Positions 1 to 64,000 of a DNA stretch of 64,000 nucleotides are shown here, piece by piece. A program made the position numbers and the translations under genes. The notes under the pieces are model-generated. The model worked only from the letters and a program-made list of their open reading frames with translations. It was not told where the DNA came from and ran no database searches. Source of the stretch: Verrucomicrobiota bacterium (lineage in GTDB: Bacteria; Verrucomicrobiota; Verrucomicrobiia; Chthoniobacterales; Terrimicrobiaceae); assembly GCA_017305195.1 (NCBI GenBank), contig JAFKMU010000035.1:310001-374000 (forward strand). The letters are read 5' to 3'. Within the stretch, counting starts at the first letter, position 1; every line of letters starts with the position of its first letter.

Positions 1-1700
1 AGCATGCTCCATCCAAAAAGACCGCCAGCCAGGAATTTGTCGCCGAGCGTGAAGTGCTCGTCAAAGCCGATCAACCTGCCCCACGTGACGCGCTTTGCCG
101 GAGCGGTTTCAAAAGCTTGCTCGGATTTCACTGCATACCGCCCCCGGTGCAGCATGCGATCCATGTCGAAGGCTTCCCGGCAGGTTAGCAGGGAAACGAT
201 GGCATAGACGACACAGGCGGAGACCGCGCCAAAGAAGCCGATCTGCGCGCCATTGAGGGAGAAGGCGTCGCCCCAGATCTGTCGGGCCATGATGCCACCG
301 GTGACCAGGCTGGAGCCCGTCAGCAGCCCGGCCCAGGCCCCTGCGGTAGTGCCCTTCTTCCAGTAGAGTCCCCCGATGATGGCGACTCCGGCTCCGCCCA
401 CGTAGATCGCCTCTGTCACCGCCCACCACATCATAACGTACTCGGTTTGCTTGAAGAGGCAGCCAAAGGAGAAGGCAAAGACCGCCACCCCGATCATTGA
501 GGCGCGCAGGAGGCGGATGTGCTGCTTCGGCGTGAATGGCTTCTTGCGCAGGGGCAGGATGACGTCCTGGATGAAGAGACTGCCCCAGGAGAGCAGGTGT
601 GTCCCGTCGCCGCCAAAGATGCCCATGAGCAGGATGATGCAGAGCAGCCCTTTGATGCCCTCGGGCAGCATGTGTACGACTGCGATCGGGATCGTCATTT
701 GCTCCTGGAGCTGCGGCTGGCCGATCTCGGCCACCTGCTGCTTCACGACGGCCGCCTGCACCGTGAAATCGGGGTGCGCCAGATAGGTCATCGCACAGAC
801 GGCGAGCAAGGTGATGATGGCGGAGTTTCCCAGGCCCTTCCAGTTGGCCATCACGCCGCCCATTCGCGATTCGTGGGGAGTCACCGCCGCCGTCGCGTAG
901 GCGCCCTGGTTTTGCCAGGCCATCGTCCGGTAGACCGCGCCAAACAAGCCCATCAGCACGTACCAGATGTTGAAATCCTTCAGCCCCATCGAGTCGAAGG
1001 GGTTGAGCAGAGATTCTCCGGGCGGGCGGTTCTCCAGTACGGTGGAAATCTCCGACCAGCTGAACATCGTGAAAAGAAAGGCAATGATGATGAGAAAGAG
1101 CACCATCGACACCATGCCCTCCAGGCAGTTTGTCACCATCAGCGTGATAAGGCCGCCGGAGAGGGTAAGGGCGAGGCTGATCGTCAGCAGCACCGCCATC
1201 AGCGGGATATACGTCGCCACCTCCCAGCCAAAGAGATGCACCGTGGGCGGAAGGCCGAGGAAGTACGTCATGAACCGCGCTCCTACGACCGGGATGATGC
1301 CGAAGTTGGCAATGCCTGCCGCGAAGCCCAGGAACCCCGTGAAGATGCGAAACCGCTTGCTGTAGCGAATCTCAAAGAACTGCGCCAGGGTGAGCGCCCG
1401 CGTCTCGCGGAAGCGGTAGATCACCCATCCGCTGATCGCCACAATGAGCGTCACCGGCACGCTCAGCCATCCCCACCACGTCAGCACGAAGCCCGACTTG
1501 GAGATCATCTCAAACATCGCCACAAACACCACCGCGCCAACGCCCTGCTCGCCCTTTGCCACCGCCAGCAGATAGCGTCCGGCCATGCGGCCTCCGGAGA
1601 GAAAGTCTACCACGCCCTTGAGGTAACTCCGAGTATAAAGCGCCACCACTAGCAGGCCGAGCAACGGCAAACTAATCAATAACCAATCAATGAGATGCAT
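1..1700 (-). CDS. Sodium:solute symporter (SSS family), 3' end outside window
   Basis: Inner-membrane transporter of the sodium:solute symporter superfamily, expected to import a sugar or organic solute with Na+. The 566 visible codons start at the ATG at 1700 and run off the left edge, so only the last part is missing. The sequence is a series of hydrophobic segments and is closely paralogous over its whole length to the symporter at 37875; shared stretches include GRYLLAVAKGE, RFRETRALTLAQFFEIRYS and NPFDSMGLKDFNIWYVLMG. It lies 126 bp downstream of the Verru_Chthon D gene on the same strand, so it is probably the last gene of the GH130-cassette operon that begins at 8589. Family assignment is firm; the substrate is not known, though the link to GH130 suggests an oligosaccharide. 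Confidence 0.9.
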   Translation of the reverse strand, partial: MHLIDWLLISLPLLGLLVVALYTRSYLKGVVDFLSGGRMAGRYLLAVAKGEQGVGAVVFVAMFEMISKSGFVLTWWGWLSVPVTLIVAISGWVIYRFRETRALTLAQFFEIRYSKRFRIFTGFLGFAAGIANFGIIPVVGARFMTYFLGLPPTVHLFGWEVATYIPLMAVLLTISLALTLSGGLITLMVTNCLEGMVSMVLFLIIIAFLFTMFSWSEISTVLENRPPGESLLNPFDSMGLKDFNIWYVLMGLFGAVYRTMAWQNQGAYATAAVTPHESRMGGVMANWKGLGNSAIITLLAVCAMTYLAHPDFTVQAAVVKQQVAEIGQPQLQEQMTIPIAVVHMLPEGIKGLLCIILLMGIFGGDGTHLLSWGSLFIQDVILPLRKKPFTPKQHIRLLRASMIGVAVFAFSFGCLFKQTEYVMMWWAVTEAIYVGGAGVAIIGGLYWKKGTTAGAWAGLLTGSSLVTGGIMARQIWGDAFSLNGAQIGFFGAVSACVVYAIVSLLTCREAFDMDRMLHRGRYAVKSEQAFETAPAKRVTWGRLIGFDEHFTLGDKFLAGGLFGWSM

Positions 1701-1826
1701 GGGGAAATGGGATGGGCTCCGCCGTGGAGGATGCGGACAATCCTCGAAGGATCTCCATGAGGCGCAACACGTCAATCTCCGTGATGCGGCGCCTGGCGGT
1801 CTGCCCGGCTCGTTCCCTGGCCAGGT

Positions 1827-2453
1827 TCAAGGTTGGAAGGTCCGGGTGCGTCCGGTTAACGAATCGATCTGGATGGTGACAAAGTTTCCGCCCTGCGCTG
1901 GGGAGGTGTTTTCGCGAGTGAGAGTGACAAACGCGTCCGAAGCGAGCGTCGTGGCCCCTCCGGGTTTGATCAGGAATGACCGATAAGCATAGTTCCTGCC
2001 ATAGCCTGGGATGGAGTAGGAATCGGCTGCCGTTTCTTTCGAGGCAGAGTTGCTGAAGAGGGACGAGTAGCTGGTGTTGTCCGAAAATACGATGGGTTCC
2101 GGACAGAAGATCGGTTTGGTGAGGGGAACGGCGTTTGTATCGTTCAGCAGGAAACTCTGCATGGCCCGGTAGGTCGTCGGGGCCGCGGATGATGGCGAGG
2201 TGAAGGCGGGAAGCTTGTAAAAACGGACCTCGACCGGCAGGTTTTTGCTCAGGGCGGTCTGCCGGGCGAGATTCAGGTTGTCGACAATGCTACGACCGGC
2301 GGTGGAGAGTTTGGTGGACTGCAGGACCTGATTGATCGCAGGCATGGTGACGGCCGCCAGGATGGCCATGATCGCGATCACCACCAGCAGCTCCATGAGG
2401 CTGAATGCTCGGGACTTTGGGACGGTTGTCACTGGGCCGATTGGCGTCGTCAT
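1827..2453 (-). CDS. Verru_Chthon cassette protein D (pseudopilin-like)
   Basis: 208-residue protein with a type IV prepilin N-terminus: cleavage expected between Ala16 and Phe17, Glu at +5 (residue 21), then a hydrophobic helix. It matches what is known of the Verru_Chthon cassette D family (TIGR02596) and has the size and N-terminus of GspH/GspG-type pseudopilins. The start ATG overlaps the stop of cassette gene A by four bases (ATGA), indicating translational coupling. A paralogue lies at 23644. It is expected to be processed by a prepilin peptidase and assembled at the inner membrane; that function is inference from the N-terminus. The -1 residue is Ala rather than the usual Gly. Confidence 0.88.
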   Translation of the reverse strand: MTTPIGPVTTVPKSRAFSLMELLVVIAIMAILAAVTMPAINQVLQSTKLSTAGRSIVDNLNLARQTALSKNLPVEVRFYKLPAFTSPSSAAPTTYRAMQSFLLNDTNAVPLTKPIFCPEPIVFSDNTSYSSLFSNSASKETAADSYSIPGYGRNYAYRSFLIKPGGATTLASDAFVTLTRENTSPAQGGNFVTIQIDSLTGRTRTFQP

Positions 2454-5400
2454 GGGGTGAACTGCTTGGCCAGAAGCACGCGGTAGCGATAGAAAATGCC
2501 TATCGGCGTGTTGGTGGTGCTATCCGCATAGTCCGGGATGGCGCTGTCGTTGGGGTCGATATACCGCTCGACGATCTGCGCTCCACGGTATTCCCCGGTG
2601 ACCTTGTCTCTGGTCTCCGACCATGTATCCGCCGGGCCGCCTGGAGCTTTCTTCAGGGATTGAACCCGGAAGTGAACGGTAAAGGTGTTCGACCTGGTCG
2701 TGATCCTGGGATAGATCGTCGCGTAGGGCCTCTCCCGCAGGTTGTCGCCGGTGAGCCGCCGGGTGTTCCAGTACGTGCTCATCGAGGAGGCCGTCGCGCC
2801 CGAGGGCACCAGTGGCAGTTCACAGATCTCGGTGGCCGAGCGGAAGATGTCATTGGCGCTAAAGCGTTGATCAAACCCTTTCAAGGTCTCGTCGACATTG
2901 AGGTCCTGGCGGAAGACCTTGCTCGTGGCCGCTGAGGCGCTTTTGTAAACATTGGCATCGGCGTCCTGGACCGAGATCAGCTTCTCGGACTTCAGCACGG
3001 CGCGGATGCCCGAGTCGCGGCGGATGTAGTCAAACGGGAGGATCTGGTAGTTGATATTGACTTTCCCTGCGGTGGAAAGCGGTTCGCTGACGGCGTAGGG
3101 CTCCACCACGGGCATCTGGAAAAGGTCCAGTAGGAGATGATCCGCAGGCATCCCGCTGAGGCTGCTGCCGTCGCCCTTTCGGTTCTTTGAGCCGGGGTGC
3201 GTTCCCGCCGGGTCGGGGCGGAAGAGCAGCGTCTGCCAGGGGCGATTGGCCTGTACGCCGGTAGGCAGCGAGCCAAACATCACCGCAGAGGGGATCTGTC
3301 TGTTGGGCGAGAATGTGCCGGGGTTGTTGCGGACGTACCGCAGGTCGCCGTAATACGCCAGATTGCTGCCGCTGGAGGTGTCGCCTTCGTCGGGCTTGTT
3401 GATGTAGGGGCCGTCCCTCTGGTTTCCGAACCCTGTGTCCCAATCACCCGGGATGTCTCCGGTGGCAAAGGGCGTGGCTTTTCCCAAGGCCACGCCGGAG
3501 GAGGAGGGATTACCCAGATCCCAGACCGACCCCTGCATGGCATAACTGCCAGAGTTCCCCGAGTTCCAGTACTCGGTGCCGGACACGCCGTAGTACGAGA
3601 CGTTGACCAGCTTGCCGAAGGTCGCCCCGCGATACGGATTGCCCTGTCCGGTTCTCAGACTGTGCGCCATGGATTTCCCGGAGAGGAAGTAATTCGCATG
3701 AGGCGAGAAAAGATTGTCCGCAGACGAGACCGTGGCTCGCGCGGCGATGAGACGGATGTCTCCGGGGTTCGCCTCCACGCTTCGCACGATGTCTCCATCC
3801 ACGATCCAGCAGGCGCCCGCAAAACTGGTCGAGCCGCTGGTGATGCTGGAGTTGATCCGGTTGTAGAAAGAACGGAAATCCGGCTGTGAGCTCTCCGGCA
3901 CGTTATTAGGAGCCAGTTTCGGAGTCGGAAAACGATTGGTGGCCTGCGTCGCGGCTGGAAAATCCAGGGTCAGCGTCTGCACGACTGCCCCGGACGAGGC
4001 GTCCAGGATCTCGATCTTCGCCGAACCTCCGGAGAAGTCGAAGAACTTGTCCGTCGCAGCCGTCCCGGAGTTTGCCGGGTCCGGGAGGTCGATGGTCTGG
4101 CTGACAAACGGGTACCGATTGGCTCCCGACCAGCCCTTTCCATAAGCGAGGATGCTATATCCCATCGGCCCGCCGACGAAGTTCTCCAGGTTGAACGCAT
4201 CGGTGCCCGGCGGGTTGAGCGTTGCCGAGGCAGGGAACCCCATCGGCGACGTGGTCCCGTAGGGCGCACCGCCCCATTGAAAGCCATCCAGTCCCGTCAC
4301 CCGGATTTTGAAATACGGGTAGACCCCGACGAATCCGAACGAGGGATCAAACATCTCCAGAAAGAACGCCGCCTGCACGCGCAGCTTGCCCGCCGGCACG
4401 CTGCTGTTGGTGCTGTTTGTGGCCGTGCCGATGAACTGGAAAAATGCCTTGGAGACCGTCGGGAAGCGTCCGAAGCCCCGGGTGTTTGTCACCGTGTCCA
4501 CGATGGGAGTCACCTGGCCGCCTCCGGATTTCGTACCGGAAAGAGGACCGGCAAAGGGAACGAACGAGGAGTCGGTCTTCGTCACCGGATCTCTCAGGTT
4601 GATGCATCGGATGTAGTCAAAGATCTCGGTAAAGATCTGGTCAAAATCGCTCCCGTACTTCGTCTTGAAGTCTCCCCCGAAACCCGGGATGGCCTGAGAG
4701 GCGTTTTTCTTCAAATAATCCAGCAGCATCCGATTGCGCTCCAAGCCGGTCGTCGAGGAGCCGGTCGGGAGGTCGGTCGTGGCGTTGGTGGCGTCGCTTC
4801 TTTGAAAGTAAAACCGAAACGGCGTTTGGAGATCATTCCGCATGGTCGAGCAGAAGGCGAAGAGCTGGTCGCGGACGGTCCGGTGGCTGGAGTCCTCGTA
4901 CAAGCTCACGGGCCAGATGTCCACGCGCGGACGGTTGAAGAGATTCACCTCGGGCGAACGGCTCGTCGTCGTGATAAAGAACTTGGCCTGCTCCAGCGCG
5001 GCGGATTCCAGTGCGTCGGAACCCGTCTCGGCATCGTTTGTCCGCCGGCTCCCTGCGGACATCGTGGGGGAAAAGAGGAGTTCGTCGACCGTGGCGTAAA
5101 GGCGGTTGGGAGTGATCGTGATCGGAGTCGTCGAGGCGACTGTTCCGCCCATCGAGCCGCCCCCGGCGACGCGCGGGGTGACCTTATAGATCGTCTCCGC
5201 CGTGAGGGACGGAAAGATCGTGCTGAGCGAGGTCATGGCCGGGTGGCCGGGATAGCGTTGAAACTCGTTTTGGACCGCCTGGTACTTCGCCAGCGGGCCC
5301 ATGTCGTAGGAGGAGTTGAACCTCGGCATATCCATGTAACTGCCTTCCGAGGCTGTATTGACGTTTACCTTGCAGCTTTCGTCGTCCGTCCAGAAGGCGA

Positions 5401-6124
5401 TGCGCCCTACGATTTGATTGGTTGCCGAGGCTCCTGCGACGGTTGCTTCATTGGAGGTCGAGGACGTGGGGGGCGCGATTTTTCCGTTTTCCAGTACGTA
5501 GAGCCATTTGACCGGCATGGGGACGGGGTTGGCCCCGCTTCCCGATGCCGTCGGCGCCGATGCGCTGACCGAGAACCCCTCGATATCGGCTTTATTATCG
5601 CCGTTGGCGTCGTAAGTCTTGCTTCCGGAGATGGGGGCGAGGTTGTTTCCATCCAGCACCGGGTAGACGACATTGGCGCCATTGGTTCCCGGGATTTTGA
5701 TGGGCTGGTTGAGATCGGTGAAAATCGCCGGCTGCGTGCTCCATGCGGTGGGGATCTGGTTGTTTGTGGCGGAGGAGTCAAAAGCTCCCGCCGTGGTCAT
5801 CTGGTTCCACGAATACAGCTTGTACGCCATGGTGGGAATGCCCGCCGCATCGTAGGTGCGGATCATGCCGGGCTGCGAGGCCCAGGCCAGGGGCTTGCCG
5901 GATGAGTCGACGCCCTTCGTTGCTTCCGAGATTTGCGCGATGGCGAGATTGACCGCTGTCTGCGAGAGCAGCTTGGCATTCGCTCCCTGCGAGTAGACCT
6001 TGGAGGATTGCAGCTCGGTATTGACGCTGGCAAGAAAGGCCAGCGCCAGGGCGGCCAGCAAGACCAAACTCGCCAGGACGATCACCAGCGCCATGCCTCG
6101 GTGGGATTTATCGCGAGGTCGCAT
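2450..6124 (-). CDS. Verru_Chthon cassette protein A (giant GspK/PilX-like pseudopilin)
   Basis: About 1,224 residues. The N-terminus has a prepilin-like site with Gly10 before MALVIVLAS and a long hydrophobic helix, followed by a very large, Ser/Thr/Asn-rich extracytoplasmic part. It belongs to the Verru_Chthon cassette A family (TIGR02600). Like GspK, and unlike other pseudopilins, it has no Glu at +5, yet it is several times longer than typical GspK. An ATG at 6139 is also in frame, but the one at 6124 is preferred: GGAG lies about nine bases before it and it begins just after the stop of gene C. Conserved internal stretches such as AWASQPGMIRTYDAAG are shared with the paralogue at 24267. 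Confidence 0.88.
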   Translation of the reverse strand: MRPRDKSHRGMALVIVLASLVLLAALALAFLASVNTELQSSKVYSQGANAKLLSQTAVNLAIAQISEATKGVDSSGKPLAWASQPGMIRTYDAAGIPTMAYKLYSWNQMTTAGAFDSSATNNQIPTAWSTQPAIFTDLNQPIKIPGTNGANVVYPVLDGNNLAPISGSKTYDANGDNKADIEGFSVSASAPTASGSGANPVPMPVKWLYVLENGKIAPPTSSTSNEATVAGASATNQIVGRIAFWTDDESCKVNVNTASEGSYMDMPRFNSSYDMGPLAKYQAVQNEFQRYPGHPAMTSLSTIFPSLTAETIYKVTPRVAGGGSMGGTVASTTPITITPNRLYATVDELLFSPTMSAGSRRTNDAETGSDALESAALEQAKFFITTTSRSPEVNLFNRPRVDIWPVSLYEDSSHRTVRDQLFAFCSTMRNDLQTPFRFYFQRSDATNATTDLPTGSSTTGLERNRMLLDYLKKNASQAIPGFGGDFKTKYGSDFDQIFTEIFDYIRCINLRDPVTKTDSSFVPFAGPLSGTKSGGGQVTPIVDTVTNTRGFGRFPTVSKAFFQFIGTATNSTNSSVPAGKLRVQAAFFLEMFDPSFGFVGVYPYFKIRVTGLDGFQWGGAPYGTTSPMGFPASATLNPPGTDAFNLENFVGGPMGYSILAYGKGWSGANRYPFVSQTIDLPDPANSGTAATDKFFDFSGGSAKIEILDASSGAVVQTLTLDFPAATQATNRFPTPKLAPNNVPESSQPDFRSFYNRINSSITSGSTSFAGACWIVDGDIVRSVEANPGDIRLIAARATVSSADNLFSPHANYFLSGKSMAHSLRTGQGNPYRGATFGKLVNVSYYGVSGTEYWNSGNSGSYAMQGSVWDLGNPSSSGVALGKATPFATGDIPGDWDTGFGNQRDGPYINKPDEGDTSSGSNLAYYGDLRYVRNNPGTFSPNRQIPSAVMFGSLPTGVQANRPWQTLLFRPDPAGTHPGSKNRKGDGSSLSGMPADHLLLDLFQMPVVEPYAVSEPLSTAGKVNINYQILPFDYIRRDSGIRAVLKSEKLISVQDADANVYKSASAATSKVFRQDLNVDETLKGFDQRFSANDIFRSATEICELPLVPSGATASSMSTYWNTRRLTGDNLRERPYATIYPRITTRSNTFTVHFRVQSLKKAPGGPADTWSETRDKVTGEYRGAQIVERYIDPNDSAIPDYADSTTNTPIGIFYRYRVLLAKQFTP

Positions 6125-6126
6125 GC

Positions 6127-7110
6127 CTATGAACTCCATTTCGCGTTGCGCAAGGCAACCGTGGTTCGAAAGATCCGGTAGGTGATGCGCTTCTCCGTGA
6201 GGGAACCCGCCAGAGTATCCAGGTCGATTTCAAGGGACGAGGGCCTCCGAAAGAGCGTATCGGAGACTAGTGGCGGAGCCGATGGCCCTGTGCACCAGCG
6301 CGCCGCCGAGGGTTCATCGATCGCCACCATGACGACCTCGACCAGCGGCGGGAGCTGGTTGCTGGTTGCGGGCTGTAGCCCTGCGGTACCTGGCGTCCAA
6401 GATCGCGAGTCGTACTCGTAGTCGCTCGTCAGCTCGACTCCCTGCGAGGTCCTGGGAATCAGGACCAGGGCGATGACATTGTCGGCGATCTGCCGTACCG
6501 GCGGAGCGGAGGAGGCAAGTGCGACCGTAAACCAGTCTGTCCCGGAGCTGTCGGCATAGACCGCGAGATTCTGGCTGGGCTGGAGGAACTCCATGAGGCG
6601 AAAGCGATACTTGTCCTTCGGCTTGTTGGGTAGCGAGGCGAGAAAGTCTGGACGGGAATCGTCGACGCTATAGGTGATGAAAAATCCGCATGCGTTCAGC
6701 AGGGCCTCCAGGCCCTGATAGTTCGCCGAGTCCGAGTATCCTGTCGGCGTCTGGAAAAACACCGCGTGCGTCAGTTGTGCGGGAACCAGGGATTTCCCGG
6801 AAATGAAATGGAGGTCGGATTTCCGATAATAGCGCTTCGGCTTTTCGAAGCTGTCGTAATCATAATAATTGAAAAGCGTGGCCTCGCCGAGAGTCTGGGT
6901 GATGGCCTCAAAGGCCGCCCGCGCCCGTTGAAAGGTTTCGATCTTCGAGCTGGCGCTCTTCCATGCGGCGCTCGTCTGCTGCGTGATGCTGAAGATGACC
7001 CCGAGGATGATGATGAGCACGGCCGATGCCACGAGCAGTTCCACGATGGTGAACGCGGAGGGCTTTACGGCTCCGCCTCCTCTGAGGCGCTGGGGGATGG
7101 CCGGTTTCAC
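6127..7110 (-). CDS. Verru_Chthon cassette protein C (GspJ/PilW-like pseudopilin)
   Basis: 327 residues, GTG start at 7110, six bases after the stop of cassette gene B. Prepilin-type N-terminus with predicted cleavage Ala19/Phe20 and Glu at +5 (residue 24), followed by a hydrophobic helix and a motif ITQQTSAAW that recurs almost unchanged in the paralogue at 27950. It corresponds to the Verru_Chthon cassette C family (TIGR02599). Size and position between an I-like and a K-like protein resemble GspJ. Inferred to be a minor pseudopilin at the inner membrane. Confidence 0.88.
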   Translation of the reverse strand: MKPAIPQRLRGGGAVKPSAFTIVELLVASAVLIIILGVIFSITQQTSAAWKSASSKIETFQRARAAFEAITQTLGEATLFNYYDYDSFEKPKRYYRKSDLHFISGKSLVPAQLTHAVFFQTPTGYSDSANYQGLEALLNACGFFITYSVDDSRPDFLASLPNKPKDKYRFRLMEFLQPSQNLAVYADSSGTDWFTVALASSAPPVRQIADNVIALVLIPRTSQGVELTSDYEYDSRSWTPGTAGLQPATSNQLPPLVEVVMVAIDEPSAARWCTGPSAPPLVSDTLFRRPSSLEIDLDTLAGSLTEKRITYRIFRTTVALRNAKWSS

Positions 7111-7116
7111 TGGGCG

Positions 7117-7578
7117 TCAGCGGCTCCGGGGAACGATTACGAAATAGGAATTGGTCGTTTCCGGATGGGTGGACGAACTGATTTTGATGGAAACTTTTCT
7201 GGCGGCGTCCGCGTTGACGAGGTCCCCGGCGTCGAGGGCCTCGGGTGTCTGGACCCTGGCGACGTAAAGCTGCTCTTTGTCGGACTCGGCCACCTTGTTG
7301 CCTTCCTGGTCAAAGTAGATGTTGGTGGAGGCGAGATTCGTATAGTCTGCCCGCATCAGCTCTCCGCTCACCGACTGAACGATGGCAGTCTCCACCGTCA
7401 AGCTCATCGCTTGTCGGAAAGTCCCGAGTCCGACCGGAATCAATCCCAGGATGCTCAGCATGGCAAACGAAACGATCCCGATGGCGACGACGCTCTCGAC
7501 GAGTGTAAACGCGGCGGAGCGTCGACGACCGGACGATCTATCGCGCCGGGCAGAGATATCCGAGGGGGGAGGAAACAT
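7117..7578 (-). CDS. Verru_Chthon cassette protein B (GspI/PilV-like pseudopilin)
   Basis: 153 residues. Prepilin-type N-terminus with Ala23/Phe24 as the likely cleavage point and Glu at +5 (residue 28), then a hydrophobic segment ending in LIPVGL, the same ending as in the paralogue at 28963. It fits the Verru_Chthon cassette B family (TIGR02598), which resembles GspI and PilV. The gene starts only 24 bp after the stop of the GH130 gene, so GHs and pseudopilins here are probably transcribed together from the operator-bearing promoter near 8645. Confidence 0.88.
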   Translation of the reverse strand: MFPPPSDISARRDRSSGRRRSAAFTLVESVVAIGIVSFAMLSILGLIPVGLGTFRQAMSLTVETAIVQSVSGELMRADYTNLASTNIYFDQEGNKVAESDKEQLYVARVQTPEALDAGDLVNADAARKVSIKISSSTHPETTNSYFVIVPRSR

Positions 7579-7602
7579 CTTCGTGAAAAACGGTGAAACT
7601 AA

Positions 7603-8589
7603 TTATACGGAAGTCAAGGAATTGCGCTTGATGAACTCGACGATGTCCTGGGCCTGGCAGAAGGCCAGTCCCGATACGGTATCAGCCGAGCCATAGTAAA
7701 TCGCGATACGACCGGTATCGCCATCGCATAAGGCGGCGACGGGGAATACCACTCCCGGCACATAGCCGGTCAGCTCATAAGGCGTCTCCGGCAGGAGCAG
7801 GCATTGGTTCAGGCGGTGGCGGACCACCCAGGGTTTCTCGCGGTCGAGGATCATCGCGCCCATCGCATAGATGTAGCCGTTGCAGGTGCCGGCCACGCCA
7901 TGGTAAAAAGCCAGCCAGCCTTCGTCGGTTTCGATGGGAGCGGGCCCGGGCCCGATCTTCTTGTCCTCCCACCACTTTCCGGATTTTCCCATGACGTGCC
8001 GGTGTTTACCCCAATGCACAAGATCGTCGCTTTCGCTGAAAAAGATGTCCCCAAAGGGAGTGTGCCCGGTGTCGCTCGGGCGGTTGAGCATGGCGTATTT
8101 CCCGTTGATCTTCCGCGGGAAGAAAACGCCGTTCCGGTTGTAAGGCAGTAGCAGGTTGTCGAGCTGCTCGTAGCTGCGGAAGTCCTTTGTGCGGGCCAGC
8201 CCGATGGTCGGCCCATGGTATCCCATGCACCAGATCACATAGTACCAATCCTCCAGCTTCACCACGCGGGGATCGTAAGCATAGTGAAAGTCGCCTTTCT
8301 CGGGATCGCCATTGTGCAGGGCGATTTCCTCCGGCTCGATCGTCCAGTGGATGCCGTCCTCACTCCACCCGGTGTGCAGATGCGGCATCCGGTCCTTGTA
8401 GTCGACCCGGAAAACCCCGGCGAACTTTCCCTCAAAAGGAACCACTGCGCTGTTGTAGCAGCCTGTGGCCTTGGCCAGCGCCCGCCGACCGATGATCGGA
8501 TTGCCGGTATAACGCCAAACGAGATCAGGGCAGCCGCTGGGGCGGGCTTCCCACGGAAGATTCGGAATCGAGGGGCAGAGGAACTTCAT
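7603..8589 (-). CDS. GH130 family phosphorylase/glycosidase
   Basis: About 328 residues of the five-bladed beta-propeller family GH130, whose characterised members phosphorolyse or hydrolyse beta-mannosides. Seen here: a propeller pattern with DPRVV, HGPTIGLA, RNGVFFPRKI and a GPGPAPIET segment, all matched in the paralogue at 36784. There is no signal peptide, so it is cytoplasmic. An in-frame start at 8655 exists, but the ATG at 8589 is preferred: it has AAAGG just upstream, it matches the start of the paralogue, and it leaves room for the operator at 8640-8652. It is the first gene of the operon that continues into cassette genes B-C-A-D. Exact substrate not determinable. Confidence 0.88.
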   Translation of the reverse strand: MKFLCPSIPNLPWEARPSGCPDLVWRYTGNPIIGRRALAKATGCYNSAVVPFEGKFAGVFRVDYKDRMPHLHTGWSEDGIHWTIEPEEIALHNGDPEKGDFHYAYDPRVVKLEDWYYVIWCMGYHGPTIGLARTKDFRSYEQLDNLLLPYNRNGVFFPRKINGKYAMLNRPSDTGHTPFGDIFFSESDDLVHWGKHRHVMGKSGKWWEDKKIGPGPAPIETDEGWLAFYHGVAGTCNGYIYAMGAMILDREKPWVVRHRLNQCLLLPETPYELTGYVPGVVFPVAALCDGDTGRIAIYYGSADTVSGLAFCQAQDIVEFIKRNSLTSV

Positions 8590-8639
8590 GTCTTCGGTTA
8601 CCTTTGATGCGCCCAGCTCATTTATCCAGTGGGACGCAG

Positions 8640-8652
8640 GTGGACAGTCAAC
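8640..8652 (-). promoter_or_regulatory. Putative LacI-type operator (locus 1) before GH130 and cassette operon
   Basis: On the minus strand this reads GTTGACTGTCC followed by two bases, an imperfect copy of the palindrome GTTGACTGTCAAC found at 14065. It lies about 50 bp upstream of the GH130 start and just past the 3' end of the LacI-type gene. The TTGACT core also resembles a -35 box, so binding would be expected to block transcription. Inferred from recurrence of the site at neighbouring promoters. Confidence 0.6.
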
Positions 8653-8701
8653 CAAGAGCGCGCCTCGGTCGCGGAAGCTTCACGTGCCAGGGAAAGGCCG
8701 A

Positions 8702-9811
8702 TCAGGCTGCGCTCGCTTTCGTCTTTTGAGAAGGCCTGCGCAAACGGCGTTTCGATGCGGTCGTCTTCTTTTCCAGCTTGTTGCAGATCGTGGGCCCGTC
8801 GCGCCAGATGCTCTTGATGGAGACGGTCTTCGGACACGACGGGAGGCCGGATTCATTGTTCTGCAACTGAGAGATGACCAGATCCATCCCGGCCGCTCCG
8901 ATCTGTTTGGGCTGGCGGTCTACGCCCGCCCAAGGGGCGTCTGCATAGAGCCGATGGAGCGAGGCATAGCCGAGATCGTTGGGCACGCGGTAGCCCAGCT
9001 CCCTGGCCAGATAAAGGGGCTGCTCGGTGTTGCTGACGATGGCGTCCGGCTTCCATTTCTCCAGCCATCGGGCAAAGAGGTCCTTGTCCCACGGCGTATC
9101 CCGGGCGATTCCCGGCACCAGGTACGGCGGGATGTTGCTGTGGGCCGGCGCGTGGTACTGCCAAGTCAGAAATCCCGAGATCCAGCCATGGTTGGTCCGC
9201 TTCTCGTAAATCGCCATGTTGGCAAAGGCGATGCGGCGGTAGCCCAGCTTTTTCAAGGAATGCAGGGCAAGCTGCATTCCGTCGATATAGTTATGCGTCG
9301 CCCGGTGAAGCTCCGGTTTGAGAACGGTCAGGCCCAGCGTGGCGCAGGCAAAATGCGGCCAGTTCAGCGAGACGTGCCCGACCCCGCGCGGCAAAGGAGC
9401 CAGGAGGACGCCGCGAATGCCCCGGGCATAGAGAATCTTGCTAAGCCGTGCTCCGCTTAATCCCGGCTGCTTGGCCCAGAAGGTCTCCACCTCATAGCCG
9501 AATTGACTGGCCCGGTCGCAGGCGCCGCTGAAGTAATCCGATTCATTAAGGTTCTTTTTCCATCCCTCCGGGCTGTCCCAAAAGGTCAGGTAGGCGATCT
9601 TTTCCACGCTGCGCGATTTTCGCACGGTGCGGAGCTGGTTCATCAGCGCGGAGACCACGGGATCGCGCTGGTAGCCGCATTCCTGCGCCAGCTCGATGAC
9701 CTTGTCCCGGACCTCGGCCGAGATCCGGGGGTGATTCCGCAAGGCGAGGGAGACGGTGGTACGCGACACGCCTGCGATCTTGGCGAGTTCTCGGATCGTG
9801 GGGGAGGACAT
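8702..9811 (-). CDS. LacI family transcriptional regulator (locus 1)
   Basis: 369 residues. The N-terminal helix-turn-helix (residues 5-25, TIRELAKIAGVSRTTVSLAL) is typical of LacI/GalR proteins, followed by a periplasmic-binding-protein-like effector domain and a basic C-terminal tail rich in Lys and Arg. It is paralogous along its length to the regulator at 34180. The positions equivalent to E. coli LacI Tyr17-Gln18 are Arg-Thr here. It sits within locus 1 between the GH130 operon and the GH50-like gene, and most likely binds the GTTGACTGTCAAC-like sites there in response to a sugar released by the pathway. No copy of that site is seen upstream of its own start. Confidence 0.92.
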   Translation of the reverse strand: MSSPTIRELAKIAGVSRTTVSLALRNHPRISAEVRDKVIELAQECGYQRDPVVSALMNQLRTVRKSRSVEKIAYLTFWDSPEGWKKNLNESDYFSGACDRASQFGYEVETFWAKQPGLSGARLSKILYARGIRGVLLAPLPRGVGHVSLNWPHFACATLGLTVLKPELHRATHNYIDGMQLALHSLKKLGYRRIAFANMAIYEKRTNHGWISGFLTWQYHAPAHSNIPPYLVPGIARDTPWDKDLFARWLEKWKPDAIVSNTEQPLYLARELGYRVPNDLGYASLHRLYADAPWAGVDRQPKQIGAAGMDLVISQLQNNESGLPSCPKTVSIKSIWRDGPTICNKLEKKTTASKRRLRRPSQKTKASAA

Positions 9812-9927
9812 GCAAACGGGGGGACGGCGATGGCGCTCTCAAGAGCAGATGTCAGAAGGCGCGGTTAAATCAATCTCAAACTCGGCCGCCCGCGCGCCTT
9901 CCTTAACTATTTGATAGGCGAAACCCT

Positions 9928-12141
9928 TCAATTGAGCTTGGCCCGTCCCCAGCCGCCGCGATCGCTGGAGTTGCGGGATGATCCATTCCACATCAGCTGG
10001 CGTCTCCGGGTGAGACCGTCCTCGCTGTCATCGACCGCGATATCGAGCAGGATCTCCGAACCCTTTACGGGCACGATATCCAGCGCCTTCCAGGGAATTG
10101 CCGCCTCGATGGTATATCCCTTGGCGGTCACATTCCGGGTCGCGGCGATCCGTGTGCCCTCGGGCTGTACGCCCATCCGGGCAAAGTAGGCGGAAGGTTC
10201 AGCCCCCGCGCCGAGCAGGATCTGCCGGTCGCTGAAGCGGAGCTCGCCCGCCTCCTCGGGCTCCTCGTGTCCGACGAAAAGCTCGACGCCATCGCCCATC
10301 CAAAGGCTGCCGGCCTTGCGGTCATTCTGCCCGGGGGTGCGATCGTTGACGTCTGCCAGCAGATAAAGGTACGTCTCATCCCAGGAGAAGCGGCAGGTAG
10401 CGGAGAATGTCTCGTCCACGGTTCCGAAGGAGATGTTCTTCGCGGTGAGCGTCTCCGGAGGGATGCCGGGCCAGTCGCTCGACGCGCCCTCGATCTGAAG
10501 CACCTTGGTGGCCCGGGCCACGGCCATCACCTTTCTTCCTGCCCCCGCTCGCCCTGCGAATCGCGGGTCGTCAAATTGATAAGGCGGGCGCTTGGCAAAC
10601 ATGATTTCGTAGATCTCCGAGTTCGTGATCCTGGCCTCATTCACAAACGGCAGGTAGGGGCGGTCCGTCACATCGACCAGCCCGATGTTTCCGCCCTCTC
10701 CACGGAACCCCTCGAACCATCGCCCGGTGAGCGCCTGATCGACATAGGAAAACCACTGGCTGCCGATGACAAAGGGCAGCGCCGCCACCGTTTCGACATA
10801 ATTGCGATATGCCAGGCCGCGTTCTTTTTGATTCGAGACCTCCTTGCCTCCGGCGAGACCCTGGTCCGTGCAGGTGTAATGCCATTCGCTCAGGAGCATC
10901 GGTCGCTCCGGGCTCCAGCGATGAATGCGCTGGAGGAAGGCGGTCTCCACGGCGTAGGCATAGTAGTTGACGCTGATGACGTCGACATACTTCGCCGCCG
11001 TGCGGACGAGGGTTTCGTTATTAGCCGTCCCGGGCTGCCACCGGCTGCCGAGCAGGAGATGATTCTGGTCGTATTTCTTAAACAGCGTGGAAACCAGACG
11101 GTAATAGGTATCCACGAAAAGGGCGTAGAACTCTTTCATGTCGTCCGCTGCGGCCTGGGTGGAGACCTCCAGCGGGAGGTCGGGCATCACGTCAAAGGAG
11201 GCGATCGGCGTCCGTGGCTGCCACGCGGCGGCGAATCGGGAGGTATCGTCGCCGTACCTGGCGCGCAGCAGCTCGACGAGGCGCTGCTTCGAGGCGCTTT
11301 TGCCATCGAGGCCCGGGATCACCTTGGGCAGGTTTTCAAACAACTGCTCGTTCCCCAGGAAATACCCGATGATCAAGGGATCGTCGGCACGCCCCGGGAG
11401 ATGCTTGGCAAAAGCCTCCTCCAGCACTCTCGCCGAGGTCGCATCGAAGGGATCAAACAAGCGGTCGATTCCCTTGACGGGGGGCAGTCCCGGGAGATGC
11501 TCGGTCGGCAGCATCAGCGCGTAGGGGAAGGAGGCTTGCTTCATCGCCTCGGTCGGCTTGGTCCATGCCCCGCCGCTGTTGAAGCCCCAGGAGCGCAGCC
11601 TCCGCACGACTTGCGCCGACCACTCCTCCTGGTCAAAGGGTTTGCCAAACTTTCGGACCCAGTTGACCAGATAGTATGACAACGCCCCCGGGCTCCCCGG
11701 TCGCCAGGCGGAGGCAAATTCATCACCGGGCTTCGGCACAAACTCAAACTCCTGCTCGCGCCCTTTGACCAAGGTGTAATCATCCAGCGGGGTGAGGGTG
11801 CAGACCCCGAGCTGGAAAAAGGCATTGCCCTCGGGAGTCACAAACATCCAGCGGCCCGCCGCGTTTTCGACATGGAAATATCCCGTCTTGCGCAGGTTGA
11901 GCGACTGCTGGCTCCCTGATAACCCGCCGTACTGGTCCAGGGAGCCATTGGCCGGGTGCGTGGGCTCGGCGGCTTCCTTCGCGGCGTCGGCGCGCAGTTC
12001 CTCCTCTGAGTGGATTTTCCCGGGGTATTTTACGCGATTGTTCTGTCCGAAGCGGTCCACCAGCGGCGTGGACGTCGGATCAGCCATCACGACGGAAAGG
12101 CCGAGGAGTGGGAGGAGTGCCGTCAGGCCGTGGCGAGTCAT
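9928..12141 (-). CDS. GH50/agarase-like glycoside hydrolase with C-terminal CBM9-like domain
   Basis: About 737 residues, secreted: a hydrophobic signal peptide follows the ATG at 12141, preferred over the upstream start at 12201, which would read through the operator. The middle part has the GH-A clan look of agarase-like GH50 enzymes: VTPEGNAFFQLGV near the N-terminus, FLGNEQ as the likely acid/base region and LLSEWHY as the likely nucleophile region. The last roughly 170 residues are a CBM9/DOMON-like sugar-binding domain with WDETYLYLLADV and DGVELFVG. The paralogue at 18115 carries an extra N-terminal domain that locus 1 encodes separately at 14161. Hydrolase class is well supported; the polysaccharide is unknown. 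Confidence 0.82.
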   Translation of the reverse strand: MTRHGLTALLPLLGLSVVMADPTSTPLVDRFGQNNRVKYPGKIHSEEELRADAAKEAAEPTHPANGSLDQYGGLSGSQQSLNLRKTGYFHVENAAGRWMFVTPEGNAFFQLGVCTLTPLDDYTLVKGREQEFEFVPKPGDEFASAWRPGSPGALSYYLVNWVRKFGKPFDQEEWSAQVVRRLRSWGFNSGGAWTKPTEAMKQASFPYALMLPTEHLPGLPPVKGIDRLFDPFDATSARVLEEAFAKHLPGRADDPLIIGYFLGNEQLFENLPKVIPGLDGKSASKQRLVELLRARYGDDTSRFAAAWQPRTPIASFDVMPDLPLEVSTQAAADDMKEFYALFVDTYYRLVSTLFKKYDQNHLLLGSRWQPGTANNETLVRTAAKYVDVISVNYYAYAVETAFLQRIHRWSPERPMLLSEWHYTCTDQGLAGGKEVSNQKERGLAYRNYVETVAALPFVIGSQWFSYVDQALTGRWFEGFRGEGGNIGLVDVTDRPYLPFVNEARITNSEIYEIMFAKRPPYQFDDPRFAGRAGAGRKVMAVARATKVLQIEGASSDWPGIPPETLTAKNISFGTVDETFSATCRFSWDETYLYLLADVNDRTPGQNDRKAGSLWMGDGVELFVGHEEPEEAGELRFSDRQILLGAGAEPSAYFARMGVQPEGTRIAATRNVTAKGYTIEAAIPWKALDIVPVKGSEILLDIAVDDSEDGLTRRRQLMWNGSSRNSSDRGGWGRAKLN

Positions 12142-12189
12142 AGTCGCGGCATTATGAACCGTCGGCATCCTAACCCAACGGGCGCAAAG

Positions 12190-12202
12190 ATTGACAGTCA
12201 AA
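12190..12202 (-). promoter_or_regulatory. Putative LacI-type operator (locus 1), GH50-like promoter
   Basis: Minus-strand reading TTTGACTGTCAAT, 11 of 13 bases matching the perfect palindrome at 14065. It lies about 50 bp upstream of the GH50-like start in the divergent region shared with the PEP-CTERM gene. Confidence 0.65.
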
Positions 12203-12232
12203 CCCGCTCACTCCTGCCACCCTCGTTTTCTG

Positions 12233-12245
12233 CGTGACTGTCAAA
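12233..12245 (+). promoter_or_regulatory. Putative LacI-type operator (locus 1), PEP-CTERM promoter
   Basis: Reads CGTGACTGTCAAA, sharing the core TGACTGTCAA with the palindrome at 14065. It sits 35 bp before the PEP-CTERM start and 43 bp from the matching site on the GH50-like side, so one regulator could occupy both sites of this divergent promoter. Confidence 0.6.
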
Positions 12246-12279
12246 CAGCGGGTGCGTTGCGAAACGGTGAGGTCGACGC

Positions 12280-13989
12280 ATGCTCATCGGAAACCTGCAC
12301 ATGTCGTCCATGAATACTTCACATTCCCCCACACCCTCTTCTCGCCGGAGCGTCTCCCTCGGAGCCTTATCGGCTCTCGCGGCCTTCGCCGTCGGCTCAG
12401 CTTCTGCCGCCACATTCTATTGGGACCCTTCCGGCACAGGCACCTACACCGGTAATGGAACATGGGACACCACCACGGCGGAATGGCAGACTGCGGGAAC
12501 GGGAGGCGGTACGCCGACGACCTGGGATAGTGCCAATACCGCCGGCTTTGTGCGCGGGACCAGCGGCACGGTGACCGTGGATGGAGCAGGCGTCACGGCG
12601 TCCGCGATTTCGGTCGGGCCTTCGCTCGCGGGTACCACCGGAGCTGCAAACTATACTTTTCAGACCGGGCCGCTCACTCTTTCCTCGACCTCTACAGCGA
12701 TCAGCGTCGCGAATGGGTCGTCTGCGACGTTCAATAATGCGCTGAACTTCTCCGGCGGATTTCAGAAAATTGTGATCCAATCCGGGGCGAGTTCGATCTC
12801 GATTGCTGGCGGTATCCAGAATACCAGCGCGGGGGCCGACACGTTGATCCTCAGCAGCTACTCGGCAGCCGGGGGCATCGATATCAGTGGAGCCCTGACG
12901 AAGAGCGGCGCGTCCAATGTCATTAACCTCGTGGTCGGAGAAAGCGCCGGGGGGTCTTCCGCCGCGTCGACCTTCAAACTCGGAGGCAACAATACCGGTA
13001 TCACCTCCTCCAGCACGTTGCGAGTTGAGCGTGGCATTCTGGTGCTGAACAATTCCGGCGCACTCGGTGCCGCCACCTCGCTGAGCCTCGGAGGCAACAG
13101 TGCAGGTTCGGCAGATTCGCAGCAACTGCTCATCGGAACGAGCGGAGTCTCCATCGGCACCAGCATTACGCTGAATAGCACGGACACCACGGACACCCGC
13201 ACCATCGGAAGCAGCGTCACCAGCGGGACGGCCACCTTTTCGGGCACGCTGACCATGGCGGGCTCCGGAGTGTCTGTGACCTCGGCGGCGGGAGGCACCA
13301 CGGTCTTCAGCAACCTCGTCACGGATGGCTCGGAGTCTCGTGCGCTGACCAAGATCGGCGCAGGCATCGTCAGCCTGACCCGCGCAGCTGGCAATACCTA
13401 TGACGGCGGCACCACCGTCAGCGCAGGCACCCTGCTGGTCAGCAACAGCTCGGGAAGCGGTACAGGCACGGGCGTGGTGAGCGTGACGGCTGGAACCTTT
13501 GGCGGCACCGGACAGGTCTCCGGAGCGGTGACCATCGGAGATGGCGCAGGCGGAAGCGATGCCTTCATCACCGCCGGGTACAATTCCATCGGCACCTTCA
13601 CCACGTCAAACTCGCTGAGCCTCAACTCGGATGCGACGTTCTCCTTTGAGCTCAACAGCTCGACGGCGACCGCAGACAAGCTCGTGGCCAATGGCGTCGT
13701 GCTGAATGCCTCCAGCGTCTTTTCGTTCTCCGATCTTGGGGCGTCGGTTCTCACCCTGGGTACGGCGTTTACCATCATCGACAACACATCGGCCTCGGCC
13801 ATCTCCGGAGCCTTCTCCAATCTGGCGGAAGGGCAGACCTTCACCGCAGGCTCCAATCAATTCGAAGCCACCTACCTTGGGGGCACCGGCAATGACCTGG
13901 TGCTGACCGTTGTTCCCGAGCCCTCCAGCGCGATTCTCCTGTCATTCGGGCTTTGCGCGGTGATCTTCCTGCGTCGCCGCGTCGGCTAG
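12280..13989 (+). CDS. PEP-CTERM surface protein with autotransporter-type beta repeats
   Basis: 569 residues. N-terminal secretion signal ending near the Ala-rich SASAATFYWD junction, a long Ser/Thr/Gly-rich body of beta-strand repeats (for example LTKIGAGIVSLTRAAG followed by GGTTVSAGTLLV, typical of autotransporter-associated repeats), and a C-terminal sorting signal: VPEPS, a hydrophobic segment and a final RRR cluster. Such proteins are anchored or processed by an exosortase, none of which is in this window. The ATG at 12280 has GAGG seven to eight bases upstream; ATGs at 12301 and 12310 are alternatives. A strong terminator follows. Likely a surface or exopolysaccharide-associated glycan-capture protein; that role is inference. 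Confidence 0.85.
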   Translation: MLIGNLHMSSMNTSHSPTPSSRRSVSLGALSALAAFAVGSASAATFYWDPSGTGTYTGNGTWDTTTAEWQTAGTGGGTPTTWDSANTAGFVRGTSGTVTVDGAGVTASAISVGPSLAGTTGAANYTFQTGPLTLSSTSTAISVANGSSATFNNALNFSGGFQKIVIQSGASSISIAGGIQNTSAGADTLILSSYSAAGGIDISGALTKSGASNVINLVVGESAGGSSAASTFKLGGNNTGITSSSTLRVERGILVLNNSGALGAATSLSLGGNSAGSADSQQLLIGTSGVSIGTSITLNSTDTTDTRTIGSSVTSGTATFSGTLTMAGSGVSVTSAAGGTTVFSNLVTDGSESRALTKIGAGIVSLTRAAGNTYDGGTTVSAGTLLVSNSSGSGTGTGVVSVTAGTFGGTGQVSGAVTIGDGAGGSDAFITAGYNSIGTFTTSNSLSLNSDATFSFELNSSTATADKLVANGVVLNASSVFSFSDLGASVLTLGTAFTIIDNTSASAISGAFSNLAEGQTFTAGSNQFEATYLGGTGNDLVLTVVPEPSSAILLSFGLCAVIFLRRRVG

Positions 13990-14011
13990 GATTTCCCGGT
14001 TACCTCACCAG

Positions 14012-14049
14012 GGCGGCTCTCTCGATTGGGAGAGCCGCCTTTTCTTTTT
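14012..14049 (+). terminator. Rho-independent terminator after the PEP-CTERM gene
   Basis: Perfect 10-bp stem GGCGGCTCTC/GAGAGCCGCC with an 8-base loop, followed directly by TTTTCTTTTT. It separates the PEP-CTERM gene from the next unit, which has its own operator. Confidence 0.92.
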
Positions 14050-14064
14050 CCAAAAAGGGCGCTT

Positions 14065-14077
14065 GTTGACTGTCAAC
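14065..14077 (+). promoter_or_regulatory. Perfect palindromic operator GTTGACTGTCAAC (locus 1)
   Basis: 13-bp palindrome around a central T, located just after the terminator and about 84 bp before the small-domain gene at 14161. It is the best copy of the sites seen at 8640, 12190 and 12233 and is taken as the consensus of the locus 1 LacI-type regulator. Confidence 0.7.
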
Positions 14078-14160
14078 TTTGGACCGCCTTGTTTCAGGCG
14101 TCGAGCCGGGGCACCGTTGGCACGTGCGGATGCGAAATGCAAAGCACGTTCCCTCACCTC

Positions 14161-14802
14161 ATGAATCGTCTCGCCACCCATATTCTCGCGTTTCTTGCCG
14201 CCATATCCTTCGTGCAGGCTCAGACCCCCAGCCTGGAATTGTCAGCCACGGAAAAGGGAATAGCGATCAAGGGCGAAGCGGGATCGTTTCTCTTCGTCCC
14301 GGCAACGCTCCGACTTTCGGAAAAGGACTTTGAAGGCGAAAAGCCCGTTCTGGAACTCGCCGGAGACAATACTTTGGTCGCGAAGTTCCCGAGCGGCGCG
14401 GAGGTTAGGATGCAGGTTTCGCCCGAGGATCACACGGTCGAGGCTTCGTTCTCGGGAGTGCCCGCAGGAGCGTGGGGCTTCATTTTCCAGATGCAGATCC
14501 CCTTGGATTTCTCGCGCGGAGGCAGGTTCTCCCTGGGATCGGCCGAGTTGCAGGATTTTCCCGCAGACTTCTCCAAGCAGTTGCTGGATCAAAAGACCGC
14601 GAAACAGTTCACCCTCGTTAATCCCAGCGGCGGAGGCATGACCCTCGTCGCGACCCAGAACTTTATGCAGGTGCAGGACAATCGGGCCTTCCAGTGGCCG
14701 ATCTTCATGTACATCTACACGATCGTCTTTTCCTCCAATCCGGGAAGTTCTTCGTTCCGGATTCATTTTGAACCCATCGACTCTGCGGCCGGCACCCATT
14801 AG
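14161..14802 (+). CDS. Secreted protein of an unrecognised ~200-residue domain family
   Basis: 213 residues with a signal peptide (MNRLATHILAFLAAI, cleavage near VQA/Q). I do not recognise a named family. The mature part is the same domain as residues about 22-225 of the GH50-like protein at 18115 and, more distantly, the whole mature protein at 22980. Shared landmarks are an early GEKP segment, FSGVPA, RFSLGSAELQDFP and VQDNRAFQWPIFMYI. The pattern of alternating hydrophobic residues suggests a beta-sandwich, possibly glycan binding. Upstream in-frame starts exist (14026, 14137), but only 14161 gives a clean signal peptide and leaves the palindrome outside the gene. It is probably co-transcribed with the GH26-like lipoprotein 29 bp downstream. 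Confidence 0.8.
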   Translation: MNRLATHILAFLAAISFVQAQTPSLELSATEKGIAIKGEAGSFLFVPATLRLSEKDFEGEKPVLELAGDNTLVAKFPSGAEVRMQVSPEDHTVEASFSGVPAGAWGFIFQMQIPLDFSRGGRFSLGSAELQDFPADFSKQLLDQKTAKQFTLVNPSGGGMTLVATQNFMQVQDNRAFQWPIFMYIYTIVFSSNPGSSSFRIHFEPIDSAAGTH

Positions 14803-14831
14803 CAGGACCGTCTCCCTTTTCCCTCTTTCTT

Positions 14832-16130
14832 ATGCGTCTATTGACTAAAACCCTTGTCCTTTCCTGCGCTCTCGCTCTGGCCTCTTGTGAGGTGAAGGTA
14901 AAGAATGTCCCCCCTCCGGTTCCTTCACCGTCTCCCGCTGCGAATTCCTCGCCGTCGCCGACACCTTCCGCAAGCCCCGTCGCCACCCCGGTTGCGACTC
15001 CAACGCTGACCCCGGCGGTAACAACCGTCCAGCCATTGCAAAACGTGCCGAACGACAATGCCAAGGCCCCGCACATCGCGGTTTTCAAGGGAAGCGTTGA
15101 CGGCGTGAAAAAGCCTTACGGCGCGCAGAACAATGCCGCCTATGCCGCCTGGCTGAACCGCAATGTCGTGTGGGCGGAGGACACGCAGCCGGGCGCCACC
15201 TGGGACAATATGACCGGTCAGGCATGGCAACTCGCCCCCTGGTCAAACTGGAAGAAGGTCGTCCCCGGGCGTCGGCTCATTCTCAATATCTGCATCATCC
15301 CCGGCCCATGGGATGGAAGCGGTCCGAAAACTGGAAAGAATGCCGGCATACCTGTCAGCCTGGAGGACGGTGCCGCGGGCAAGTATAACGAGTATTACCA
15401 GAAACTCGCCGAGAACCTCGTCAAATACGGCCTGGAGGACTCGATTCTCCGCCTGGGCTGTGAGTTCAACGGCGGGTGGTTTGCCTGGAGGGCGCAGTCG
15501 GATGCGAAAGCCAAGGCCTTTGCCGGATACTTCCGCGAGATCGTCAAAACCATGCGCGCGGTTCCGGGCGCCGAGGGTCTGATGTTCGATTGGAACGTCG
15601 GCCTGGGCTGGTGCTCCTTTGACCCTGAGAATGCCTGGCCGGGCGATGAGTACGTCGACTTCGTGGGCGTTGACACTTACGACGATTGCTATGCGCCGAA
15701 CACCTATCCCTTCGCGAAGAATGCCTCGGAGGCGGAGAAGGACCGGATTCGTAAAAAGGTGTGGGACGACCACATCCTCGGCGGAAAATTTGGCCTCACC
15801 TACTGGAGGGATTTCGCCCGGAAGCACGGCAAGCCCCTGTCCTTGCCCGAGTGGGGGGTGAACAACAAGCCGGACGGCCACGGCGGCGGCGACAACCCGT
15901 ACTTCATCGAGCAGATGTATGAGTTTATCAACGATCCGCAGAACAACGTCGGCTATCACAGCTACTTCGACTACCAGGCGGGAGACGGGCATCATCAGCT
16001 TTCGCCCACCCGGGACGGCAAGATCGTCACGGAGTTTCCGCGATCCGCTGAGAAGTTCCAGAAGCTCTTCAGCCTGCCGCCGCCCCCTGGTCAGGCGGGC
16101 GCACCGGCGCAGCCGCTTCCGGTTGACTGA
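14832..16130 (+). CDS. GH26-like endo-beta-mannanase lipoprotein
   Basis: 432 residues. Signal peptide with lipobox LASC (Cys about residue 19), then a Pro/Ser/Thr-rich linker to about residue 75, then a GH-A clan catalytic domain. The acid/base region reads CEFNGGWFAW, close to the HEMNG-W-FW pattern of GH26 but with Cys in place of His; the likely nucleophile region is LPEWGV. NPYFIEQMYEFI and the closing SYFDYQAGDGHHQLSP are shared with the paralogue at 32982, which lacks the lipobox and linker. It should be anchored to a membrane and act on polysaccharide outside the cytoplasm. GH26-type mannanase is the best reading; activity is inferred. Confidence 0.78.
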   Translation: MRLLTKTLVLSCALALASCEVKVKNVPPPVPSPSPAANSSPSPTPSASPVATPVATPTLTPAVTTVQPLQNVPNDNAKAPHIAVFKGSVDGVKKPYGAQNNAAYAAWLNRNVVWAEDTQPGATWDNMTGQAWQLAPWSNWKKVVPGRRLILNICIIPGPWDGSGPKTGKNAGIPVSLEDGAAGKYNEYYQKLAENLVKYGLEDSILRLGCEFNGGWFAWRAQSDAKAKAFAGYFREIVKTMRAVPGAEGLMFDWNVGLGWCSFDPENAWPGDEYVDFVGVDTYDDCYAPNTYPFAKNASEAEKDRIRKKVWDDHILGGKFGLTYWRDFARKHGKPLSLPEWGVNNKPDGHGGGDNPYFIEQMYEFINDPQNNVGYHSYFDYQAGDGHHQLSPTRDGKIVTEFPRSAEKFQKLFSLPPPPGQAGAPAQPLPVD

Positions 16131-16265
16131 TCTCCCCGCAATTTGCGAGATGAAACCATCCCAGCTCATGAAGCTTTCCGGGGGGAGGCTCGAAAAACAG
16201 GCGCACGACCGCCGATGTGGCGGTCCCTTCAAAGATGCGCTAAAACGAGATCGGTCATCCCCGTT

Positions 16266-16769
16266 ATGAACATGTTTCCTCGTCTCATTTTGTCTCTATT
16301 CCTCGCTGGCGGTTCGCTCAGTGCCGGGCCGCTAAAAAACACCGACTTCTCGCAGGGAACGGAAGGATGGAAGCTGGAGGCTGCCCCGGGAGTCAATGGC
16401 CAGGTCAAGGTGCTGCCCAAGGAATACGAGGATAAGAATGTCCTCGTGCTCGCGTTTGGGCAGGGAGATCTGAAACCCTGGGGAGCGTGGCTTTCCTCGG
16501 AGAATCTCGTGGTTGAGCCTGGAAAGAACTACGTGCTGCGGTTTTTCGCCCGGCTGGAAGGGCAGGCTAAAGCCAGGAAGATCTGCTTCGTGGAAGGTGA
16601 GAAGGAAACTCGCGCCATTGACCGGCAGCCCTTCACTCCCGATCTGGAGTGGCAGGAATACGTCTTTTCATTTACTCCCACCCAAAAAGCCCTCCATATC
16701 ACCATCGGTGACATCGGCTGGCCCGATTCGACCTTGTATATCGCCGGGCTGACATTCGAGCAGGAATAG
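16266..16769 (+). CDS. Small secreted carbohydrate-binding protein (CBM4/9-like)
   Basis: 167 residues starting at ATG 16266, chosen because a signal peptide follows directly (cleavage near LSA/GP). The mature protein has the layout of family 4/9-type carbohydrate-binding modules: an N-terminal NTDFSQGTEGWKLE motif, a V-PGKNYVLRFFAR strand and a closing ITIGDIGWPDSTLYIAGLTF. It has no catalytic domain. It follows the GH26-like gene by 135 bp and probably helps hold the substrate. Confidence 0.72.
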   Translation: MNMFPRLILSLFLAGGSLSAGPLKNTDFSQGTEGWKLEAAPGVNGQVKVLPKEYEDKNVLVLAFGQGDLKPWGAWLSSENLVVEPGKNYVLRFFARLEGQAKARKICFVEGEKETRAIDRQPFTPDLEWQEYVFSFTPTQKALHITIGDIGWPDSTLYIAGLTFEQE

Positions 16770-16923
16770 ATTGGCTCTGCTTGATGTAATCAACATTGCT
16801 CCACGGGAGAGGGGCTTGTTTCCGATCTTTCTGATGTTGATAGTGACATTGACCGGACTCGCTAATTGGTGCCAGGGTCCACCGAGGTCCGATGAGCATC
16901 GATGATATCCTTCTGAACGTGCC

Positions 16924-16962
16924 CTCCGGCCAACGCTGCAACGAAAAGAGACTTGGCCGGAG
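16924..16962. terminator. 10-bp inverted repeat between convergent genes, possible bidirectional terminator
   Basis: CTCCGGCCAA and TTGGCCGGAG form a perfect 10-bp stem with a 19-base loop between the convergent ends of the carbohydrate-binding gene (16769) and the SGNH hydrolase gene (17006). There is no T-run on either side, so the terminator call is tentative. Confidence 0.4.
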
Positions 16963-17005
16963 ACACAACGATGCCCAGCGAAAATGGACGCCTTTAATGA
17001 GCTAG

Positions 17006-18097
17006 CTAGTCAGTGGCTGGATCAAGTGGAGCTGAGGGGGCTTTCCGAATGAGATCGGCGATCTGACTGGAAAGGCTGGCTTTTACCTCCTTGATGACTT
17101 CTGGCTTCGCGTCCGCACTGAGAATCGCGTCGATGTTTTCGTATGAGCCGCGAGGCTGGATGTACCCATCCACATCTTTTCGGAAAGCATCCTGGAGAAA
17201 TTCGGGAACGGAAATCGGGCGGGAACGCTCGGTTAGGGATTTTTCCATTCTCTCGTAGTCGGTTCGGCTCAGAGCTTGGGTGAGGGATTGGGTTTTGGCG
17301 CCCGAGCTTCCTCGGTAGGTTACGGTGACATCCCAGACCTGCGGGATATGTGACCACGCGGCGCGAGCTTTGGAAACCTGTGAGTTGTCGAATCCAATGG
17401 CTTCCAGGACAGAGACGGCGATCAACTCTGCCCCGTGTGGGTTGGGATGCACTCCATCGACCGTCAGGGTTCTGCGCGGCTTAGGCGCGGCCGCGATCGC
17501 CGCCAGTGCGGCGGCATTCGGATCGGCGATCAGGCAGTGCTTTTCGGCAGCCAGCATCCGCAGGAAGGCATTGTAGTCTGCCAGCTTTGCATTGAACGCA
17601 TTCTCTGGTTCCTCCATGATTGGCGTAGCGGTGAGCAGCATGACCTGGATGCCGACAGCCTGGGCCTGATCCACGAGAGAGGTCATGTTCCTCTTGTAGT
17701 CCTCCAGGGCGACGCCGCGGTCACCGTGCCACACGTCATTGACTCCACAACTAATCGTCACCCAATCGGGTTTTTTCTCGAGGATGTCTCGGCTATATCG
17801 GGCCAGCATGTCCTTGGAGCTGTTGCCACTCACTCCAGCAGGAAGCGACGTGATCTCGACCCCATTCGCCTTCAGGCCCGCCGCCACCAGACGCACGTAA
17901 CCTCCCGGCTGGCTCCACCCCTGGGCGGTGATGGAGTCGCCCAGAAAGGCGACTTTTTCACCGCCTTTTAGAGCCAGGGTCGATTCTGCCGCGCGGGCTG
18001 GTGCGCAGGCCAAGACGAGGGCGAGGGAGACATGCGCGATGATGCGGATATGGGCAGGCGCGGGTAACATTTCCGGACTAGGGATCAGTCGTCTCAT
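17006..18097 (-). CDS. Secreted SGNH/GDSL hydrolase
   Basis: About 363 residues. A signal peptide precedes cleavage near ARA/AE. SGNH family blocks are clear: FLGDSIT with the nucleophile Ser, a Gly in VSGNSS, GVND with the oxyanion Asn, and DGVHPN with the catalytic Asp and His. A roughly 100-residue C-terminal extension follows. Such enzymes usually remove acetyl groups from polysaccharides. The ATG at 18097 has GGAG eight bases upstream and is preferred to a TTG one codon earlier. It lies 17 bp after the GH50-like gene at 18115 on the same strand, so the two are likely co-transcribed. Confidence 0.88.
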   Translation of the reverse strand: MRRLIPSPEMLPAPAHIRIIAHVSLALVLACAPARAAESTLALKGGEKVAFLGDSITAQGWSQPGGYVRLVAAGLKANGVEITSLPAGVSGNSSKDMLARYSRDILEKKPDWVTISCGVNDVWHGDRGVALEDYKRNMTSLVDQAQAVGIQVMLLTATPIMEEPENAFNAKLADYNAFLRMLAAEKHCLIADPNAAALAAIAAAPKPRRTLTVDGVHPNPHGAELIAVSVLEAIGFDNSQVSKARAAWSHIPQVWDVTVTYRGSSGAKTQSLTQALSRTDYERMEKSLTERSRPISVPEFLQDAFRKDVDGYIQPRGSYENIDAILSADAKPEVIKEVKASLSSQIADLIRKAPSAPLDPATD

Positions 18098-18114
18098 CAA
18101 TCACGCTCCGGCGA

Positions 18115-20952
18115 TCAGTTCTCAACGATACGAGCTTTACCCCACAGGCCGCGGTCTCCCGAGTTGTCAGAAGTCCCATTCCAGACGAGTTGCGCTGAGC
18201 GAGCCTTACCGTCATCACTGTAGTCCAGCGCCACATCAAAGAGAAACTCCATGTTCGGCTTTGCCTCGACGCCCAGCGCCTTCCACGGGATCTTCGCCTC
18301 GAGGACATATCCGTCGCCGGTGACATCCTTTACGGCCAGTACCTGGCACATCTTGCTCTCCTCCGCGTGGTCGACAATGTGAATCCGAGCTGGCTCGCTC
18401 GCGCCGATCAGTATCTGTCGATCGCTGAAGATCATCGTTCCCGCCGTTGAGATTTCCCGGGATCCGATGAAAAGCTCCACGCCATCTGCGCCCCACATTC
18501 CTTTGTCGTCACGCAGATTCTTCAATGGCGTGGGATCCTTCACCTGAATCAGAAAATAGAGGTTAGTATCGTCCCAGCACAGTCGGAAGTCTCCTCGCAG
18601 GTCAGGATTTGCCTTTCCCACCATCTGTCGGCTGGCCTCGATGGGTTCGCCCGGCACGCCGGGCCAGTTGCTCGTCGTGCCATCAATCTGAATGCCGGGA
18701 AGCGCCCGTGGTATGGCGATCATCTTTCCCGCCTGCGCGCCTGCTTTGCTATTGAAACGCGGATTCTCGAAGGCGTACGGCTTTTCCTTTCCCAGCATCA
18801 CATCGTAGATGCGTGCATTGGTTTCGCGGCACGCTGCAACCAGCTCCTCGTAGGGACGATCCGTCACGTCGACCAGTCCGGTGTTGTTGCCTTCGCCATT
18901 GAAACCCTGAAAGAAGCGGCCGGAGATCGCCTGGTCAGTGTAGATGAACCATTCCACTCCGACGACAAAGGGGAGAGCGGCAGACTGCTCGACATAGTTG
19001 CGATAGGCGGCGCCGCGTTCCTTTTGGTCTGCCACCTCCTTGGGTGAACCGAGCCCGCGATCCGAGGAACTGAAGTACCATTCGCTGAGGATAAGAGGCT
19101 TGCCTCCGCTCCATTCATTGACCTTTTTCAGGAAGCTCTCCTCGATCGCGTAAGTATAATAGTTGATGCTGATGACATCGAGGTGCTTGCTCGCGATACG
19201 GACTACATCCTCATTGTTTGCCGTGTGCGGGGTCCACCGGCTTCCGATCAGCAGGTGATTGGGATCAAACTTTCGAAAGGTTTTCTCTACCAGCGAATAG
19301 TAGGCCTCGAGATAGAGGCGGTAAAATTTCCGCATATCGGCGGCAGCTGTGTCGTTGCGGACGAAAAGAGGCTCATCCTTGAGCGCCTCAAAGCTGGCGA
19401 AGGGATGGGCGGGTTCCCACGCCAGGTTAAATTGTTCGATTGCGTTGTATTTTTTTTGAAGCATTTCCACCAGCTTTGCCTTGGCTGGCGACTGGCTGGC
19501 TTTCAGACGGGGGATGACCTTGGGGAGGTTCTCAAGATGTTGTTCATTTCCCAGGAAATAGCCGATCAAAAGCGGATCGTTGGCACGGGGAGCCACTTTC
19601 TTGGCGAATGCCGTCTCTAGAGCTGCTTCCACTCCCGGAGCAAAGGGATCCATCAACTCGGCAGCGCCCAGGTTCTCCGGCAGCACAGGAATGGCATCCC
19701 TCTTGCCCAACGGCAGAAACGAAACTCCCGGAAAATTGCGAGAGCGCATGGTCTCCGTGTTGGCTGAGAATGCGCCCGCACTGTTAAATCCCCACATCTT
19801 CAGCCGGGGGACGACCTGAGCAGTCCAATCCTCAAGAGTGAAGGGCTTGTTGAATTTCCTGATCCAATTTGCCACAAAAAAAGACATGATGCCCATGGAG
19901 GGCTTTCCGTCGCGCCATGCAGTGGCAAACTCGCCGGTTGGCTCAGGCAGCCATTCAAAGATCTTTTCGCGACCTTTGACGAGGGTATGGTCATCGGTGC
20001 TGGAAATGCCGCACACGCCCAGATGAAAAAACGCGTTGCCCTCGGGGGTGACGAGTATCTGCCGGTCACCGACTTTTTGGACATGAAAGAAACCGGTCTT
20101 TCTGAGGTTAAGCTGCTCGCCTCTTCCCGCCAGACCACCGTAGATATCCTGATCGCCTAGCGGAACGAATGCAGCCAGGGCGAGAGCTTCCTTGGCCGCA
20201 TCTGCCTTCAGTTCCTCGTCGCGCGTGACCTTGCCGGTGAAATCCTTCTTTGCACTCTGGCCGTATCGATCGACGAGGAACTTTCGAGGTTCATCGGAGT
20301 TCGTCTTCGCGCTTTCTGTGCTCCCTTCGAAGGAGCCTACTTGTAGAAGGAAGGAAGATTTCCCGGGATTTGTCGCAAAGGTAAAGTTCAGGATGTACAT
20401 GAAAACGGGCCAGTTGAACGCCCGGTTGTCCTGCACCTGTTGATAATCAGCGGGAGTCTTGATGGAGAACCCGTCGCCCATCGCGTCGAGCAGATTGAAC
20501 TGCTTTGCCGTACCTTGCGCGATGATCTGCTTGTCAAAAGTCTCGGGGAAGGCCTGGAGCGCCCCGGAGCCGATGGAGAACTTTCCGCCTTGGTTGAAGT
20601 TGATCGGGATCTTCGTGGCAAAAGTAAATCCGATTGCGTTCGCAGGCACGCCGGAGAATGAGCACGCGATGGTGCCATTCCCCGCGGAGAGATCCATGGT
20701 GAACTCTCCGCCGCTTGGGTAGCGGGCGACGATCTTTTCCGTTCCCTCAAGCTCCACGGATGGTTTCTCTCCCTTGTAGTCAGTAGGGCCCATCCTCAGG
20801 CCGGGTACGGGCAAGGTGATCTTACCCATCGATCCGGCATCAATGACCACACCTTCCGTCGAAGCAGACAGGCTGAGTTTGGTGTCGCTGGCGACTGCGG
20901 GATGGGAAAGGAACAGGAGACAGGCGAAGGAGAGTGTTAGGGCTGGTTTCAT
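18115..20952 (-). CDS. Three-domain GH50-like hydrolase (unrecognised domain + GH50-like + CBM9-like)
   Basis: About 945 residues from ATG 20952, which begins a signal peptide (MKPALTLSFACLLFLS). Residues about 22-225 are the unrecognised domain also found alone at 14161 and 22980 (for example VQDNRAFNWPVFMYI). Next comes the GH-A clan catalytic part with VTPEGNAFFHLGV, FLGNEQ and ILSEWYF, then a C-terminal CBM9-like domain with WDDTNLYFLIQV and DGVELFIG. The paralogue at 9928 lacks the first domain. Unlike the other units of locus 2, there is no CCAGTTAAC site in its 199-bp upstream gap; the gap instead has GGTCACTGTCACC at 21036. Confidence 0.82.
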   Translation of the reverse strand: MKPALTLSFACLLFLSHPAVASDTKLSLSASTEGVVIDAGSMGKITLPVPGLRMGPTDYKGEKPSVELEGTEKIVARYPSGGEFTMDLSAGNGTIACSFSGVPANAIGFTFATKIPINFNQGGKFSIGSGALQAFPETFDKQIIAQGTAKQFNLLDAMGDGFSIKTPADYQQVQDNRAFNWPVFMYILNFTFATNPGKSSFLLQVGSFEGSTESAKTNSDEPRKFLVDRYGQSAKKDFTGKVTRDEELKADAAKEALALAAFVPLGDQDIYGGLAGRGEQLNLRKTGFFHVQKVGDRQILVTPEGNAFFHLGVCGISSTDDHTLVKGREKIFEWLPEPTGEFATAWRDGKPSMGIMSFFVANWIRKFNKPFTLEDWTAQVVPRLKMWGFNSAGAFSANTETMRSRNFPGVSFLPLGKRDAIPVLPENLGAAELMDPFAPGVEAALETAFAKKVAPRANDPLLIGYFLGNEQHLENLPKVIPRLKASQSPAKAKLVEMLQKKYNAIEQFNLAWEPAHPFASFEALKDEPLFVRNDTAAADMRKFYRLYLEAYYSLVEKTFRKFDPNHLLIGSRWTPHTANNEDVVRIASKHLDVISINYYTYAIEESFLKKVNEWSGGKPLILSEWYFSSSDRGLGSPKEVADQKERGAAYRNYVEQSAALPFVVGVEWFIYTDQAISGRFFQGFNGEGNNTGLVDVTDRPYEELVAACRETNARIYDVMLGKEKPYAFENPRFNSKAGAQAGKMIAIPRALPGIQIDGTTSNWPGVPGEPIEASRQMVGKANPDLRGDFRLCWDDTNLYFLIQVKDPTPLKNLRDDKGMWGADGVELFIGSREISTAGTMIFSDRQILIGASEPARIHIVDHAEESKMCQVLAVKDVTGDGYVLEAKIPWKALGVEAKPNMEFLFDVALDYSDDGKARSAQLVWNGTSDNSGDRGLWGKARIVEN

Positions 20953-21035
20953 CGGGTTTGCGGGGAATAAGTGAGCTTTGTCCGGGCGCGCGGAGAATCT
21001 GCGTGGCCCGGTGGTGTGAGGGGTTGGCTTGGGAC

Positions 21036-21048
21036 GGTCACTGTCACC
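21036..21048. promoter_or_regulatory. Possible degenerate locus 1-type operator
   Basis: GGTCACTGTCACC matches the locus 1 palindrome GTTGACTGTCAAC at 10 of 13 bases and is nearly self-complementary itself. It lies 84 bp upstream of the three-domain hydrolase. The match is weak enough to be chance. Confidence 0.3.
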
Positions 21049-21151
21049 TCCCTTGAGATCCGGCGTCTTAGGGAATTGGTAAGTGACGAGGACGTCACCT
21101 TGAAAGAACATTGTATCCCGACTTCTCGGCCCGGGTTACAAGCCGCGTAGT

Positions 21152-22894
21152 CTAGGAAGTGCGTTTATGGCGCCTCGTGCGCAGTACCAGGAAAAGGCCG
21201 GCTCCAATCAACAGTGCGATTGTCGAGGGTTCAGGTATCACAACCAGGTTTAGCCCGCTTGCCTGAAAGTACGCTGATTTTCCACCGCCGAGGTCGTAGG
21301 CATTGGAGCTGCCGACATTCGAGACATTGGTCAGGTTGACCGTGGCGGAGCCGTTGATGAGTGTATAGGTGCCCGAGGCTGTCGCGGAGGAAAGCCCGAC
21401 CAGATCTGCCACACTGAATCCGCCGAAGGTCACGGAAGCGCCGTTCACCGTCAGCGTATTTGCCAAGCTGAAGACAAATTTCGAGCCGGACAGCAACGCG
21501 AGACTACCACCTATCGTGCCGTCGCCACCGATGGATGCTCCTGAGTTTACCGTGACAGCGCCTGTTGCTGCGGAACTGTCTCCATCGATGAGCAGCGTGC
21601 CGGCCGACACTGTTGTCGTGCCATTATAGGTATTCGTTCCGGTCAAAACCCATTTCCCAGTTCCCGCCTTGACCAGGTTCAACGTGGTGGCCGATCCATT
21701 GGTGATGGCGCCGATGGAGTTCGCAGCCGTGCTGCTGCCCTGAAGCGTGAAATTCTTGACTCCGCTGTTCGCTCCCGAAATTCCGGTGCTTACAATCAGT
21801 GCCCCGCTACCATCGGCTTGTAGTGCGGAAGTGGAGGAACTGATCTGAAACGTCTTGGATGTGGTTTCGCCGGAGCCGTTGTAAATCAGGCTGCCGCTGT
21901 CGGTTGATAGACTCCCCAGTTTGATGGGACCGCTTCCCAGGTTGTTATTTATGGAAGCCACCTTGATGGCTCCTCCGCGAACCACGGTCCCTCCGCTTGA
22001 GGTATTGGTTCCAGTCAATGTGAGCGTTGTCGTTCCTGTTTTTGTCACGCCTGACGAGGCTCCGACTCCCGTGATGTTGTTTGCAAACGTATAGTCTGAA
22101 GTCTGCGCGAAGGTCAGCACCGTGCTATTGTCGTTGAGATTCACAGCGCCCGTGCCTAGTGAGCCTGCGGCACCACCCAGCGTGAGAGAGCCGCGCACAT
22201 CCGTCGTACCAGAGTAGGTGTTGGCTCCGGTGACGATTTTCGTTCCTCCGCCCCAGATCCAGAGATTAGCCGTTCCGCTGATTACTCCGTTCAGCGTCAA
22301 TGAACCGCGGGAAACCATGATCTGTTGATTGCCGGAGACCGCGAGATTCGCGTTCATCGTCACGTAAGGCAGATTCGAGCTGCTTACCGAGCCGACATCG
22401 ATCAAGAAATTGCCCACCGTCCCGGCGCCAGCCGACGATCCATAGCTCGTACTGGTGCCGCTCAGCGTGATCGTCTGTCCGCCTACCGTCGAGCCAATGG
22501 TGACGATGTTTGCGCTGTTGGTGTTCGCATAATTGAAGAATTGCGTATTTGCCGTCTGGTTCCCATTGAGGCTGACGGTGAATGGCGAGGTCACAGCGGA
22601 TCCGCCTGCCACGAAGGCGAGATTATCCGTGGCTGAGGTGCTGGTTTGAAACGCTCCGCTGCCTCCGCCTGTGGAATCAGTGTTCCAGAAATTGCTTGTT
22701 CCCCAGGTTCCGCTCGGGACATCGCCTGCTCCTGCAGTTGTACCATTCGTATCCCAATAAAGGTTTGTCGCCGATGCGGAGCCCATCCCCACTGCCAGCG
22801 CGACCAGCATGCTGAGTGCTGGTTTCGTCTGCGCAAGGGGAGCGTGGCTCCGTCCTGAGTATTGCTTTCTCGTGGTGGGAAGGGTGTTTTTCAT
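21152..22894 (-). CDS. PEP-CTERM surface protein with autotransporter-type beta repeats (locus 2)
   Basis: About 580 residues. The ATG at 22894 is preferred over the in-frame TTG at 22930. A signal segment ends near SASATNLYWDTNG, as in the paralogue at 12280. The body consists of Gly/Ser/Thr-rich repeats such as TYSGTTDVRGSLTLGG and TYNGTTTVSAGTLLIDG. The C-terminus has a PEP motif (VIPEPS), a hydrophobic stretch and a basic tail (RTRRHKR). It is the first gene downstream of the operator at 22972 and is likely an exosortase substrate displayed on or released from the cell surface. Confidence 0.85.
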   Translation of the reverse strand: MKNTLPTTRKQYSGRSHAPLAQTKPALSMLVALAVGMGSASATNLYWDTNGTTAGAGDVPSGTWGTSNFWNTDSTGGGSGAFQTSTSATDNLAFVAGGSAVTSPFTVSLNGNQTANTQFFNYANTNSANIVTIGSTVGGQTITLSGTSTSYGSSAGAGTVGNFLIDVGSVSSSNLPYVTMNANLAVSGNQQIMVSRGSLTLNGVISGTANLWIWGGGTKIVTGANTYSGTTDVRGSLTLGGAAGSLGTGAVNLNDNSTVLTFAQTSDYTFANNITGVGASSGVTKTGTTTLTLTGTNTSSGGTVVRGGAIKVASINNNLGSGPIKLGSLSTDSGSLIYNGSGETTSKTFQISSSTSALQADGSGALIVSTGISGANSGVKNFTLQGSSTAANSIGAITNGSATTLNLVKAGTGKWVLTGTNTYNGTTTVSAGTLLIDGDSSAATGAVTVNSGASIGGDGTIGGSLALLSGSKFVFSLANTLTVNGASVTFGGFSVADLVGLSSATASGTYTLINGSATVNLTNVSNVGSSNAYDLGGGKSAYFQASGLNLVVIPEPSTIALLIGAGLFLVLRTRRHKRTS

Positions 22895-22971
22895 CGGATG
22901 CGAGGGAGGTTTGGGTTGCTGAGTTACCAACTATGCCCCTGCTCGCGATGCGACAAGTTGCGTGGCGATTA

Positions 22972-22980
22972 CCAGTTAAC
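22972..22980 (+). promoter_or_regulatory. Putative locus 2 LacI-type operator CCAGTTAAC, PEP-CTERM promoter
   Basis: Exact CCAGTTAAC, continuing as CTAGTTAACTGG-like symmetry on the other strand. It lies 78 bp upstream of the PEP-CTERM ATG and overlaps the stop codon of the gene at 22980. Confidence 0.65.
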
Positions 22981-23633
22981 TAGGGATTCAAGGTCGTCGG
23001 CTGGATCCGGATCTGAAAGGAGCCGGCGGCGGGAGGAGTTTTGAAGTATACCTTGCTCTTGTAGGAGAAACCATTCATTCCCCCGGTACGATAATCCACC
23101 AATCCCTGCCAGTCTGCGGGCATTTCGAGCGAGACGGCATCTCCGGTGGGTCCGGCAAAGACAAACACGCCTTTGGCTCCATCGACCAGATTGGGCGTGC
23201 CGGATATGTCGGGAAAACTCTTCGGAGTCTGAGTTCCGAAGGCGTAGTGCCCGCCCAAAATGAACTCTGTGCGGATAAACATGGAAAAGAATAGACCGGC
23301 GGCATCGGTCGGGAGATTCCCATATGTGCAGGTGACTTCTCCGGGTGCGGTGATTTCGTACCGGAACGTGGCTCCGGATTTGAACGAGACCGATACTTCT
23401 GTTTCGGTGCTGTTGGTGATCTCGGGTTTCTCCCGTTCGGAGGCTGGTTTTCCCTGGATGATCAACTGAGGCAGTTCTAGCGTGATCGAGCCGAGTGCAG
23501 TTTCCATGTGCAAGCCGACCTTTGTCGGGCCCGCCTTGGGATTATCATTGAACGTGGAGAGGGCGATATCATCGGCCGCCAGATGGGGCATGGCCGCTGC
23601 GCACAACAGGATGGAAGCGAGGAGGGGTTTCAT
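22980..23633 (-). CDS. Stand-alone protein of the unrecognised domain family (locus 2)
   Basis: About 217 residues from ATG 23633, which begins a signal peptide (MKPLLASILLCAAAMPHLAA). The mature part is a divergent copy of the domain at 14161 and of the N-terminal domain at 18115: a REKPEI segment early, YGNLPTDAAGLFFSMF matching FSGVPANAIGFTF, HYAFGTQTPKSFP matching KFSIGSGALQAFP, and a closing SFQIRIQPT. It starts ten bases after the stop of cassette gene D, so it appears to be the fifth gene of the second Verru_Chthon operon. The function is unknown; the link to pseudopilins suggests a partner or cargo. Confidence 0.75.
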   Translation of the reverse strand: MKPLLASILLCAAAMPHLAADDIALSTFNDNPKAGPTKVGLHMETALGSITLELPQLIIQGKPASEREKPEITNSTETEVSVSFKSGATFRYEITAPGEVTCTYGNLPTDAAGLFFSMFIRTEFILGGHYAFGTQTPKSFPDISGTPNLVDGAKGVFVFAGPTGDAVSLEMPADWQGLVDYRTGGMNGFSYKSKVYFKTPPAAGSFQIRIQPTTLNP

Positions 23634-23643
23634 AAGCTGGAAA

Positions 23644-24270
23644 TCACGGACGAAATATTTGCACGCGGCCAGTAAGTGGATCGACTTGCAGAGTGGCAAA
23701 GTTGGCTCCTTGGGCGAGGGAGGGATCTCCCTCCATCACTAAAGTCAGAAAGCTGTTGCTTCTGGAAAATGGATCGTTTTCCGAGGCAGGAATCGCCGAT
23801 CCGTCGGGTTTGAAACGCAGAGCTACAAAGGGAGGGGTTCCATACTCCCCGATACGAGTCGGCGAGATTTGTCGGGTCATGGTCAATATGCCGGAGTGGG
23901 TGGGGTCGGGAGAAAAGATGACAGGGCTGGAGAGATACCGGGGACGCGTGAGAGGATTCGCCGATGCGCCATCGATCATGTAGGCCTGCACTGCCCGCCA
24001 AACCTTGGGTGAGGCAGATGGTGATTCATTAAGTTCCGGTAATTGAAAGAATCTCACCTCCACAGGAAGGTTGCGTGAGATGGCTGTTTGTCGGGCGAGC
24101 CCGAGGAGATCGCTGACCGCCACGCTTTCCGATCCCAGTTTAGCGGCCCGGAGAGTGCTGATCATTCCCGGCAAGGTGAGTGCGGCCAGTAATGCCAGGA
24201 TGGCCATCACCGCCAGCAACTCGACAAGGCTGAAGGCGCATGCGCGTCGATCCCGGAGAGATGCATTCAT
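23644..24270 (-). CDS. Verru_Chthon cassette protein D (second cassette)
   Basis: 208 residues, the same length as its paralogue at 1827. Prepilin cleavage is predicted at Ala12/Phe13 with Glu17 at +5, followed by a hydrophobic helix. The start overlaps the stop of cassette gene A by four bases, as in the first cassette. Verru_Chthon D family (TIGR02596), GspH/G-like. Shared segment: LPVEVRF in the middle and a closing LQVDPLTGRVQIFRP against SLTGRTRTFQP. Confidence 0.88.
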   Translation of the reverse strand: MNASLRDRRACAFSLVELLAVMAILALLAALTLPGMISTLRAAKLGSESVAVSDLLGLARQTAISRNLPVEVRFFQLPELNESPSASPKVWRAVQAYMIDGASANPLTRPRYLSSPVIFSPDPTHSGILTMTRQISPTRIGEYGTPPFVALRFKPDGSAIPASENDPFSRSNSFLTLVMEGDPSLAQGANFATLQVDPLTGRVQIFRP

Positions 24271-27200
24271 GGGGCGAACTCCTTGGCATTGATTACCCGC
24301 ATCTTGTAGAGTGTTCCAATCGGCGTTTGTTCCCCGGGCTGGGCATAATCCGGGATGCGCTGGTCATTGGGATCGATGTAGCGCTCGATAATTTCGGCTC
24401 CCCGATCCTCGGCGACGATACGGTCTACGCCCTCCCGCCACACAGTGGGGTCTCCTCCCTTGGCCTTTTTCAGGCTTTGGGCGCGGTAGTGAATCGTGAA
24501 CGTGTTCGATTTTGTGGTGAGCCGTGGATAAATATCGGCATAGGGTTTCTCACGGCTGTTGTCTCCGGTGAGTCGTCGAGTGTCCCAGTAGGTGGACATG
24601 CTGGAGTACGAAGCCGCGTCGGATGGTACCAGATGAATGCCGCAAATCTCGGCTGCCGATCGAAAGATATCCGGATCGTTTGAGAGTCCGTAAGCGCTGG
24701 GGTTAAACCTTCGAGCAAACCCTTCCAGGGTTTTGTCGGCATCAACGTCCTTACGGAAATAGACGTTCGACGGCGCCTGACTTGGGGCTCCGGAGGTTTT
24801 GTAGGTATCGGCCTTTGCATCTGGAATGGAAAGCAGCTTCTCGGACTTCAGGACCGCCCGGATGGCGGTATCCCTTGTCAGGTAGGTGAAGGGAACCATC
24901 TGGTAATTCATATTTACCCGGCCAGCAGTCGACAAAGGCTCGCTGATGGCGTAGGGCTCGACCACCGGCATGTGAAAGAGATCAAGAAAGAGGGAGTCCG
25001 GCGGCTGCCCAGGACTCGATGCCCCTGTGACGTCACGATCCTTGTTTCCCGCATGGAGTCCGGTGGGATCTGGCCGAAAGAGGAGCGTTTGCCACGGTCG
25101 ATTCGCCAGAACTCCCGTCGGCAGCGAACCAAACATGACCGGGGAGGGAATGAGGCGATTGGGTGAAAAGTAGGTCGGGCCGGGATCCACTCCGGATTGG
25201 AAGTCTATCCCGAAATACGGTTGATAGGAGCCCTTGCCGATGTCGCCCTCATCCGCCTTGTTGATGTAGGCTCCATCCTGCTGGTTGGCGATCCCATTGT
25301 CCCAGTCGCCCACGAGACCGGGTGCCTGAAAGACTCCAGTGTGAGATGGGACGACCGTATCCCGTATTGAGCTCCAGCCATATCCGATATAAGGGGATTC
25401 GCCATTGGCGTTGGGATCGGCGCTATTGATAGTGTACTGATCTCTGTAGCTATTATAAGCAGGGTTGCTGACATTGGCCAGTTTGCCTCCGGTTCCTCCG
25501 TAAAACGGGTAGTTGTTTCCCGCCCGCAGCATGTGGGCGAAGTGCTGGCTCGTGGTGCCGAAATACTCATGCGCAGCGAAAAGATTGTCCGAAGGTTTGA
25601 CCCCCTCGCGCGCGGCAATGAGGCGGATGTCGCCGGGGGTCGCGACGATACTGCGGACCACATCCGTTTTTGAAAGAAAGGGATACGAGCGGTTTCCCCC
25701 GTCGATGCGTCCGCCGCCGAGGAATCTGCGGTAGTTTACGACGGATTTGGTGCTGTCGTTGGAGTTCTTGACCTTGTCGGGGGCCAGTGATGGCACGGGG
25801 AAGGGAGTGCTGCCGGAGGATGGAAAGGTGATCGTGACGGTCTGGATCAGATCCCCGATTGTTTTGCCGCTGGAATCAAGCGCGTAGATATCCACCTTCA
25901 CATCCCCGCCGGTGAAGTTGAAGGTTCCGTTTGTCGTCATGTCGCTGACCTGGCCAGTGTATCCGGTGATCGCGCTGATAAATGGGTAAGAGGAATTTGT
26001 CAGCTGGCGGAACCCCACGATGCCGCCGAAATAGGTATCGCCAGCCACGCTGAGATCGTTGACCCTCCCGGTGAAAGCGCTTGCGGGGAAGCCCATGGAA
26101 ACCGGATTGCCCGACCCGCTGTCCCACCTGAATCCGTCGAGTCCGCTGATTTTAACGGTGAACCACGGTCGGGCTTGCACCAGTCCCAGCGAGGGATCGA
26201 AAAGCTGGACAAAGAAACCGGCCTGTACGCGGATCTTCCCGGGTTCGACGCGGGGGATCACGTTTCCCTTTGCATCCGTCGTGTCGGTGGGATTTGTCGC
26301 GTTGTCAGCCGTGCCGATAAAGACCAGCGATACGCTCTGCACGGTGGGAAAACGTCCGAACCCTCTCGTCTGGGTCGCGGAATCCACGATGGGAATGACC
26401 TGTCCGACTCCGCCATTGTAGGCATCCAATTTCTGTGTGTATTTGCCTGCATCTGTCAGGGTGCTGTCCCGGAGATTCGTGCAGCGGATATAGTCGAACA
26501 TCTCGGTCAGGATCTGGTTGCGGTCGTTGCCATACTTTGCTGCGAATGATCCGCCGAAGCCTGGAATGTCCTGCGATGTCATGCTTCTCAGATACTCAAG
26601 CAGCATGCGATTTCGTCCCAGCCCGTCGACCGAGGGTGTCGCAGGCAGGTCGGTGGTGGCATCGTTCGGGTCCTGCCGGGTGAAATAATAACGATACGGG
26701 ACGCCGAGGTCGTTTCGCATGGTGGAGCAAAAGGCGATCAGCCTGTCAAAGGCCGTACGATGCGTGGCATCATCCGAGGCGCTCAGCGGCCACATGCTGA
26801 TGCGCGGCTGATTGAAGAGGTTCACATCCGGCGCACGACTGCTGGCGGTGAGGAAGAATTTGTTTTGCTCCAGAGTGTCCTGATTAATGACAGCGGCATT
26901 ATTTTGTTCGCGTTCACCGGATGACAGGATTGGCTTGAAGACGATCTCGTCGATGCTTGCGTAAAGGCGGTCGGGGTCCGGGTTGAGAGCCCCCGTGGCT
27001 TTTTGCGTGCCGCCTTCCGACCCGCCGCCTGTGATGCGCGGGGTGATAGAGTAGATCTGATTCGCGGTCAGGTTCTTGAAGACCGTGCTGAGCGATGTCA
27101 TTGCGGGATGACCGGGGTAGCGCTGGTATTCATGCTGGGCGGGCTGATACACGGCCAGGTTGAAGTCATCTGTGCTGTACGCACGAGGCGTATCCGTGAA

Positions 27201-27950
27201 GACGCCTTCGGACGAGGTGTTTATGTTTAGCTTGCAGCTTTCATCGTCTGCCCAGAAGGCAATGCGTCCCGTGATGGGATTTGCATCGGTCGCTCCAGCC
27301 ACCACGGCCTTGATTCCTCCTGCGTCGGACTGAGGGGCGACGACCGTGCCATCGGCCAGCACATAGAGCCAACGCACTGGCATGGGGGCGGGATTGCTTC
27401 CGCTTCCTCCCGCGATTGGGGCATCCGGGCTGATGTCAAAGCCCTCGACGTTGCCTTTGGCTCCTGGATCTAGGATAGGATAGATCGTCTTTGTCCCGGA
27501 AGTCATCGGCTGATTCAGGTCGGTGAAAATGGCGGTTTGTCTGGCCCAGTCGGATGGCACCTTTTCCGTGTCCGAGTATGGGTCAAATGCGCCCGTGCCT
27601 GTCATCGCGCTGGAGGTAAAAAGTTTGTACCAGCCCGCGGGCTTGCCTGCCGCATCGTAGGTGCGAATCATTCCCGGTTGCGAGGCCCAGGCCAGAGGCG
27701 CGCCGGTGTTGTCCACGCCTCTAGTTCCCGCATTGATCTGGCTGATTGCGAGATTGACGGCTGATTGTGCGAGGAGCCTAGACGATGCACCCTCAGCGTA
27801 GGATTTGGAAGACTGCAGCTCCGTATGCACGGTGGAGAAAAATGCGAGCGCTAGAGCGGCGAGGAAGATGAGGCTTGCCAGGACGATTACGAGCGCCATG
27901 CCGCGCTGTGGATCGGACCGCTTTAGCTTGAACGATATATCTGCGTTCAT
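24267..27950 (-). CDS. Verru_Chthon cassette protein A (second cassette, giant GspK-like)
   Basis: About 1,227 residues. The ATG at 27950 is preferred to 27962: it overlaps the stop of gene C as TGATG and has GGAG just upstream. Prepilin-like Gly17 precedes MALVIVLASLIFL, with no Glu at +5. A very long extracytoplasmic region follows, similar in blocks to the protein at 2450 (RIAFWADDESCKLNINTSSE, MTSLSTVF, RPWQTLLFRPDP). Verru_Chthon A family (TIGR02600). Inferred to cap a pseudopilus as GspK does. Confidence 0.88.
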   Translation of the reverse strand: MNADISFKLKRSDPQRGMALVIVLASLIFLAALALAFFSTVHTELQSSKSYAEGASSRLLAQSAVNLAISQINAGTRGVDNTGAPLAWASQPGMIRTYDAAGKPAGWYKLFTSSAMTGTGAFDPYSDTEKVPSDWARQTAIFTDLNQPMTSGTKTIYPILDPGAKGNVEGFDISPDAPIAGGSGSNPAPMPVRWLYVLADGTVVAPQSDAGGIKAVVAGATDANPITGRIAFWADDESCKLNINTSSEGVFTDTPRAYSTDDFNLAVYQPAQHEYQRYPGHPAMTSLSTVFKNLTANQIYSITPRITGGGSEGGTQKATGALNPDPDRLYASIDEIVFKPILSSGEREQNNAAVINQDTLEQNKFFLTASSRAPDVNLFNQPRISMWPLSASDDATHRTAFDRLIAFCSTMRNDLGVPYRYYFTRQDPNDATTDLPATPSVDGLGRNRMLLEYLRSMTSQDIPGFGGSFAAKYGNDRNQILTEMFDYIRCTNLRDSTLTDAGKYTQKLDAYNGGVGQVIPIVDSATQTRGFGRFPTVQSVSLVFIGTADNATNPTDTTDAKGNVIPRVEPGKIRVQAGFFVQLFDPSLGLVQARPWFTVKISGLDGFRWDSGSGNPVSMGFPASAFTGRVNDLSVAGDTYFGGIVGFRQLTNSSYPFISAITGYTGQVSDMTTNGTFNFTGGDVKVDIYALDSSGKTIGDLIQTVTITFPSSGSTPFPVPSLAPDKVKNSNDSTKSVVNYRRFLGGGRIDGGNRSYPFLSKTDVVRSIVATPGDIRLIAAREGVKPSDNLFAAHEYFGTTSQHFAHMLRAGNNYPFYGGTGGKLANVSNPAYNSYRDQYTINSADPNANGESPYIGYGWSSIRDTVVPSHTGVFQAPGLVGDWDNGIANQQDGAYINKADEGDIGKGSYQPYFGIDFQSGVDPGPTYFSPNRLIPSPVMFGSLPTGVLANRPWQTLLFRPDPTGLHAGNKDRDVTGASSPGQPPDSLFLDLFHMPVVEPYAISEPLSTAGRVNMNYQMVPFTYLTRDTAIRAVLKSEKLLSIPDAKADTYKTSGAPSQAPSNVYFRKDVDADKTLEGFARRFNPSAYGLSNDPDIFRSAAEICGIHLVPSDAASYSSMSTYWDTRRLTGDNSREKPYADIYPRLTTKSNTFTIHYRAQSLKKAKGGDPTVWREGVDRIVAEDRGAEIIERYIDPNDQRIPDYAQPGEQTPIGTLYKMRVINAKEFAP

Positions 27951-28966
27951 CAGGAACTCCATTTCGCCCCGGGCAGGGGAACCTTTGTGCGGAAGACACG
28001 ATAGCCGATATTCTTTGCGGAAAGACGGCGTTCCAACTCAGCAATGTCGTCCTCCAGCTTTGCTTCGGACGAGGAATCAAGGAAGAGTCCGTCCAGGCCG
28101 ACATCCGGTGCGGTGGCGGGATTGCCGAGGCGCTGTGCGGAAGGCTCGTCGATCACGACCATGGCGACTTCCACCAGGGGCGGAAGCTGATGGGCCGTCG
28201 CTGGCTGAGGGCTGGATGATGCCCCCTTCGTCGAGTCGTATTCGTAATCGGAAACCAATGGCGCAGAGTTTCCATCGAGGCTTGAGGCTTGAGGCAAAAT
28301 GACAAGCGCGATGACGTTTTCGGCGATCTGGTGGACCGGTGGATCGCTCGATGCAAGGGGGGCGGTGAACCATCCTGTCGATCCTGCATCGGCATAGACC
28401 GAGAGATTCTGCGTCGGCTGAAAAAACTGCATGAGACGAAATCGATGGCGCGTGGCGGGCTTGTTCGATCCCAAGGCATCCAGGAACGCCGGGCGGAGAG
28501 GATCAGCGCTGTATTGGATGTAAAATCCCGTCGAGTTCAATGCGGAGTCCAGATGCTCAAAGCTCGCCTTGTTGGAATAGCCCAGCGGAGCCTGAAAGAA
28601 GACAGCTTGTGTCACCTGTCCCGGGACAAGAGCTTTGCCCGTGATAAACTGAAGATCTGAATTCCTACGATAGCGGGTCGGATTCGTCAGGTCGTCGTAA
28701 TCATAATACGTATTAAGCGTAGCCTGGCCCAGTGTGCGGGTGAGGATGTCAAACGCGGTCCTTGCTCCCTGGATCGCCTCGACCCGGGAGCTGGTGCTGC
28801 GCCAGGCATTGGCGGTCTGCTGGGTAATGCCAAAGATGACGACCATAATGATAGCCATCACCGCCGTTGCGGCTAAAAGCTCGATGATGGTGAAGGCTTG
28901 CCCTTCGTTCGCTTTTCGCCCGGGCAGGCCTTGCTTGTGATCGGTTCCTGGGTACGGACATCTCAC
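27950..28966 (-). CDS. Verru_Chthon cassette protein C (second cassette, GspJ-like)
   Basis: 338 residues, GTG start overlapping the stop of gene B by four bases (GTGA). Prepilin site Ala24/Phe25, Glu29 at +5, followed by GITQQTANAW, which matches SITQQTSAAW in the first cassette. Verru_Chthon C family (TIGR02599). The late part contains LPPLVEVAMVVIDEPSAQR, also matched in the paralogue at 6127. Confidence 0.88.
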   Translation of the reverse strand: MRCPYPGTDHKQGLPGRKANEGQAFTIIELLAATAVMAIIMVVIFGITQQTANAWRSTSSRVEAIQGARTAFDILTRTLGQATLNTYYDYDDLTNPTRYRRNSDLQFITGKALVPGQVTQAVFFQAPLGYSNKASFEHLDSALNSTGFYIQYSADPLRPAFLDALGSNKPATRHRFRLMQFFQPTQNLSVYADAGSTGWFTAPLASSDPPVHQIAENVIALVILPQASSLDGNSAPLVSDYEYDSTKGASSSPQPATAHQLPPLVEVAMVVIDEPSAQRLGNPATAPDVGLDGLFLDSSSEAKLEDDIAELERRLSAKNIGYRVFRTKVPLPGAKWSS

Positions 28967-29409
28967 AACGAATCAACAGGCTTCGGCAGGATTACGGAGC
29001 AGGTGTTCGTCAGCAAAGGCTGGTTGCGGCTGGAGATGCGGATCACCACGCGCTGGGCGGCTGCCGTAGTGGACAAATCCGTAGGCGCAGCCACGGATGC
29101 CGTGAAGACGCGACGCTGGTCCCCGGGGCTATCCACCGGGATTCCGCGCTCATCGAAATAATAATTGGTAGCCGAGAGATTGGAGGCGTCTGTACGCAAT
29201 ACCTCGGAGGTGATTACGCTCAGAATCTCCGACCGCGTAGTGGTCGACATTGCATCCCGGAAGGTGGACAAACCTACCGGGATAAGCCCCATAACGCCCA
29301 GCATCGCAAACGAAACGATGCCGATGGCTATCACTGCCTCGACCAGGCTGAACGCTTGGAGCGCGAAACGGTGGGTGCTGCCTTTTCGTCGTTGCTGGCA
29401 AAATTGCAT
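28963..29409 (-). CDS. Verru_Chthon cassette protein B (second cassette, GspI-like)
   Basis: 148 residues. Prepilin site Ala19/Phe20 with Glu24 at +5 and a helix ending GLIPVGL. Verru_Chthon B family (TIGR02598). First gene of a five-gene coupled run B-C-A-D plus the small-domain gene at 22980. Its promoter region (29410-29552) holds the operator at 29533. Confidence 0.88.
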   Translation of the reverse strand: MQFCQQRRKGSTHRFALQAFSLVEAVIAIGIVSFAMLGVMGLIPVGLSTFRDAMSTTTRSEILSVITSEVLRTDASNLSATNYYFDERGIPVDSPGDQRRVFTASVAAPTDLSTTAAAQRVVIRISSRNQPLLTNTCSVILPKPVDSL

Positions 29410-29532
29410 GGGGGGATGGCAGGTAGGTTATCGAGGAGATCTCTTGTCGACAACATTGTCTTCAATGTCGGTCTGTTAGACGGTTTTACCTATACATTCA
29501 TTCGCGCCATTCAGCTAACGACGAAATGCTTT

Positions 29533-29545
29533 CCAGTTAACCTGG
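29533..29545 (+). promoter_or_regulatory. Putative locus 2 operator before the second cassette
   Basis: CCAGTTAACCTGG, the most symmetric of the five CCAGTTAAC sites, with CCAG/CTGG outer arms. It lies 124 bp upstream of cassette gene B and just outside the 3' end of the GH3 gene. Confidence 0.68.
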
Positions 29546-29552
29546 GCGGTGT

Positions 29553-31835
29553 TCATTGGACCTCGAGTATTGTCGAAAGGACGTTCATAGAGCTTCCTCC
29601 CACCATTACCTCAAACTCGCCCGGTTCGACGATGAACTCGAGATCCTCGTTGTGATACCCGAGTTCCGTCTTGCCGACGTCAAAGGTCACCGTCACCGAC
29701 TCACCTGCTTTGACAAGGACTTTTTGAAAGCCCTTCAGTTCCTTCGACGGTCGTGTCACCCGGCTCACGCGATCCCGGATGTACATCTGGATAATTTCCA
29801 AGGCGTCAACGAAGCCCGTGTTTCTCAGGCAGGCGGAAACCGACGTTGCCTCGTTAATGGCGATGCGAGGTCGCGAAAGCTTGATCCCAGAGTATTCGAA
29901 GGTGGTGTAGCTCAGCCCGTGGCCAAAGGGATAGAGGGGTGTCGATGGACTCTGATGGTATTTCTTCCGGGCGCTCGGTTTATGGTTGTAGTAGACCGGT
30001 AGTTCCTCAGCAAGGCGGGGGAAGGTCACCGTTGTCTTGGCGGATGGGCACACCTCCCCGAAGAGAATCTCGGCCAGAGCCGTGCCTCCCTCCTGCCCGG
30101 GATACCAGGCGCAGAGAAGGGCGTCGCTTTGGCGGGCGATTTCTTCCACCGTATGCGGACGGCCTTGGACGAGGACTGTGACGATGGGTTTGCCCAACGC
30201 GCGCAATCTCTCCACCAGGGTCGCCTGGGCGCCACCGAGGTCGATATTTCCCCGGTCAATGCCTTCTCCGCAATCAATATCGTCGATCCGGGTGTCGACG
30301 GCGATCGCCTGTCCGCCGTCGGTGTATTGCGTATCAAATGGACGTGCGCTGGACCCGCCGACGCAGGCGACGATCACATCGGCCTGACTGGCGGCCTCGA
30401 TGGCCGCAGCGATTCCCTCTTCAGAGCAGTCGGTGATACCGCAGCCACGGACATAGTCCACGAATATTCCGCGAGCGGCGGCGGCAGTCTGTATTCCCTG
30501 GAGGATGGTCACCACATTGCTGGCGTCCTGGTAGCAGACGTAGTCACCGATCTGGTTGTAGAGATTGTGAGCGTTGGGTCCGATGACGGCGATTTTTCGT
30601 ATTCCGCCAGCCTTCAGGGGAAGGATTCCATCGTTCTTCAATAGCACGATGCCTTCCCTCGCGGCCTGCAGATTAAGCTCCCTGTGTTCGAGGCAGTGTA
30701 CGCGAGCACTTTTTTCCGGATCGACATAGGGATTCTCAAACAGCCCCAGCAAAAACTTGATGCGGAGAATACGTCGGACCGCCTTGTCGATCTGGTCGAC
30801 GGTGATCTGCCCGCAATCCAGTGCGTCGGGCAGAAAGTTGAAGGCGTCGTCGCGCAGGCTTTGGTCGATGCCGGCATTCACCGCCTGGGCGGCCGCCTCA
30901 GCCATATCCTGTGCGGTGAAATGATAGTTAAAGAGCTGGTCGATGCCGCACCCATCCGAAACGACGAATCCCGGGAAACCCCAGCCCGCCTTCAGGAGAT
31001 CAGTCAATAAATACCTGTTGCGATGGATGGGGATGCCATCCATCTCCGTGTAGGATGCCATCACAGACATCGCCCCGGCGGCAATAGCCTTCTTGAACTG
31101 CGGAAGGAACCGCTCATGAAGCTCCTGTCGGCCGCAATGAACCGGACCGTTGTGTTGACCGCCCTCGCTCGATCCAAAGGTGGCGAAGTGCTTGAGCGTT
31201 GCCATGGCGGCTGAATCAGCCGTGTAATCGCCGGAATGCATCCCGGAGACGATCTGCGCTCCCAGTTCCCCGGTAAGGTAGGCGTCTTCACCCAGCGTCT
31301 CCTCCACCCGGGACCATCTCGGGTCTGTTGCCAGATCAAGCACGGGGGAGTAGGACATATGCGTGCCTTCTGATCGAAGCTCCGTGCCGATCACTCTGCC
31401 CACGCGGTACATGAGATCCCGATTCCATGAGGATGAGAGGCCGATGGCCGCCGGGAATACCGTGGTGCCGAGACCTGCCACTCCATGAGGGCAGTTGGCC
31501 GCGAGGAGCGCGGGTATGCCGAGACGGGTATGCTCCACCAGATGGCGCTGGATGGCGTTGGCCAGTTCAGCCGCCTCACGCGGGCCGAGCCCGTCATCAC
31601 GCGACACCCCGCTCCACGGATCAGCGCGCTGTACCGCCGAGAGTGTGCCGATGCCGTTTTGCGCCTTGGAGAAAAACTCGTCCGAGAGCTGGATGCAGCG
31701 GTCTTTCCCTCGCACGTAGCACTTCCACCCTGCGAGGTTCTGGTTCATTTGAGCCAGCTTTTCCTCGATGGTCATCATCGACAAAAGTGCGCCGATTCGT
31801 TCCTCGAGAGGAGAGTGGGGGTCTCTATAGTTCAT
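29553..31835 (-). CDS. GH3 beta-glycosidase
   Basis: 760 residues, the full length of GH3 enzymes with a C-terminal fibronectin-III-like domain (about residues 640-755). The N-terminal barrel includes the nucleophile motif VVSDGCGID, and the second domain has GPNAH and GGTALAEILFGE. There is no signal peptide, so it should act in the cytoplasm on imported oligosaccharides, complementing the GH130 enzymes. Divergent from the polysaccharide deacetylase, with an operator in the shared promoter. Beta-glucosidase or beta-xylosidase specificity cannot be told from the sequence alone. Confidence 0.93.
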   Translation of the reverse strand: MNYRDPHSPLEERIGALLSMMTIEEKLAQMNQNLAGWKCYVRGKDRCIQLSDEFFSKAQNGIGTLSAVQRADPWSGVSRDDGLGPREAAELANAIQRHLVEHTRLGIPALLAANCPHGVAGLGTTVFPAAIGLSSSWNRDLMYRVGRVIGTELRSEGTHMSYSPVLDLATDPRWSRVEETLGEDAYLTGELGAQIVSGMHSGDYTADSAAMATLKHFATFGSSEGGQHNGPVHCGRQELHERFLPQFKKAIAAGAMSVMASYTEMDGIPIHRNRYLLTDLLKAGWGFPGFVVSDGCGIDQLFNYHFTAQDMAEAAAQAVNAGIDQSLRDDAFNFLPDALDCGQITVDQIDKAVRRILRIKFLLGLFENPYVDPEKSARVHCLEHRELNLQAAREGIVLLKNDGILPLKAGGIRKIAVIGPNAHNLYNQIGDYVCYQDASNVVTILQGIQTAAAARGIFVDYVRGCGITDCSEEGIAAAIEAASQADVIVACVGGSSARPFDTQYTDGGQAIAVDTRIDDIDCGEGIDRGNIDLGGAQATLVERLRALGKPIVTVLVQGRPHTVEEIARQSDALLCAWYPGQEGGTALAEILFGEVCPSAKTTVTFPRLAEELPVYYNHKPSARKKYHQSPSTPLYPFGHGLSYTTFEYSGIKLSRPRIAINEATSVSACLRNTGFVDALEIIQMYIRDRVSRVTRPSKELKGFQKVLVKAGESVTVTFDVGKTELGYHNEDLEFIVEPGEFEVMVGGSSMNVLSTILEVQ

Positions 31836-32001
31836 TCAGTGTGTCGTCAGTTTGGAAATATTCCCGGTGGCGGGACCGCAACGGGAACTGACTGCTCCGG
31901 CAGAGCGACGCGCATTCAGATCCAGCGTGATATCGGCCTCCCGCTCATGGATGCATCATTCTTGTTTTCGGGAACCAGGCCGGACAGACCAAATATGATT
32001 A

Positions 32002-32010
32002 CCAGTTAAC
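32002..32010 (+). promoter_or_regulatory. Putative locus 2 operator in the GH3/deacetylase divergent promoter
   Basis: Exact CCAGTTAAC, 54 bp before the deacetylase ATG and 167 bp before the GH3 start, so it could control both. Confidence 0.65.
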
Positions 32011-32063
32011 TTTTGTCGGTATTTGCTCCAGCCTGGTTTGTCTTCTTGCTAAGGTTTTACGGT

Positions 32064-32921
32064 ATGAAAGCACCGCGTCGCATCGAGATCCCATCCTTTC
32101 CCAAGAGCAAACGCCTGGCTGTGACAACCAGCTTCGACGACGGGCACACTCATGACCGACGAATCGTGGAAGCCTTCAACGAGTGGGGGCTGAGGGGAAC
32201 CTTTAATCTCAACTCCGGCCTTCTGAGACGGGAGGGAACGCACTCTCCCGACGGGGCGCGCAGCTATCTCGATGCGTCGGAGGTCGCAGACCTCTACCGG
32301 GGGCACGAGGTTGCCATCCACTCGGCGACACATCCTCACTTGCCAAGGCTCGATGCCTCGCAAATCGCCCTTGAGGTGCTGGAGGATCGAAAGGCTCTGG
32401 AGGATCTCGTCGGCTACCCTGTACGAGGGATGGCCTATCCCTATGGAACCTATGACCAGAGAACGATCGATCTGCTGCGCTCCCTGGGAATAGTCTATTG
32501 CCGCACGTGTGAAAACGCGGAGCCCTGCTTCCCTCCGAAAGACAATCTCACCTGGCCGACGACCGCGCACCAGTACGCCACTGAACCAAGCGTGCCGGAG
32601 AGATTTCAGCATCTATATGACAACTCTCGGCGGGGAGGGGTCTTTTTCATCTGGGGTCACGGTTTCGAGTTTCACGACCGCAATGACTGGGAGGCCCTTG
32701 AGCGCATCTATCGTCCGCTATCCGGAAAACCCGACGTTTGGTACTGCACAAATATCGAACTCTTTGACTATGAGGATGCGCGGAAACGTCTGGTTATCGC
32801 CGCCAATCGCCAAACAGCTTTCAACCCCAGCGGACTTGCCGTTACCATTCTGGTCGACGGAGTAGTGATGGAAATACCGCCGGGAGCGACTCGTTCACTA
32901 ATATCCTCCGAAAACACGTAG
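32064..32921 (+). CDS. Polysaccharide deacetylase family (NodB-like) protein
   Basis: About 285 residues from ATG 32064 (AAGG ten bases upstream); the in-frame TTG at 32013 would start beside the operator. Carbohydrate esterase 4-like features: SFDDGH (the first Asp-Asp metal/catalytic motif), HSATHPH (metal His pair) and YPYGTYD. A short beta-rich C-terminal tail of about 50 residues follows the barrel. No signal peptide, so it is probably cytoplasmic, which is unusual for chitin- or xylan-type deacetylases and fits removal of acetyl groups from imported oligosaccharides. Confidence 0.85.
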   Translation: MKAPRRIEIPSFPKSKRLAVTTSFDDGHTHDRRIVEAFNEWGLRGTFNLNSGLLRREGTHSPDGARSYLDASEVADLYRGHEVAIHSATHPHLPRLDASQIALEVLEDRKALEDLVGYPVRGMAYPYGTYDQRTIDLLRSLGIVYCRTCENAEPCFPPKDNLTWPTTAHQYATEPSVPERFQHLYDNSRRGGVFFIWGHGFEFHDRNDWEALERIYRPLSGKPDVWYCTNIELFDYEDARKRLVIAANRQTAFNPSGLAVTILVDGVVMEIPPGATRSLISSENT

Positions 32922-32981
32922 TCTGAGAGGTTCGCTGGATCGCAGGGTGCTCGCGAAGCGCGAGCCCTTTGCGGCTTCGCC

Positions 32982-34109
32982 TCAATTTGAGGGGAGCCCG
33001 AACAACTCCCGATACCTCTTCGCGGCTTCAGGCATCTTGGTGATGCCTTTGCCTTCCGGCCAGGGAAAGAGCATGTGGTCTCCATCGGGAGCATTCACAT
33101 CGAAATAGCAGTGAAAGTAGACGTTGTTTTCCGGGTTGGTAATGAACTCATGCATCTGCTCGATAAAGTACGGATTGTCCCGCCCTCCATGCTTCCCATA
33201 CACGAGACCCCACTCACAGATGGCCAGAGGTTTGTTGCCATGCTCCCTGGCAAACTTCACCCAAAAGGCCAGTCCGTCACGCCCCGGTAGGTCGGACAAG
33301 AGGTTTTCCTTCCAGCTCTTTTTCCTGCGTATCTGGATTTCCTCCGGTGTTGCATCCTCCGGCAGGGGGTAGATATCCGGTATCCAGGCCTGATCGTAAA
33401 CATCGAGCCCGACGAAATCGACATACTCGTTGCCGGGCCATGCAGCAAAAGCCTTGCTGCCTCGCAGTCCGATGGTCGGGTTCCAGCAAAACTGCAACTT
33501 CTCCGCCCCTGGCACGGCTCGCATCGTCTTGACGATCTCCCGCCAGTACCCGGCGAATGCCTCGGGATTCTTCCCCGCGCGCCAGGTGTACCAGCCGCCA
33601 TTGAACTCCCAACCCGGGCGCAAAATTGTATTGTCTAAGCCGTTCTTCACCAGATTCCTCGCCAGAGCCTCGAAGTGCGCGTTGTAAGCCCCGGCGGCTC
33701 CCTGCTCGAGCGAGACTGGTTCTCCCGCTCCGGAGCCAGTTTTGGGTCCGTCGCCTTTCCACGGCCCGACGAGCATCGGCACGCTGAGCACCAGGCGTCG
33801 ACCGGGAACTGCGTTGACCCATTGTCCCCAGGGTTTCAAGATCCAGTCTCCCCCTCGCATGAGGTCCCAGGAGTCGAAAGGCAGAAACTCCTCCGCCCAA
33901 ATGACCGAGCGATTAATCCATCTGCTGTAGGCGTCGAAGTACCCCTCGCTGAGTCGTTTCACGCTTCCTTCGACCACGGTATATGGCGGCGCGGTATTGT
34001 TGCCGAGAGGGAGCTTTTCCGGCGCTTCTGCCTGCAAAGCAGTGTCTGCGATGAGAGCTATGAGGCAGGCAAGGGCGATACTCTGAAGCCGGGGGGTGTA
34101 AATAGGCAT
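32982..34109 (-). CDS. GH26-like secreted glycoside hydrolase
   Basis: 375 residues with a cleavable signal peptide (IALACLIALIADTALQA) and a GH-A clan catalytic domain paralogous to the lipoprotein at 14832: RPGWEFNGGWYTW (acid/base region, Trp where GH26 usually has His), WPGNEYVDFVGLDVYD, ICEWGL (nucleophile region) and DNPYFIEQMHEFI. It lacks the lipobox and Pro-rich linker of the paralogue, so it would be periplasmic or released. Divergent from the LacI-type gene across the operator at 34168. Confidence 0.78.
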   Translation of the reverse strand: MPIYTPRLQSIALACLIALIADTALQAEAPEKLPLGNNTAPPYTVVEGSVKRLSEGYFDAYSRWINRSVIWAEEFLPFDSWDLMRGGDWILKPWGQWVNAVPGRRLVLSVPMLVGPWKGDGPKTGSGAGEPVSLEQGAAGAYNAHFEALARNLVKNGLDNTILRPGWEFNGGWYTWRAGKNPEAFAGYWREIVKTMRAVPGAEKLQFCWNPTIGLRGSKAFAAWPGNEYVDFVGLDVYDQAWIPDIYPLPEDATPEEIQIRRKKSWKENLLSDLPGRDGLAFWVKFAREHGNKPLAICEWGLVYGKHGGRDNPYFIEQMHEFITNPENNVYFHCYFDVNAPDGDHMLFPWPEGKGITKMPEAAKRYRELFGLPSN

Positions 34110-34167
34110 TGTTTTCCCTTGAACGACTAAGCCAGTTTGCCGTACTGGTCAAAAACCCCTCAGCTTT

Positions 34168-34176
34168 CCAGTTAAC
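34168..34176 (+). promoter_or_regulatory. Putative locus 2 operator at the regulator's own start
   Basis: Exact CCAGTTAAC ending 4 bp before the ATG of the LacI-type gene and 59 bp before the GH26-like start. This arrangement predicts autoregulation together with control of the GH26-like gene. Confidence 0.68.
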
Positions 34177-34179
34177 TTC

Positions 34180-35211
34180 ATGCCCTCCATTACGCTCCGG
34201 GAACTCGCGGCCCTGGCCGGATGTTCACACGCCACGGTCTCCCTTGCCCTCAGGAAGCATCCTCGCATCTCGGCGGAGACTCGTGAGCGGATCCTCAAGC
34301 TGGCCCGGGAGACTGGTTACAGCCGCGATCCCGTGGTCGCGTCGCTCATGACACAGTTGCGTACGACGAAGAGAAATCGCAGCTTTGAAAAGATCGCTCT
34401 GCTTTCCTACTGGGACACGCCGGATGCGTGGCGTACTTCTCCGCATGATACCACGGGTTTCCATGGCGCTTGCTCGCGTGCCGCGGAGCTTGGCTATGAA
34501 ATCGAGGAGTTTTGGGGCAAGGCCCCAGGTATTACTTCGCAGCGGCTCAGCAAGATCCTGCACACGCGCGGCATTCGCGGCCTGATTATTGGGCCTTTGC
34601 CGAGGCCTTGGGGACATGTTTCGTTGAACTGGACCCACTTTGCTGCTGTGGCGATAGGAAATACCGTGGTGCGCCCAGGCTTGCATCGAGTCATTCACTC
34701 CCAGTCCCAGGGGATGAGTCTCGCTCTGCGATCACTCAAGCACCAGGGATACGAACGTATCGGATTCACCAGCCTGATCGACCAGAGCCGCCGGGTCAAC
34801 CAGGGCTGGCTCGCCTCATATCTCCTCCATTCCTACGAGCAGCCAGCGAAGCTGCGCGTCCCGCCGCTGATCACCAAGTCGTGGAACCGGGAGAAATTTC
34901 GTCGGTGGCTGGAAAAACATAAGCCCGACGCGATCGTGAGCAATTACGACATCCCGCTTCATTTCCTTGCCGAGTTCGGTGTACGCGTCCCGGAGGATAT
35001 GGCATTCGCATCGCTTGATCGCATGCACGATACCGATCCCTACGCCGGTATCGATCAACTGCGAGGCAAGATGTATGGAGCGGCGGTGGACCTGTTGGTC
35101 TCACTTATCGAGAGCAACCAGTATGGACTGTCAGAGCATCCGAAGATCGTCCACTTTGAGGGGGTATGGCAGGCGGGTCCGACCGTGCAAAAGAAAAAAG
35201 CAGTCGTATGA
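34180..35211 (+). CDS. LacI family transcriptional regulator (locus 2)
   Basis: 343 residues: N-terminal LacI helix-turn-helix (TLRELAALAGCSHATVSLAL, residues about 5-24), hinge, and effector domain paralogous to the regulator at 8702 (HVSLNWTHFA, KHKPDAIVSNYD, PYAGIDQL). The residues equivalent to E. coli LacI Tyr17-Gln18 are His-Ala, against Arg-Thr in the locus 1 paralogue, which fits the different operator sequences in the two loci. Predicted to repress the units bearing CCAGTTAAC until a sugar signal binds. Confidence 0.92.
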   Translation: MPSITLRELAALAGCSHATVSLALRKHPRISAETRERILKLARETGYSRDPVVASLMTQLRTTKRNRSFEKIALLSYWDTPDAWRTSPHDTTGFHGACSRAAELGYEIEEFWGKAPGITSQRLSKILHTRGIRGLIIGPLPRPWGHVSLNWTHFAAVAIGNTVVRPGLHRVIHSQSQGMSLALRSLKHQGYERIGFTSLIDQSRRVNQGWLASYLLHSYEQPAKLRVPPLITKSWNREKFRRWLEKHKPDAIVSNYDIPLHFLAEFGVRVPEDMAFASLDRMHDTDPYAGIDQLRGKMYGAAVDLLVSLIESNQYGLSEHPKIVHFEGVWQAGPTVQKKKAVV

Positions 35212-35227
35212 GAATTTCTGCATTCAG

Positions 35228-35236
35228 GTTAACTGG
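35228..35236 (-). promoter_or_regulatory. Putative locus 2 operator before the GH28 operon
   Basis: CCAGTTAAC on the minus strand (GTTAACTGG on plus), 51 bp upstream of the GH28 start and just after the LacI-type stop codon. Confidence 0.65.
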
Positions 35237-35286
35237 ATAGCATCGGCGCGCTGGTTTCCAGCAAAGGGACGTTCAAAGGTGCGTTC

Positions 35287-36693
35287 ATGCGCACCTCTTT
35301 TGTGGAATCGCCGCCTGATCTCCGGGGCGGAGGCGAGTTGGTAGTCCGGCCGGGGACAACCGGGATTCATACCGAGATTATTCAGGCCGCAATCGACAAG
35401 TCTGCGGCGATGGGCGGCGGAAGGGTGGTGTTAGCCCCGGGCCACTATTGCGCTGGGACCATCATCATGCGAAGCAAGGTCGAGCTGCATCTGGATAAGG
35501 GAGCCATTCTTTCCGGAACTTCGGACGTAAGTGCCTACCTGCAGAAGACTGGTCAGCAGGGTGCCCGGATCGTGGGGGGCTCAGCGACAGCCCTGCTTTT
35601 CGCTGAGAACGCGGACAACATTGCCATTACCGGCGAGGGCGTGATCGATGGAAATGGCTCCGTCTTCTGGGAAAAGCTGGAAACACCTCATCCCTGGGTC
35701 GAAGAAGCCCGACGCTTCGGAAAATGGGTGCCCGCTTTTGACTACAAGGCTAAACCGCGTCCGCGTGCGCTGATCCTTTTTGCAAACTGCTCCAATGTGC
35801 GGCTGGAAGGATTTCGGGTTCAGAACTCGCCGGCATGGACAATTCATCTGCTGGCCTGCTCCAGCGTGGTCGTGCGAAGCATCGTCCTGAGGGGAATCCT
35901 GCACGGGTGCAACACGGACGGACTGGATCTCGATGGTTGCAGCGACGTACTGGTGGAGGACTGTGATATCTTTACGGGCGACGATGCGATCTGCCTTAAG
36001 AACACAAACACCTGGGGGTTGAAGCGCCGCTCGCACGACATCATCGTGCGTCGCTGCCGACTGCGCTCCACCACGCATGGATTCACCGTCGGCACCGAGA
36101 CGCAGGATGATTTTGAGGACGTCTCGTTTACAGATTCGCAGATCGAGCAGGCAGGCGAGTACCACACTCTCACCGGCATCGGCATTAGCGTTCTCGACGG
36201 CGGGGCGATTCGACGCATGCATATCGCGAATGTTTCGGTCTCGGACGCCGTGGGTGCCATTCAAATCCGGCTCGGCAATGAGGGTAGGGGCCAGTCGGTC
36301 AAGGTGCCTGGTGAGATTCGGGACATCACCCTGGAAAACATCACCATACGGCGCGCTCACGGAAACTCTCTCATCGCCGGGCTCCTGCACCATCCGTTGC
36401 GGAACATCATCCTTCGCAATATCAGCCTGGAATTTGTGGACTTCGCAGATCCCACGAACATCTCGGCGGGATTTCCCGAGATGGAGTCCGAATTTCCGCC
36501 CAGCACGACGTGGCGCTTTCTTCCTGCCTTCGGATTCTACTGCCGCCATGTCGATGGTCTGGAGCTGACCAATGTCACCATCCTGCCCGGAGCGCAGGAC
36601 GACAGGCCCGCGCTCGCGCTGAAAAATGTCCGCTCCCTGCACTGTGAGAATTTCGATGCGGCGGAGTATATCCGTCTCCCGGGCGAGGAGTAA
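35287..36693 (+). CDS. GH28 polygalacturonase-like enzyme
   Basis: 468 residues of a right-handed beta-helix protein. GH28 hallmark blocks are present in order: NTDG (NTDGLDLDGC), GDD (FTGDDAICLK), a G-H-G-like TTHGF, and the R-x-K-like IQIRLGN. These hold the catalytic Asp residues and the substrate-binding basic residues of the family. AAAGGTG precedes the ATG. No signal peptide is seen, so cytoplasmic action on short pectic or rhamnogalacturonan-like oligosaccharides is likely. First gene of a same-strand run with GH130 and the symporter (gaps about 90-95 bp). Confidence 0.88.
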   Translation: MRTSFVESPPDLRGGGELVVRPGTTGIHTEIIQAAIDKSAAMGGGRVVLAPGHYCAGTIIMRSKVELHLDKGAILSGTSDVSAYLQKTGQQGARIVGGSATALLFAENADNIAITGEGVIDGNGSVFWEKLETPHPWVEEARRFGKWVPAFDYKAKPRPRALILFANCSNVRLEGFRVQNSPAWTIHLLACSSVVVRSIVLRGILHGCNTDGLDLDGCSDVLVEDCDIFTGDDAICLKNTNTWGLKRRSHDIIVRRCRLRSTTHGFTVGTETQDDFEDVSFTDSQIEQAGEYHTLTGIGISVLDGGAIRRMHIANVSVSDAVGAIQIRLGNEGRGQSVKVPGEIRDITLENITIRRAHGNSLIAGLLHHPLRNIILRNISLEFVDFADPTNISAGFPEMESEFPPSTTWRFLPAFGFYCRHVDGLELTNVTILPGAQDDRPALALKNVRSLHCENFDAAEYIRLPGEE

Positions 36694-36783
36694 CCCCTGT
36701 ACCGATTTCGTTCTGCCGTCCATTTTTTTTTGGCATCGCGCAGGAGCTCGCGCGCCTTCACGCGCTGATTCAGCACATATCCT

Positions 36784-37779
36784 ATGACTACCGAAACGTC
36801 TCCTGGTTCGCTCCGGCACACTCCGCCTTTTGTCTGGGAGGATAAGCCCTCCGATTGCCTGGACCTCGTCTGGCGTTACTCAGCCAATCCCATTCTCGGC
36901 CGCCGTGCCGTTCCGTGCGCCCAAGCTATTTATAATAGCGCTGTCGTTCCCTTCCGCGGGCGCTATGTCGGCGTGTTCCGCGCGGATCATATGGATGGAC
37001 TGCCCGGTCTGCATCTCGGGTGGAGCGACGATGGCATTCGGTGGGACATCGCCAATGAAACCCTGCCATTGGAAACGAGTGAGCCGGAATTGACCAAACC
37101 AGCCTACGGCTACGATCCCCGTATTTGCCTGGTCGATGGACGTTATTATATCACGTGGTGCTGCGAATATCACGGGCCGACCATCGGCATTGCCTGGACG
37201 GAGGATTTTCAGTCCTTTCAGCGGCTGGAAAACGCGTTTCTGCCGCATAATCGCAACGGCGTACTGTTTCCCCGGAAAATCGGCGGGAATTTCGCCATGC
37301 TTAGTCGCCCCAGCGACAAGGGGCATACGCCCTTCGGAGACATTTACTACTCGGAGAGCCCGGATATGTGTTTCTGGGGCAGGCATCGCTTCGTCATGGC
37401 GTCAGGTAGCCTCTGGTGGGAAGGGGTGAAGATCGGCTCCGGAGCCGTGCCTATCGAAACCCCGGAAGGCTGGTTGCTGTTGTATCACGGCGTGCGAAGC
37501 AGTTGTAATGGACTCGTCTACAGCATGGGCGCGGCTTTGCTCGATTTGGAAAAGCCCTGGAAAGTGCGTTGCCGACTCACTGGTCCCCTCCTGATGCCGG
37601 AACGCGATTACGAGGTGTATGGCTCAGTGCCCAATGTCGTATTTCCTTGTGCGGCTCTCCATGACGAGGCGACCGGACGCCTCGCTATCTACTACGGCGC
37701 GGCAGACACTCATGTCGCAATCGCGTTTGCATATCGAGACGAGATCGTCGAGAACCAGCTCAGCTCTTCAGTTGCCTAG
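36784..37779 (+). CDS. GH130 family phosphorylase/glycosidase (locus 2)
   Basis: 331 residues, paralogous to the enzyme at 7603: DLVWRYSANPILGRRAV, DPRICLVDGRYYITW, HGPTIGIAW, RNGVLFPRKI, GSGAVPIETPEGW. Five-bladed propeller, no signal peptide, so cytoplasmic. Expected to cleave mannoside-type linkages with phosphate or water. Lies between GH28 and the symporter. Confidence 0.88.
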   Translation: MTTETSPGSLRHTPPFVWEDKPSDCLDLVWRYSANPILGRRAVPCAQAIYNSAVVPFRGRYVGVFRADHMDGLPGLHLGWSDDGIRWDIANETLPLETSEPELTKPAYGYDPRICLVDGRYYITWCCEYHGPTIGIAWTEDFQSFQRLENAFLPHNRNGVLFPRKIGGNFAMLSRPSDKGHTPFGDIYYSESPDMCFWGRHRFVMASGSLWWEGVKIGSGAVPIETPEGWLLLYHGVRSSCNGLVYSMGAALLDLEKPWKVRCRLTGPLLMPERDYEVYGSVPNVVFPCAALHDEATGRLAIYYGAADTHVAIAFAYRDEIVENQLSSSVA

Positions 37780-37786
37780 GGACGGC

Positions 37787-37816
37787 CGATACACAGGCAT
37801 TCATCGTGTGTAATCG
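37787..37816. other. Imperfect hairpin between GH130 and the symporter
   Basis: CGATACACA and TGTGTAATCG pair with one bulged A across an 11-base loop. No T-run follows. It may be a weak attenuator or mRNA-processing element within the operon, or nothing. Confidence 0.25.
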
Positions 37817-37874
37817 TACCGGGGGTGATTTTGATCGCTCGGTATCTTACACGCTAAGCTGAAATCAATTTGCG

Positions 37875-39653
37875 ATGCATGCTCTCGATTGGATCATCAC
37901 GGCTGTCCCGCTGCTCGTGGTGCTGCTGGTAGGCATTTTCGTACAACGCTATATGAAAAGCGTTGCCGACTTCATGGCGGGAGGCCGCCTAGCCGGACGC
38001 TATCTCCTTGCGGTGGCAAAGGGCGAGATGGAGGCGGGGCTCGTTGTGTTTGTCGCCTCCTTCGAGGTTTTCAGCCGGGCTGGCTTTACTCTGACTTGGT
38101 GGAATTGGCTGCAACCTCCGGTGTTTCTCTTCATCGCGGTTACGGGCTTTGTCATTTATCGCTTTCGCGAAACGCGCGCTCTCACTCTGGCTCAGTTCTT
38201 TGAGATACGGTACAGCAGAAGTTTTCGCATTTTCACCGGTATGCTCGCCTTTCTCGCAGGCGTGGTGAACTTTGGAATTATCCCGGCAGTGGGAGCGCGG
38301 TTCTTCGTCTACTTTTTCAAGTTGCCCGACGCGCTGACAGTCTTTTCCTTTCATGTGCCGACGTATGTCCTGATCATGGCGGCGCTCCTCGTCGTCACGA
38401 CGTTCATCACGCTGACCGGTGGCATCCTAACCGTGATGATCACCAACTGTGTGGAGGGCATTCTTTCCCAGATATTCTACCTCATCATCATCGCAGGATT
38501 GGTCACGATGTTCTCCTGGTCCGACATCAATGAGGTCCTTTCCGGGCGGCCACCGGGACAGTCCATGCTCAACCCGTTCGATTCGCAAGGACTCAAGGAT
38601 TTTAATATTTGGTATGTGTTGATGGGCATGTTTGTGGCTGTCTACGGGACCATGGCGTGGCAGAATGCAAGTGCTTACAACTCGGCCGCTCTCTCCGCGC
38701 ACGAATCTCGTATGGGAGGCATCCTGGGACGCTGGCGGGAACTGGGTAAGGTCGCTGTGATTTATCTTATGGCTGCTTGTGCGGTGACATTCCTGCAAAG
38801 CCCGCATTTTGTTCAGCAGGCGACTGAGGCGCATGCGGCCATCGCCGGTGTTGCGCAACCTACAATCCGGGATCAAATGACCATTCCGATTGCTCTCTCC
38901 TATCTCCTCCCCATCGGCATCAAAGGCGTCCTGTGCGCGGTGCTGCTAATGGGTATATTTGGTGGAGATTCCACTCACTTGCACTCGTGGGGGAGCATCT
39001 TTGTGCAGGACGTTCTCGTTCCCTTGCGCAAAAAGCCATTTACCCCTGAGTCCCACATCTGGGCTCTCCGGCTTTCCGTAGTCGGAGTGGCCTTATTTGC
39101 CTTTCTTTTTGGAGCGCTCTTCAGACAGACAGAGTACATCTACATGTGGTGGAGCGTTACCACCTCCATCTATGTCGGAGGAGCAGGAGCGGCAATTATC
39201 GGTGGTCTCTACTGGAAGCGCGGAACCACCGCCGGAGCCTGGTCTGGCCTGCTCACTGGGTCTCTTCTCTCGGTTGGCGGAATCCTTGCACGCCAGATAT
39301 TCTACACCTCCTTCCCGCTTAATGGACGTGAGATTTTCTTTTACGCCACCATCATCGCGATCCTCATCTACGTCGTGGTCTCACTGCTTACCTCCCAGGA
39401 GGAATTCAACCTCGAGCGCATGCTGCATCGTGGGTCATATGCCGTTTCCGCAGCAACAGATCAAGTCGCTATCCACCAACTGATGGAAAGAAAGATAAGC
39501 TGGTGGGATCGCATCGTCGGCATCGATGCAGAGTTCAGTCGAGGAGACCGCTGGATCGCTGGTTCGATCTTCGTATGGACGATGAGTTTTGCATTGATCA
39601 TGATCGGCGGCTCGATCTGGAACCTCGTCGCCCCCTGGCCAGTATCCGTCTGA
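37875..39653 (+). CDS. Sodium:solute symporter (SSS family), ended early by TGA
   Basis: 592 residues to the TGA at 39651, with about 13 hydrophobic segments and the same blocks as the paralogue at the window's left edge (GRYLLAVAKGEMEAG, RFRETRALTLAQFFEIRYS, TVMITNCVEGI, LLMGIFGGDSTHL). The frame stays open after the TGA for another 76 codons that read as a normal C-terminus of this protein class (see 39654). The TGA occupies a place where TGG (Trp) would fit the flanking residues. Transporter identity is firm; whether the short form is stable is not known. Confidence 0.9.
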   Translation: MHALDWIITAVPLLVVLLVGIFVQRYMKSVADFMAGGRLAGRYLLAVAKGEMEAGLVVFVASFEVFSRAGFTLTWWNWLQPPVFLFIAVTGFVIYRFRETRALTLAQFFEIRYSRSFRIFTGMLAFLAGVVNFGIIPAVGARFFVYFFKLPDALTVFSFHVPTYVLIMAALLVVTTFITLTGGILTVMITNCVEGILSQIFYLIIIAGLVTMFSWSDINEVLSGRPPGQSMLNPFDSQGLKDFNIWYVLMGMFVAVYGTMAWQNASAYNSAALSAHESRMGGILGRWRELGKVAVIYLMAACAVTFLQSPHFVQQATEAHAAIAGVAQPTIRDQMTIPIALSYLLPIGIKGVLCAVLLMGIFGGDSTHLHSWGSIFVQDVLVPLRKKPFTPESHIWALRLSVVGVALFAFLFGALFRQTEYIYMWWSVTTSIYVGGAGAAIIGGLYWKRGTTAGAWSGLLTGSLLSVGGILARQIFYTSFPLNGREIFFYATIIAILIYVVVSLLTSQEEFNLERMLHRGSYAVSAATDQVAIHQLMERKISWWDRIVGIDAEFSRGDRWIAGSIFVWTMSFALIMIGGSIWNLVAPWPVSV

Positions 39654-39881
39654 TCCACATTTTGGCATGTCGCTATCATTTCTCTGCCCATCGCACTCGC
39701 CGTTGTGACCGCCGTCTGGTTCACCTGGGGTGGAGTGCGCGATATGATTGCCCTCTTTCGCAGGCTCCGAGCTGAAAAGCAAAACCCGCTCGATGATGGC
39801 TCCGTCGCCCACCACCGAAACCTGGACGAAGTCGGCCCTAAATAGTCGACCCATTGAAATGGAAGGCTCCTAAGCTTTAAT
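39654..39881 (+). pseudogene. In-frame C-terminal continuation of the symporter after a TGA codon
   Basis: Read in the same frame as the symporter, these codons give STFWHVAIISLPIALAVV, then a TM end TAVWFTWGGVRDM, a basic segment LFRRLRAEKQNP and an acidic tail DDGSVAHHRNLDE before a TAA at 39879. This is the kind of last membrane helix and tail expected for this symporter class. No start codon with a ribosome site opens it separately; the first in-frame Met is well inside. It is best seen as the missing C-terminus of the gene at 37875. Confidence 0.75.
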
Positions 39882-40006
39882 CCTGGCCGCCTTCTATGAT
39901 AAAAGGGCTTCCTGCTTTTTCTCCTTGGGTTATTTCGCATCTATTTTGATTGGACCTGACCGTTTTGACGACACGCCCTGCGAGGAGTAGGATCTCTCGA
40001 GAAAAG

Positions 40007-40393
40007 CTAGTGCCACAGATTGCGATCCAGCGTGCGGTATTGGATGGCCTCCATCACGTGCGGGGGCTGGATGGTGGGGCTGCCGGCCAGGTCGGCGATG
40101 GTGCGCGAGACTTTCAGGATGCGGTCGTAGGCGCGGGCGCTGAGCTGGAGATCGGTCATGGCGTGGCGGAGGAGTTCCTGCCCGGCGCTGTCGAGTTTGC
40201 AGTGCTCCTTGATCTGGCTGTGCGACATCTCGGCGTTCGTACGCGTCTTGCGGGATGAGGCAAAACGCTCGCGCTGGATGCGTCGGGCCTCGATCACGCG
40301 AGACCGGATCGCTGCGGAAGGCTCGGCGCTTTCCGTGCTGCTGAGATCTTTGTATTCCACGGCAGGAGCCTCGACGTGGAGATCGATGCGGTT
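40007..40393 (-). pseudogene. ComM/YifB-type Mg-chelatase-like ATPase, C-terminal fragment
   Basis: The minus strand reads from NRIDLHVEAPAVEYKDL through the characteristic end TDLQLSARAYDRILKV and RTIADLAGSPTIQPPHVMEA, which is the C-terminal domain of ComM/YifB proteins (AAA+ DNA helicase of natural transformation). The homology starts abruptly at about 40393, where that frame soon hits a stop, so about three quarters of the gene is missing and there is no proper start. A remnant, probably left by a rearrangement. Confidence 0.8.
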
Positions 40394-40517
40394 TGTATTC
40401 CGAGGTCTTGCACGACGTGTTTAACCAGCTCGGGGCCCTTGAGTTGAAAGCGATCTGCGAGTCGGTCCTCGCCAGAGGGGGCGATAGCCGGGATTCTGGA
40501 GTCCTATTTCGCTTTTT
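40394..40517. other. Junction sequence next to the ComM fragment
   Basis: On the minus strand, in a different frame from ComM, about 40395-40490 reads protein-like (ADRFQLKGPELVKHVVQDLG) without a recognisable family. It may be another truncated gene fused to the ComM remnant. No complete gene is present. Confidence 0.3.
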
Positions 40518-40890
40518 TTGGGGGCCGAGTTTGTTAACCTGATCTCATGGGAGAACCAGCATCAGGGGCAGTTTGTGAAAAGGCATCCCGACCTGTTGTC
40601 CAAGAATCCGGGGCCGGGTCGGCTCCGCGAGACGGTCAGGGAGGGGGGCGCTCGGAGTCTTTCATCCCGGCATCGACGTCAAGTATTTGCTGATCAGTAT
40701 ATGTTTTTTCTATCATGCAAATCGATTCACGCTGTCCCAAAGCGTGGGCCTGGATTTGCAATCCTCTCGCGTGTCGACGGAGGGCCTGACTCATGCCATC
40801 GATCTGGTGCTCAATGGGCTGAAGCAAAGAAAATCGGGAGAAGGTCACGGTATCCGCTATTCTTCATTCGCACTTGGTTCCTTTTGATCG
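40518..40890 (+). pseudogene. Decayed fragment, possibly of a putative glycosyl-hydrolase-like gene
   Basis: The plus strand begins protein-like (FVNLISWENQHQGQFVKRHP, then DLLSKNPGPGRL), shifts frame near 40680, and resumes as QSVGLDLQ followed by TEGLTHAIDLVLNGL. The FVKRHP and GLDL-x-EGL patterns recall barrel-type putative glycosyl hydrolases of Planctomycetes/Verrucomicrobia, but key parts are absent. Both the frame change and the missing ends indicate a dead gene. Confidence 0.35.
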
Positions 40891-40948
40891 CAGGCTAGAT
40901 CGTTCCACGGAGCGAAAATGTCGACTCAAGGCTCTGGCATTCGACCTG

Positions 40949-43477
40949 CTATGGTTGGCCCGTGCGTTCGCTTTTTCTGGTATGTGACTGAATATAGATC
41001 TCGGCGAGTTGCGATGGCGTGACGAAGACCATGTCAGCATCGCGCGAATCATAAATGGCTGCCACTTTGTCGAATGTCGGATATGTCCAGCAGTGAATGA
41101 ATCCATTAACAAACGCCGGGCGTCTTTTTCCGGCTTGATCGCGGATTTCTTGAAGAAAATCTGCGGCAGAGCCCCTGCGCCAGCTCGTGACAGAGCGGAA
41201 TACAGGTTTGTTGTCGAGCTGGTAAGTTAGGTTGCCGATGCCCTCTCTTCCCGAATAACGCCCCATATCGGCAAATATGGACTGAGCTGAAGGGAGCTGT
41301 TGAAGGTATTGCACTAGAATCTTGTCGCCTCCGGAGAGTGTCCTTACGGATTTCAAATCAAGGCGAGACATGTACCGGTTGGTCCACGCAAGAAAGGCAT
41401 CCATAATGATGCGCGAATCCACGTAAGATGCGCCAAAGTTATCGGGGTGAATGTAGCCGACTCCGGATACATCTGCTATAAACTCGGTATTCGGAGTGGC
41501 CTTCGAGTAGTACCATTCCACTACGGCTGGCTGAAGGTCGATAATCGGCGGGCCTATGCCGAAGGCTAATGGGAATTCGCCGAATCTTGGGTGATTGAAA
41601 TATCTGGCCTGCCAGAGCTTGTTCCAGAGGTGTTGGTTATCCCCGTCCGAGAGGGCTAGCGCTATGTAGATTTTGTTCGGATCGAACTTAATGGATTTGG
41701 ACAAGGTTGGGGTTGATTTTGTCTTATCAAGTGAAATTCCGCTGGTGACACACGTGTTGCGGAGATAGTTGGTGCAAACGAGAGCTTTTCCGTAACGGCT
41801 AATGAGATCCACCCCCGGCGGTTCGCCTATTCCGACTCCTCCCTCGCCGTGGTCTGGAAATCCCAAAACTGGACAGACAGGATCCATCTCGGATAATATC
41901 TTTGCCACGACCTTCCTTTCTTCGATGGGGTCGGCTCCGGGCCTTTCTGAAGCCAGGGGTCCTGCTATCCATAATAGCGGGGCGCGCCATTGCATCTCGT
42001 AGGCGAAAGCAGCTGTTCCCAAGTCCTCTGATGTTGTGTAAGATGCCATGCTGTGATTCAGCCGATCCTTGTAGGTGTCCCATATCCAGGAGATGCCTTC
42101 CGGGAAGGTTTTGAATTTTTTTCGCAAGTCGATTTTTATCGGGAGTTTTAGTTCCTTTGCGATTTGAGGCGTGCAGACTATCAGGTCCTCGCAAGCGGCA
42201 ATATTCACGGCATGAATGTCTCCGCGGTAGAGCTGGCCGTCGGGAATAATTGCTCCCTTGATATCATCCGAAAAGAGCTTAAATAGGGCCTTCCAATCAG
42301 AAATTATTTCATAAGACTGGATGTATCCTTTCTGAACGTGCTGATTTAGCCAAAATCGATCCTCACTATTGAAGTTGAGCCAAAGTCTGGGCTGCCTCCG
42401 GCTGCTGAGCGCCTGGAGGCAGGCCAGGGCGATTCGTTCCGATGCAGAAAGGTTGGAAATATCAACAGCCAACAAGTGATTGGCGGGGGCGGGTGATTTA
42501 GGGACGAAGGTTTTTCGATCTGGAGGTGCAAAATAAGGTAAGTTGCCCGGTAATGACGACGGGCGGCGAAGTGATCCGGCAAATTCGAGAATCCTGGAGA
42601 CGCGTGCTGGCGGCATGCTTTCTTTCATCTGGAGCGCTAATGCGATTCCTCGAAGCAGCAGCTGGCAGGAGAGAAATTGGTTTGATTCGTCAAGATCCGA
42701 CGCTATCGAGCCGCACCAGACATCGATCGAGTCATGAAACTGCGGACAGCCATGCTTTATGATTGCAGCGACAGGATAGGACTTTCCTGTTTCCGAGTCG
42801 ATCCATTCGATCAGCGGGGTTACCGTATCCTCCTTGGGGAGCGTGGTAATATCAAGGTGCTGATATCTTCGGTGTTGCAGCCCGGAAAGATCCTCATCTG
42901 TCAGGCCGAGAGGGTTGGGAGCAAAGCCTGGTGCGGCAACGCGAAGGTGACCGGACTCAGTCGGTTCGCCGAATCCTCCAGTGCCAATCCCTTTGCCGTC
43001 GTGACGAAAGAGAGATTCGCCGCCCCGGCTCATCCACTTTCCATCCACCAAAATTGTAGGATGAGAGAATGGGATGCCTGAAAGAATAAAGACTCCGCCG
43101 CTTTCATGATATTTTTTCAATACAGGATACGCGTCGATCGGGAAAGCGTTGCCGTAGGGAAGCACGACGGCCGCGTACTTTGTTGGGCTCAATCGGTTGG
43201 CATCGCCAATTTCTTCGACATTTAGCAGCTCCGATTTGAAACCAGCCTCTTCCAGCAGTGACGCGATTCTACTCGGAGATAGTGCTTGCCAGCCGAGATA
43301 ATTGAGGAAACCCGTTTCGTTAAATACCGCGATGATCGGCGGACGAAAGTCCTCATCGCCCAAGGTATTCAGCACAGACAGAAAGAACGCCGCTACCATG
43401 GCCGGCCAGAGAGGGAAGTAGTGAGCCCGGCGCGGGATGGTTTGGATACACCGGAACAACCCAGGGAAACCAGTCAT
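40949..43477 (-). CDS. GxGYxYP-family protein with N-terminal amidotransferase-like domain
   Basis: 842 residues. The N-terminus is hydrophobic after about residue 20 (a signal or anchor). Residues about 48-145 look like a glutamine-amidotransferase-like fold (LLEEAGFKSELLNVEEI, YAAVVLPYGNAFP, GGVFILSGIPF). The C-terminal half carries the GxGYxYP signature in modified form, SGVGYIHPDNFGASYVDS, with His in place of the second Tyr, after ALALSDGDNQHLW. GxGYxYP proteins are predicted carbohydrate-active enzymes of unknown substrate. It is alone on its transcription unit, beside the decayed gene fragments. Confidence 0.75.
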   Translation of the reverse strand: MTGFPGLFRCIQTIPRRAHYFPLWPAMVAAFFLSVLNTLGDEDFRPPIIAVFNETGFLNYLGWQALSPSRIASLLEEAGFKSELLNVEEIGDANRLSPTKYAAVVLPYGNAFPIDAYPVLKKYHESGGVFILSGIPFSHPTILVDGKWMSRGGESLFRHDGKGIGTGGFGEPTESGHLRVAAPGFAPNPLGLTDEDLSGLQHRRYQHLDITTLPKEDTVTPLIEWIDSETGKSYPVAAIIKHGCPQFHDSIDVWCGSIASDLDESNQFLSCQLLLRGIALALQMKESMPPARVSRILEFAGSLRRPSSLPGNLPYFAPPDRKTFVPKSPAPANHLLAVDISNLSASERIALACLQALSSRRQPRLWLNFNSEDRFWLNQHVQKGYIQSYEIISDWKALFKLFSDDIKGAIIPDGQLYRGDIHAVNIAACEDLIVCTPQIAKELKLPIKIDLRKKFKTFPEGISWIWDTYKDRLNHSMASYTTSEDLGTAAFAYEMQWRAPLLWIAGPLASERPGADPIEERKVVAKILSEMDPVCPVLGFPDHGEGGVGIGEPPGVDLISRYGKALVCTNYLRNTCVTSGISLDKTKSTPTLSKSIKFDPNKIYIALALSDGDNQHLWNKLWQARYFNHPRFGEFPLAFGIGPPIIDLQPAVVEWYYSKATPNTEFIADVSGVGYIHPDNFGASYVDSRIIMDAFLAWTNRYMSRLDLKSVRTLSGGDKILVQYLQQLPSAQSIFADMGRYSGREGIGNLTYQLDNKPVFRSVTSWRRGSAADFLQEIRDQAGKRRPAFVNGFIHCWTYPTFDKVAAIYDSRDADMVFVTPSQLAEIYIQSHTRKSERTGQP

Positions 43478-43578
43478 GGACTCGGGATGGTATTCATATT
43501 GATGGTCGGATCGAGCAGGGTGTCGCAGGGCTTACTTTGGGGATCGTTGGGCAGTGTCAGGCGCCGAGGCGGGACAGG

Positions 43579-45633
43579 TTATGGAAGCTTGCTATTCAGG
43601 GTCGGGCCGAGCGCAACGAATGGATCCTCCCGGAGAGGGAGGCTCCTTTTTGTGAAAAATAGATGCCACCACGTCTTTGCGCAGGCGCCGACCACCAGAA
43701 TGACCAGAAGGAGGAATACTGCGGTCACGGCTGCATTGATTTGGTTGTTCAGGAGCTGGCTTTTCCATGCCGCCTGTTCGGAGGTTGGAACTCCGGCCGA
43801 TATGAGTGATGCGAGCCGGGCCGCTTCGCTCAGGAAACCGAGCCGGGGGTCGGGGCTGAATATCTTTTGCCAGCCGGCGGTAAGCGTTACGAGCATGAGC
43901 CAGGCGAGCGGGGCGAGGGTGACCCAGATGTAGCGTGCTTTTCCCATCTTGATGAGGACGGTGGTTCCGAGGGCGAATGCGATTACCGCGAGAAGCTGGT
44001 TTGCGACGCCAAAGATCGGCCAGAGCGAATTGATCCCTCCCAGCGGGTCCACGACGCCTTGATAAAGAAAGTACCCCCAGGCGGCGACAAAGATGGCGCT
44101 GCCGAGCCAGTTGCCTGCGGCCCACTCGGGACGCCCCAGAGGTTTCCACACATAGCCTAGGAGATCCTGCACGAGGAAGCGACCGGTCCGAGTCCCGGCA
44201 TCGATCGTGGTCAGGATAAAGAGGGCTTCGAACATGATGGCAAAGTGATACCAGAGGGCGAGCGCGGCCTTGCTGCCGAATACTCCGGCGAACATTTGCG
44301 CCATGCCGATGGCGAAAGTGGGTGCGCCGCCGGTACGGCCGATCATCGACTTTTCTCCCACACTCGAGGCCAGGTCGGACATCTGCTGCTCGGTGACGGG
44401 AAATCCGAGGGCGGACACTCTTTGCACGACCTCGTGGGGATCGCCCTTCATGTTGATGGCAAAGTATTCGCCGGGCGGCATGGCGCTCGCGGCGCAGAGG
44501 GCCATGATGCCGACGAGCATCTCGGTTACCATGGCGCCATAGCCCACCAGCCGTATGTCCTTTTCCGTGGTGAGGAGCTTGGGTGTCGTGCCGGAGGAGA
44601 TGAGAGCATGAAATCCCGAAATGGCTCCGCAGGCGATGGTGATGAAGCAAAAGGGAAAGACTGCTCCTGCGAAGACGGGGCCTGAGCCGTCAATGAACTT
44701 CGTTAGCGGGGGCATTTTGAGCGGCGGAGCGATGACGACGATCGCTGCCGCCAGGAGCGCCACCGCGCCGATTTTCATGAAGGTGCTGAGGTAGTCCCGC
44801 GGGGCCAGCAGAAGCCAGACCGGCAGGGCCGAGGCGAGGAAGGCGTAGCCGATGATGCCCCAGGCGAGGGTGCGGCCGTCCAGGGTCAGCCAATGCTCCA
44901 GCGGCGACCCGGCAATGAATTGCCCGACATATACGGCCGCCAGCAGAGCGATGCCGCCGAAGAGGCTCACCCATCCGACGGGAGCCCGGAAGGCCTTCAT
45001 CCCGACGCCCATCGTCATGGCGATCGGGACGGTCGCGAGGATGGTAAAGAGTCCCCAGGGGCTTTCCGCCAGGGACTTGACCACCACCAGCGCCAGGACG
45101 GCCAGGATGATGATCATGATCACGGTGGTGCTCACTAGCGCCAGGAACCCGGCGAACGGTCCCACCTCGTCGCGAACCATCTGGCCAAGGGATTTCCCGC
45201 GTCGGCGGATCGAGCAGAAAAGTACGATCGAGTCATGGACCGCCCCGCCGAGGGTCGCCCCGATCAGGATCCACAGCATCCCGGGGAGATAGCCAAACTG
45301 GGCGGCGAGCACGGGGCCGACCAGCGGCCCGGGACCCGCGATCGCTGCGAAATGGTGTCCGAATACGATCCATCGGTTGGTGGGTACGAAATTCGACCCG
45401 TCCTCCTGCACGACTGCCGGGGTGGCCCGCATTTCGTTGGTCGTGAGGACATTCGCCATGAGCCATGCGGAGTGGAAGCGGTAGGATATGGCAAAGACGC
45501 AGAACGATGCGACGATCATCCACAAGGCATTGACTGGTTCTCCTCTGGAGAGGGCGAGGATGGCCAGGCTGGAGGCTCCTGCGAGGGCGACGAGGAGCCA
45601 GCCGAGGATGCGCAGAGGGGATGGTCGGGACAT
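43579..45633 (-). CDS. cstA: CstA-family carbon starvation / pyruvate transporter
   Basis: 684 residues with around 15 or more hydrophobic segments and the well-conserved CstA blocks NRWIVFGHHFAAIAGPGPLV, GPVLAAQFGYLPGMLW, GAVHDSIVLFCSIRR and SGFHALISSGTTPK. Members of this family import pyruvate and peptides during carbon limitation. Length is typical. It is separated by 100 bp from the GxGYxYP gene and by 139 bp from the AraC-type gene on the same strand. Confidence 0.93.
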   Translation of the reverse strand: MSRPSPLRILGWLLVALAGASSLAILALSRGEPVNALWMIVASFCVFAISYRFHSAWLMANVLTTNEMRATPAVVQEDGSNFVPTNRWIVFGHHFAAIAGPGPLVGPVLAAQFGYLPGMLWILIGATLGGAVHDSIVLFCSIRRRGKSLGQMVRDEVGPFAGFLALVSTTVIMIIILAVLALVVVKSLAESPWGLFTILATVPIAMTMGVGMKAFRAPVGWVSLFGGIALLAAVYVGQFIAGSPLEHWLTLDGRTLAWGIIGYAFLASALPVWLLLAPRDYLSTFMKIGAVALLAAAIVVIAPPLKMPPLTKFIDGSGPVFAGAVFPFCFITIACGAISGFHALISSGTTPKLLTTEKDIRLVGYGAMVTEMLVGIMALCAASAMPPGEYFAINMKGDPHEVVQRVSALGFPVTEQQMSDLASSVGEKSMIGRTGGAPTFAIGMAQMFAGVFGSKAALALWYHFAIMFEALFILTTIDAGTRTGRFLVQDLLGYVWKPLGRPEWAAGNWLGSAIFVAAWGYFLYQGVVDPLGGINSLWPIFGVANQLLAVIAFALGTTVLIKMGKARYIWVTLAPLAWLMLVTLTAGWQKIFSPDPRLGFLSEAARLASLISAGVPTSEQAAWKSQLLNNQINAAVTAVFLLLVILVVGACAKTWWHLFFTKRSLPLREDPFVALGPTLNSKLP

Positions 45634-45772
45634 GGGAGTGGTATCGGTTGCCGCGCTGTCGGGAAGATATCTCTCCTCGGTCGCGCGAGTTCCGACCGAT
45701 TACGCCCAGGCCGGTGATGATGCGTTCGATTTCCGGCGGAGGCGGATTTTCCCCGGGAGAGGAACGTCCGCC

Positions 45773-46699
45773 TTACGCCTCGTCGTGGCGCTTGCGATAA
45801 TCACTGGGCGACATGCCGACGCGCCGACGAAACACGGTGGCAAAGTATTGACTGCTCGAAAAGCCGAGGTCGAGGGCGATCCGGGTGACGTCGAGGTCCG
45901 TCTCGGAAAGCCGTTGCCGGGCTTCCGTGATGCGGCGGTCGAGGATGTACTCGTGAGGTGAAAATCCCATCTCGGCTTTGAAGCGCTCGCGGAATCCGGA
46001 TTCGCTCAGACCGACTTTCTCCGCGAGGTCGGCGATCTTCAGGTTTTGGAGATCGGCAACTTCATCGAGCATCTCCAGGGCGCGGCGGATGCGCCATGTG
46101 ACGAGCGGGGTATTCCTGGTCTGACTGGCAAAAGTCGCGTAGTCCCTGATGATGGTCGCGAGGCAGGCGTGGAGGAGTCCTCTGGCAATGATGCCGCCGT
46201 GAGGCTCTTTCATGCGGTGTTCCACCAGGATCTTGTCGAGGTAGTCTCCTATCGCGGTCGAGACGGGAAACGTCGTGTGGCTGATTTCTTCGAAACCCTT
46301 GCAGAGGTCGGAGGACTCATCGGCGCTCAAGCCGGGAAGAGACTTGGGGCCGAGTCTGATCCGGAACCAGAGGTGTTCGCAGGGCTGAAGCGATTCCTCG
46401 TCGCCGCCGTGCAGTTCCCCCGGACGAATGATGAAGACCGATCCCGGACGAAACTCATGCGCGGTGGTCTCCACCCACCAGTTTAGCCGACCCCGTTTGA
46501 GATAGTGGATCTCATACTCACCGAGGTGACGGTCGGGCTGGAGGGCGCCGAGCAGGGTTTTGTGAAATCTCAGCCAGCCAAAGATGGACAGTTCTCTGAG
46601 CAGGCGGGTGTCGTGTTCCCATGTCTCCCGCTCCATGCCTGCTTGAGTCTGGGATTCCTGCCAACGCTTCAAAGACTGGTTTTTGACGGGGGAGAACAT
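45773..46699 (-). CDS. AraC family transcriptional regulator (locus 3)
   Basis: About 308 residues. N-terminal cupin-like sensing domain (EIHYLKRGRLNWWVE, FRPGSVFIIRPGELHGGDEE) and C-terminal double helix-turn-helix of the AraC/XylS type (IADLAEKVGLSESGFRERFK, then ITEARQRLSETDLDVTRIAL and GFSSSQYFATVFRRRVGMSP). A longer frame opens at 46798, but the ATG at 46699 is preferred because it leaves the 13-bp inverted repeat at 46726-46778 in the promoter, divergent from the DUF1861 gene. Probably controls locus 3. Confidence 0.88.
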   Translation of the reverse strand: MFSPVKNQSLKRWQESQTQAGMERETWEHDTRLLRELSIFGWLRFHKTLLGALQPDRHLGEYEIHYLKRGRLNWWVETTAHEFRPGSVFIIRPGELHGGDEESLQPCEHLWFRIRLGPKSLPGLSADESSDLCKGFEEISHTTFPVSTAIGDYLDKILVEHRMKEPHGGIIARGLLHACLATIIRDYATFASQTRNTPLVTWRIRRALEMLDEVADLQNLKIADLAEKVGLSESGFRERFKAEMGFSPHEYILDRRITEARQRLSETDLDVTRIALDLGFSSSQYFATVFRRRVGMSPSDYRKRHDEA

Positions 46700-46725
46700 C
46701 GCTTCATTAATGACAACAGAAGCAG

Positions 46726-46778
46726 GCGTTCGCAATCCCGGGGTTGTGGGATTATCACGACTGTCGGATTGCGAACGC
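46726..46778. promoter_or_regulatory. Perfect 13-bp inverted repeat in the AraC/DUF1861 divergent promoter
   Basis: GCGTTCGCAATCC (46726-46738) and GGATTGCGAACGC (46766-46778) are exact inverted copies, centres 40 bp apart (about four helical turns) and separated by 27 bp. They sit on the same face of DNA between the two divergent genes, as expected for a dimeric regulator's paired half-sites. Confidence 0.65.
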
Positions 46779-46811
46779 GGCGGCATCCGGATTTTCATAG
46801 TTTGCCGCGCT

Positions 46812-47792
46812 GTGACTCCTGCGATTGACCGCCCCCTTTCCTGTCGAGAGCTGCTTGCCGACTACCAGACGGCGCGCAGCCACGGTATTCGTGGCCTGAC
46901 TCAGAAGCTTTTGTTTCGTGGTGTCGGAGATAATGATGTGTACAACATCACGGCTCCGTTTCATTGGCGTGGAGAGTCATGGATACTGGGGCGCGTTGAG
47001 GCCCGGGATACTGAGCACTCCGAGGTCCGGTTTTTCAAGGGTTCCGGGAGCGAGTGGGAGGCGACATCTTTCCGCGCATTTGAGAACATGCAGGATCCCT
47101 GCGTGACCTTTGTCGGTGACGAACTGGTGCTTGGCGGGGTGAAGTTCCCGGTGTCGCTGGCCAGTGGGGAAACCGGCTGGCGCATGGAATTCTATCGAGG
47201 CACCGCCCCGGACAGGCTGTCCCGTTTCTTTACCGGGCCGGACAAGATGAAGGACATCCGGCTGAAGGAGCTGGCGGATGGACGGATCGCGGTGCTGACT
47301 CGGCCCCAGGGGAGCGTGGGCGGGCGGGGCAAGATAGGCTTCACCGTCGTGAAGTCGCTGGATGACCTGGATGTCGGAGGCATCGAGCGTGCTCCCCTTT
47401 TTGATAATCTTTTCCTGGATGAGGAATGGGGTGGTGCGAACGAGGTGCATCTCCTGCCGGATGGCACCCTCGGAGTCCTGGGGCATATAGCGTGTTTCGA
47501 TGAACGCGAGCATCGTCATTACTATGCGATAGTTTTTGTCGTTGATCCGGCGACGGGCGAGGCCTCCCAACCACGCATCATCGCGGAGCGAAGCGACTTT
47601 CCTGACGGGCCGGCCAAGCGTCCCGACCTCGTCAATGTCATCTTCAGCGGAGGCCTCCTGCGGGATGGCGACGGAGGGGCGATCCTTTACGCTGGAGTGA
47701 GTGACGTGGAGGCCGCCTGCATGGAAACGCCCGACCCCTTCCGCTTTGCGGAAAACTCCGGGTGCCTCGACGTTACGCGGCCGGTCGGGTAA
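46812..47792 (+). CDS. DUF1861 protein (GH43/GH130-like beta-propeller)
   Basis: About 326 residues with GTG 46812 as the likely start (no strong ribosome site visible; ORF open further upstream through the inverted repeat). DUF1861-type features: GVGDNDVYNITAPF, ILGRVEARDTEHSEV, ENMQDPCVTFVGDELVLGGV and EVHLLPDGTLGVLGHIA. The family is a five-bladed propeller related to GH130/GH43 and without a settled activity. No signal peptide. First gene of the plus-strand run of locus 3. Confidence 0.75.
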   Translation: MTPAIDRPLSCRELLADYQTARSHGIRGLTQKLLFRGVGDNDVYNITAPFHWRGESWILGRVEARDTEHSEVRFFKGSGSEWEATSFRAFENMQDPCVTFVGDELVLGGVKFPVSLASGETGWRMEFYRGTAPDRLSRFFTGPDKMKDIRLKELADGRIAVLTRPQGSVGGRGKIGFTVVKSLDDLDVGGIERAPLFDNLFLDEEWGGANEVHLLPDGTLGVLGHIACFDEREHRHYYAIVFVVDPATGEASQPRIIAERSDFPDGPAKRPDLVNVIFSGGLLRDGDGGAILYAGVSDVEAACMETPDPFRFAENSGCLDVTRPVG

Positions 47793-47794
47793 AC

Positions 47795-47815
47795 AAAACG
47801 TCGCTAGCGTTTTTT
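47795..47815 (+). terminator. Weak hairpin with T-run after DUF1861
   Basis: AAAACG and CGTTTT flank a 7-base loop that itself contains the palindrome CGCTAGCG, running into a T-tract right after the DUF1861 stop codon. The short A/T-rich stem makes this a weak terminator candidate. Confidence 0.4.
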
Positions 47816-47873
47816 AAACGCACAGTCCCCCCGGCATATCCACAATCACGACCCAGTATATCCCCCGAAAAAT

Positions 47874-48869
47874 ATGGAAACTCAGTTCTGCCCCCCTACA
47901 AAGAAACACACGTCGGCTATCGCGGTGCTGCGCTTGGTCGTCGGAGCGACTCTTGCCTCCGGATTATCGGTGCAGGCGGCGACCGTCACGAGTGCGGCAA
48001 CCGGTAATTGGGCTGCTAATTCCACCTGGAGCACCGGGTATGCGCCCGGGACGAATCCCAGTGGAGGAACCAGCGACACCGTGTACGTACGCGGCAACTA
48101 CACCGTCACGATCGACTCGAATGTGACGCCCACCGCGCCAGGGGGGGTGGCGATCGTCCGGATCGGCGAAGATGCCGTCAATGGCGCAGGAATCCTGCAG
48201 ATCACCTCGGGCGGATCGCTGGTGACGACGGACAACATGGAGGTTATGCGGCGAGGCGCTTCACTCTCGGGAGCCTCCGGCACATTGACCATGTCTGGCG
48301 GCAGCCTGTCGGTTGGCGGCGCCATGTATGTGGGCTACGGCCTTAACACACAAAGTGGAAACGGTACCGGAGTGGTGAATGTCGGCGGAGCGAGTTCGTT
48401 GAACATAGCGGGCGCCACGGTCCTTGGGAGCAGCACGGCGGCGCTGGGGTCGGGGACTTTGAGCGTGACCGGGCACTCGGCAACGATCACGGGAAGCTCA
48501 TCGCTGACGGTGAACTCGTTTGGCTCCATCAATCTGGCCTTTGATTCCGCCGGGATCAGCACGCTCAACTTCGGGGCGGTGTCGCTGGCGTCGGGATCGA
48601 CCTTGACGATCAATGGCAGCTTGTACAGCGGAGCCGGTGGAAGTGTCGTACTGATCAACGGAAGCTCGCTGACCGGGACATTTACGAATATCAACATCAG
48701 CGGTTTTGGCGGAGCCTATGGCACGCCGAGCCTCACCTATGATACGGCGAACGGAAACGTCGTTCTGAATCTGGCAACCGTTCCGGAGCCATCGGTGATC
48801 GCATTGGCGGTGGCCGGGGGCGCTGTTTTGCTCGGCGCATTGCGCTCGCGGAGTCGTCGCCGCGAGTAG
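47874..48869 (+). CDS. PEP-CTERM protein (locus 3)
   Basis: 331 residues: signal segment ending near VQA/ATVTSAATGNWAANS, a Gly/Ser/Thr-rich beta-structured body with repeats such as GTLTMSGGSLSVGGAMYVGYG, and a C-terminal sorting signal TVPEPS, hydrophobic helix, RSRSRRRE. Shorter than the PEP-CTERM proteins of loci 1 and 2. It shares the opening pattern of those proteins (A-T-x-W near a N-W-x-x-x-S-T-W motif). Likely exosortase-processed. Confidence 0.85.
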   Translation: METQFCPPTKKHTSAIAVLRLVVGATLASGLSVQAATVTSAATGNWAANSTWSTGYAPGTNPSGGTSDTVYVRGNYTVTIDSNVTPTAPGGVAIVRIGEDAVNGAGILQITSGGSLVTTDNMEVMRRGASLSGASGTLTMSGGSLSVGGAMYVGYGLNTQSGNGTGVVNVGGASSLNIAGATVLGSSTAALGSGTLSVTGHSATITGSSSLTVNSFGSINLAFDSAGISTLNFGAVSLASGSTLTINGSLYSGAGGSVVLINGSSLTGTFTNINISGFGGAYGTPSLTYDTANGNVVLNLATVPEPSVIALAVAGGAVLLGALRSRSRRRE

Positions 48870-48936
48870 ACCCGGCATCCGTGCGATTGAGGATCATACG
48901 GATGATGACTCTACATTTCAGCATGGTGATCGACTG

Positions 48937-49986
48937 ATGCGAGCAGACCTGGCCCATCGATCTCCCAGCAATCCGCTGATCGTTCCTGCGATGGTTTCCC
49001 CGAGCCGGAGCGACTTTGTGGTGGAGTGCGTGCTCAACCCCGGAGCATTCGAGTACGACGGGCGGGTCGGCCTTCTCTTGCGGGTTGCCGAAAGACCCGT
49101 TCCGGTGAGCGGTTGGGTGAGTACCGTGGTCCTCGGCGAGGGAGGCGACCCCGAGATCGTGCGATTCCGGAAGGATGATCCGGCAGCGGATTTCAGCGAT
49201 CCTCGTCTGGTTTGCCGGGACGGGGTTACCTGGCTCACCACGCTTTCCCATCTGCGGCTGGCATGGAGCACGGACGGGAAGACTTTTAAAGTCGACGACC
49301 GGCCGGCTTTGACGGGAGATGGTCCGCTGGAGCGATACGGGATTGAGGATGCGAGGGTCGTTCGGTGCGGAGACGAGTTTGTATTGACGTTTACATCGGT
49401 TTCCCGTTGGGGGCCTGCAGTCGGGATGGCCGTTACGCGGGACTGGCGGACCTTTGAGCGGAAGGGGGTGGTGCTGCCCCCTCACAACAAGGATTGCGCG
49501 ATTCTGGGGCAGTCGGTCGGAGGCCGCCACTGGATGTTGCATCGCCCCACGGTGGCGGAGTTCTCAGGGAACTGCATCTGGTCGGCGATCTCGGATGACC
49601 TTGTCCATTGGGGAGGGCATCGCTTTGTGGCGGCCCCGCGGCCGGGCACATGGGACGAGGCGAGGATCGGCCCGGGAGCCGCGCCCATATCGACCCCGGA
49701 GGGCTGGCTGGAGATTTACCATGGTGCGACGCATGATCATCGCTATTGCCTGGGGCTGTTGCTGCTGGATGCAGAGGATCCTTCGCGCGTGATTGCGCGC
49801 TCTGTCGATCCCGTCATGCAGCCGCTGGCGGACTATGAGCGCTCAGGGTTCCTGGGGGGTGTTGTTTTCACCAATGGTCATGTCGTTCATGGTGATCGGG
49901 TGACCGTCTTTTATGGCGCGGCCGACAGCACCGTGTGTTCGGCCGATTTTTCATTGGAAGAGTTGCTGAACTCCTTGTCCCGATGA
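48937..49986 (+). CDS. GH130 family enzyme (divergent subfamily, locus 3)
   Basis: 349 residues. Propeller blocks DPRLVCRDGVTWLTTLSHL, YGIEDARVVRCGDEFVLTFT, HNKDCAILGQ, RIGPGAAPISTPEGWLEIYH and VFYGAADSTVC mark GH130, but the sequence differs clearly from the enzymes at 7603 and 36784, which resemble each other. It likely belongs to another subfamily, perhaps with a different linkage preference. No signal peptide. Confidence 0.85.
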   Translation: MRADLAHRSPSNPLIVPAMVSPSRSDFVVECVLNPGAFEYDGRVGLLLRVAERPVPVSGWVSTVVLGEGGDPEIVRFRKDDPAADFSDPRLVCRDGVTWLTTLSHLRLAWSTDGKTFKVDDRPALTGDGPLERYGIEDARVVRCGDEFVLTFTSVSRWGPAVGMAVTRDWRTFERKGVVLPPHNKDCAILGQSVGGRHWMLHRPTVAEFSGNCIWSAISDDLVHWGGHRFVAAPRPGTWDEARIGPGAAPISTPEGWLEIYHGATHDHRYCLGLLLLDAEDPSRVIARSVDPVMQPLADYERSGFLGGVVFTNGHVVHGDRVTVFYGAADSTVCSADFSLEELLNSLSR

Positions 49987-50077
49987 ATCGGCGGGTTAAA
50001 AAATCGCCGGTGGCGAATCAGGCACGCCTGCTTTTTCCCGGGCTGTATAGTGTAGTCTTCGTTTTCCCTCAACCCAG

Positions 50078-52804
50078 ATGAACCGGATGCTTCGTTGTCT
50101 TCTTTTTGTTTCTTGCTCGATCTTTTTCCCGGCGGCGGTGTTGGCTTCGCCTCAGGAGTTGTACGCGGTTGATTTCGCGAAGACACCGACTGGCGGAGTG
50201 CCTGCCGGATGGGTGGATGCCAGGGTCGGACACTCCTGCGCGACATGGGCGGTCGATGGCAATGGGTTTCTGCGGATGATCTGGAAAGGGGCGCCCGGCC
50301 TCATTGCCTATCGGGGATGGATGGCCGATGGAAAAAAGGCGGCGGATTTCCGTGATGGCATTTTACGGATGCGATTCAAGAAAACGCCCGATACCGGGGT
50401 GATGATCGGCCTCGTCGGCCGCATGCAGGACGCAGGGAGCTACTATGCTCTGCGTTTCTCCGGAGACGATCGCTTGGAACTCGTCAAGGTGGCCCAGGGC
50501 GCGGAATCGATCCTGGCGGAGTGGGTGACGAGGAAGCGGTATGCCGAGGGAGAGATCTGGGAGATGTCGCTCCTTTTTGACGGGGAGAGAATCACGGGCC
50601 GGGTCAACGATGGAAACGGGCAGGAGGCGGCGAGGGTCGATGCGCTGGAAAAGAACGGATTCGCCGCCGGGACGCCGGGCATCACGGCCGGGAACTTCGC
50701 CGCGGTGAAGTCGTTCGCAGTGTCATCCACAGAGCCGCTCCCGGTTGTATTGACTGAAAACCAGATCGCCGGAAGGAACGCCGGGGAGTTTTCCGAAACG
50801 GGCGTTCATGTGCTCAAGCCCGCCGAGAACATTTCGGCGCTCGACACGCCTTTTGACAAGGTTGCTGACGCCTACGACGTGGTGGTGGCTGGCGCGGGTA
50901 CGGGAGGATGGGCTGCTGCGGTTCAGGCCTCCCGCATGGGGGCGAGGGTGCTCCTGCTGGAGGAGGCCGACTGGATCGGCGGGCAGATGTCGGCGGCAGC
51001 GGTCACGTCGATGGACGAGGAGGGGCTTTGGGAGAAATTTCCCGTGCGGCAGCGCGGCATCTATCGCGAGTTTCACGAGAGCATCGTGAATTACTATTAC
51101 ACGCGGGATAAGGATCCCTTCCGCGCCTACTATGCCTGGCCGGAGCAACTGGAGGGCGGGTACGAACCCAAGATCACCCGCGAGCTGCTCTATGCATTCA
51201 TTGCCGACGCCCGGAGCAAGGGCGTACTGGACCTGGCAACGCGTACAAAAGTCGTGGAGGCCGTCAAGACAGGCGATGCTGTGACCGGCGTGGTCATCGA
51301 GCACGATGGCAAACGCCGAACGGTCCGCTCCAAGGTGCTCGTGGAAGCCACGGAATACGGAGATGTGCTGCCACTGACGGGGGCGAGATACCGCCTCGGA
51401 AACTCGAGGAGTGATGCGCTGGATCCCGCCGGGCTTGTTCAGGCGCACACCTGGGTGGGGGTGATCCGGGAGTATCCCGACGGGGTGCCGGATCATTTGC
51501 GCATCCAGGCTCCGCCTCCGGGATATGATCCCAAGAAATACCGGGGGTCCCAGCTATGGGGTCCCGTGATCTGGGGGAGTGCAGGCAAGGGAGTCAAGGG
51601 ACCGCGGAACTATCGCGTGCTTTTCGCGTGGAGAGGCATGGCGGACTCCGAAAGCCCGATGACGGGCGCCTCGACGGAGGAACGTCACACCCAGTGCGGC
51701 CTCAATGGAGGGCGTCAGGATTACCCTGTCACCGTCGCCAGCGTCGAAGATCCGGCAGCCAGGCGGCAGGGAGAGAGGGAGGGTATCTATCGGACCCTCG
51801 GAGAGATCTATTACTTTCAAAATGAGCTGGGGCTGCCCTGGTCTGTCGCCGAAGACGAAGGATACGGCACGGAGTGGCAGAAGGCATCCATGAAGAAGCT
51901 GGAACTGCGATCCGACCTCGAGCCGATAGCCATACATCTGCCGCAGTGGCCCTACGTGCGGGAGGCTCGCCGGGGGATGGGGCTGTACACTCTGCGCGCC
52001 GCAGACCTGGGCCGCTTTGAAAATGCCCGCCATTTCGAAACCTCCGTGGCGATGGGCGACTATTTCATGGACCTCGATCATGGCGATACCGCCCATGCGG
52101 TGGAAGCCGATCTCGATACCGGCGAGCCCCCGAGAGGCGGCGGGCCATTCCAGGTGCCGTTTGAAGTCTTCATCCCGGAAAAGGTCGACGGACTCGTCTT
52201 TGCTGAGAAGAACATCTCGCAGTCGCGTCTCGTGAATGGAGCTACCCGCCTGCAGCCGATCACCATGCTCGACGGACAGGCCGCCGGTGCCATCGCCGCG
52301 CTCGCCGCCCGCAAGGACATCCCGCCGCGGAAGGTCAACCCCGTTGCGGTTCAGTCCGCGCTGCTTTCCGCGGGTTCGAATCTCATCCAGCGCTGGTACG
52401 AGGACGTACCGTGGGGGACTCCGCTCTGGCGCGCGACGCAGTTGCTCTCGCTTTACCGGGTGATCGATCCGCCGGGGCCGTTCGTCAAGGATGCGGACAA
52501 GTCAATGGGAGGCGGCCAGTATTGGAGACCGGGGGACGCCCTGAGCCAGGAGGAGGCTGCTGCTGCGCTCGCCCGCCTGACGGAGCTAGCTGGCGCCAGC
52601 CGTCCGGCCACGGTGGACGCCCCGACCTGGGAGGGAATCGACAAGGCGATGACATCCCTCGACCCGCAGTGGCGGAGCCGCGCGGAAAATCTCGTGATTC
52701 CCAAGACGGGTACTGTGACCCGGGGAGACTTTGCTCTGGCCGCCGCCGGCGTGCTGCGGGCCGTGGCCACGCCCTCCCTCCTCTCGGATTCCTCCTCCAA
52801 GTGA
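50078..52804 (+). CDS. Secreted FAD-dependent oxidoreductase with N-terminal jelly-roll domain (1)
   Basis: 908 residues. Signal peptide (MNRMLRCLLFVSCSIFF, cleavage near VLA/SP), a roughly 200-residue LamG-like beta-sandwich, then a FAD-binding oxidoreductase: dinucleotide motif VVVAGAGTGGWAAAVQASRM (residues about 268-287), EEADWIGGQM and the later VEATEYGDVLPLTGARYR. The FAD domain fits the FAD_oxidored family (PF12831). The substrate is unknown; the jelly-roll suggests oxidation of a bound glycan. It heads the operon that continues with its paralogue 23 bp downstream. Confidence 0.85.
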   Translation: MNRMLRCLLFVSCSIFFPAAVLASPQELYAVDFAKTPTGGVPAGWVDARVGHSCATWAVDGNGFLRMIWKGAPGLIAYRGWMADGKKAADFRDGILRMRFKKTPDTGVMIGLVGRMQDAGSYYALRFSGDDRLELVKVAQGAESILAEWVTRKRYAEGEIWEMSLLFDGERITGRVNDGNGQEAARVDALEKNGFAAGTPGITAGNFAAVKSFAVSSTEPLPVVLTENQIAGRNAGEFSETGVHVLKPAENISALDTPFDKVADAYDVVVAGAGTGGWAAAVQASRMGARVLLLEEADWIGGQMSAAAVTSMDEEGLWEKFPVRQRGIYREFHESIVNYYYTRDKDPFRAYYAWPEQLEGGYEPKITRELLYAFIADARSKGVLDLATRTKVVEAVKTGDAVTGVVIEHDGKRRTVRSKVLVEATEYGDVLPLTGARYRLGNSRSDALDPAGLVQAHTWVGVIREYPDGVPDHLRIQAPPPGYDPKKYRGSQLWGPVIWGSAGKGVKGPRNYRVLFAWRGMADSESPMTGASTEERHTQCGLNGGRQDYPVTVASVEDPAARRQGEREGIYRTLGEIYYFQNELGLPWSVAEDEGYGTEWQKASMKKLELRSDLEPIAIHLPQWPYVREARRGMGLYTLRAADLGRFENARHFETSVAMGDYFMDLDHGDTAHAVEADLDTGEPPRGGGPFQVPFEVFIPEKVDGLVFAEKNISQSRLVNGATRLQPITMLDGQAAGAIAALAARKDIPPRKVNPVAVQSALLSAGSNLIQRWYEDVPWGTPLWRATQLLSLYRVIDPPGPFVKDADKSMGGGQYWRPGDALSQEEAAAALARLTELAGASRPATVDAPTWEGIDKAMTSLDPQWRSRAENLVIPKTGTVTRGDFALAAAGVLRAVATPSLLSDSSSK

Positions 52805-52827
52805 GCACAGCCATTTCATCATCTGCC

Positions 52828-55692
52828 ATGAACCCCGCCAAATCGCATCGCCCTCATCGTCGAGGCAGCATCCTGCGCTGGCAGAGCCTCTGTGCCGCAG
52901 GTCTGCTCTGGGGTTGGGCGGCGCATCACGCCGCCGCTGAGGAAACCCGAGTACTGTATGCGACGGAGTTCAGCCGGATTCCGCTGGGCCAGATCCCAGC
53001 GGGCTGGGCCGACCTCGTCGACTACCGTCCGTCGCGCAACTGGGCGGTGGATGGAAAGGGATTCCTGCGCGTGATGCTCAAGGAATACGTGGGCGATCTG
53101 CCGGGCGGAGACAGGGCGAGACGCCGCGAGTACTTGGAGAAATATGGGGTGAGGCACTTCCGCGGCCTGCTGGCCTACGAGGGGGCGCTGGCGGATGGCT
53201 CGGACTCCCGCGCCCTCAAGGACGTCCGCGCGTTTGCGCGTTTCAAGAAGACCTCCGACAACGCGGTGACCTTTGGCGTCGCCCTTCGCATCAAGGATGC
53301 GGACACATATTATGAGGCGCGAGTGAGCGCGGCGAACAGGCTGACGCTGCTCAAGCAGCTCGATGGAGCCGGGACGGAACTCGCGTCGGAGGTGTCCCGG
53401 GAGCGTGTGCCCGAGGGAGCGGTCTGGGGCGTGGAGTTTTCGGTTCGCGGCGACATCTTGACGGCGAGGCTTCTCGACGGGACGGGACGCGAGCAGGCTC
53501 GCGTCGATGCAAAGGATGCCGGGATCGCGCAAGGGATGGTCGGTCTCACAGCCACCACGTTTTCCGCCGCTGCGGCCTTTTCCCTTGAGACATTCGAAAC
53601 TTTCATCCCCCGGCTCACGGCGGATCAACTAGCGGCGCAAAATGCGAAACGGCTGGTTCCCGACTATCCTGTCGTGGCGGCTGAGGAGAACCCCCGCCAG
53701 CTCGAAACGCCGTTTTCCCGGATTGCGAAAGACTATGACATGATCGTTGCCGGGGCGGGAACGGGAGGTGTCGCAGCGGCTCTGCAGGCTGCGCGCATGG
53801 GAGTGAGTGTCCTGCTTGTCGAAGAGACAGACTGGATCGGCGGGCAAATGGGCAACGCAGCGGTCACTTCCATGGACGACGGCGGGATCTGGGCAAAGAA
53901 TCCCGACCGGGAGCGGGGGATCTATCGCGAGTTTCACGAAAGCGCGGTCAACCACTACTACACGATCGATAAGGATCCTTTCACGGCCTATCACTTTAAT
54001 CTCCAGTCCGAGGGCGGATACGAGCCGCGCGTCGCCCGCGGAGTGCTCTACGGGCTGATCGGGGAAACCCGGCGGCGGACGCTGCCGGACGGGAGGCATC
54101 CCGTCCTCGATGTCGTGCCCCGCACCCGGGTGAGCGCAGTGTGCAAATCCGGTGATGTGGTGAACGGGGTGACGCTGGAGGAGTGGACGGAGTCGGGAGT
54201 GCAGCGCAAGGATGTTGGGTGCAAGATCCTCGTCGATGCGACGGAGTACGGAGACGTGATCCCGCTCACTGGCGCCCGGTATCGTGTCGGAGCGAGTATC
54301 AGCGACAAGATCGATCCCGCAACGCGCGTCCAGGATCATACCTGGGTGGGCGTGATCCGGGAGTATCCCGAGGGGTTGCCGGAGGATCTCAAGATCAAGG
54401 AGCCGCCGCCGGAGTATGAGCGCATCGCCAAGGTCCTGCGGAACTATCAGCTCTACGGTACCGCTGCGTGGGGCGGGGAAAACCGCAGCGTGAAAGGCCC
54501 GAGACTGTGGTGGGTCTATGCGGCATGGCGCGGGATGCCCGACTCCGGCAGCCCGGCCACGGGAGTAATGACGGAGGAGCGGCATACGAAATGCGGACTG
54601 AACGGCGGGAACGACTACGCTGTCACCGCCGCCGCCATTGAAGATCCCGCGCAGAGGGCCGCCAATGAACTCTCCGGCATCAATGCCACGCTCGGCATCA
54701 TCTATTGGTTTCAGCATGAGCTGGGATTGCCTTGGGGGCCTGCCGACGAGGAGGGCTACGCCACGCCGTACAGCCTCCATCGCATGGAGGAGCGAGGCGT
54801 GCGCGGCGACCTGCTTCCGATCGCGGCGCAGCTTCCCCAGTGGCCGTATGTGCGGGAGGCCCGGCGTATCGTGGGTATAGAGACCCTGCGCGGGCAGGAT
54901 CTCTATACCCGCGACCGCGGGGACGAGGTCGCGCGGCACTGGGACAGCGCCGTCGCAATCAATGACTATTCCTTCGATCTTCACGGAACGGAGGACCAGC
55001 TGGAGCCTGGCCTGGATGAGGGCGACTACATCAATGCCACGGGGCCGTTTCCTGTGCCGTTCGGAGTGTTCATTCCGGAAAAAGTGGACGGGTTTCTCCC
55101 GGCGGAGAAGAACTTCTCCCAGTCGCGGCTGGCCAATGGAGCGACGCGGCTGCAGCCGAGCACGATGCTCACGGGGCAGGCCGCCGGAGCCATCGGGGCG
55201 CAGGCGATCCGGCAGAACATTCAGCCCCGGGGTCTGAATATCATCGGGGTGCAGGCAGCGCTCCTCGAGTCAGGCGACACGCTGCTGTCGCGGTGGTATG
55301 CGGATGTGCCCCATGCCAGCGCGATCTGGCAGGCGACCCAACTGCTCTCCCTCTATGGCATGATGGATCGTCCCGGTCCGCTGGCAAAGGAAAGGCCTCT
55401 GGGAGAGGGGAGCCTTTGGGGTGTCGACGAGGCGCTGACTGAGGCGGAGAGGGCAGCCGTGCTGTCCCAGCTCGGGAAGATCGTTCCCGCCTCCTCCCTG
55501 CCCGGTCCGCTCGGCGGGAAATTCGCGTCCCGGGCGGAGTTTGCCCTGGCGGCGGCGGATCTGGTGAAGAGGGAAGGCCGGTATTTCCTGGGCCAGCAGG
55601 CGCCCTACGCGCCGCCGCATGATTTGGAAAAAGCCCGCAAGATCGCGGACAAGCGAAAGTCAAAATCTCAAAAGAAATCCGAAAAACCATGA
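52828..55692 (+). CDS. Secreted FAD-dependent oxidoreductase with N-terminal jelly-roll domain (2)
   Basis: About 954 residues from ATG 52828; the frame is open upstream to 52411 but that part overlaps the previous gene. An N-terminal signal has a twin-Arg (HRRGSILRW) ahead of a hydrophobic stretch, so Tat export with bound FAD is possible though the motif is imperfect. Then come a LamG-like domain, the dinucleotide motif MIVAGAGTGGVAAALQAARM and EETDWIGGQMGNAAVTSMDD. Paralogous to the preceding protein throughout, implying a tandem duplication. The stop overlaps the next start (ATGA). Confidence 0.85.
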   Translation: MNPAKSHRPHRRGSILRWQSLCAAGLLWGWAAHHAAAEETRVLYATEFSRIPLGQIPAGWADLVDYRPSRNWAVDGKGFLRVMLKEYVGDLPGGDRARRREYLEKYGVRHFRGLLAYEGALADGSDSRALKDVRAFARFKKTSDNAVTFGVALRIKDADTYYEARVSAANRLTLLKQLDGAGTELASEVSRERVPEGAVWGVEFSVRGDILTARLLDGTGREQARVDAKDAGIAQGMVGLTATTFSAAAAFSLETFETFIPRLTADQLAAQNAKRLVPDYPVVAAEENPRQLETPFSRIAKDYDMIVAGAGTGGVAAALQAARMGVSVLLVEETDWIGGQMGNAAVTSMDDGGIWAKNPDRERGIYREFHESAVNHYYTIDKDPFTAYHFNLQSEGGYEPRVARGVLYGLIGETRRRTLPDGRHPVLDVVPRTRVSAVCKSGDVVNGVTLEEWTESGVQRKDVGCKILVDATEYGDVIPLTGARYRVGASISDKIDPATRVQDHTWVGVIREYPEGLPEDLKIKEPPPEYERIAKVLRNYQLYGTAAWGGENRSVKGPRLWWVYAAWRGMPDSGSPATGVMTEERHTKCGLNGGNDYAVTAAAIEDPAQRAANELSGINATLGIIYWFQHELGLPWGPADEEGYATPYSLHRMEERGVRGDLLPIAAQLPQWPYVREARRIVGIETLRGQDLYTRDRGDEVARHWDSAVAINDYSFDLHGTEDQLEPGLDEGDYINATGPFPVPFGVFIPEKVDGFLPAEKNFSQSRLANGATRLQPSTMLTGQAAGAIGAQAIRQNIQPRGLNIIGVQAALLESGDTLLSRWYADVPHASAIWQATQLLSLYGMMDRPGPLAKERPLGEGSLWGVDEALTEAERAAVLSQLGKIVPASSLPGPLGGKFASRAEFALAAADLVKREGRYFLGQQAPYAPPHDLEKARKIADKRKSKSQKKSEKP

Positions 55693-56714
55693 AAGTCTCC
55701 GTCATTCTCCTCTGCGCCCTCGGCGCATCGCTGCTGCCCGTCCTGGGCCAGCAGCCCATCAACTCCTCGGCTGTGAGATCGGCCACCCGCGGGATGTGGG
55801 ATCCTGCCGCGCTGACGCCCGAGGAGAAACAGAAGATCGAAGCCGCGCAGGCCGCCGCCATTAAAAGCCCCGAGGTCATCGCGGCGATGAACACGCTCGG
55901 CGACGTCCGCAAGGAATACCAGGCGAACCAGAACAAATACCCGGATGACCGCGACAAGACCATCGGAGCCAAATACCGGCAGGCGACGACGAACGCGACG
56001 GACGCGCTGCGCAAAGCCATGCTGGCGGCTGATCCCTCCATCGCGGACATCCTTGATCGTCCGAAGACAAAAAAGAACGAGGGAGAAGACAATACGGACT
56101 CCGACTCGGGAAACAAGGCGGCCGTGGCGCCGGTCGAGGACGTGTCGGGCCTGCCGCGGGTACTGCTGATCGGGGATTCCATCTCGATCGGCTACACGCT
56201 GCCCGTGCGGGCGCTGCTTTCGGGCAAGGCCAATGTGCATCGCATCCCGATCAATGGCGGGGCGACGGAGGTCGGGCTGGCCAACATGAAGGAGTGGCTG
56301 GGGGACGGGAAGTGGGATGTCATCCACTTCAACTTCGGCCTTCATGACGCCAAGTACATGTCGGAGACCGCGCTCCGGGCCACGCCGGAGCAGTATCTCA
56401 AGAATCTCCAGGAGCTCGTGACGGAGATGAAGGCTACCGGGGCGAAGCTGGTCTTTGCCACCACGACGCCGACTCCCTCGAAGCTCAGCCGCGCGACGCG
56501 CCGGTTTGACAGTATCCCTTCGCGGAACGAGATAGCCGTCAAGCTGATGAAGGAAAACGGCGTCGCCGTGGATGATCTCTATGCCGTCGTCCTGCCTGTA
56601 CAGGAGCAAATCCAGCGCCCGGGCGACGTCCACTACAAGCCTGAGGGCTACGCCATACTGGCAAAGGCCGTGGCCGCCAGCATCGAGGCGCAACTGCCAA
56701 AGAAGCAGCCATGA
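55689..56714 (+). CDS. Secreted SGNH hydrolase with helical N-terminal region
   Basis: 341 residues. Signal peptide to about residue 20, a charged, Ala/Glu/Lys-rich helical region (about 40-145), then an SGNH domain starting with VLLIGDSISIGYT. The oxyanion block is GLHD in place of GxND, and HYKPEGYAIL holds the catalytic His but lacks the usual DGxH spacing (DVHYK). Coupled to both neighbours by four-base overlaps. Confidence 0.8.
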   Translation: MKVSVILLCALGASLLPVLGQQPINSSAVRSATRGMWDPAALTPEEKQKIEAAQAAAIKSPEVIAAMNTLGDVRKEYQANQNKYPDDRDKTIGAKYRQATTNATDALRKAMLAADPSIADILDRPKTKKNEGEDNTDSDSGNKAAVAPVEDVSGLPRVLLIGDSISIGYTLPVRALLSGKANVHRIPINGGATEVGLANMKEWLGDGKWDVIHFNFGLHDAKYMSETALRATPEQYLKNLQELVTEMKATGAKLVFATTTPTPSKLSRATRRFDSIPSRNEIAVKLMKENGVAVDDLYAVVLPVQEQIQRPGDVHYKPEGYAILAKAVAASIEAQLPKKQP

Positions 56715-57430
56715 AACGCCTTCTATTTCTCGCCGTGTGCTGCGCCATGAGCGGCGCAGTCGGCCAGCAGACGGACGCGCCCCGGAAGATCCAGGGCGCA
56801 AGGGTGATCTTTCTCGGCGACAGCCTGACGAGCAACAACGGAAACCTCGGCCCCAAGCGCGGATACTACCACTGGACGGATGTCCTAAAGACGAGGTTCA
56901 ACCTTGAGACTGTCAATCTCGGCAAGGGCGGCAGCCGGGCCGACGCTGGCCTGGAACGGCTCAGGCAGACGCTTTCAGCGGGGAGCTTCAAGCCGGATTT
57001 TGTGATCATCAACTTCGGCATGAATGATCACAAGATCGCCGAGAAAACCAAGGAGCCGGTTTCTAGCAATGAGGCTTTTGAAAAGCAGCTCGGCGACATC
57101 GTCGATCTCGTGAGAAAGTCCGGCGCCACGCCGATCCTGGTGGCTCCGCACGCGATCTTCGAGGGGGAAAAGGGAAACAAGCACTCGTACTACGGAAAGT
57201 ACGACCCGGCGAACTTCACGCAGTATGGAGGGGCCCTGGCCCGGTTTGACACGTTTATCGAGTCGATCCGCAAGGTGGCGGCGGCCAGGGATGTTCCGCT
57301 TGTCGATATCCGCAAGGAGTCTGATAAATACAACCGGGCGGACTATACGCTCGAAGGAGTGCACCTTAACAAATCAGGTCATCAAATGTATGCCGATACG
57401 ATTGGAAACTTCCTGGCCGCCCACTATTGA
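56711..57430 (+). CDS. Secreted SGNH/GDSL hydrolase
   Basis: 239 residues with signal peptide (MKRLLFLAVCCAMSG) and textbook SGNH blocks: VIFLGDSLTSNNGN, NLGKGGS, NFGMNDHK and GVHLNKSGH. Probably a carbohydrate deacetylase/esterase. Same operon as the FAD enzymes. Confidence 0.88.
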   Translation: MKRLLFLAVCCAMSGAVGQQTDAPRKIQGARVIFLGDSLTSNNGNLGPKRGYYHWTDVLKTRFNLETVNLGKGGSRADAGLERLRQTLSAGSFKPDFVIINFGMNDHKIAEKTKEPVSSNEAFEKQLGDIVDLVRKSGATPILVAPHAIFEGEKGNKHSYYGKYDPANFTQYGGALARFDTFIESIRKVAAARDVPLVDIRKESDKYNRADYTLEGVHLNKSGHQMYADTIGNFLAAHY

Positions 57431-57439
57431 TTCCCAGCC

Positions 57440-59512
57440 GTGAAAGCGCGAACTGTCTTTCTCTCCGCGTCCTTGCTGGCGCTCCTGGCGTGTCTGGGGT
57501 GCGGAGCCGCCTGCGCGGATGTCGCGCCCAATACGCTCTTCTCGGATGGAGCGGTGCTCCAGCAGGGGCGGAGCGTGCCGGTGTGGGGACACGCCGACCC
57601 GGGAGAGGAGGTGGTCGTGAAGTTTGGCAAACAGACAAAAAAGGCGACTGCCGACGCCCGGGGGGCGTGGATGGTGACGCTCGATCCCCTGGAGGCGAGC
57701 GACCGCCCGAGGTCGCTCATCATCCGGGGCAGGAATGAAGTCATCGTTCGCGACGTGCTGGTGGGAGAGGTGTGGCTTTGCGCCGGGCAGTCGAACATGG
57801 CGATGGCCTTTGGCGAGGCCGATGGAGCGACGCAGGAGGCGCAAAAGAGCGACCCTCTGTTTCATGCGTTTCGCGTGCCGGAGCGCCCGGCCGAGCGGCC
57901 ATGGGACACGATGGGGGGAGAATGGTCGGACTTCTCCGCGAAGACCGCCGGTCGGTGGTCGGCCATGCCGTATTTCTTCGGCAAGCGGCTGCGCGAGGAG
58001 CTGGGAGTGCCGGTGGGCGTGATCGTGTGCGCCTGGGGTGGGTCCAGCGCCGTGGCGTGGATGAGTCCCGAGGCCCTGCGCAGTCTCGGAGGGCTGGTGC
58101 CCGAGGAGGTGATCGGGTGGAGGAGCAATGTCCAGCCGTCGAGGCTCTACAACGGCATGCTGCGGCCGCTCGCGCCCTATGCGGTGGCCGGTGTCGTGTG
58201 GTACCAGGGCGAGACGGAGGGAGAGCCGTTCATGAACGCATACGCCTACCGCACGTACTTCCCTGCGCTGATCGCGGACTGGCGGCGGTTGTGGCATCAG
58301 GACGCGATGCCATTTTACTGGGTGCAACTGCCCAATCTCCAGGTGAAGTCCAACTGGGAGATCGTCCGCGAGTCTCAGGCGAAGGCCTTGAAGCTGCCCG
58401 GAACCGGAATGATCCCGACGATAGACATCGGACGCGCCCGCGAGCTGCATCCCTCCAACAAACAGGAGTTTGGCAGCCGCCTGGCCAGTCTGGTATTGGG
58501 GAAAAGTTATCAGCGGGATGCCTGGCCGGGGGCGCCAAAGGTGAAGGGCGTGAATCCAGAGGAGAATGGCCTGCGAGTTGTATTGACCGATGCACAAGGA
58601 CTGGCGACAAAAGATGGCCTGCCTCCCAAGGGGTTTTGGATCGCCGGAGAGGATCAGCGGTTCCTCCCGGCAGATGCACGGATCGAGGGCGAATCCGTCT
58701 TCGTGTCGGCGAAGGCGGTTCCGCAGCCCGTGGCGGTTCGCTATGCCTGGGAGGCCTGCCCTTCGGTGAATCTGGTCAACGGAGCCGGATTGCCGCTGGC
58801 TCCCTATCGTTCGGACGACTGGATGGTCGCGGGCCAGCAATGGCAGTGGATGCCTCTGGAAGCCCGGAAGGATCTGGCGGTGACGACTGATGGCGAGAGG
58901 CTGGCCGCGGAGGAGGGGTCTCCCTGGACGATGAGCGTGGCCGGCGTCGACATCAGGGATCTAGAGAAGTTTCGGATGATTCGCAAGGGAAGGGAGTATT
59001 GCCAGATCATAGTATCGGGCGACCGGCGGGGAGATATGACGCTCGATAGTCCGGCGATATTCTGGAGGCTATCCGATGCCGATGGCCAGCTCGGAGGCCT
59101 GGAGAATGGCGTGACGGTCGAGGCGACGCTCCAGATGTACCGGGCGACGGATCCCTTTCTTGGATTTGACATCGAGGTCGGCCTGCGAAAGAACGCGAGG
59201 CAGTCTGTCCGGTATCGCATCTCGATCGTTCCGATGAGGCTTTTTGCGTTTCAAAAGAATGAAATCCGCCTACTGGAGTCCAATCTCGACAATGGCACGA
59301 CGCCACACACCTATCGCATGGCGATTCGTCCCGACGGAGTGGCCCAGGTGTATTTTGATGGGCGACCGGTGGGTGTTTTTGAAGGAGAGGCCGTGGATGG
59401 CGAGGCGGCGGCAAAGTCCTACATCCGCATCGGCAAGCAGGTCGAGACGGGAGAGTTCACGGCCAACCTGAACAGCGCTGGTTACGACACCGGAGGGGCG
59501 TTTTCTCCCTGA
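57440..59512 (+). CDS. Sialate O-acetylesterase-like protein with C-terminal jelly-roll
   Basis: 690 residues from GTG 57440, nine bases after the previous stop. Signal peptide with a Cys-rich end (LLALLACLGCGAACA), then an N-terminal Ig-like part, then the SASA esterase domain: LCAGQSNM with the nucleophile Ser, WGGSSAVAWMS and WYQGETEGE. The last roughly 180 residues are a LamG-like beta-sandwich. Likely removes acetyl groups from a polysaccharide; sialic acid as substrate is not implied. Last gene of the run that starts at 50078. Confidence 0.85.
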   Translation: MKARTVFLSASLLALLACLGCGAACADVAPNTLFSDGAVLQQGRSVPVWGHADPGEEVVVKFGKQTKKATADARGAWMVTLDPLEASDRPRSLIIRGRNEVIVRDVLVGEVWLCAGQSNMAMAFGEADGATQEAQKSDPLFHAFRVPERPAERPWDTMGGEWSDFSAKTAGRWSAMPYFFGKRLREELGVPVGVIVCAWGGSSAVAWMSPEALRSLGGLVPEEVIGWRSNVQPSRLYNGMLRPLAPYAVAGVVWYQGETEGEPFMNAYAYRTYFPALIADWRRLWHQDAMPFYWVQLPNLQVKSNWEIVRESQAKALKLPGTGMIPTIDIGRARELHPSNKQEFGSRLASLVLGKSYQRDAWPGAPKVKGVNPEENGLRVVLTDAQGLATKDGLPPKGFWIAGEDQRFLPADARIEGESVFVSAKAVPQPVAVRYAWEACPSVNLVNGAGLPLAPYRSDDWMVAGQQWQWMPLEARKDLAVTTDGERLAAEEGSPWTMSVAGVDIRDLEKFRMIRKGREYCQIIVSGDRRGDMTLDSPAIFWRLSDADGQLGGLENGVTVEATLQMYRATDPFLGFDIEVGLRKNARQSVRYRISIVPMRLFAFQKNEIRLLESNLDNGTTPHTYRMAIRPDGVAQVYFDGRPVGVFEGEAVDGEAAAKSYIRIGKQVETGEFTANLNSAGYDTGGAFSP

Positions 59513-59513
59513 G

Positions 59514-59537
59514 CGCCCGCCGGGCAAAGGGCGGGCG
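59514..59537. terminator. GC-rich hairpin between convergent genes
   Basis: CGCCCGCC pairs with GGCGGGCG across an 8-base loop, exactly between the ends of the esterase gene and the lipoprotein gene on the other strand. It lacks a T-run, so it may act as a structural or Rho-assisted terminator for both. Confidence 0.45.
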
Positions 59538-59540
59538 GGT

Positions 59541-60080
59541 TCATTCCAGGGTGAGGTCGTCGATGTAGAATTCCCCCTCCGTGCCCTTTGAGGTCGCGGA
59601 GCTGATCTTCAGCCGGACCTTTGTCGTTCCGCCCGGGATGGGGATATCTCGCGATTCCTCGGAGAACTGACCGGCCTCCCATCCTATTGACTGTCCCTTG
59701 CGGGCGATGTGCCGGGGTGTTTTTGCGCCCTCGCCATCGAGGAAAAGGATGGAGATGCGGATGAACTGTTTGTCTCCAAACGCGTAGAGTTCCTTCCATG
59801 AGAGGGAGAGGGTCCCCCTGGCTTGTGCCTCCGGGGAAAGGTCGATCGGCCGAGATAGCCATGCGGCATGCTTCTCCGGATCGGTGTCCACGAGAGAGAG
59901 GGAGTGCGCGCCGTAGGCCGCCCGTTGCGCAGAGATCGTCGCGGCCCCGGCGGCGGAGCCTTCGGCGCTCCACTCCGCAGTGACCTGCGAGGCCTCCTCG
60001 AAATCGCAGGAAAAGAAAGGGCTGGCGCAAGCGGTGACGGAGGTGACGATGAGCAGGGCGAGGGGGATGCTGGGTTTCAT
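59541..60080 (-). CDS. Carbohydrate-binding-like lipoprotein
   Basis: About 179 residues from ATG 60080. Signal peptide with lipobox VTAC, so likely membrane anchored. The mature part is one beta-sandwich with FFSCDFEEA near the start and EFYIDDLTLE at the end, a layout typical of CBM4/9/22-like and jelly-roll domains. No catalytic motif. Upstream in-frame codons to 60254 overlap the divergent neighbour's promoter and lack a signal peptide. Confidence 0.7.
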   Translation of the reverse strand: MKPSIPLALLIVTSVTACASPFFSCDFEEASQVTAEWSAEGSAAGAATISAQRAAYGAHSLSLVDTDPEKHAAWLSRPIDLSPEAQARGTLSLSWKELYAFGDKQFIRISILFLDGEGAKTPRHIARKGQSIGWEAGQFSEESRDIPIPGGTTKVRLKISSATSKGTEGEFYIDDLTLE

Positions 60081-60217
60081 GGCGGGAGGTATGGATAGAC
60101 AAGGGGAAACCCGGCGACGTTGCTTGCGAGTTTCCCTCAAGATGAAATTCAAACGCGGGAAACACCTGGCGGGAAAATCAAACGCCCTGTAAAAGGGAGG
60201 CCGATAGCATTCCCTCC

Positions 60218-62224
60218 ATGCGCCGCAAGCTTTTCCCCGGTTTTGTCCTGGCATTGTCGACTGCTGTTCACGCGCAGACCGGGCAGGTCGGGGTGCCTGC
60301 CGTCGACCGGATGCCCGACATGCCCCAGCCCTGCGAGTTGAGAGACTGGAGGAAGGTGGCGCACGATTTCGATGAGATTGCCTTCGATTTCCAGAGGAAA
60401 GGTCAATACCTTCCGCTGCCGTGGAGGGATGACTCCCGGGTGGATCACGATCTGGAGGGGTTTGCGCTGCCCGCCTATGTCGGAGACCTGCGGCAGACGC
60501 CGGAGAGCAATAATTACGATGCGATCACCTGCCTGGGCGCCGTGCTGGGCTCCACCGTGGCTGGAATCGACAAGAGCTCCCAGGGAGGAACCAACTGGGT
60601 CGAGAAGCTCAAGATCTACTTTTCCCGCAAGAACGGGTCCAACCTCTACACAAACAATCCGGGCGGCCGCACCGGGCAGAGCTTTTGGTACGAGATTCTG
60701 CCGAGCCTGCTCTTTTACCAGATATACGATCACTATCGATCGGACCCCGAGATGAAGCGCCAGTTCCTGGCGATTGCCGACCAGTGGAGGGGCGGATGCG
60801 CCGCGCTGGCGGCCGGGGGAAAGGCTCCCGATTTTGATCACACAGCGTATGATTTCTCGTCGGGCGAGCCCTTTGACAATCCGCGCTGGAAGGAACCCGA
60901 CGCCGCCGCGGGCGTCGCGTGGCTGGAGTATATGGCCTTCGTGGAGACTGGCGAAAAGGGTTACCTCGAGGCTGCCCGGCAGGCGATGCAGTTCCTGTCG
61001 GATCGTCGCGAGAATCCCTTCTACGAGTGTCTCATGCCCTATGGGGCCTACCTCTCCGCGCGGATGAATGCCGAGACGGGGTCCGGGTATCCCACCGGGA
61101 AGTTCATCAACTGGGTCTTCGACGGCGACAATCCGCGCGAGTGGGGGGTGATCCAGGAGAAGTGGGGCGATCGGGAATTCCACGGCCTGCTGGGGAGTGT
61201 GCATAAGGGGTCGGAGTATGCCTTTGCGATGAACAGCTTCCTGGCTCCGGCGGTGATGGCTCCGCTAGTCCGATACGATGACCGCTATGCACGAGCCATG
61301 GGGAAGTGGATTCTCAACGTCGCAGTCAATAGCCGGTATTTCTACCCCGACGCATGGCAGCCCGATGAGCAGACCTCGTGGGAATGGGCGGCGGCGAATG
61401 ATCCCTCCTCCGCCATCGCGTACGAGGGCGTGAGGAAGAACGGCCTGCAGCGGGATCGTCCCCGGGACGGAGGGCGCGGGGAGCTGCTGATCCCCGACGA
61501 GCAGGGGAGGATCGCGCGGCGATGGAGGATCGACATGCCCGAGGGGAGGAAGCAGACGCTGATCGTCGCCTTGAAACCCCGCGACGGCAAGGCCTCCCGC
61601 CCGGTGGAGGTCGGGGTCGCCTCCTCCGAGGACGGCCCGTGGACGCCTGCTTTTCGATTTGCCCCGGGCGATGGAAACCGGAAGTGGTTGGCGCTGGATC
61701 GCAGCGGAGCCGTGTGGGTGTCTTTGACGGCAGACGCCGCTCCGGGTCAAAAGGTCAGGCCTTTGCGGGTGGAGGAGGTTTACGTGGAGACCTGGCTCAA
61801 TATCTCGCCCCAGGCGGGAGGAGATCCGATCTTTCACGGGTGGGGGAGGACCGATCTCGGGCTGTACGGCTCGGCCTTTGTCGGATTGCTCGCCGCGCTG
61901 GCGGAGCCGACCAACGTGGAGGGCATCCTTCGTATTGACTGTCGCGCGACGGAGGCATTTGCCCCGTCGGGATTCCCGACGTTTCTGTTCTACAACCCGC
62001 ACTCCCGGGCCAGGGAGGTGGTTTTTCCGGTGGGGGAGAAGCCGGTGGACCTGTACGATACGGTGTCGAACCGGGTGGTCGCGCGCGATGTCCGCGGGGA
62101 TGCCGCGTTTTCGCTCGAGGCCGGTCAGGCGGCGGTGCTGGTCGTCTGTCCGGCGGGAGGGGAGTTTGTCGTGAGGGGCGACCGGGTGGAAAACTCCGGG
62201 CTGGTCGTGGACTATTCCCCCTGA
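60218..62224 (+). CDS. Secreted (alpha/alpha)-barrel-like putative glycosidase, unclassified
   Basis: 668 residues with a short signal peptide (cleavage near VHA/QT). Residues about 80-400 have Trp/Tyr-rich helical repeats reminiscent of (alpha/alpha)6-barrel glycosidases or lyases (FWYEILPSLLFYQIYDHY, GVAWLEYMAFVETGEKGYL, YASM-like segments), followed by two beta-rich regions. I cannot place it in a numbered family. Its stop overlaps the end of the convergent transporter gene by 13 bp. The gene context makes it a candidate for a new polysaccharide-degrading family. Confidence 0.7.
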   Translation: MRRKLFPGFVLALSTAVHAQTGQVGVPAVDRMPDMPQPCELRDWRKVAHDFDEIAFDFQRKGQYLPLPWRDDSRVDHDLEGFALPAYVGDLRQTPESNNYDAITCLGAVLGSTVAGIDKSSQGGTNWVEKLKIYFSRKNGSNLYTNNPGGRTGQSFWYEILPSLLFYQIYDHYRSDPEMKRQFLAIADQWRGGCAALAAGGKAPDFDHTAYDFSSGEPFDNPRWKEPDAAAGVAWLEYMAFVETGEKGYLEAARQAMQFLSDRRENPFYECLMPYGAYLSARMNAETGSGYPTGKFINWVFDGDNPREWGVIQEKWGDREFHGLLGSVHKGSEYAFAMNSFLAPAVMAPLVRYDDRYARAMGKWILNVAVNSRYFYPDAWQPDEQTSWEWAAANDPSSAIAYEGVRKNGLQRDRPRDGGRGELLIPDEQGRIARRWRIDMPEGRKQTLIVALKPRDGKASRPVEVGVASSEDGPWTPAFRFAPGDGNRKWLALDRSGAVWVSLTADAAPGQKVRPLRVEEVYVETWLNISPQAGGDPIFHGWGRTDLGLYGSAFVGLLAALAEPTNVEGILRIDCRATEAFAPSGFPTFLFYNPHSRAREVVFPVGEKPVDLYDTVSNRVVARDVRGDAAFSLEAGQAAVLVVCPAGGEFVVRGDRVENSGLVVDYSP

Positions 62225-63663
62225 GGAGCCGCCGTCTTGCGGAGGTCGAGCAGGCGCCGGGTTTCCTCGGAGCGGGCCCGGGTGATCGGGTAGAGCCGGA
62301 GGATGATAACGGCGGCGATCACAGCAAAGGCCTGGATGCCGATCAGCATTGTACGCATGAGGGTGAGTTCGCCCTCGTTGGGCGGCACCCCGGGATCGGT
62401 ATAGTTCGCCAGATGAGGGAGCCAGCCGCCGAGCAGCAAGGTGATCACGCTGACGATCTTGCCCAGGAACCCGCCCACGGCGACATACATGCCCTCACGG
62501 CGCATGCCGGTGGCGAGTTCATCCTCGTCGGTGATGTCGGCCGTCATGGAGCCGAACATGAGGGAGGCCCATGGCATCCCGAGAGCGATGATGATCCAGG
62601 AGACGATGATAAGGTAGGGTGACTGGGGGACGAGGGTGAAGGGCAGAAGCAGGATGCCGCCGAGGGCGAAGGCGAGGCCGATGAGCGCGCTCGTCCGCTT
62701 GCCGAGATGAGTCGACAGCCAGAGTCCCAGAGGGAGGGCTGCGAAGGTGGCAAACACGGTGAGCGTGCCACCGAGGCCGGTGATGAGCGAGGCGAGCGTC
62801 TTGTCGCCCTGGCAGGTGTAGTAGATGTGGACGTAGCTCCCGATCAGCCCCTCGCATCCGGTGCCGAGGGCGATGATGAGGATTGTTCCCTGCAGCAGGA
62901 GATAGGGTCGGTTTTTCAGCGTGAGCCGCAGGGCGGGGCCGAGCGGGATGCGGGGCTGGGCGGCGGTGGCGTCCACCTTCTCCGGGCAGGCGAAGACGGT
63001 CGCCACGATGCCCACCAGCATGGCCGCGCTCACGATGAGGCTCAGCCAGCGGACGCCGACGACTTCGCTGCCGAAGGCCGGTTGAAGACAGAACCAGTAA
63101 AACCAGGCGGCGGTAAAGGTCCCCGCCGTCTGGATATAGCCTTTCCACGCGAGCACGCGGGTGCGTTCGTCGTAGTCGGTGCTCAGTTGGAAGCCCAGAG
63201 CGCCGTAAGGCACGGCAAAGACCGAGTACGCGGCGGCGAATATCGCGAGGAGGAGAGCCAGCCAGGCGAACATCCCGCCCTGGGAGTCAAAAGGAGGCAT
63301 CCAGATCAACGGGAGCAGGACCACCCCCACGAGGCCGCCTCCGAGAATAAAGGGCCGCCGGCGCCCCCATCTGGTGCGGGCATTGTCGGAGAGTGACCCG
63401 GCGATGGGGTCGGTGATGGCTCCCACGACCTTGGGAATAGCCAGCGCAACAGCCACCCAAAGAGGGTCCATCTTGAGCGCGATGGCAAAGATGGGGACCG
63501 CCAGCGCGTTGACCATGTTCAGATAGAAAAAGTCCGTGAGGCCGCCCAGGCCGTAGGCGGACTTGGTCCATGCCGACACCTTTTCGGCGTGGGCCGCGGG
63601 GTGCTTGTGATGCCAGCCTGCTGCGTGGTGCATGGATGAGGGATCGGGAGGGGATGGGGGCAT
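62212..63663 (-). CDS. GPH-type sugar:cation symporter (MFS)
   Basis: 483 residues with 12 predicted membrane segments. GPH family features: GGLTDFFYLNMVNALAVPIF, DPIAGSLSDNARTRWGRRRP (the loop 2-3 signature), and SVFAVPYGALGFQLSTDYDERT. An N-terminal His-rich stretch (HHAAGWHHKHPAAHAE) precedes the first helix. An alternative ATG is at 63633. Likely the oligosaccharide importer of locus 3, taking the place that SSS symporters have in loci 1 and 2. Confidence 0.9.
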   Translation of the reverse strand: MPPSPPDPSSMHHAAGWHHKHPAAHAEKVSAWTKSAYGLGGLTDFFYLNMVNALAVPIFAIALKMDPLWVAVALAIPKVVGAITDPIAGSLSDNARTRWGRRRPFILGGGLVGVVLLPLIWMPPFDSQGGMFAWLALLLAIFAAAYSVFAVPYGALGFQLSTDYDERTRVLAWKGYIQTAGTFTAAWFYWFCLQPAFGSEVVGVRWLSLIVSAAMLVGIVATVFACPEKVDATAAQPRIPLGPALRLTLKNRPYLLLQGTILIIALGTGCEGLIGSYVHIYYTCQGDKTLASLITGLGGTLTVFATFAALPLGLWLSTHLGKRTSALIGLAFALGGILLLPFTLVPQSPYLIIVSWIIIALGMPWASLMFGSMTADITDEDELATGMRREGMYVAVGGFLGKIVSVITLLLGGWLPHLANYTDPGVPPNEGELTLMRTMLIGIQAFAVIAAVIILRLYPITRARSEETRRLLDLRKTAAPQGE

Positions 63664-63875
63664 GGGAGAGGGACAGGATTTTCCTTTGGGCAGCTTGACT
63701 CAATCTTTCAATCGGGAAATGCTATGTAAAATCCGAGAGCCAGCCGTTTGAGCCCCCCTTGCTTCAAAAAATGAACAGTCCGGCCAGCGATTCTTGCGAC
63801 GTATAAAAAATGGCATCACTGCTGTTCGAACGCTTTTTGGCGCTTGTGCTCTAGTATTTCTGCTTAGAAACACCC
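63664..63875. other. Divergent intergenic region, no clear motif
   Basis: 212 bp between the GPH transporter and the next pilin-like gene. Neither CCAGTTAAC nor GTTGACTGTCAAC sites nor copies of the GCGTTCGCAATCC repeat were found. Confidence 0.6.
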
Positions 63876-64000
63876 GTGACAGCTTCCCCCTCCCACATTC
63901 AGTCTCCTCGGCGAGCGAGTGCATTCTCGCTGGTCGAGCTTTTGACGGTCATCGCGATCATGGGGATCGTGCTGGCCTCGGTTGCGCCCGCAATCGTCCA
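63876..64000 (+). CDS. Prepilin-type protein, probably D-like, cut by window edge
   Basis: GTG start; 41 codons visible. Prepilin N-terminus with Ala16/Phe17 and Glu21 at +5 (AFSLVELLTVIAIMGIVLAS), most like the D proteins at 1827 and 23644. It may begin a third Verru_Chthon cassette belonging to locus 3, but only this N-terminus can be seen. Confidence 0.75.
   Translation, partial: MTASPSHIQSPRRASAFSLVELLTVIAIMGIVLASVAPAIV

Follow-up and report, generated by a model that had tools for sequence, protein, structure and literature searches.

Predicted operators of a verrucomicrobial LacI-family regulator lie at fixed spacing before putative promoters of carbohydrate and Verru_Chthon cassette genes

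INTRODUCTION

The best-known LacI proteins are repressors. Dual regulators also belong to the family, among them CcpA of Bacillus subtilis (LacI/GalR), Cra (FruR) of Escherichia coli, and PckR of Alphaproteobacteria. Passages of PMC3463425 associate a CcpA cre box upstream of -35 with activation, the effect depending on the helix face, and passages of PMC4052901 predict the mode of PckR, positive or negative, from site position. For local LacI-family regulators, the latter source (Ravcheev et al. 2014) describes mostly carbohydrate targets and autoregulation in more than three-fourths of cases; its excerpts on LacI-TF motifs count 1,251 of 1,303 (96%) as even palindromes, mostly with a central CG.

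The verrucomicrobial locus described here resembles CcpA in placing putative operators upstream of a predicted -35, as at the activated promoters ackA, pta, and ilvB. Whereas CcpA is a global dual regulator that works with HPr-Ser-P and mostly represses, the present system appears pathway-local, and its sites share a single upstream position. Cra and PckR govern central carbon metabolism in both modes; here, local sites are tied to polysaccharide and pseudopilin genes. In contrast to the even, mostly CG-centered motifs of Ravcheev et al., the sites appear to form an odd palindrome upstream of a predicted -35, a departure from the usual LacI-TF motif that counts against the explanation favored below. 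A literature search for a verrucomicrobial LacI operator study, covering titles and starts of abstracts, found none, and passages of the candidate PMC7744130 were unrelated.

RESULTS AND DISCUSSION

Five copies of one site and their predicted promoters

The nonamer CCAGTTAAC occurs at 22972, 29533, 32002, and 34168 (plus strand) and at 35228 (minus strand), with no further exact copy in the 64 kb analyzed (the window). These are the five positions of the original prediction, which put chance expectation under equal base use at about half a copy, a figure that holds (128000/4^9 = 0.49); 100 dinucleotide shuffles of the window averaged 0.10 copies and never gave more than 1. All five were scored as intergenic, operator 1 touching the final base of the listed ORF 22980-23699, in agreement with the earlier placement outside genes or at gene edges. 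The proposed full-genome scan (5.11 Mb) returned 8 copies, 5 of them in the window, and 10 for a reversed control pattern. The nonamer is a portion of the 14-mer GTTAACTGGWWAKC, whose 5 exact genome copies all sit at this locus. Elsewhere, 6 copies carry one mismatch and 53 carry two; the resulting total of 64 for up to two mismatches is little more than the reversed control gives (51), so that the enrichment consists of the five exact copies. The unit is not the nonamer but a partly palindromic site of 13 to 14 bp that keeps a fixed distance from a predicted promoter. Operators and predicted promoters of this locus (locus 2) are as follows.

22967..22980, minus strand: operator 1, GTTAACTGGTAATC, toward the PEP-CTERM/autotransporter-repeat gene; kept in strain LR76
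22951..22956, minus strand: predicted -35 TTGTCG after operator 1, +25 to +30 from operator start
22928..22933, minus strand: predicted -10 TAGTTG after operator 1, +48 to +53
29528..29541, minus strand: operator 2, GTTAACTGGAAAGC, pointing to Verru_Chthon cassette genes B, C, A, and D
29489..29517, minus strand: predicted promoter TAGCTG-17-TATAGG of operator 2
31997..32010, minus strand: operator 3, GTTAACTGGTAATC, in the gap separating GH3 (minus) from the deacetylase (plus); which way it acts is uncertain
31958..31986, minus strand: predicted promoter TGTCCG-17-AAGAAT toward GH3, with T at +25 and no G at +27
34163..34176, minus strand: operator 4, GTTAACTGGAAAGC, toward GH26, and 3 bp short of the LacI ATG (34180)
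34124..34152, minus strand: predicted GH26 promoter TTGACC-17-TAGTCG
35228..35241, plus strand: operator 5, GTTAACTGGATAGC, toward GH28-GH130-symporter
35252..35280, plus strand: predicted GH28 promoter TGGTTT-17-AAAGGT; ATG 35287 at +60

The best symmetry center of the window operators is position 7 (62% complementary; P = 0.007 before correction for 13 centers), and their right half is degenerate; the odd palindrome is clearer in the paralog-class operator TTGACNGTCAA. A center on the middle TG (position 7.5) was considered first and dropped, position 7 fitting better.

Putative targets

The predicted targets are listed below.

21152..22930, minus strand: autotransporter-repeat protein with PEP-CTERM signal
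28963..29409, minus strand: Verru_Chthon cassette protein B (TIGR02598; 69.5 bits, cut-off 51.4)
27950..28966, minus strand: Verru_Chthon cassette protein C (TIGR02599; 282.1 bits, cut-off 256.5)
24267..27962, minus strand: Verru_Chthon cassette protein A (TIGR02600; 1016.8 bits, cut-off 332.3)
23644..24270, minus strand: Verru_Chthon cassette protein D (TIGR02596; 109.1 bits, cut-off 70)
29553..31835, minus strand: GH3
32064..32921, plus strand: polysaccharide deacetylase, possible target; ATG 32064 in frame with the listed TTG 32013
32982..34109, minus strand: GH26
35287..36693, plus strand: GH28
36784..37779, plus strand: GH130, same run as GH28
37875..39653, plus strand: sodium:solute symporter, same run as GH28

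All four cassette proteins pass curated NCBIfam cut-offs. The earlier assignments are amended as follows. The site at 29533 lies just downstream of GH3 and is assigned to the cassette, which starts at 29409. The site at 32002 is in the divergent GH3/deacetylase gap; ATG 32064, rather than TTG 32013, is the probable start of the deacetylase. For the PEP-CTERM gene, the probable start is ATG 22894; from spacing and strand, this gene likely shares an operon with 18115-21111 and GDSL 17006-18100.

Conservation and the recognition helix

Strain LR76 keeps all five sites. In a gapless alignment, identity reaches 0.99 for the operator, 0.97 for the -35, and 0.93 for the -10, compared with 0.80-0.84 between these elements and 0.52-0.58 outside. 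Among 13 further genomes, the exact 14-mer is found only in LR76 (5) and G249 (1). G249 belongs to the same class but another order; its LacI protein is 62% identical, and its sole genome match to the 14-mer with at most one mismatch falls in the corresponding gene cluster, where genes for GH26, deacetylase, GH3, symporter, GDSL, GH28, and the cassette surround the LacI gene. The presumed reader and its paralog at locus 1, with the sites of the latter, are as follows.

34180..35211, plus strand: LacI-family regulator P0001, His17-Ala18 in the helix-turn-helix, proposed reader of operators 1 to 5
8777..9811, minus strand: paralogous LacI of locus 1 with Arg17-Thr18 in the recognition helix; identity to P0001, 50%
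8641..8651, minus strand: locus-1 site TTGACTGTCCA, TGG at +25, ATG at +64
12191..12201, minus strand: locus-1 site TTGACTGTCAA, TTG at +25, ATG at +62
12234..12244, plus strand: locus-1 site GTGACTGTCAA, TTG at +25
14066..14076, plus strand: locus-1 site TTGACTGTCAA, TTG at +25

P0001 has an N-terminal LacI helix-turn-helix domain (PF00356, 44.7 bits; cut-off 27) and a candidate periplasmic-binding-protein-like effector domain that scores below its cut-off (PF13377, residues 185-313, 24.0 bits; cut-off 26.5); NCBIfam LacI models match its N terminus only, all sub-cut-off. The motif tracks the protein, because the Arg17 paralog in the window goes with TTGACTGTCAA instead. Across the loci compared, Arg at residue 17 accompanies TTGAC, and His, Gln, or Ile accompanies TTAAC; the Arg17 locus of G329 yielded a site of neither type. 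If true, this amounts to a readable protein-to-DNA code linking residue 17 to operator position 4. Conservation, ortholog co-occurrence, and the paralog, in which operator and recognition helix have changed together, strongly support a predicted LacI-type regulon that includes the 34180 gene. This part of the original prediction is well supported; the nonamer is not the unit, and the position of the sites argues against the simple repressor that the prediction implied. Autoregulation of the LacI gene is plausible, operator 4 ending 3 bp ahead of its ATG.

A fixed geometry of operator, promoter, and start codon

Spacing is constant among the operator, the predicted -35 and -10, and in many cases the start codon, a geometry unusual for a repressor. 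A gap of 10 bp separates the operator from the predicted -35 that follows it; the operator center is near -53 relative to the putative start of transcription. Statistics were computed on 14 sites (nine from other genomes) picked by operator similarity and by position before genes of LacI clusters. The set includes weaker operator matches (the G249 GDSL, GH28, and 571-aa sites; L070; L071; G062 942-aa); similarly scoring matches, e.g., L140, L143, L144, L146, and window 17584, were left out, as were L071:2728 and G062b:14525, which fit only loosely, and the LR76 sites, because they are near-duplicates. The +25 element was spotted by eye in these same sites and then measured: T at +25 occurs in 13/14 (P = 4e-8; 6e-6 across 129 columns), and 12/14 have G at +27 (P = 6e-6; 8e-4 across 129 columns), the exceptions being GH3, without G at +27, and one G062 site without the element. 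T at +48 alone did not survive correction (corrected P = 0.13). With G062b:82 left out of the scoring set, an E. coli -35 matrix scored best at +25 in both operator classes, TTAAC and TTGAC; the -10 matrix did so at +48 in the TTAAC class, and its peak in the TTGAC class reached only z = 2.0, at +47.

Two Arg17 loci scanned later, L149 and L150, carry TNG at +25 in 7/8 A/T-centered sites (background, ~0.06; P = 3e-8), a check that is not wholly blind because L149:4011 had been seen earlier and helped suggest the TTGAC rule; minus that site the count is 6/7 (P = 4e-7). The sole miss, L150:6109, and one match, L149:2901, were scored inside coding frames. Outside these loci, 12/16 A/T-centered TTGAC-type sites have TNG (G064, 0/1; G062b, 0/1; G306, 1/3).

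The first ATG falls at +59 to +64 in 13/27 sites, a range chosen after seeing the data; the 27 do not include G064:13108 or the LR76 rows. In 20000 uniform simulations, the count in every 6-base window stayed below 13. Many of these mRNAs may be leaderless. Shine-Dalgarno-like AAGG precedes the GH26, GH28, and G249 GDSL starts; it is awkward with transcription starting near +60 and counts against the leaderless reading. A literature search on leaderless transcription starts in verrucomicrobia found no paper.

An activator-type mechanism and its alternatives

From the site clustering, conservation, fixed geometry, and paralog change computed here, we consider it fairly probable that the five sites are operators of the 34180 LacI protein, acting as a sugar-switched activator from upstream of -35. 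The protein would bind as a dimer to an odd palindrome of 13 to 14 bp, of general form GTTAAC-N-GTTAAC and here GTTAACTGGWWAKC, placed 10 bp before a weak -35 at each target promoter. Bound there, it would contact RNA polymerase and activate transcription, some polysaccharide-derived sugar serving as the switch. Glycoside hydrolases, an esterase, the symporter, the PEP-CTERM/autotransporter-repeat protein, and the Verru_Chthon pseudopilin cassette would thus be coordinated, and the LacI gene would probably be repressed by its own product. We argue for this rather than a simple repressor from operator position. The sites stand upstream of the predicted -35 at fixed spacing, a trait of LacI-family activators, and do not overlap or follow the predicted core promoter as at classical repressors, the LacI gene itself being the exception. 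The fixed distance of most sites before predicted promoters likewise suggests a gene-activating role.

The strongest competitor, which we rate at roughly half the plausibility of activation, keeps the same protein and operators but has LacI block RNA polymerase near -53, by contact or looping, until the sugar releases it. Several operators within 12 kb would permit looping, and repression would agree with the family's familiar mode; however, one operator per promoter at constant spacing, with operators that differ and genes that are unrelated, is more typical of activators. The predicted core promoters are also weak: a consensus scan of 21000-40500 gave 8 matches versus 8.8 expected by chance, 0 of them on the five sites, and is for that reason uninformative.

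It is improbable that the 14-mer and TNG form an alternative (ECF-type) sigma promoter, with GTTAACYG as -35, TNGNCG as -10, and LacI incidental. Such a promoter would account for the fixed orientation and the 17-bp gap between TTAACY and TNGNCG, but not for an operator that varies with LacI residue 17 while TNG stays constant, for conservation of all 14 partly palindromic bp, or for a second conserved hexamer 17 bp further on. The exact 14-mer is, moreover, absent elsewhere in the genome, and the locus proteins scanned gave no sigma-factor family match. Marginally less credible still is another reader, such as the locus-1 paralog or any of the 41 remaining LacI proteins. The genome encodes 43, and paralog specificities can overlap, yet the motif or close variants travel with the 34180 ortholog in LR76, G249, L070, and L071, and the locus-1 paralog has distinct sites of its own. 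G008, a further genome of the same genus, has neither a LacI match to P0001 at E <= 1e-75 nor the exact 14-mer, only two one-mismatch copies. Chance repeats or a mobile repeat unit, conceivable for so short a word, are negligible given the shuffles, the whole-genome counts, and cross-order conservation with divergent flanks.

Wider implications and the Verru_Chthon cassette

Beyond the activator reading of this locus, we infer local LacI-family activators that control carbohydrate genes and the Verru_Chthon cassette, with many leaderless mRNAs. More tentatively, and with somewhat less than even confidence, members of this verrucomicrobial LacI clade may be dedicated local activators working through a rigid module, each pairing substrate-specific enzymes with its own cassette. 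The module would run operator, 10 bp, -35, 17 bp, -10, ~7 bp, and the start codon of a leaderless mRNA, its geometry constant while the operator is recoded through residue 17 of the recognition helix. If so, the multi-copy cassette would be a substrate-induced surface machine for polysaccharide use, activation rather than repression would be the local rule in a LacI subfamily, and leaderless transcription would be predicted at many of these promoters.

In the library searched, no paper carries the name of the Verru_Chthon cassette, and hence there is no published regulation to compare. Cassette protein A passes its cut-off at 13 loci of the genome, and at 10 of these a LacI gene lies no more than 10 kb away. 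If true, the proposed regulation would offer a regulatory handle on this multi-copy, uncharacterized pseudopilin cassette, which might then be induced and its function tested. Signs of the same geometry, a repeated motif with TNG at a fixed offset, are weak at the 11 other cassettes. A repeat-motif search with at most two mismatches gave 10 pairs at offset 25 (mean, 5.5; sd, 2.2) and 11 at offset 26; with at most three mismatches, offset 25 gave 41 (mean, 36.1; sd, 6.2). A stricter palindrome search at 9 of the 11 loci found 9 pairs, among which TCGAACNGTTCGA, beside LacI at C12:38232, is striking.

The repeated site and its proposed targets

The repeated site around the LacI gene of locus 2 is real. 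All five places given for the nonamer CCAGTTAAC in the original prediction were found, with zero further copies in the window and an expectation of 0.10 from window shuffles. The whole-genome scan proposed there yielded eight copies in 5.11 Mb, five of them in the window; the other three (contigs C39, C54, and C71) lack the flanking pattern common to the window five. Written toward the target genes, the full conserved unit is GTTAACTGGWWAKC, which occurs exactly five times in the whole genome, always in locus 2, and 64 times with ≤2 mismatches, little more than the reversed control (51). Outside the LacI regulon, CCAGTTAAC directly precedes the same gene at G000 C39:57195 (L006) and in Spartobacteria bacterium LR76 (L091). 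The proposed targets are as follows.

Proposed targets of the locus 2 sites
21152-22930: autotransporter-repeat protein with a PEP-CTERM signal, then a CBM9 protein, then a GDSL esterase
28963-29409 down to 23644-24270: pseudopilin cassette, Verru_Chthon B, C, A, and D (NCBIfam), all above cut-off
GH3
Polysaccharide deacetylase
GH26
34180-35211 (+): the LacI gene itself
GH28-GH130-symporter

Family names suggest mannan-type (GH26/GH130) and pectin-type (GH28) substrates. The genome (G000) carries 43 LacI-family genes in 5.1 Mb.

Conservation in relatives

LR76 encodes a 94% identical LacI protein and retains all five sites. Across the five pairs, aligned without gaps, identity reaches 0.99 in the operator, then 0.80 over the 10 bases after it, 0.97 at bases 25-30, 0.84 at bases 31-47, and 0.93 at bases 48-53, falling to 0.58 beyond base 53 and 0.52 upstream of the operator. 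The stretch from operator 3 to the GH3 start (31836-31996) looks about 95% identical by eye over the part compared, a long conserved leader unlike the remaining ones.

Among 13 further genomes, the exact 14-mer occurs only in LR76 (five copies) and G249 (one), and matches with ≤1 mismatch number 26 versus 33 for the reversed control. G249, from another order of the same class, encodes a 62% identical LacI protein with the same recognition helix (SHATVSLALR) beside GH26-deacetylase-GH3-symporter, GDSL, GH28, and cassette genes. Its single match (≤1 mismatch), GTTAACTGGAAATC, stands before GH26, and weaker sites lie ahead of GDSL, GH28, and the gene divergent from LacI. The GH26/GDSL divergent gap (L136:16766-16798) holds two operators, one facing each gene, both with TNG at +25 from the operator start. 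Distant orthologs at L070 (49%) and L071 (46%) each have GTTAACCGTAAACC ahead of a GDSL gene.

Spacing of operator, predicted promoter, and start codon

Among fourteen same-sense sites (window, 5; G249, 4; L070, 2; L071, 1; G062, 2), 13 carry T at +25 (p 4e-8; 6e-6 corrected for 129 columns) and 12 carry G at +27 (p 6e-6; 8e-4 corrected likewise). Nine have T at +48 (p 1e-3), the position expected of a -10 after a 17-bp spacer; alone, this signal fails the 129-column correction. An E. coli -35 matrix gives its top score at +25, out of every position scored, for each of the two operator classes. The peak of the -10 matrix lies at +48 for TTAAC-class sites and, with z 2.0, at +47 for TTGAC-class sites. 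Given a predicted transcription start at about +60, the operator would be centred at about -53.

Of 31 sites examined, 27 are followed by the ATG of a frame of 130 aa or longer, and in 13 of these the first such ATG falls at +59 to +64; this range was chosen after the data were seen, and no 6-base range reached 13 in 20000 simulations. Between the -10 and the ATG there would then be 5 to 10 bases, and the corresponding mRNAs are predicted to be leaderless or almost so. Longer leaders occur elsewhere (PEP-CTERM gene start at +87, cassette start at +133), and no GH3 start codon was found within the range examined.

Seven genomes with LacI genes of this kind together yield 22 matches to the composite pattern TTRACTGKMWA-N12-TNG (reversed control, 7), none of them in G062; five genomes without a P0001 (locus 2 LacI) match at E <= 1e-75 yield one (control, 5). 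All five matches in G000 fall in the two window loci.

Pairing of operator and residue 17

Locus 1 holds a second, 50% identical LacI protein and a second cassette. The recognition helix of this paralog reads Arg17-Thr18, versus His17-Ala18 in P0001. The sites counted here match TTGACNGTCAA with ≤1 mismatch and have an A/T centre. TNG stands at +25 in 4/4 such sites of locus 1, 4/4 LR76 counterparts, 3/3 at the second G249 locus, and 1/3 in G306; it is missing from the site touching the LacI start in G064 and from one such site at G062b, a non-Arg17 locus. The Arg17 locus of G329 yielded neither TTGAC-type nor TTAAC-type sites. Other G064 contigs carry additional TTGACTGTC sites that have TNG at +25 (C25:18135, C50:9172, and C53:14826; L155, L162, and L167).

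A follow-up scan covered loci L149 to L154, two of which (L149 and L150) have Arg17. These two contain eight A/T-centred matches, seven with TNG at +25 (background ~0.06; p 3e-8); one positive had been seen before the rule was stated, and without it the count is 6/7 (p 4e-7). TTAACNGTTAA was not found at either. The remaining four loci gave one TTGAC-type match, inside a coding frame, and zero TTAAC-type matches.

In a tree with many other forks open, the locus 1 protein joins the G062 Q/I17 proteins (98/96), apart from other Arg17 proteins. Together with the operator/residue pairing, this placement suggests that operator and residue 17 changed together more than once. Such joint change is the best evidence that the LacI proteins concerned read these sites. 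The LacI assignment of the repeated site is strong.

Activation or repression

The constant operator-promoter distance, kept across unrelated genes and differing operators, argues that bound protein and RNA polymerase are mutually positioned. For CcpA, activation accompanies cre boxes upstream of the -35, depending on helix face (PMC3463425). A site upstream of the -35, here a predicted one, would be common to both systems. Activation by the LacI protein is the likelier reading on this geometry, with contact-mediated repression by the same protein as its main rival. The LacI gene's own operator, 3 bp ahead of the ATG, would fit self-repression.

Other cassettes

The two related Verru_Chthon-type cassettes of the window (1827-7578 and 23644-29409) each lie near their own LacI paralog and operator type. 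Across G000, a LacI gene occurs within 10 kb of 10/13 Verru_Chthon A loci (random, ~18%; p 7e-6); two of the remaining three are on contigs without a LacI match. A same-geometry search at the other G000 cassettes had a weak outcome, with one striking pair, TCGAACNGTTCGA. This third operator type, with TTG at +25, flanks a LacI gene on both sides (C12:37262-38401; L209), the recognition helix of which reads Lys17-Ser18.
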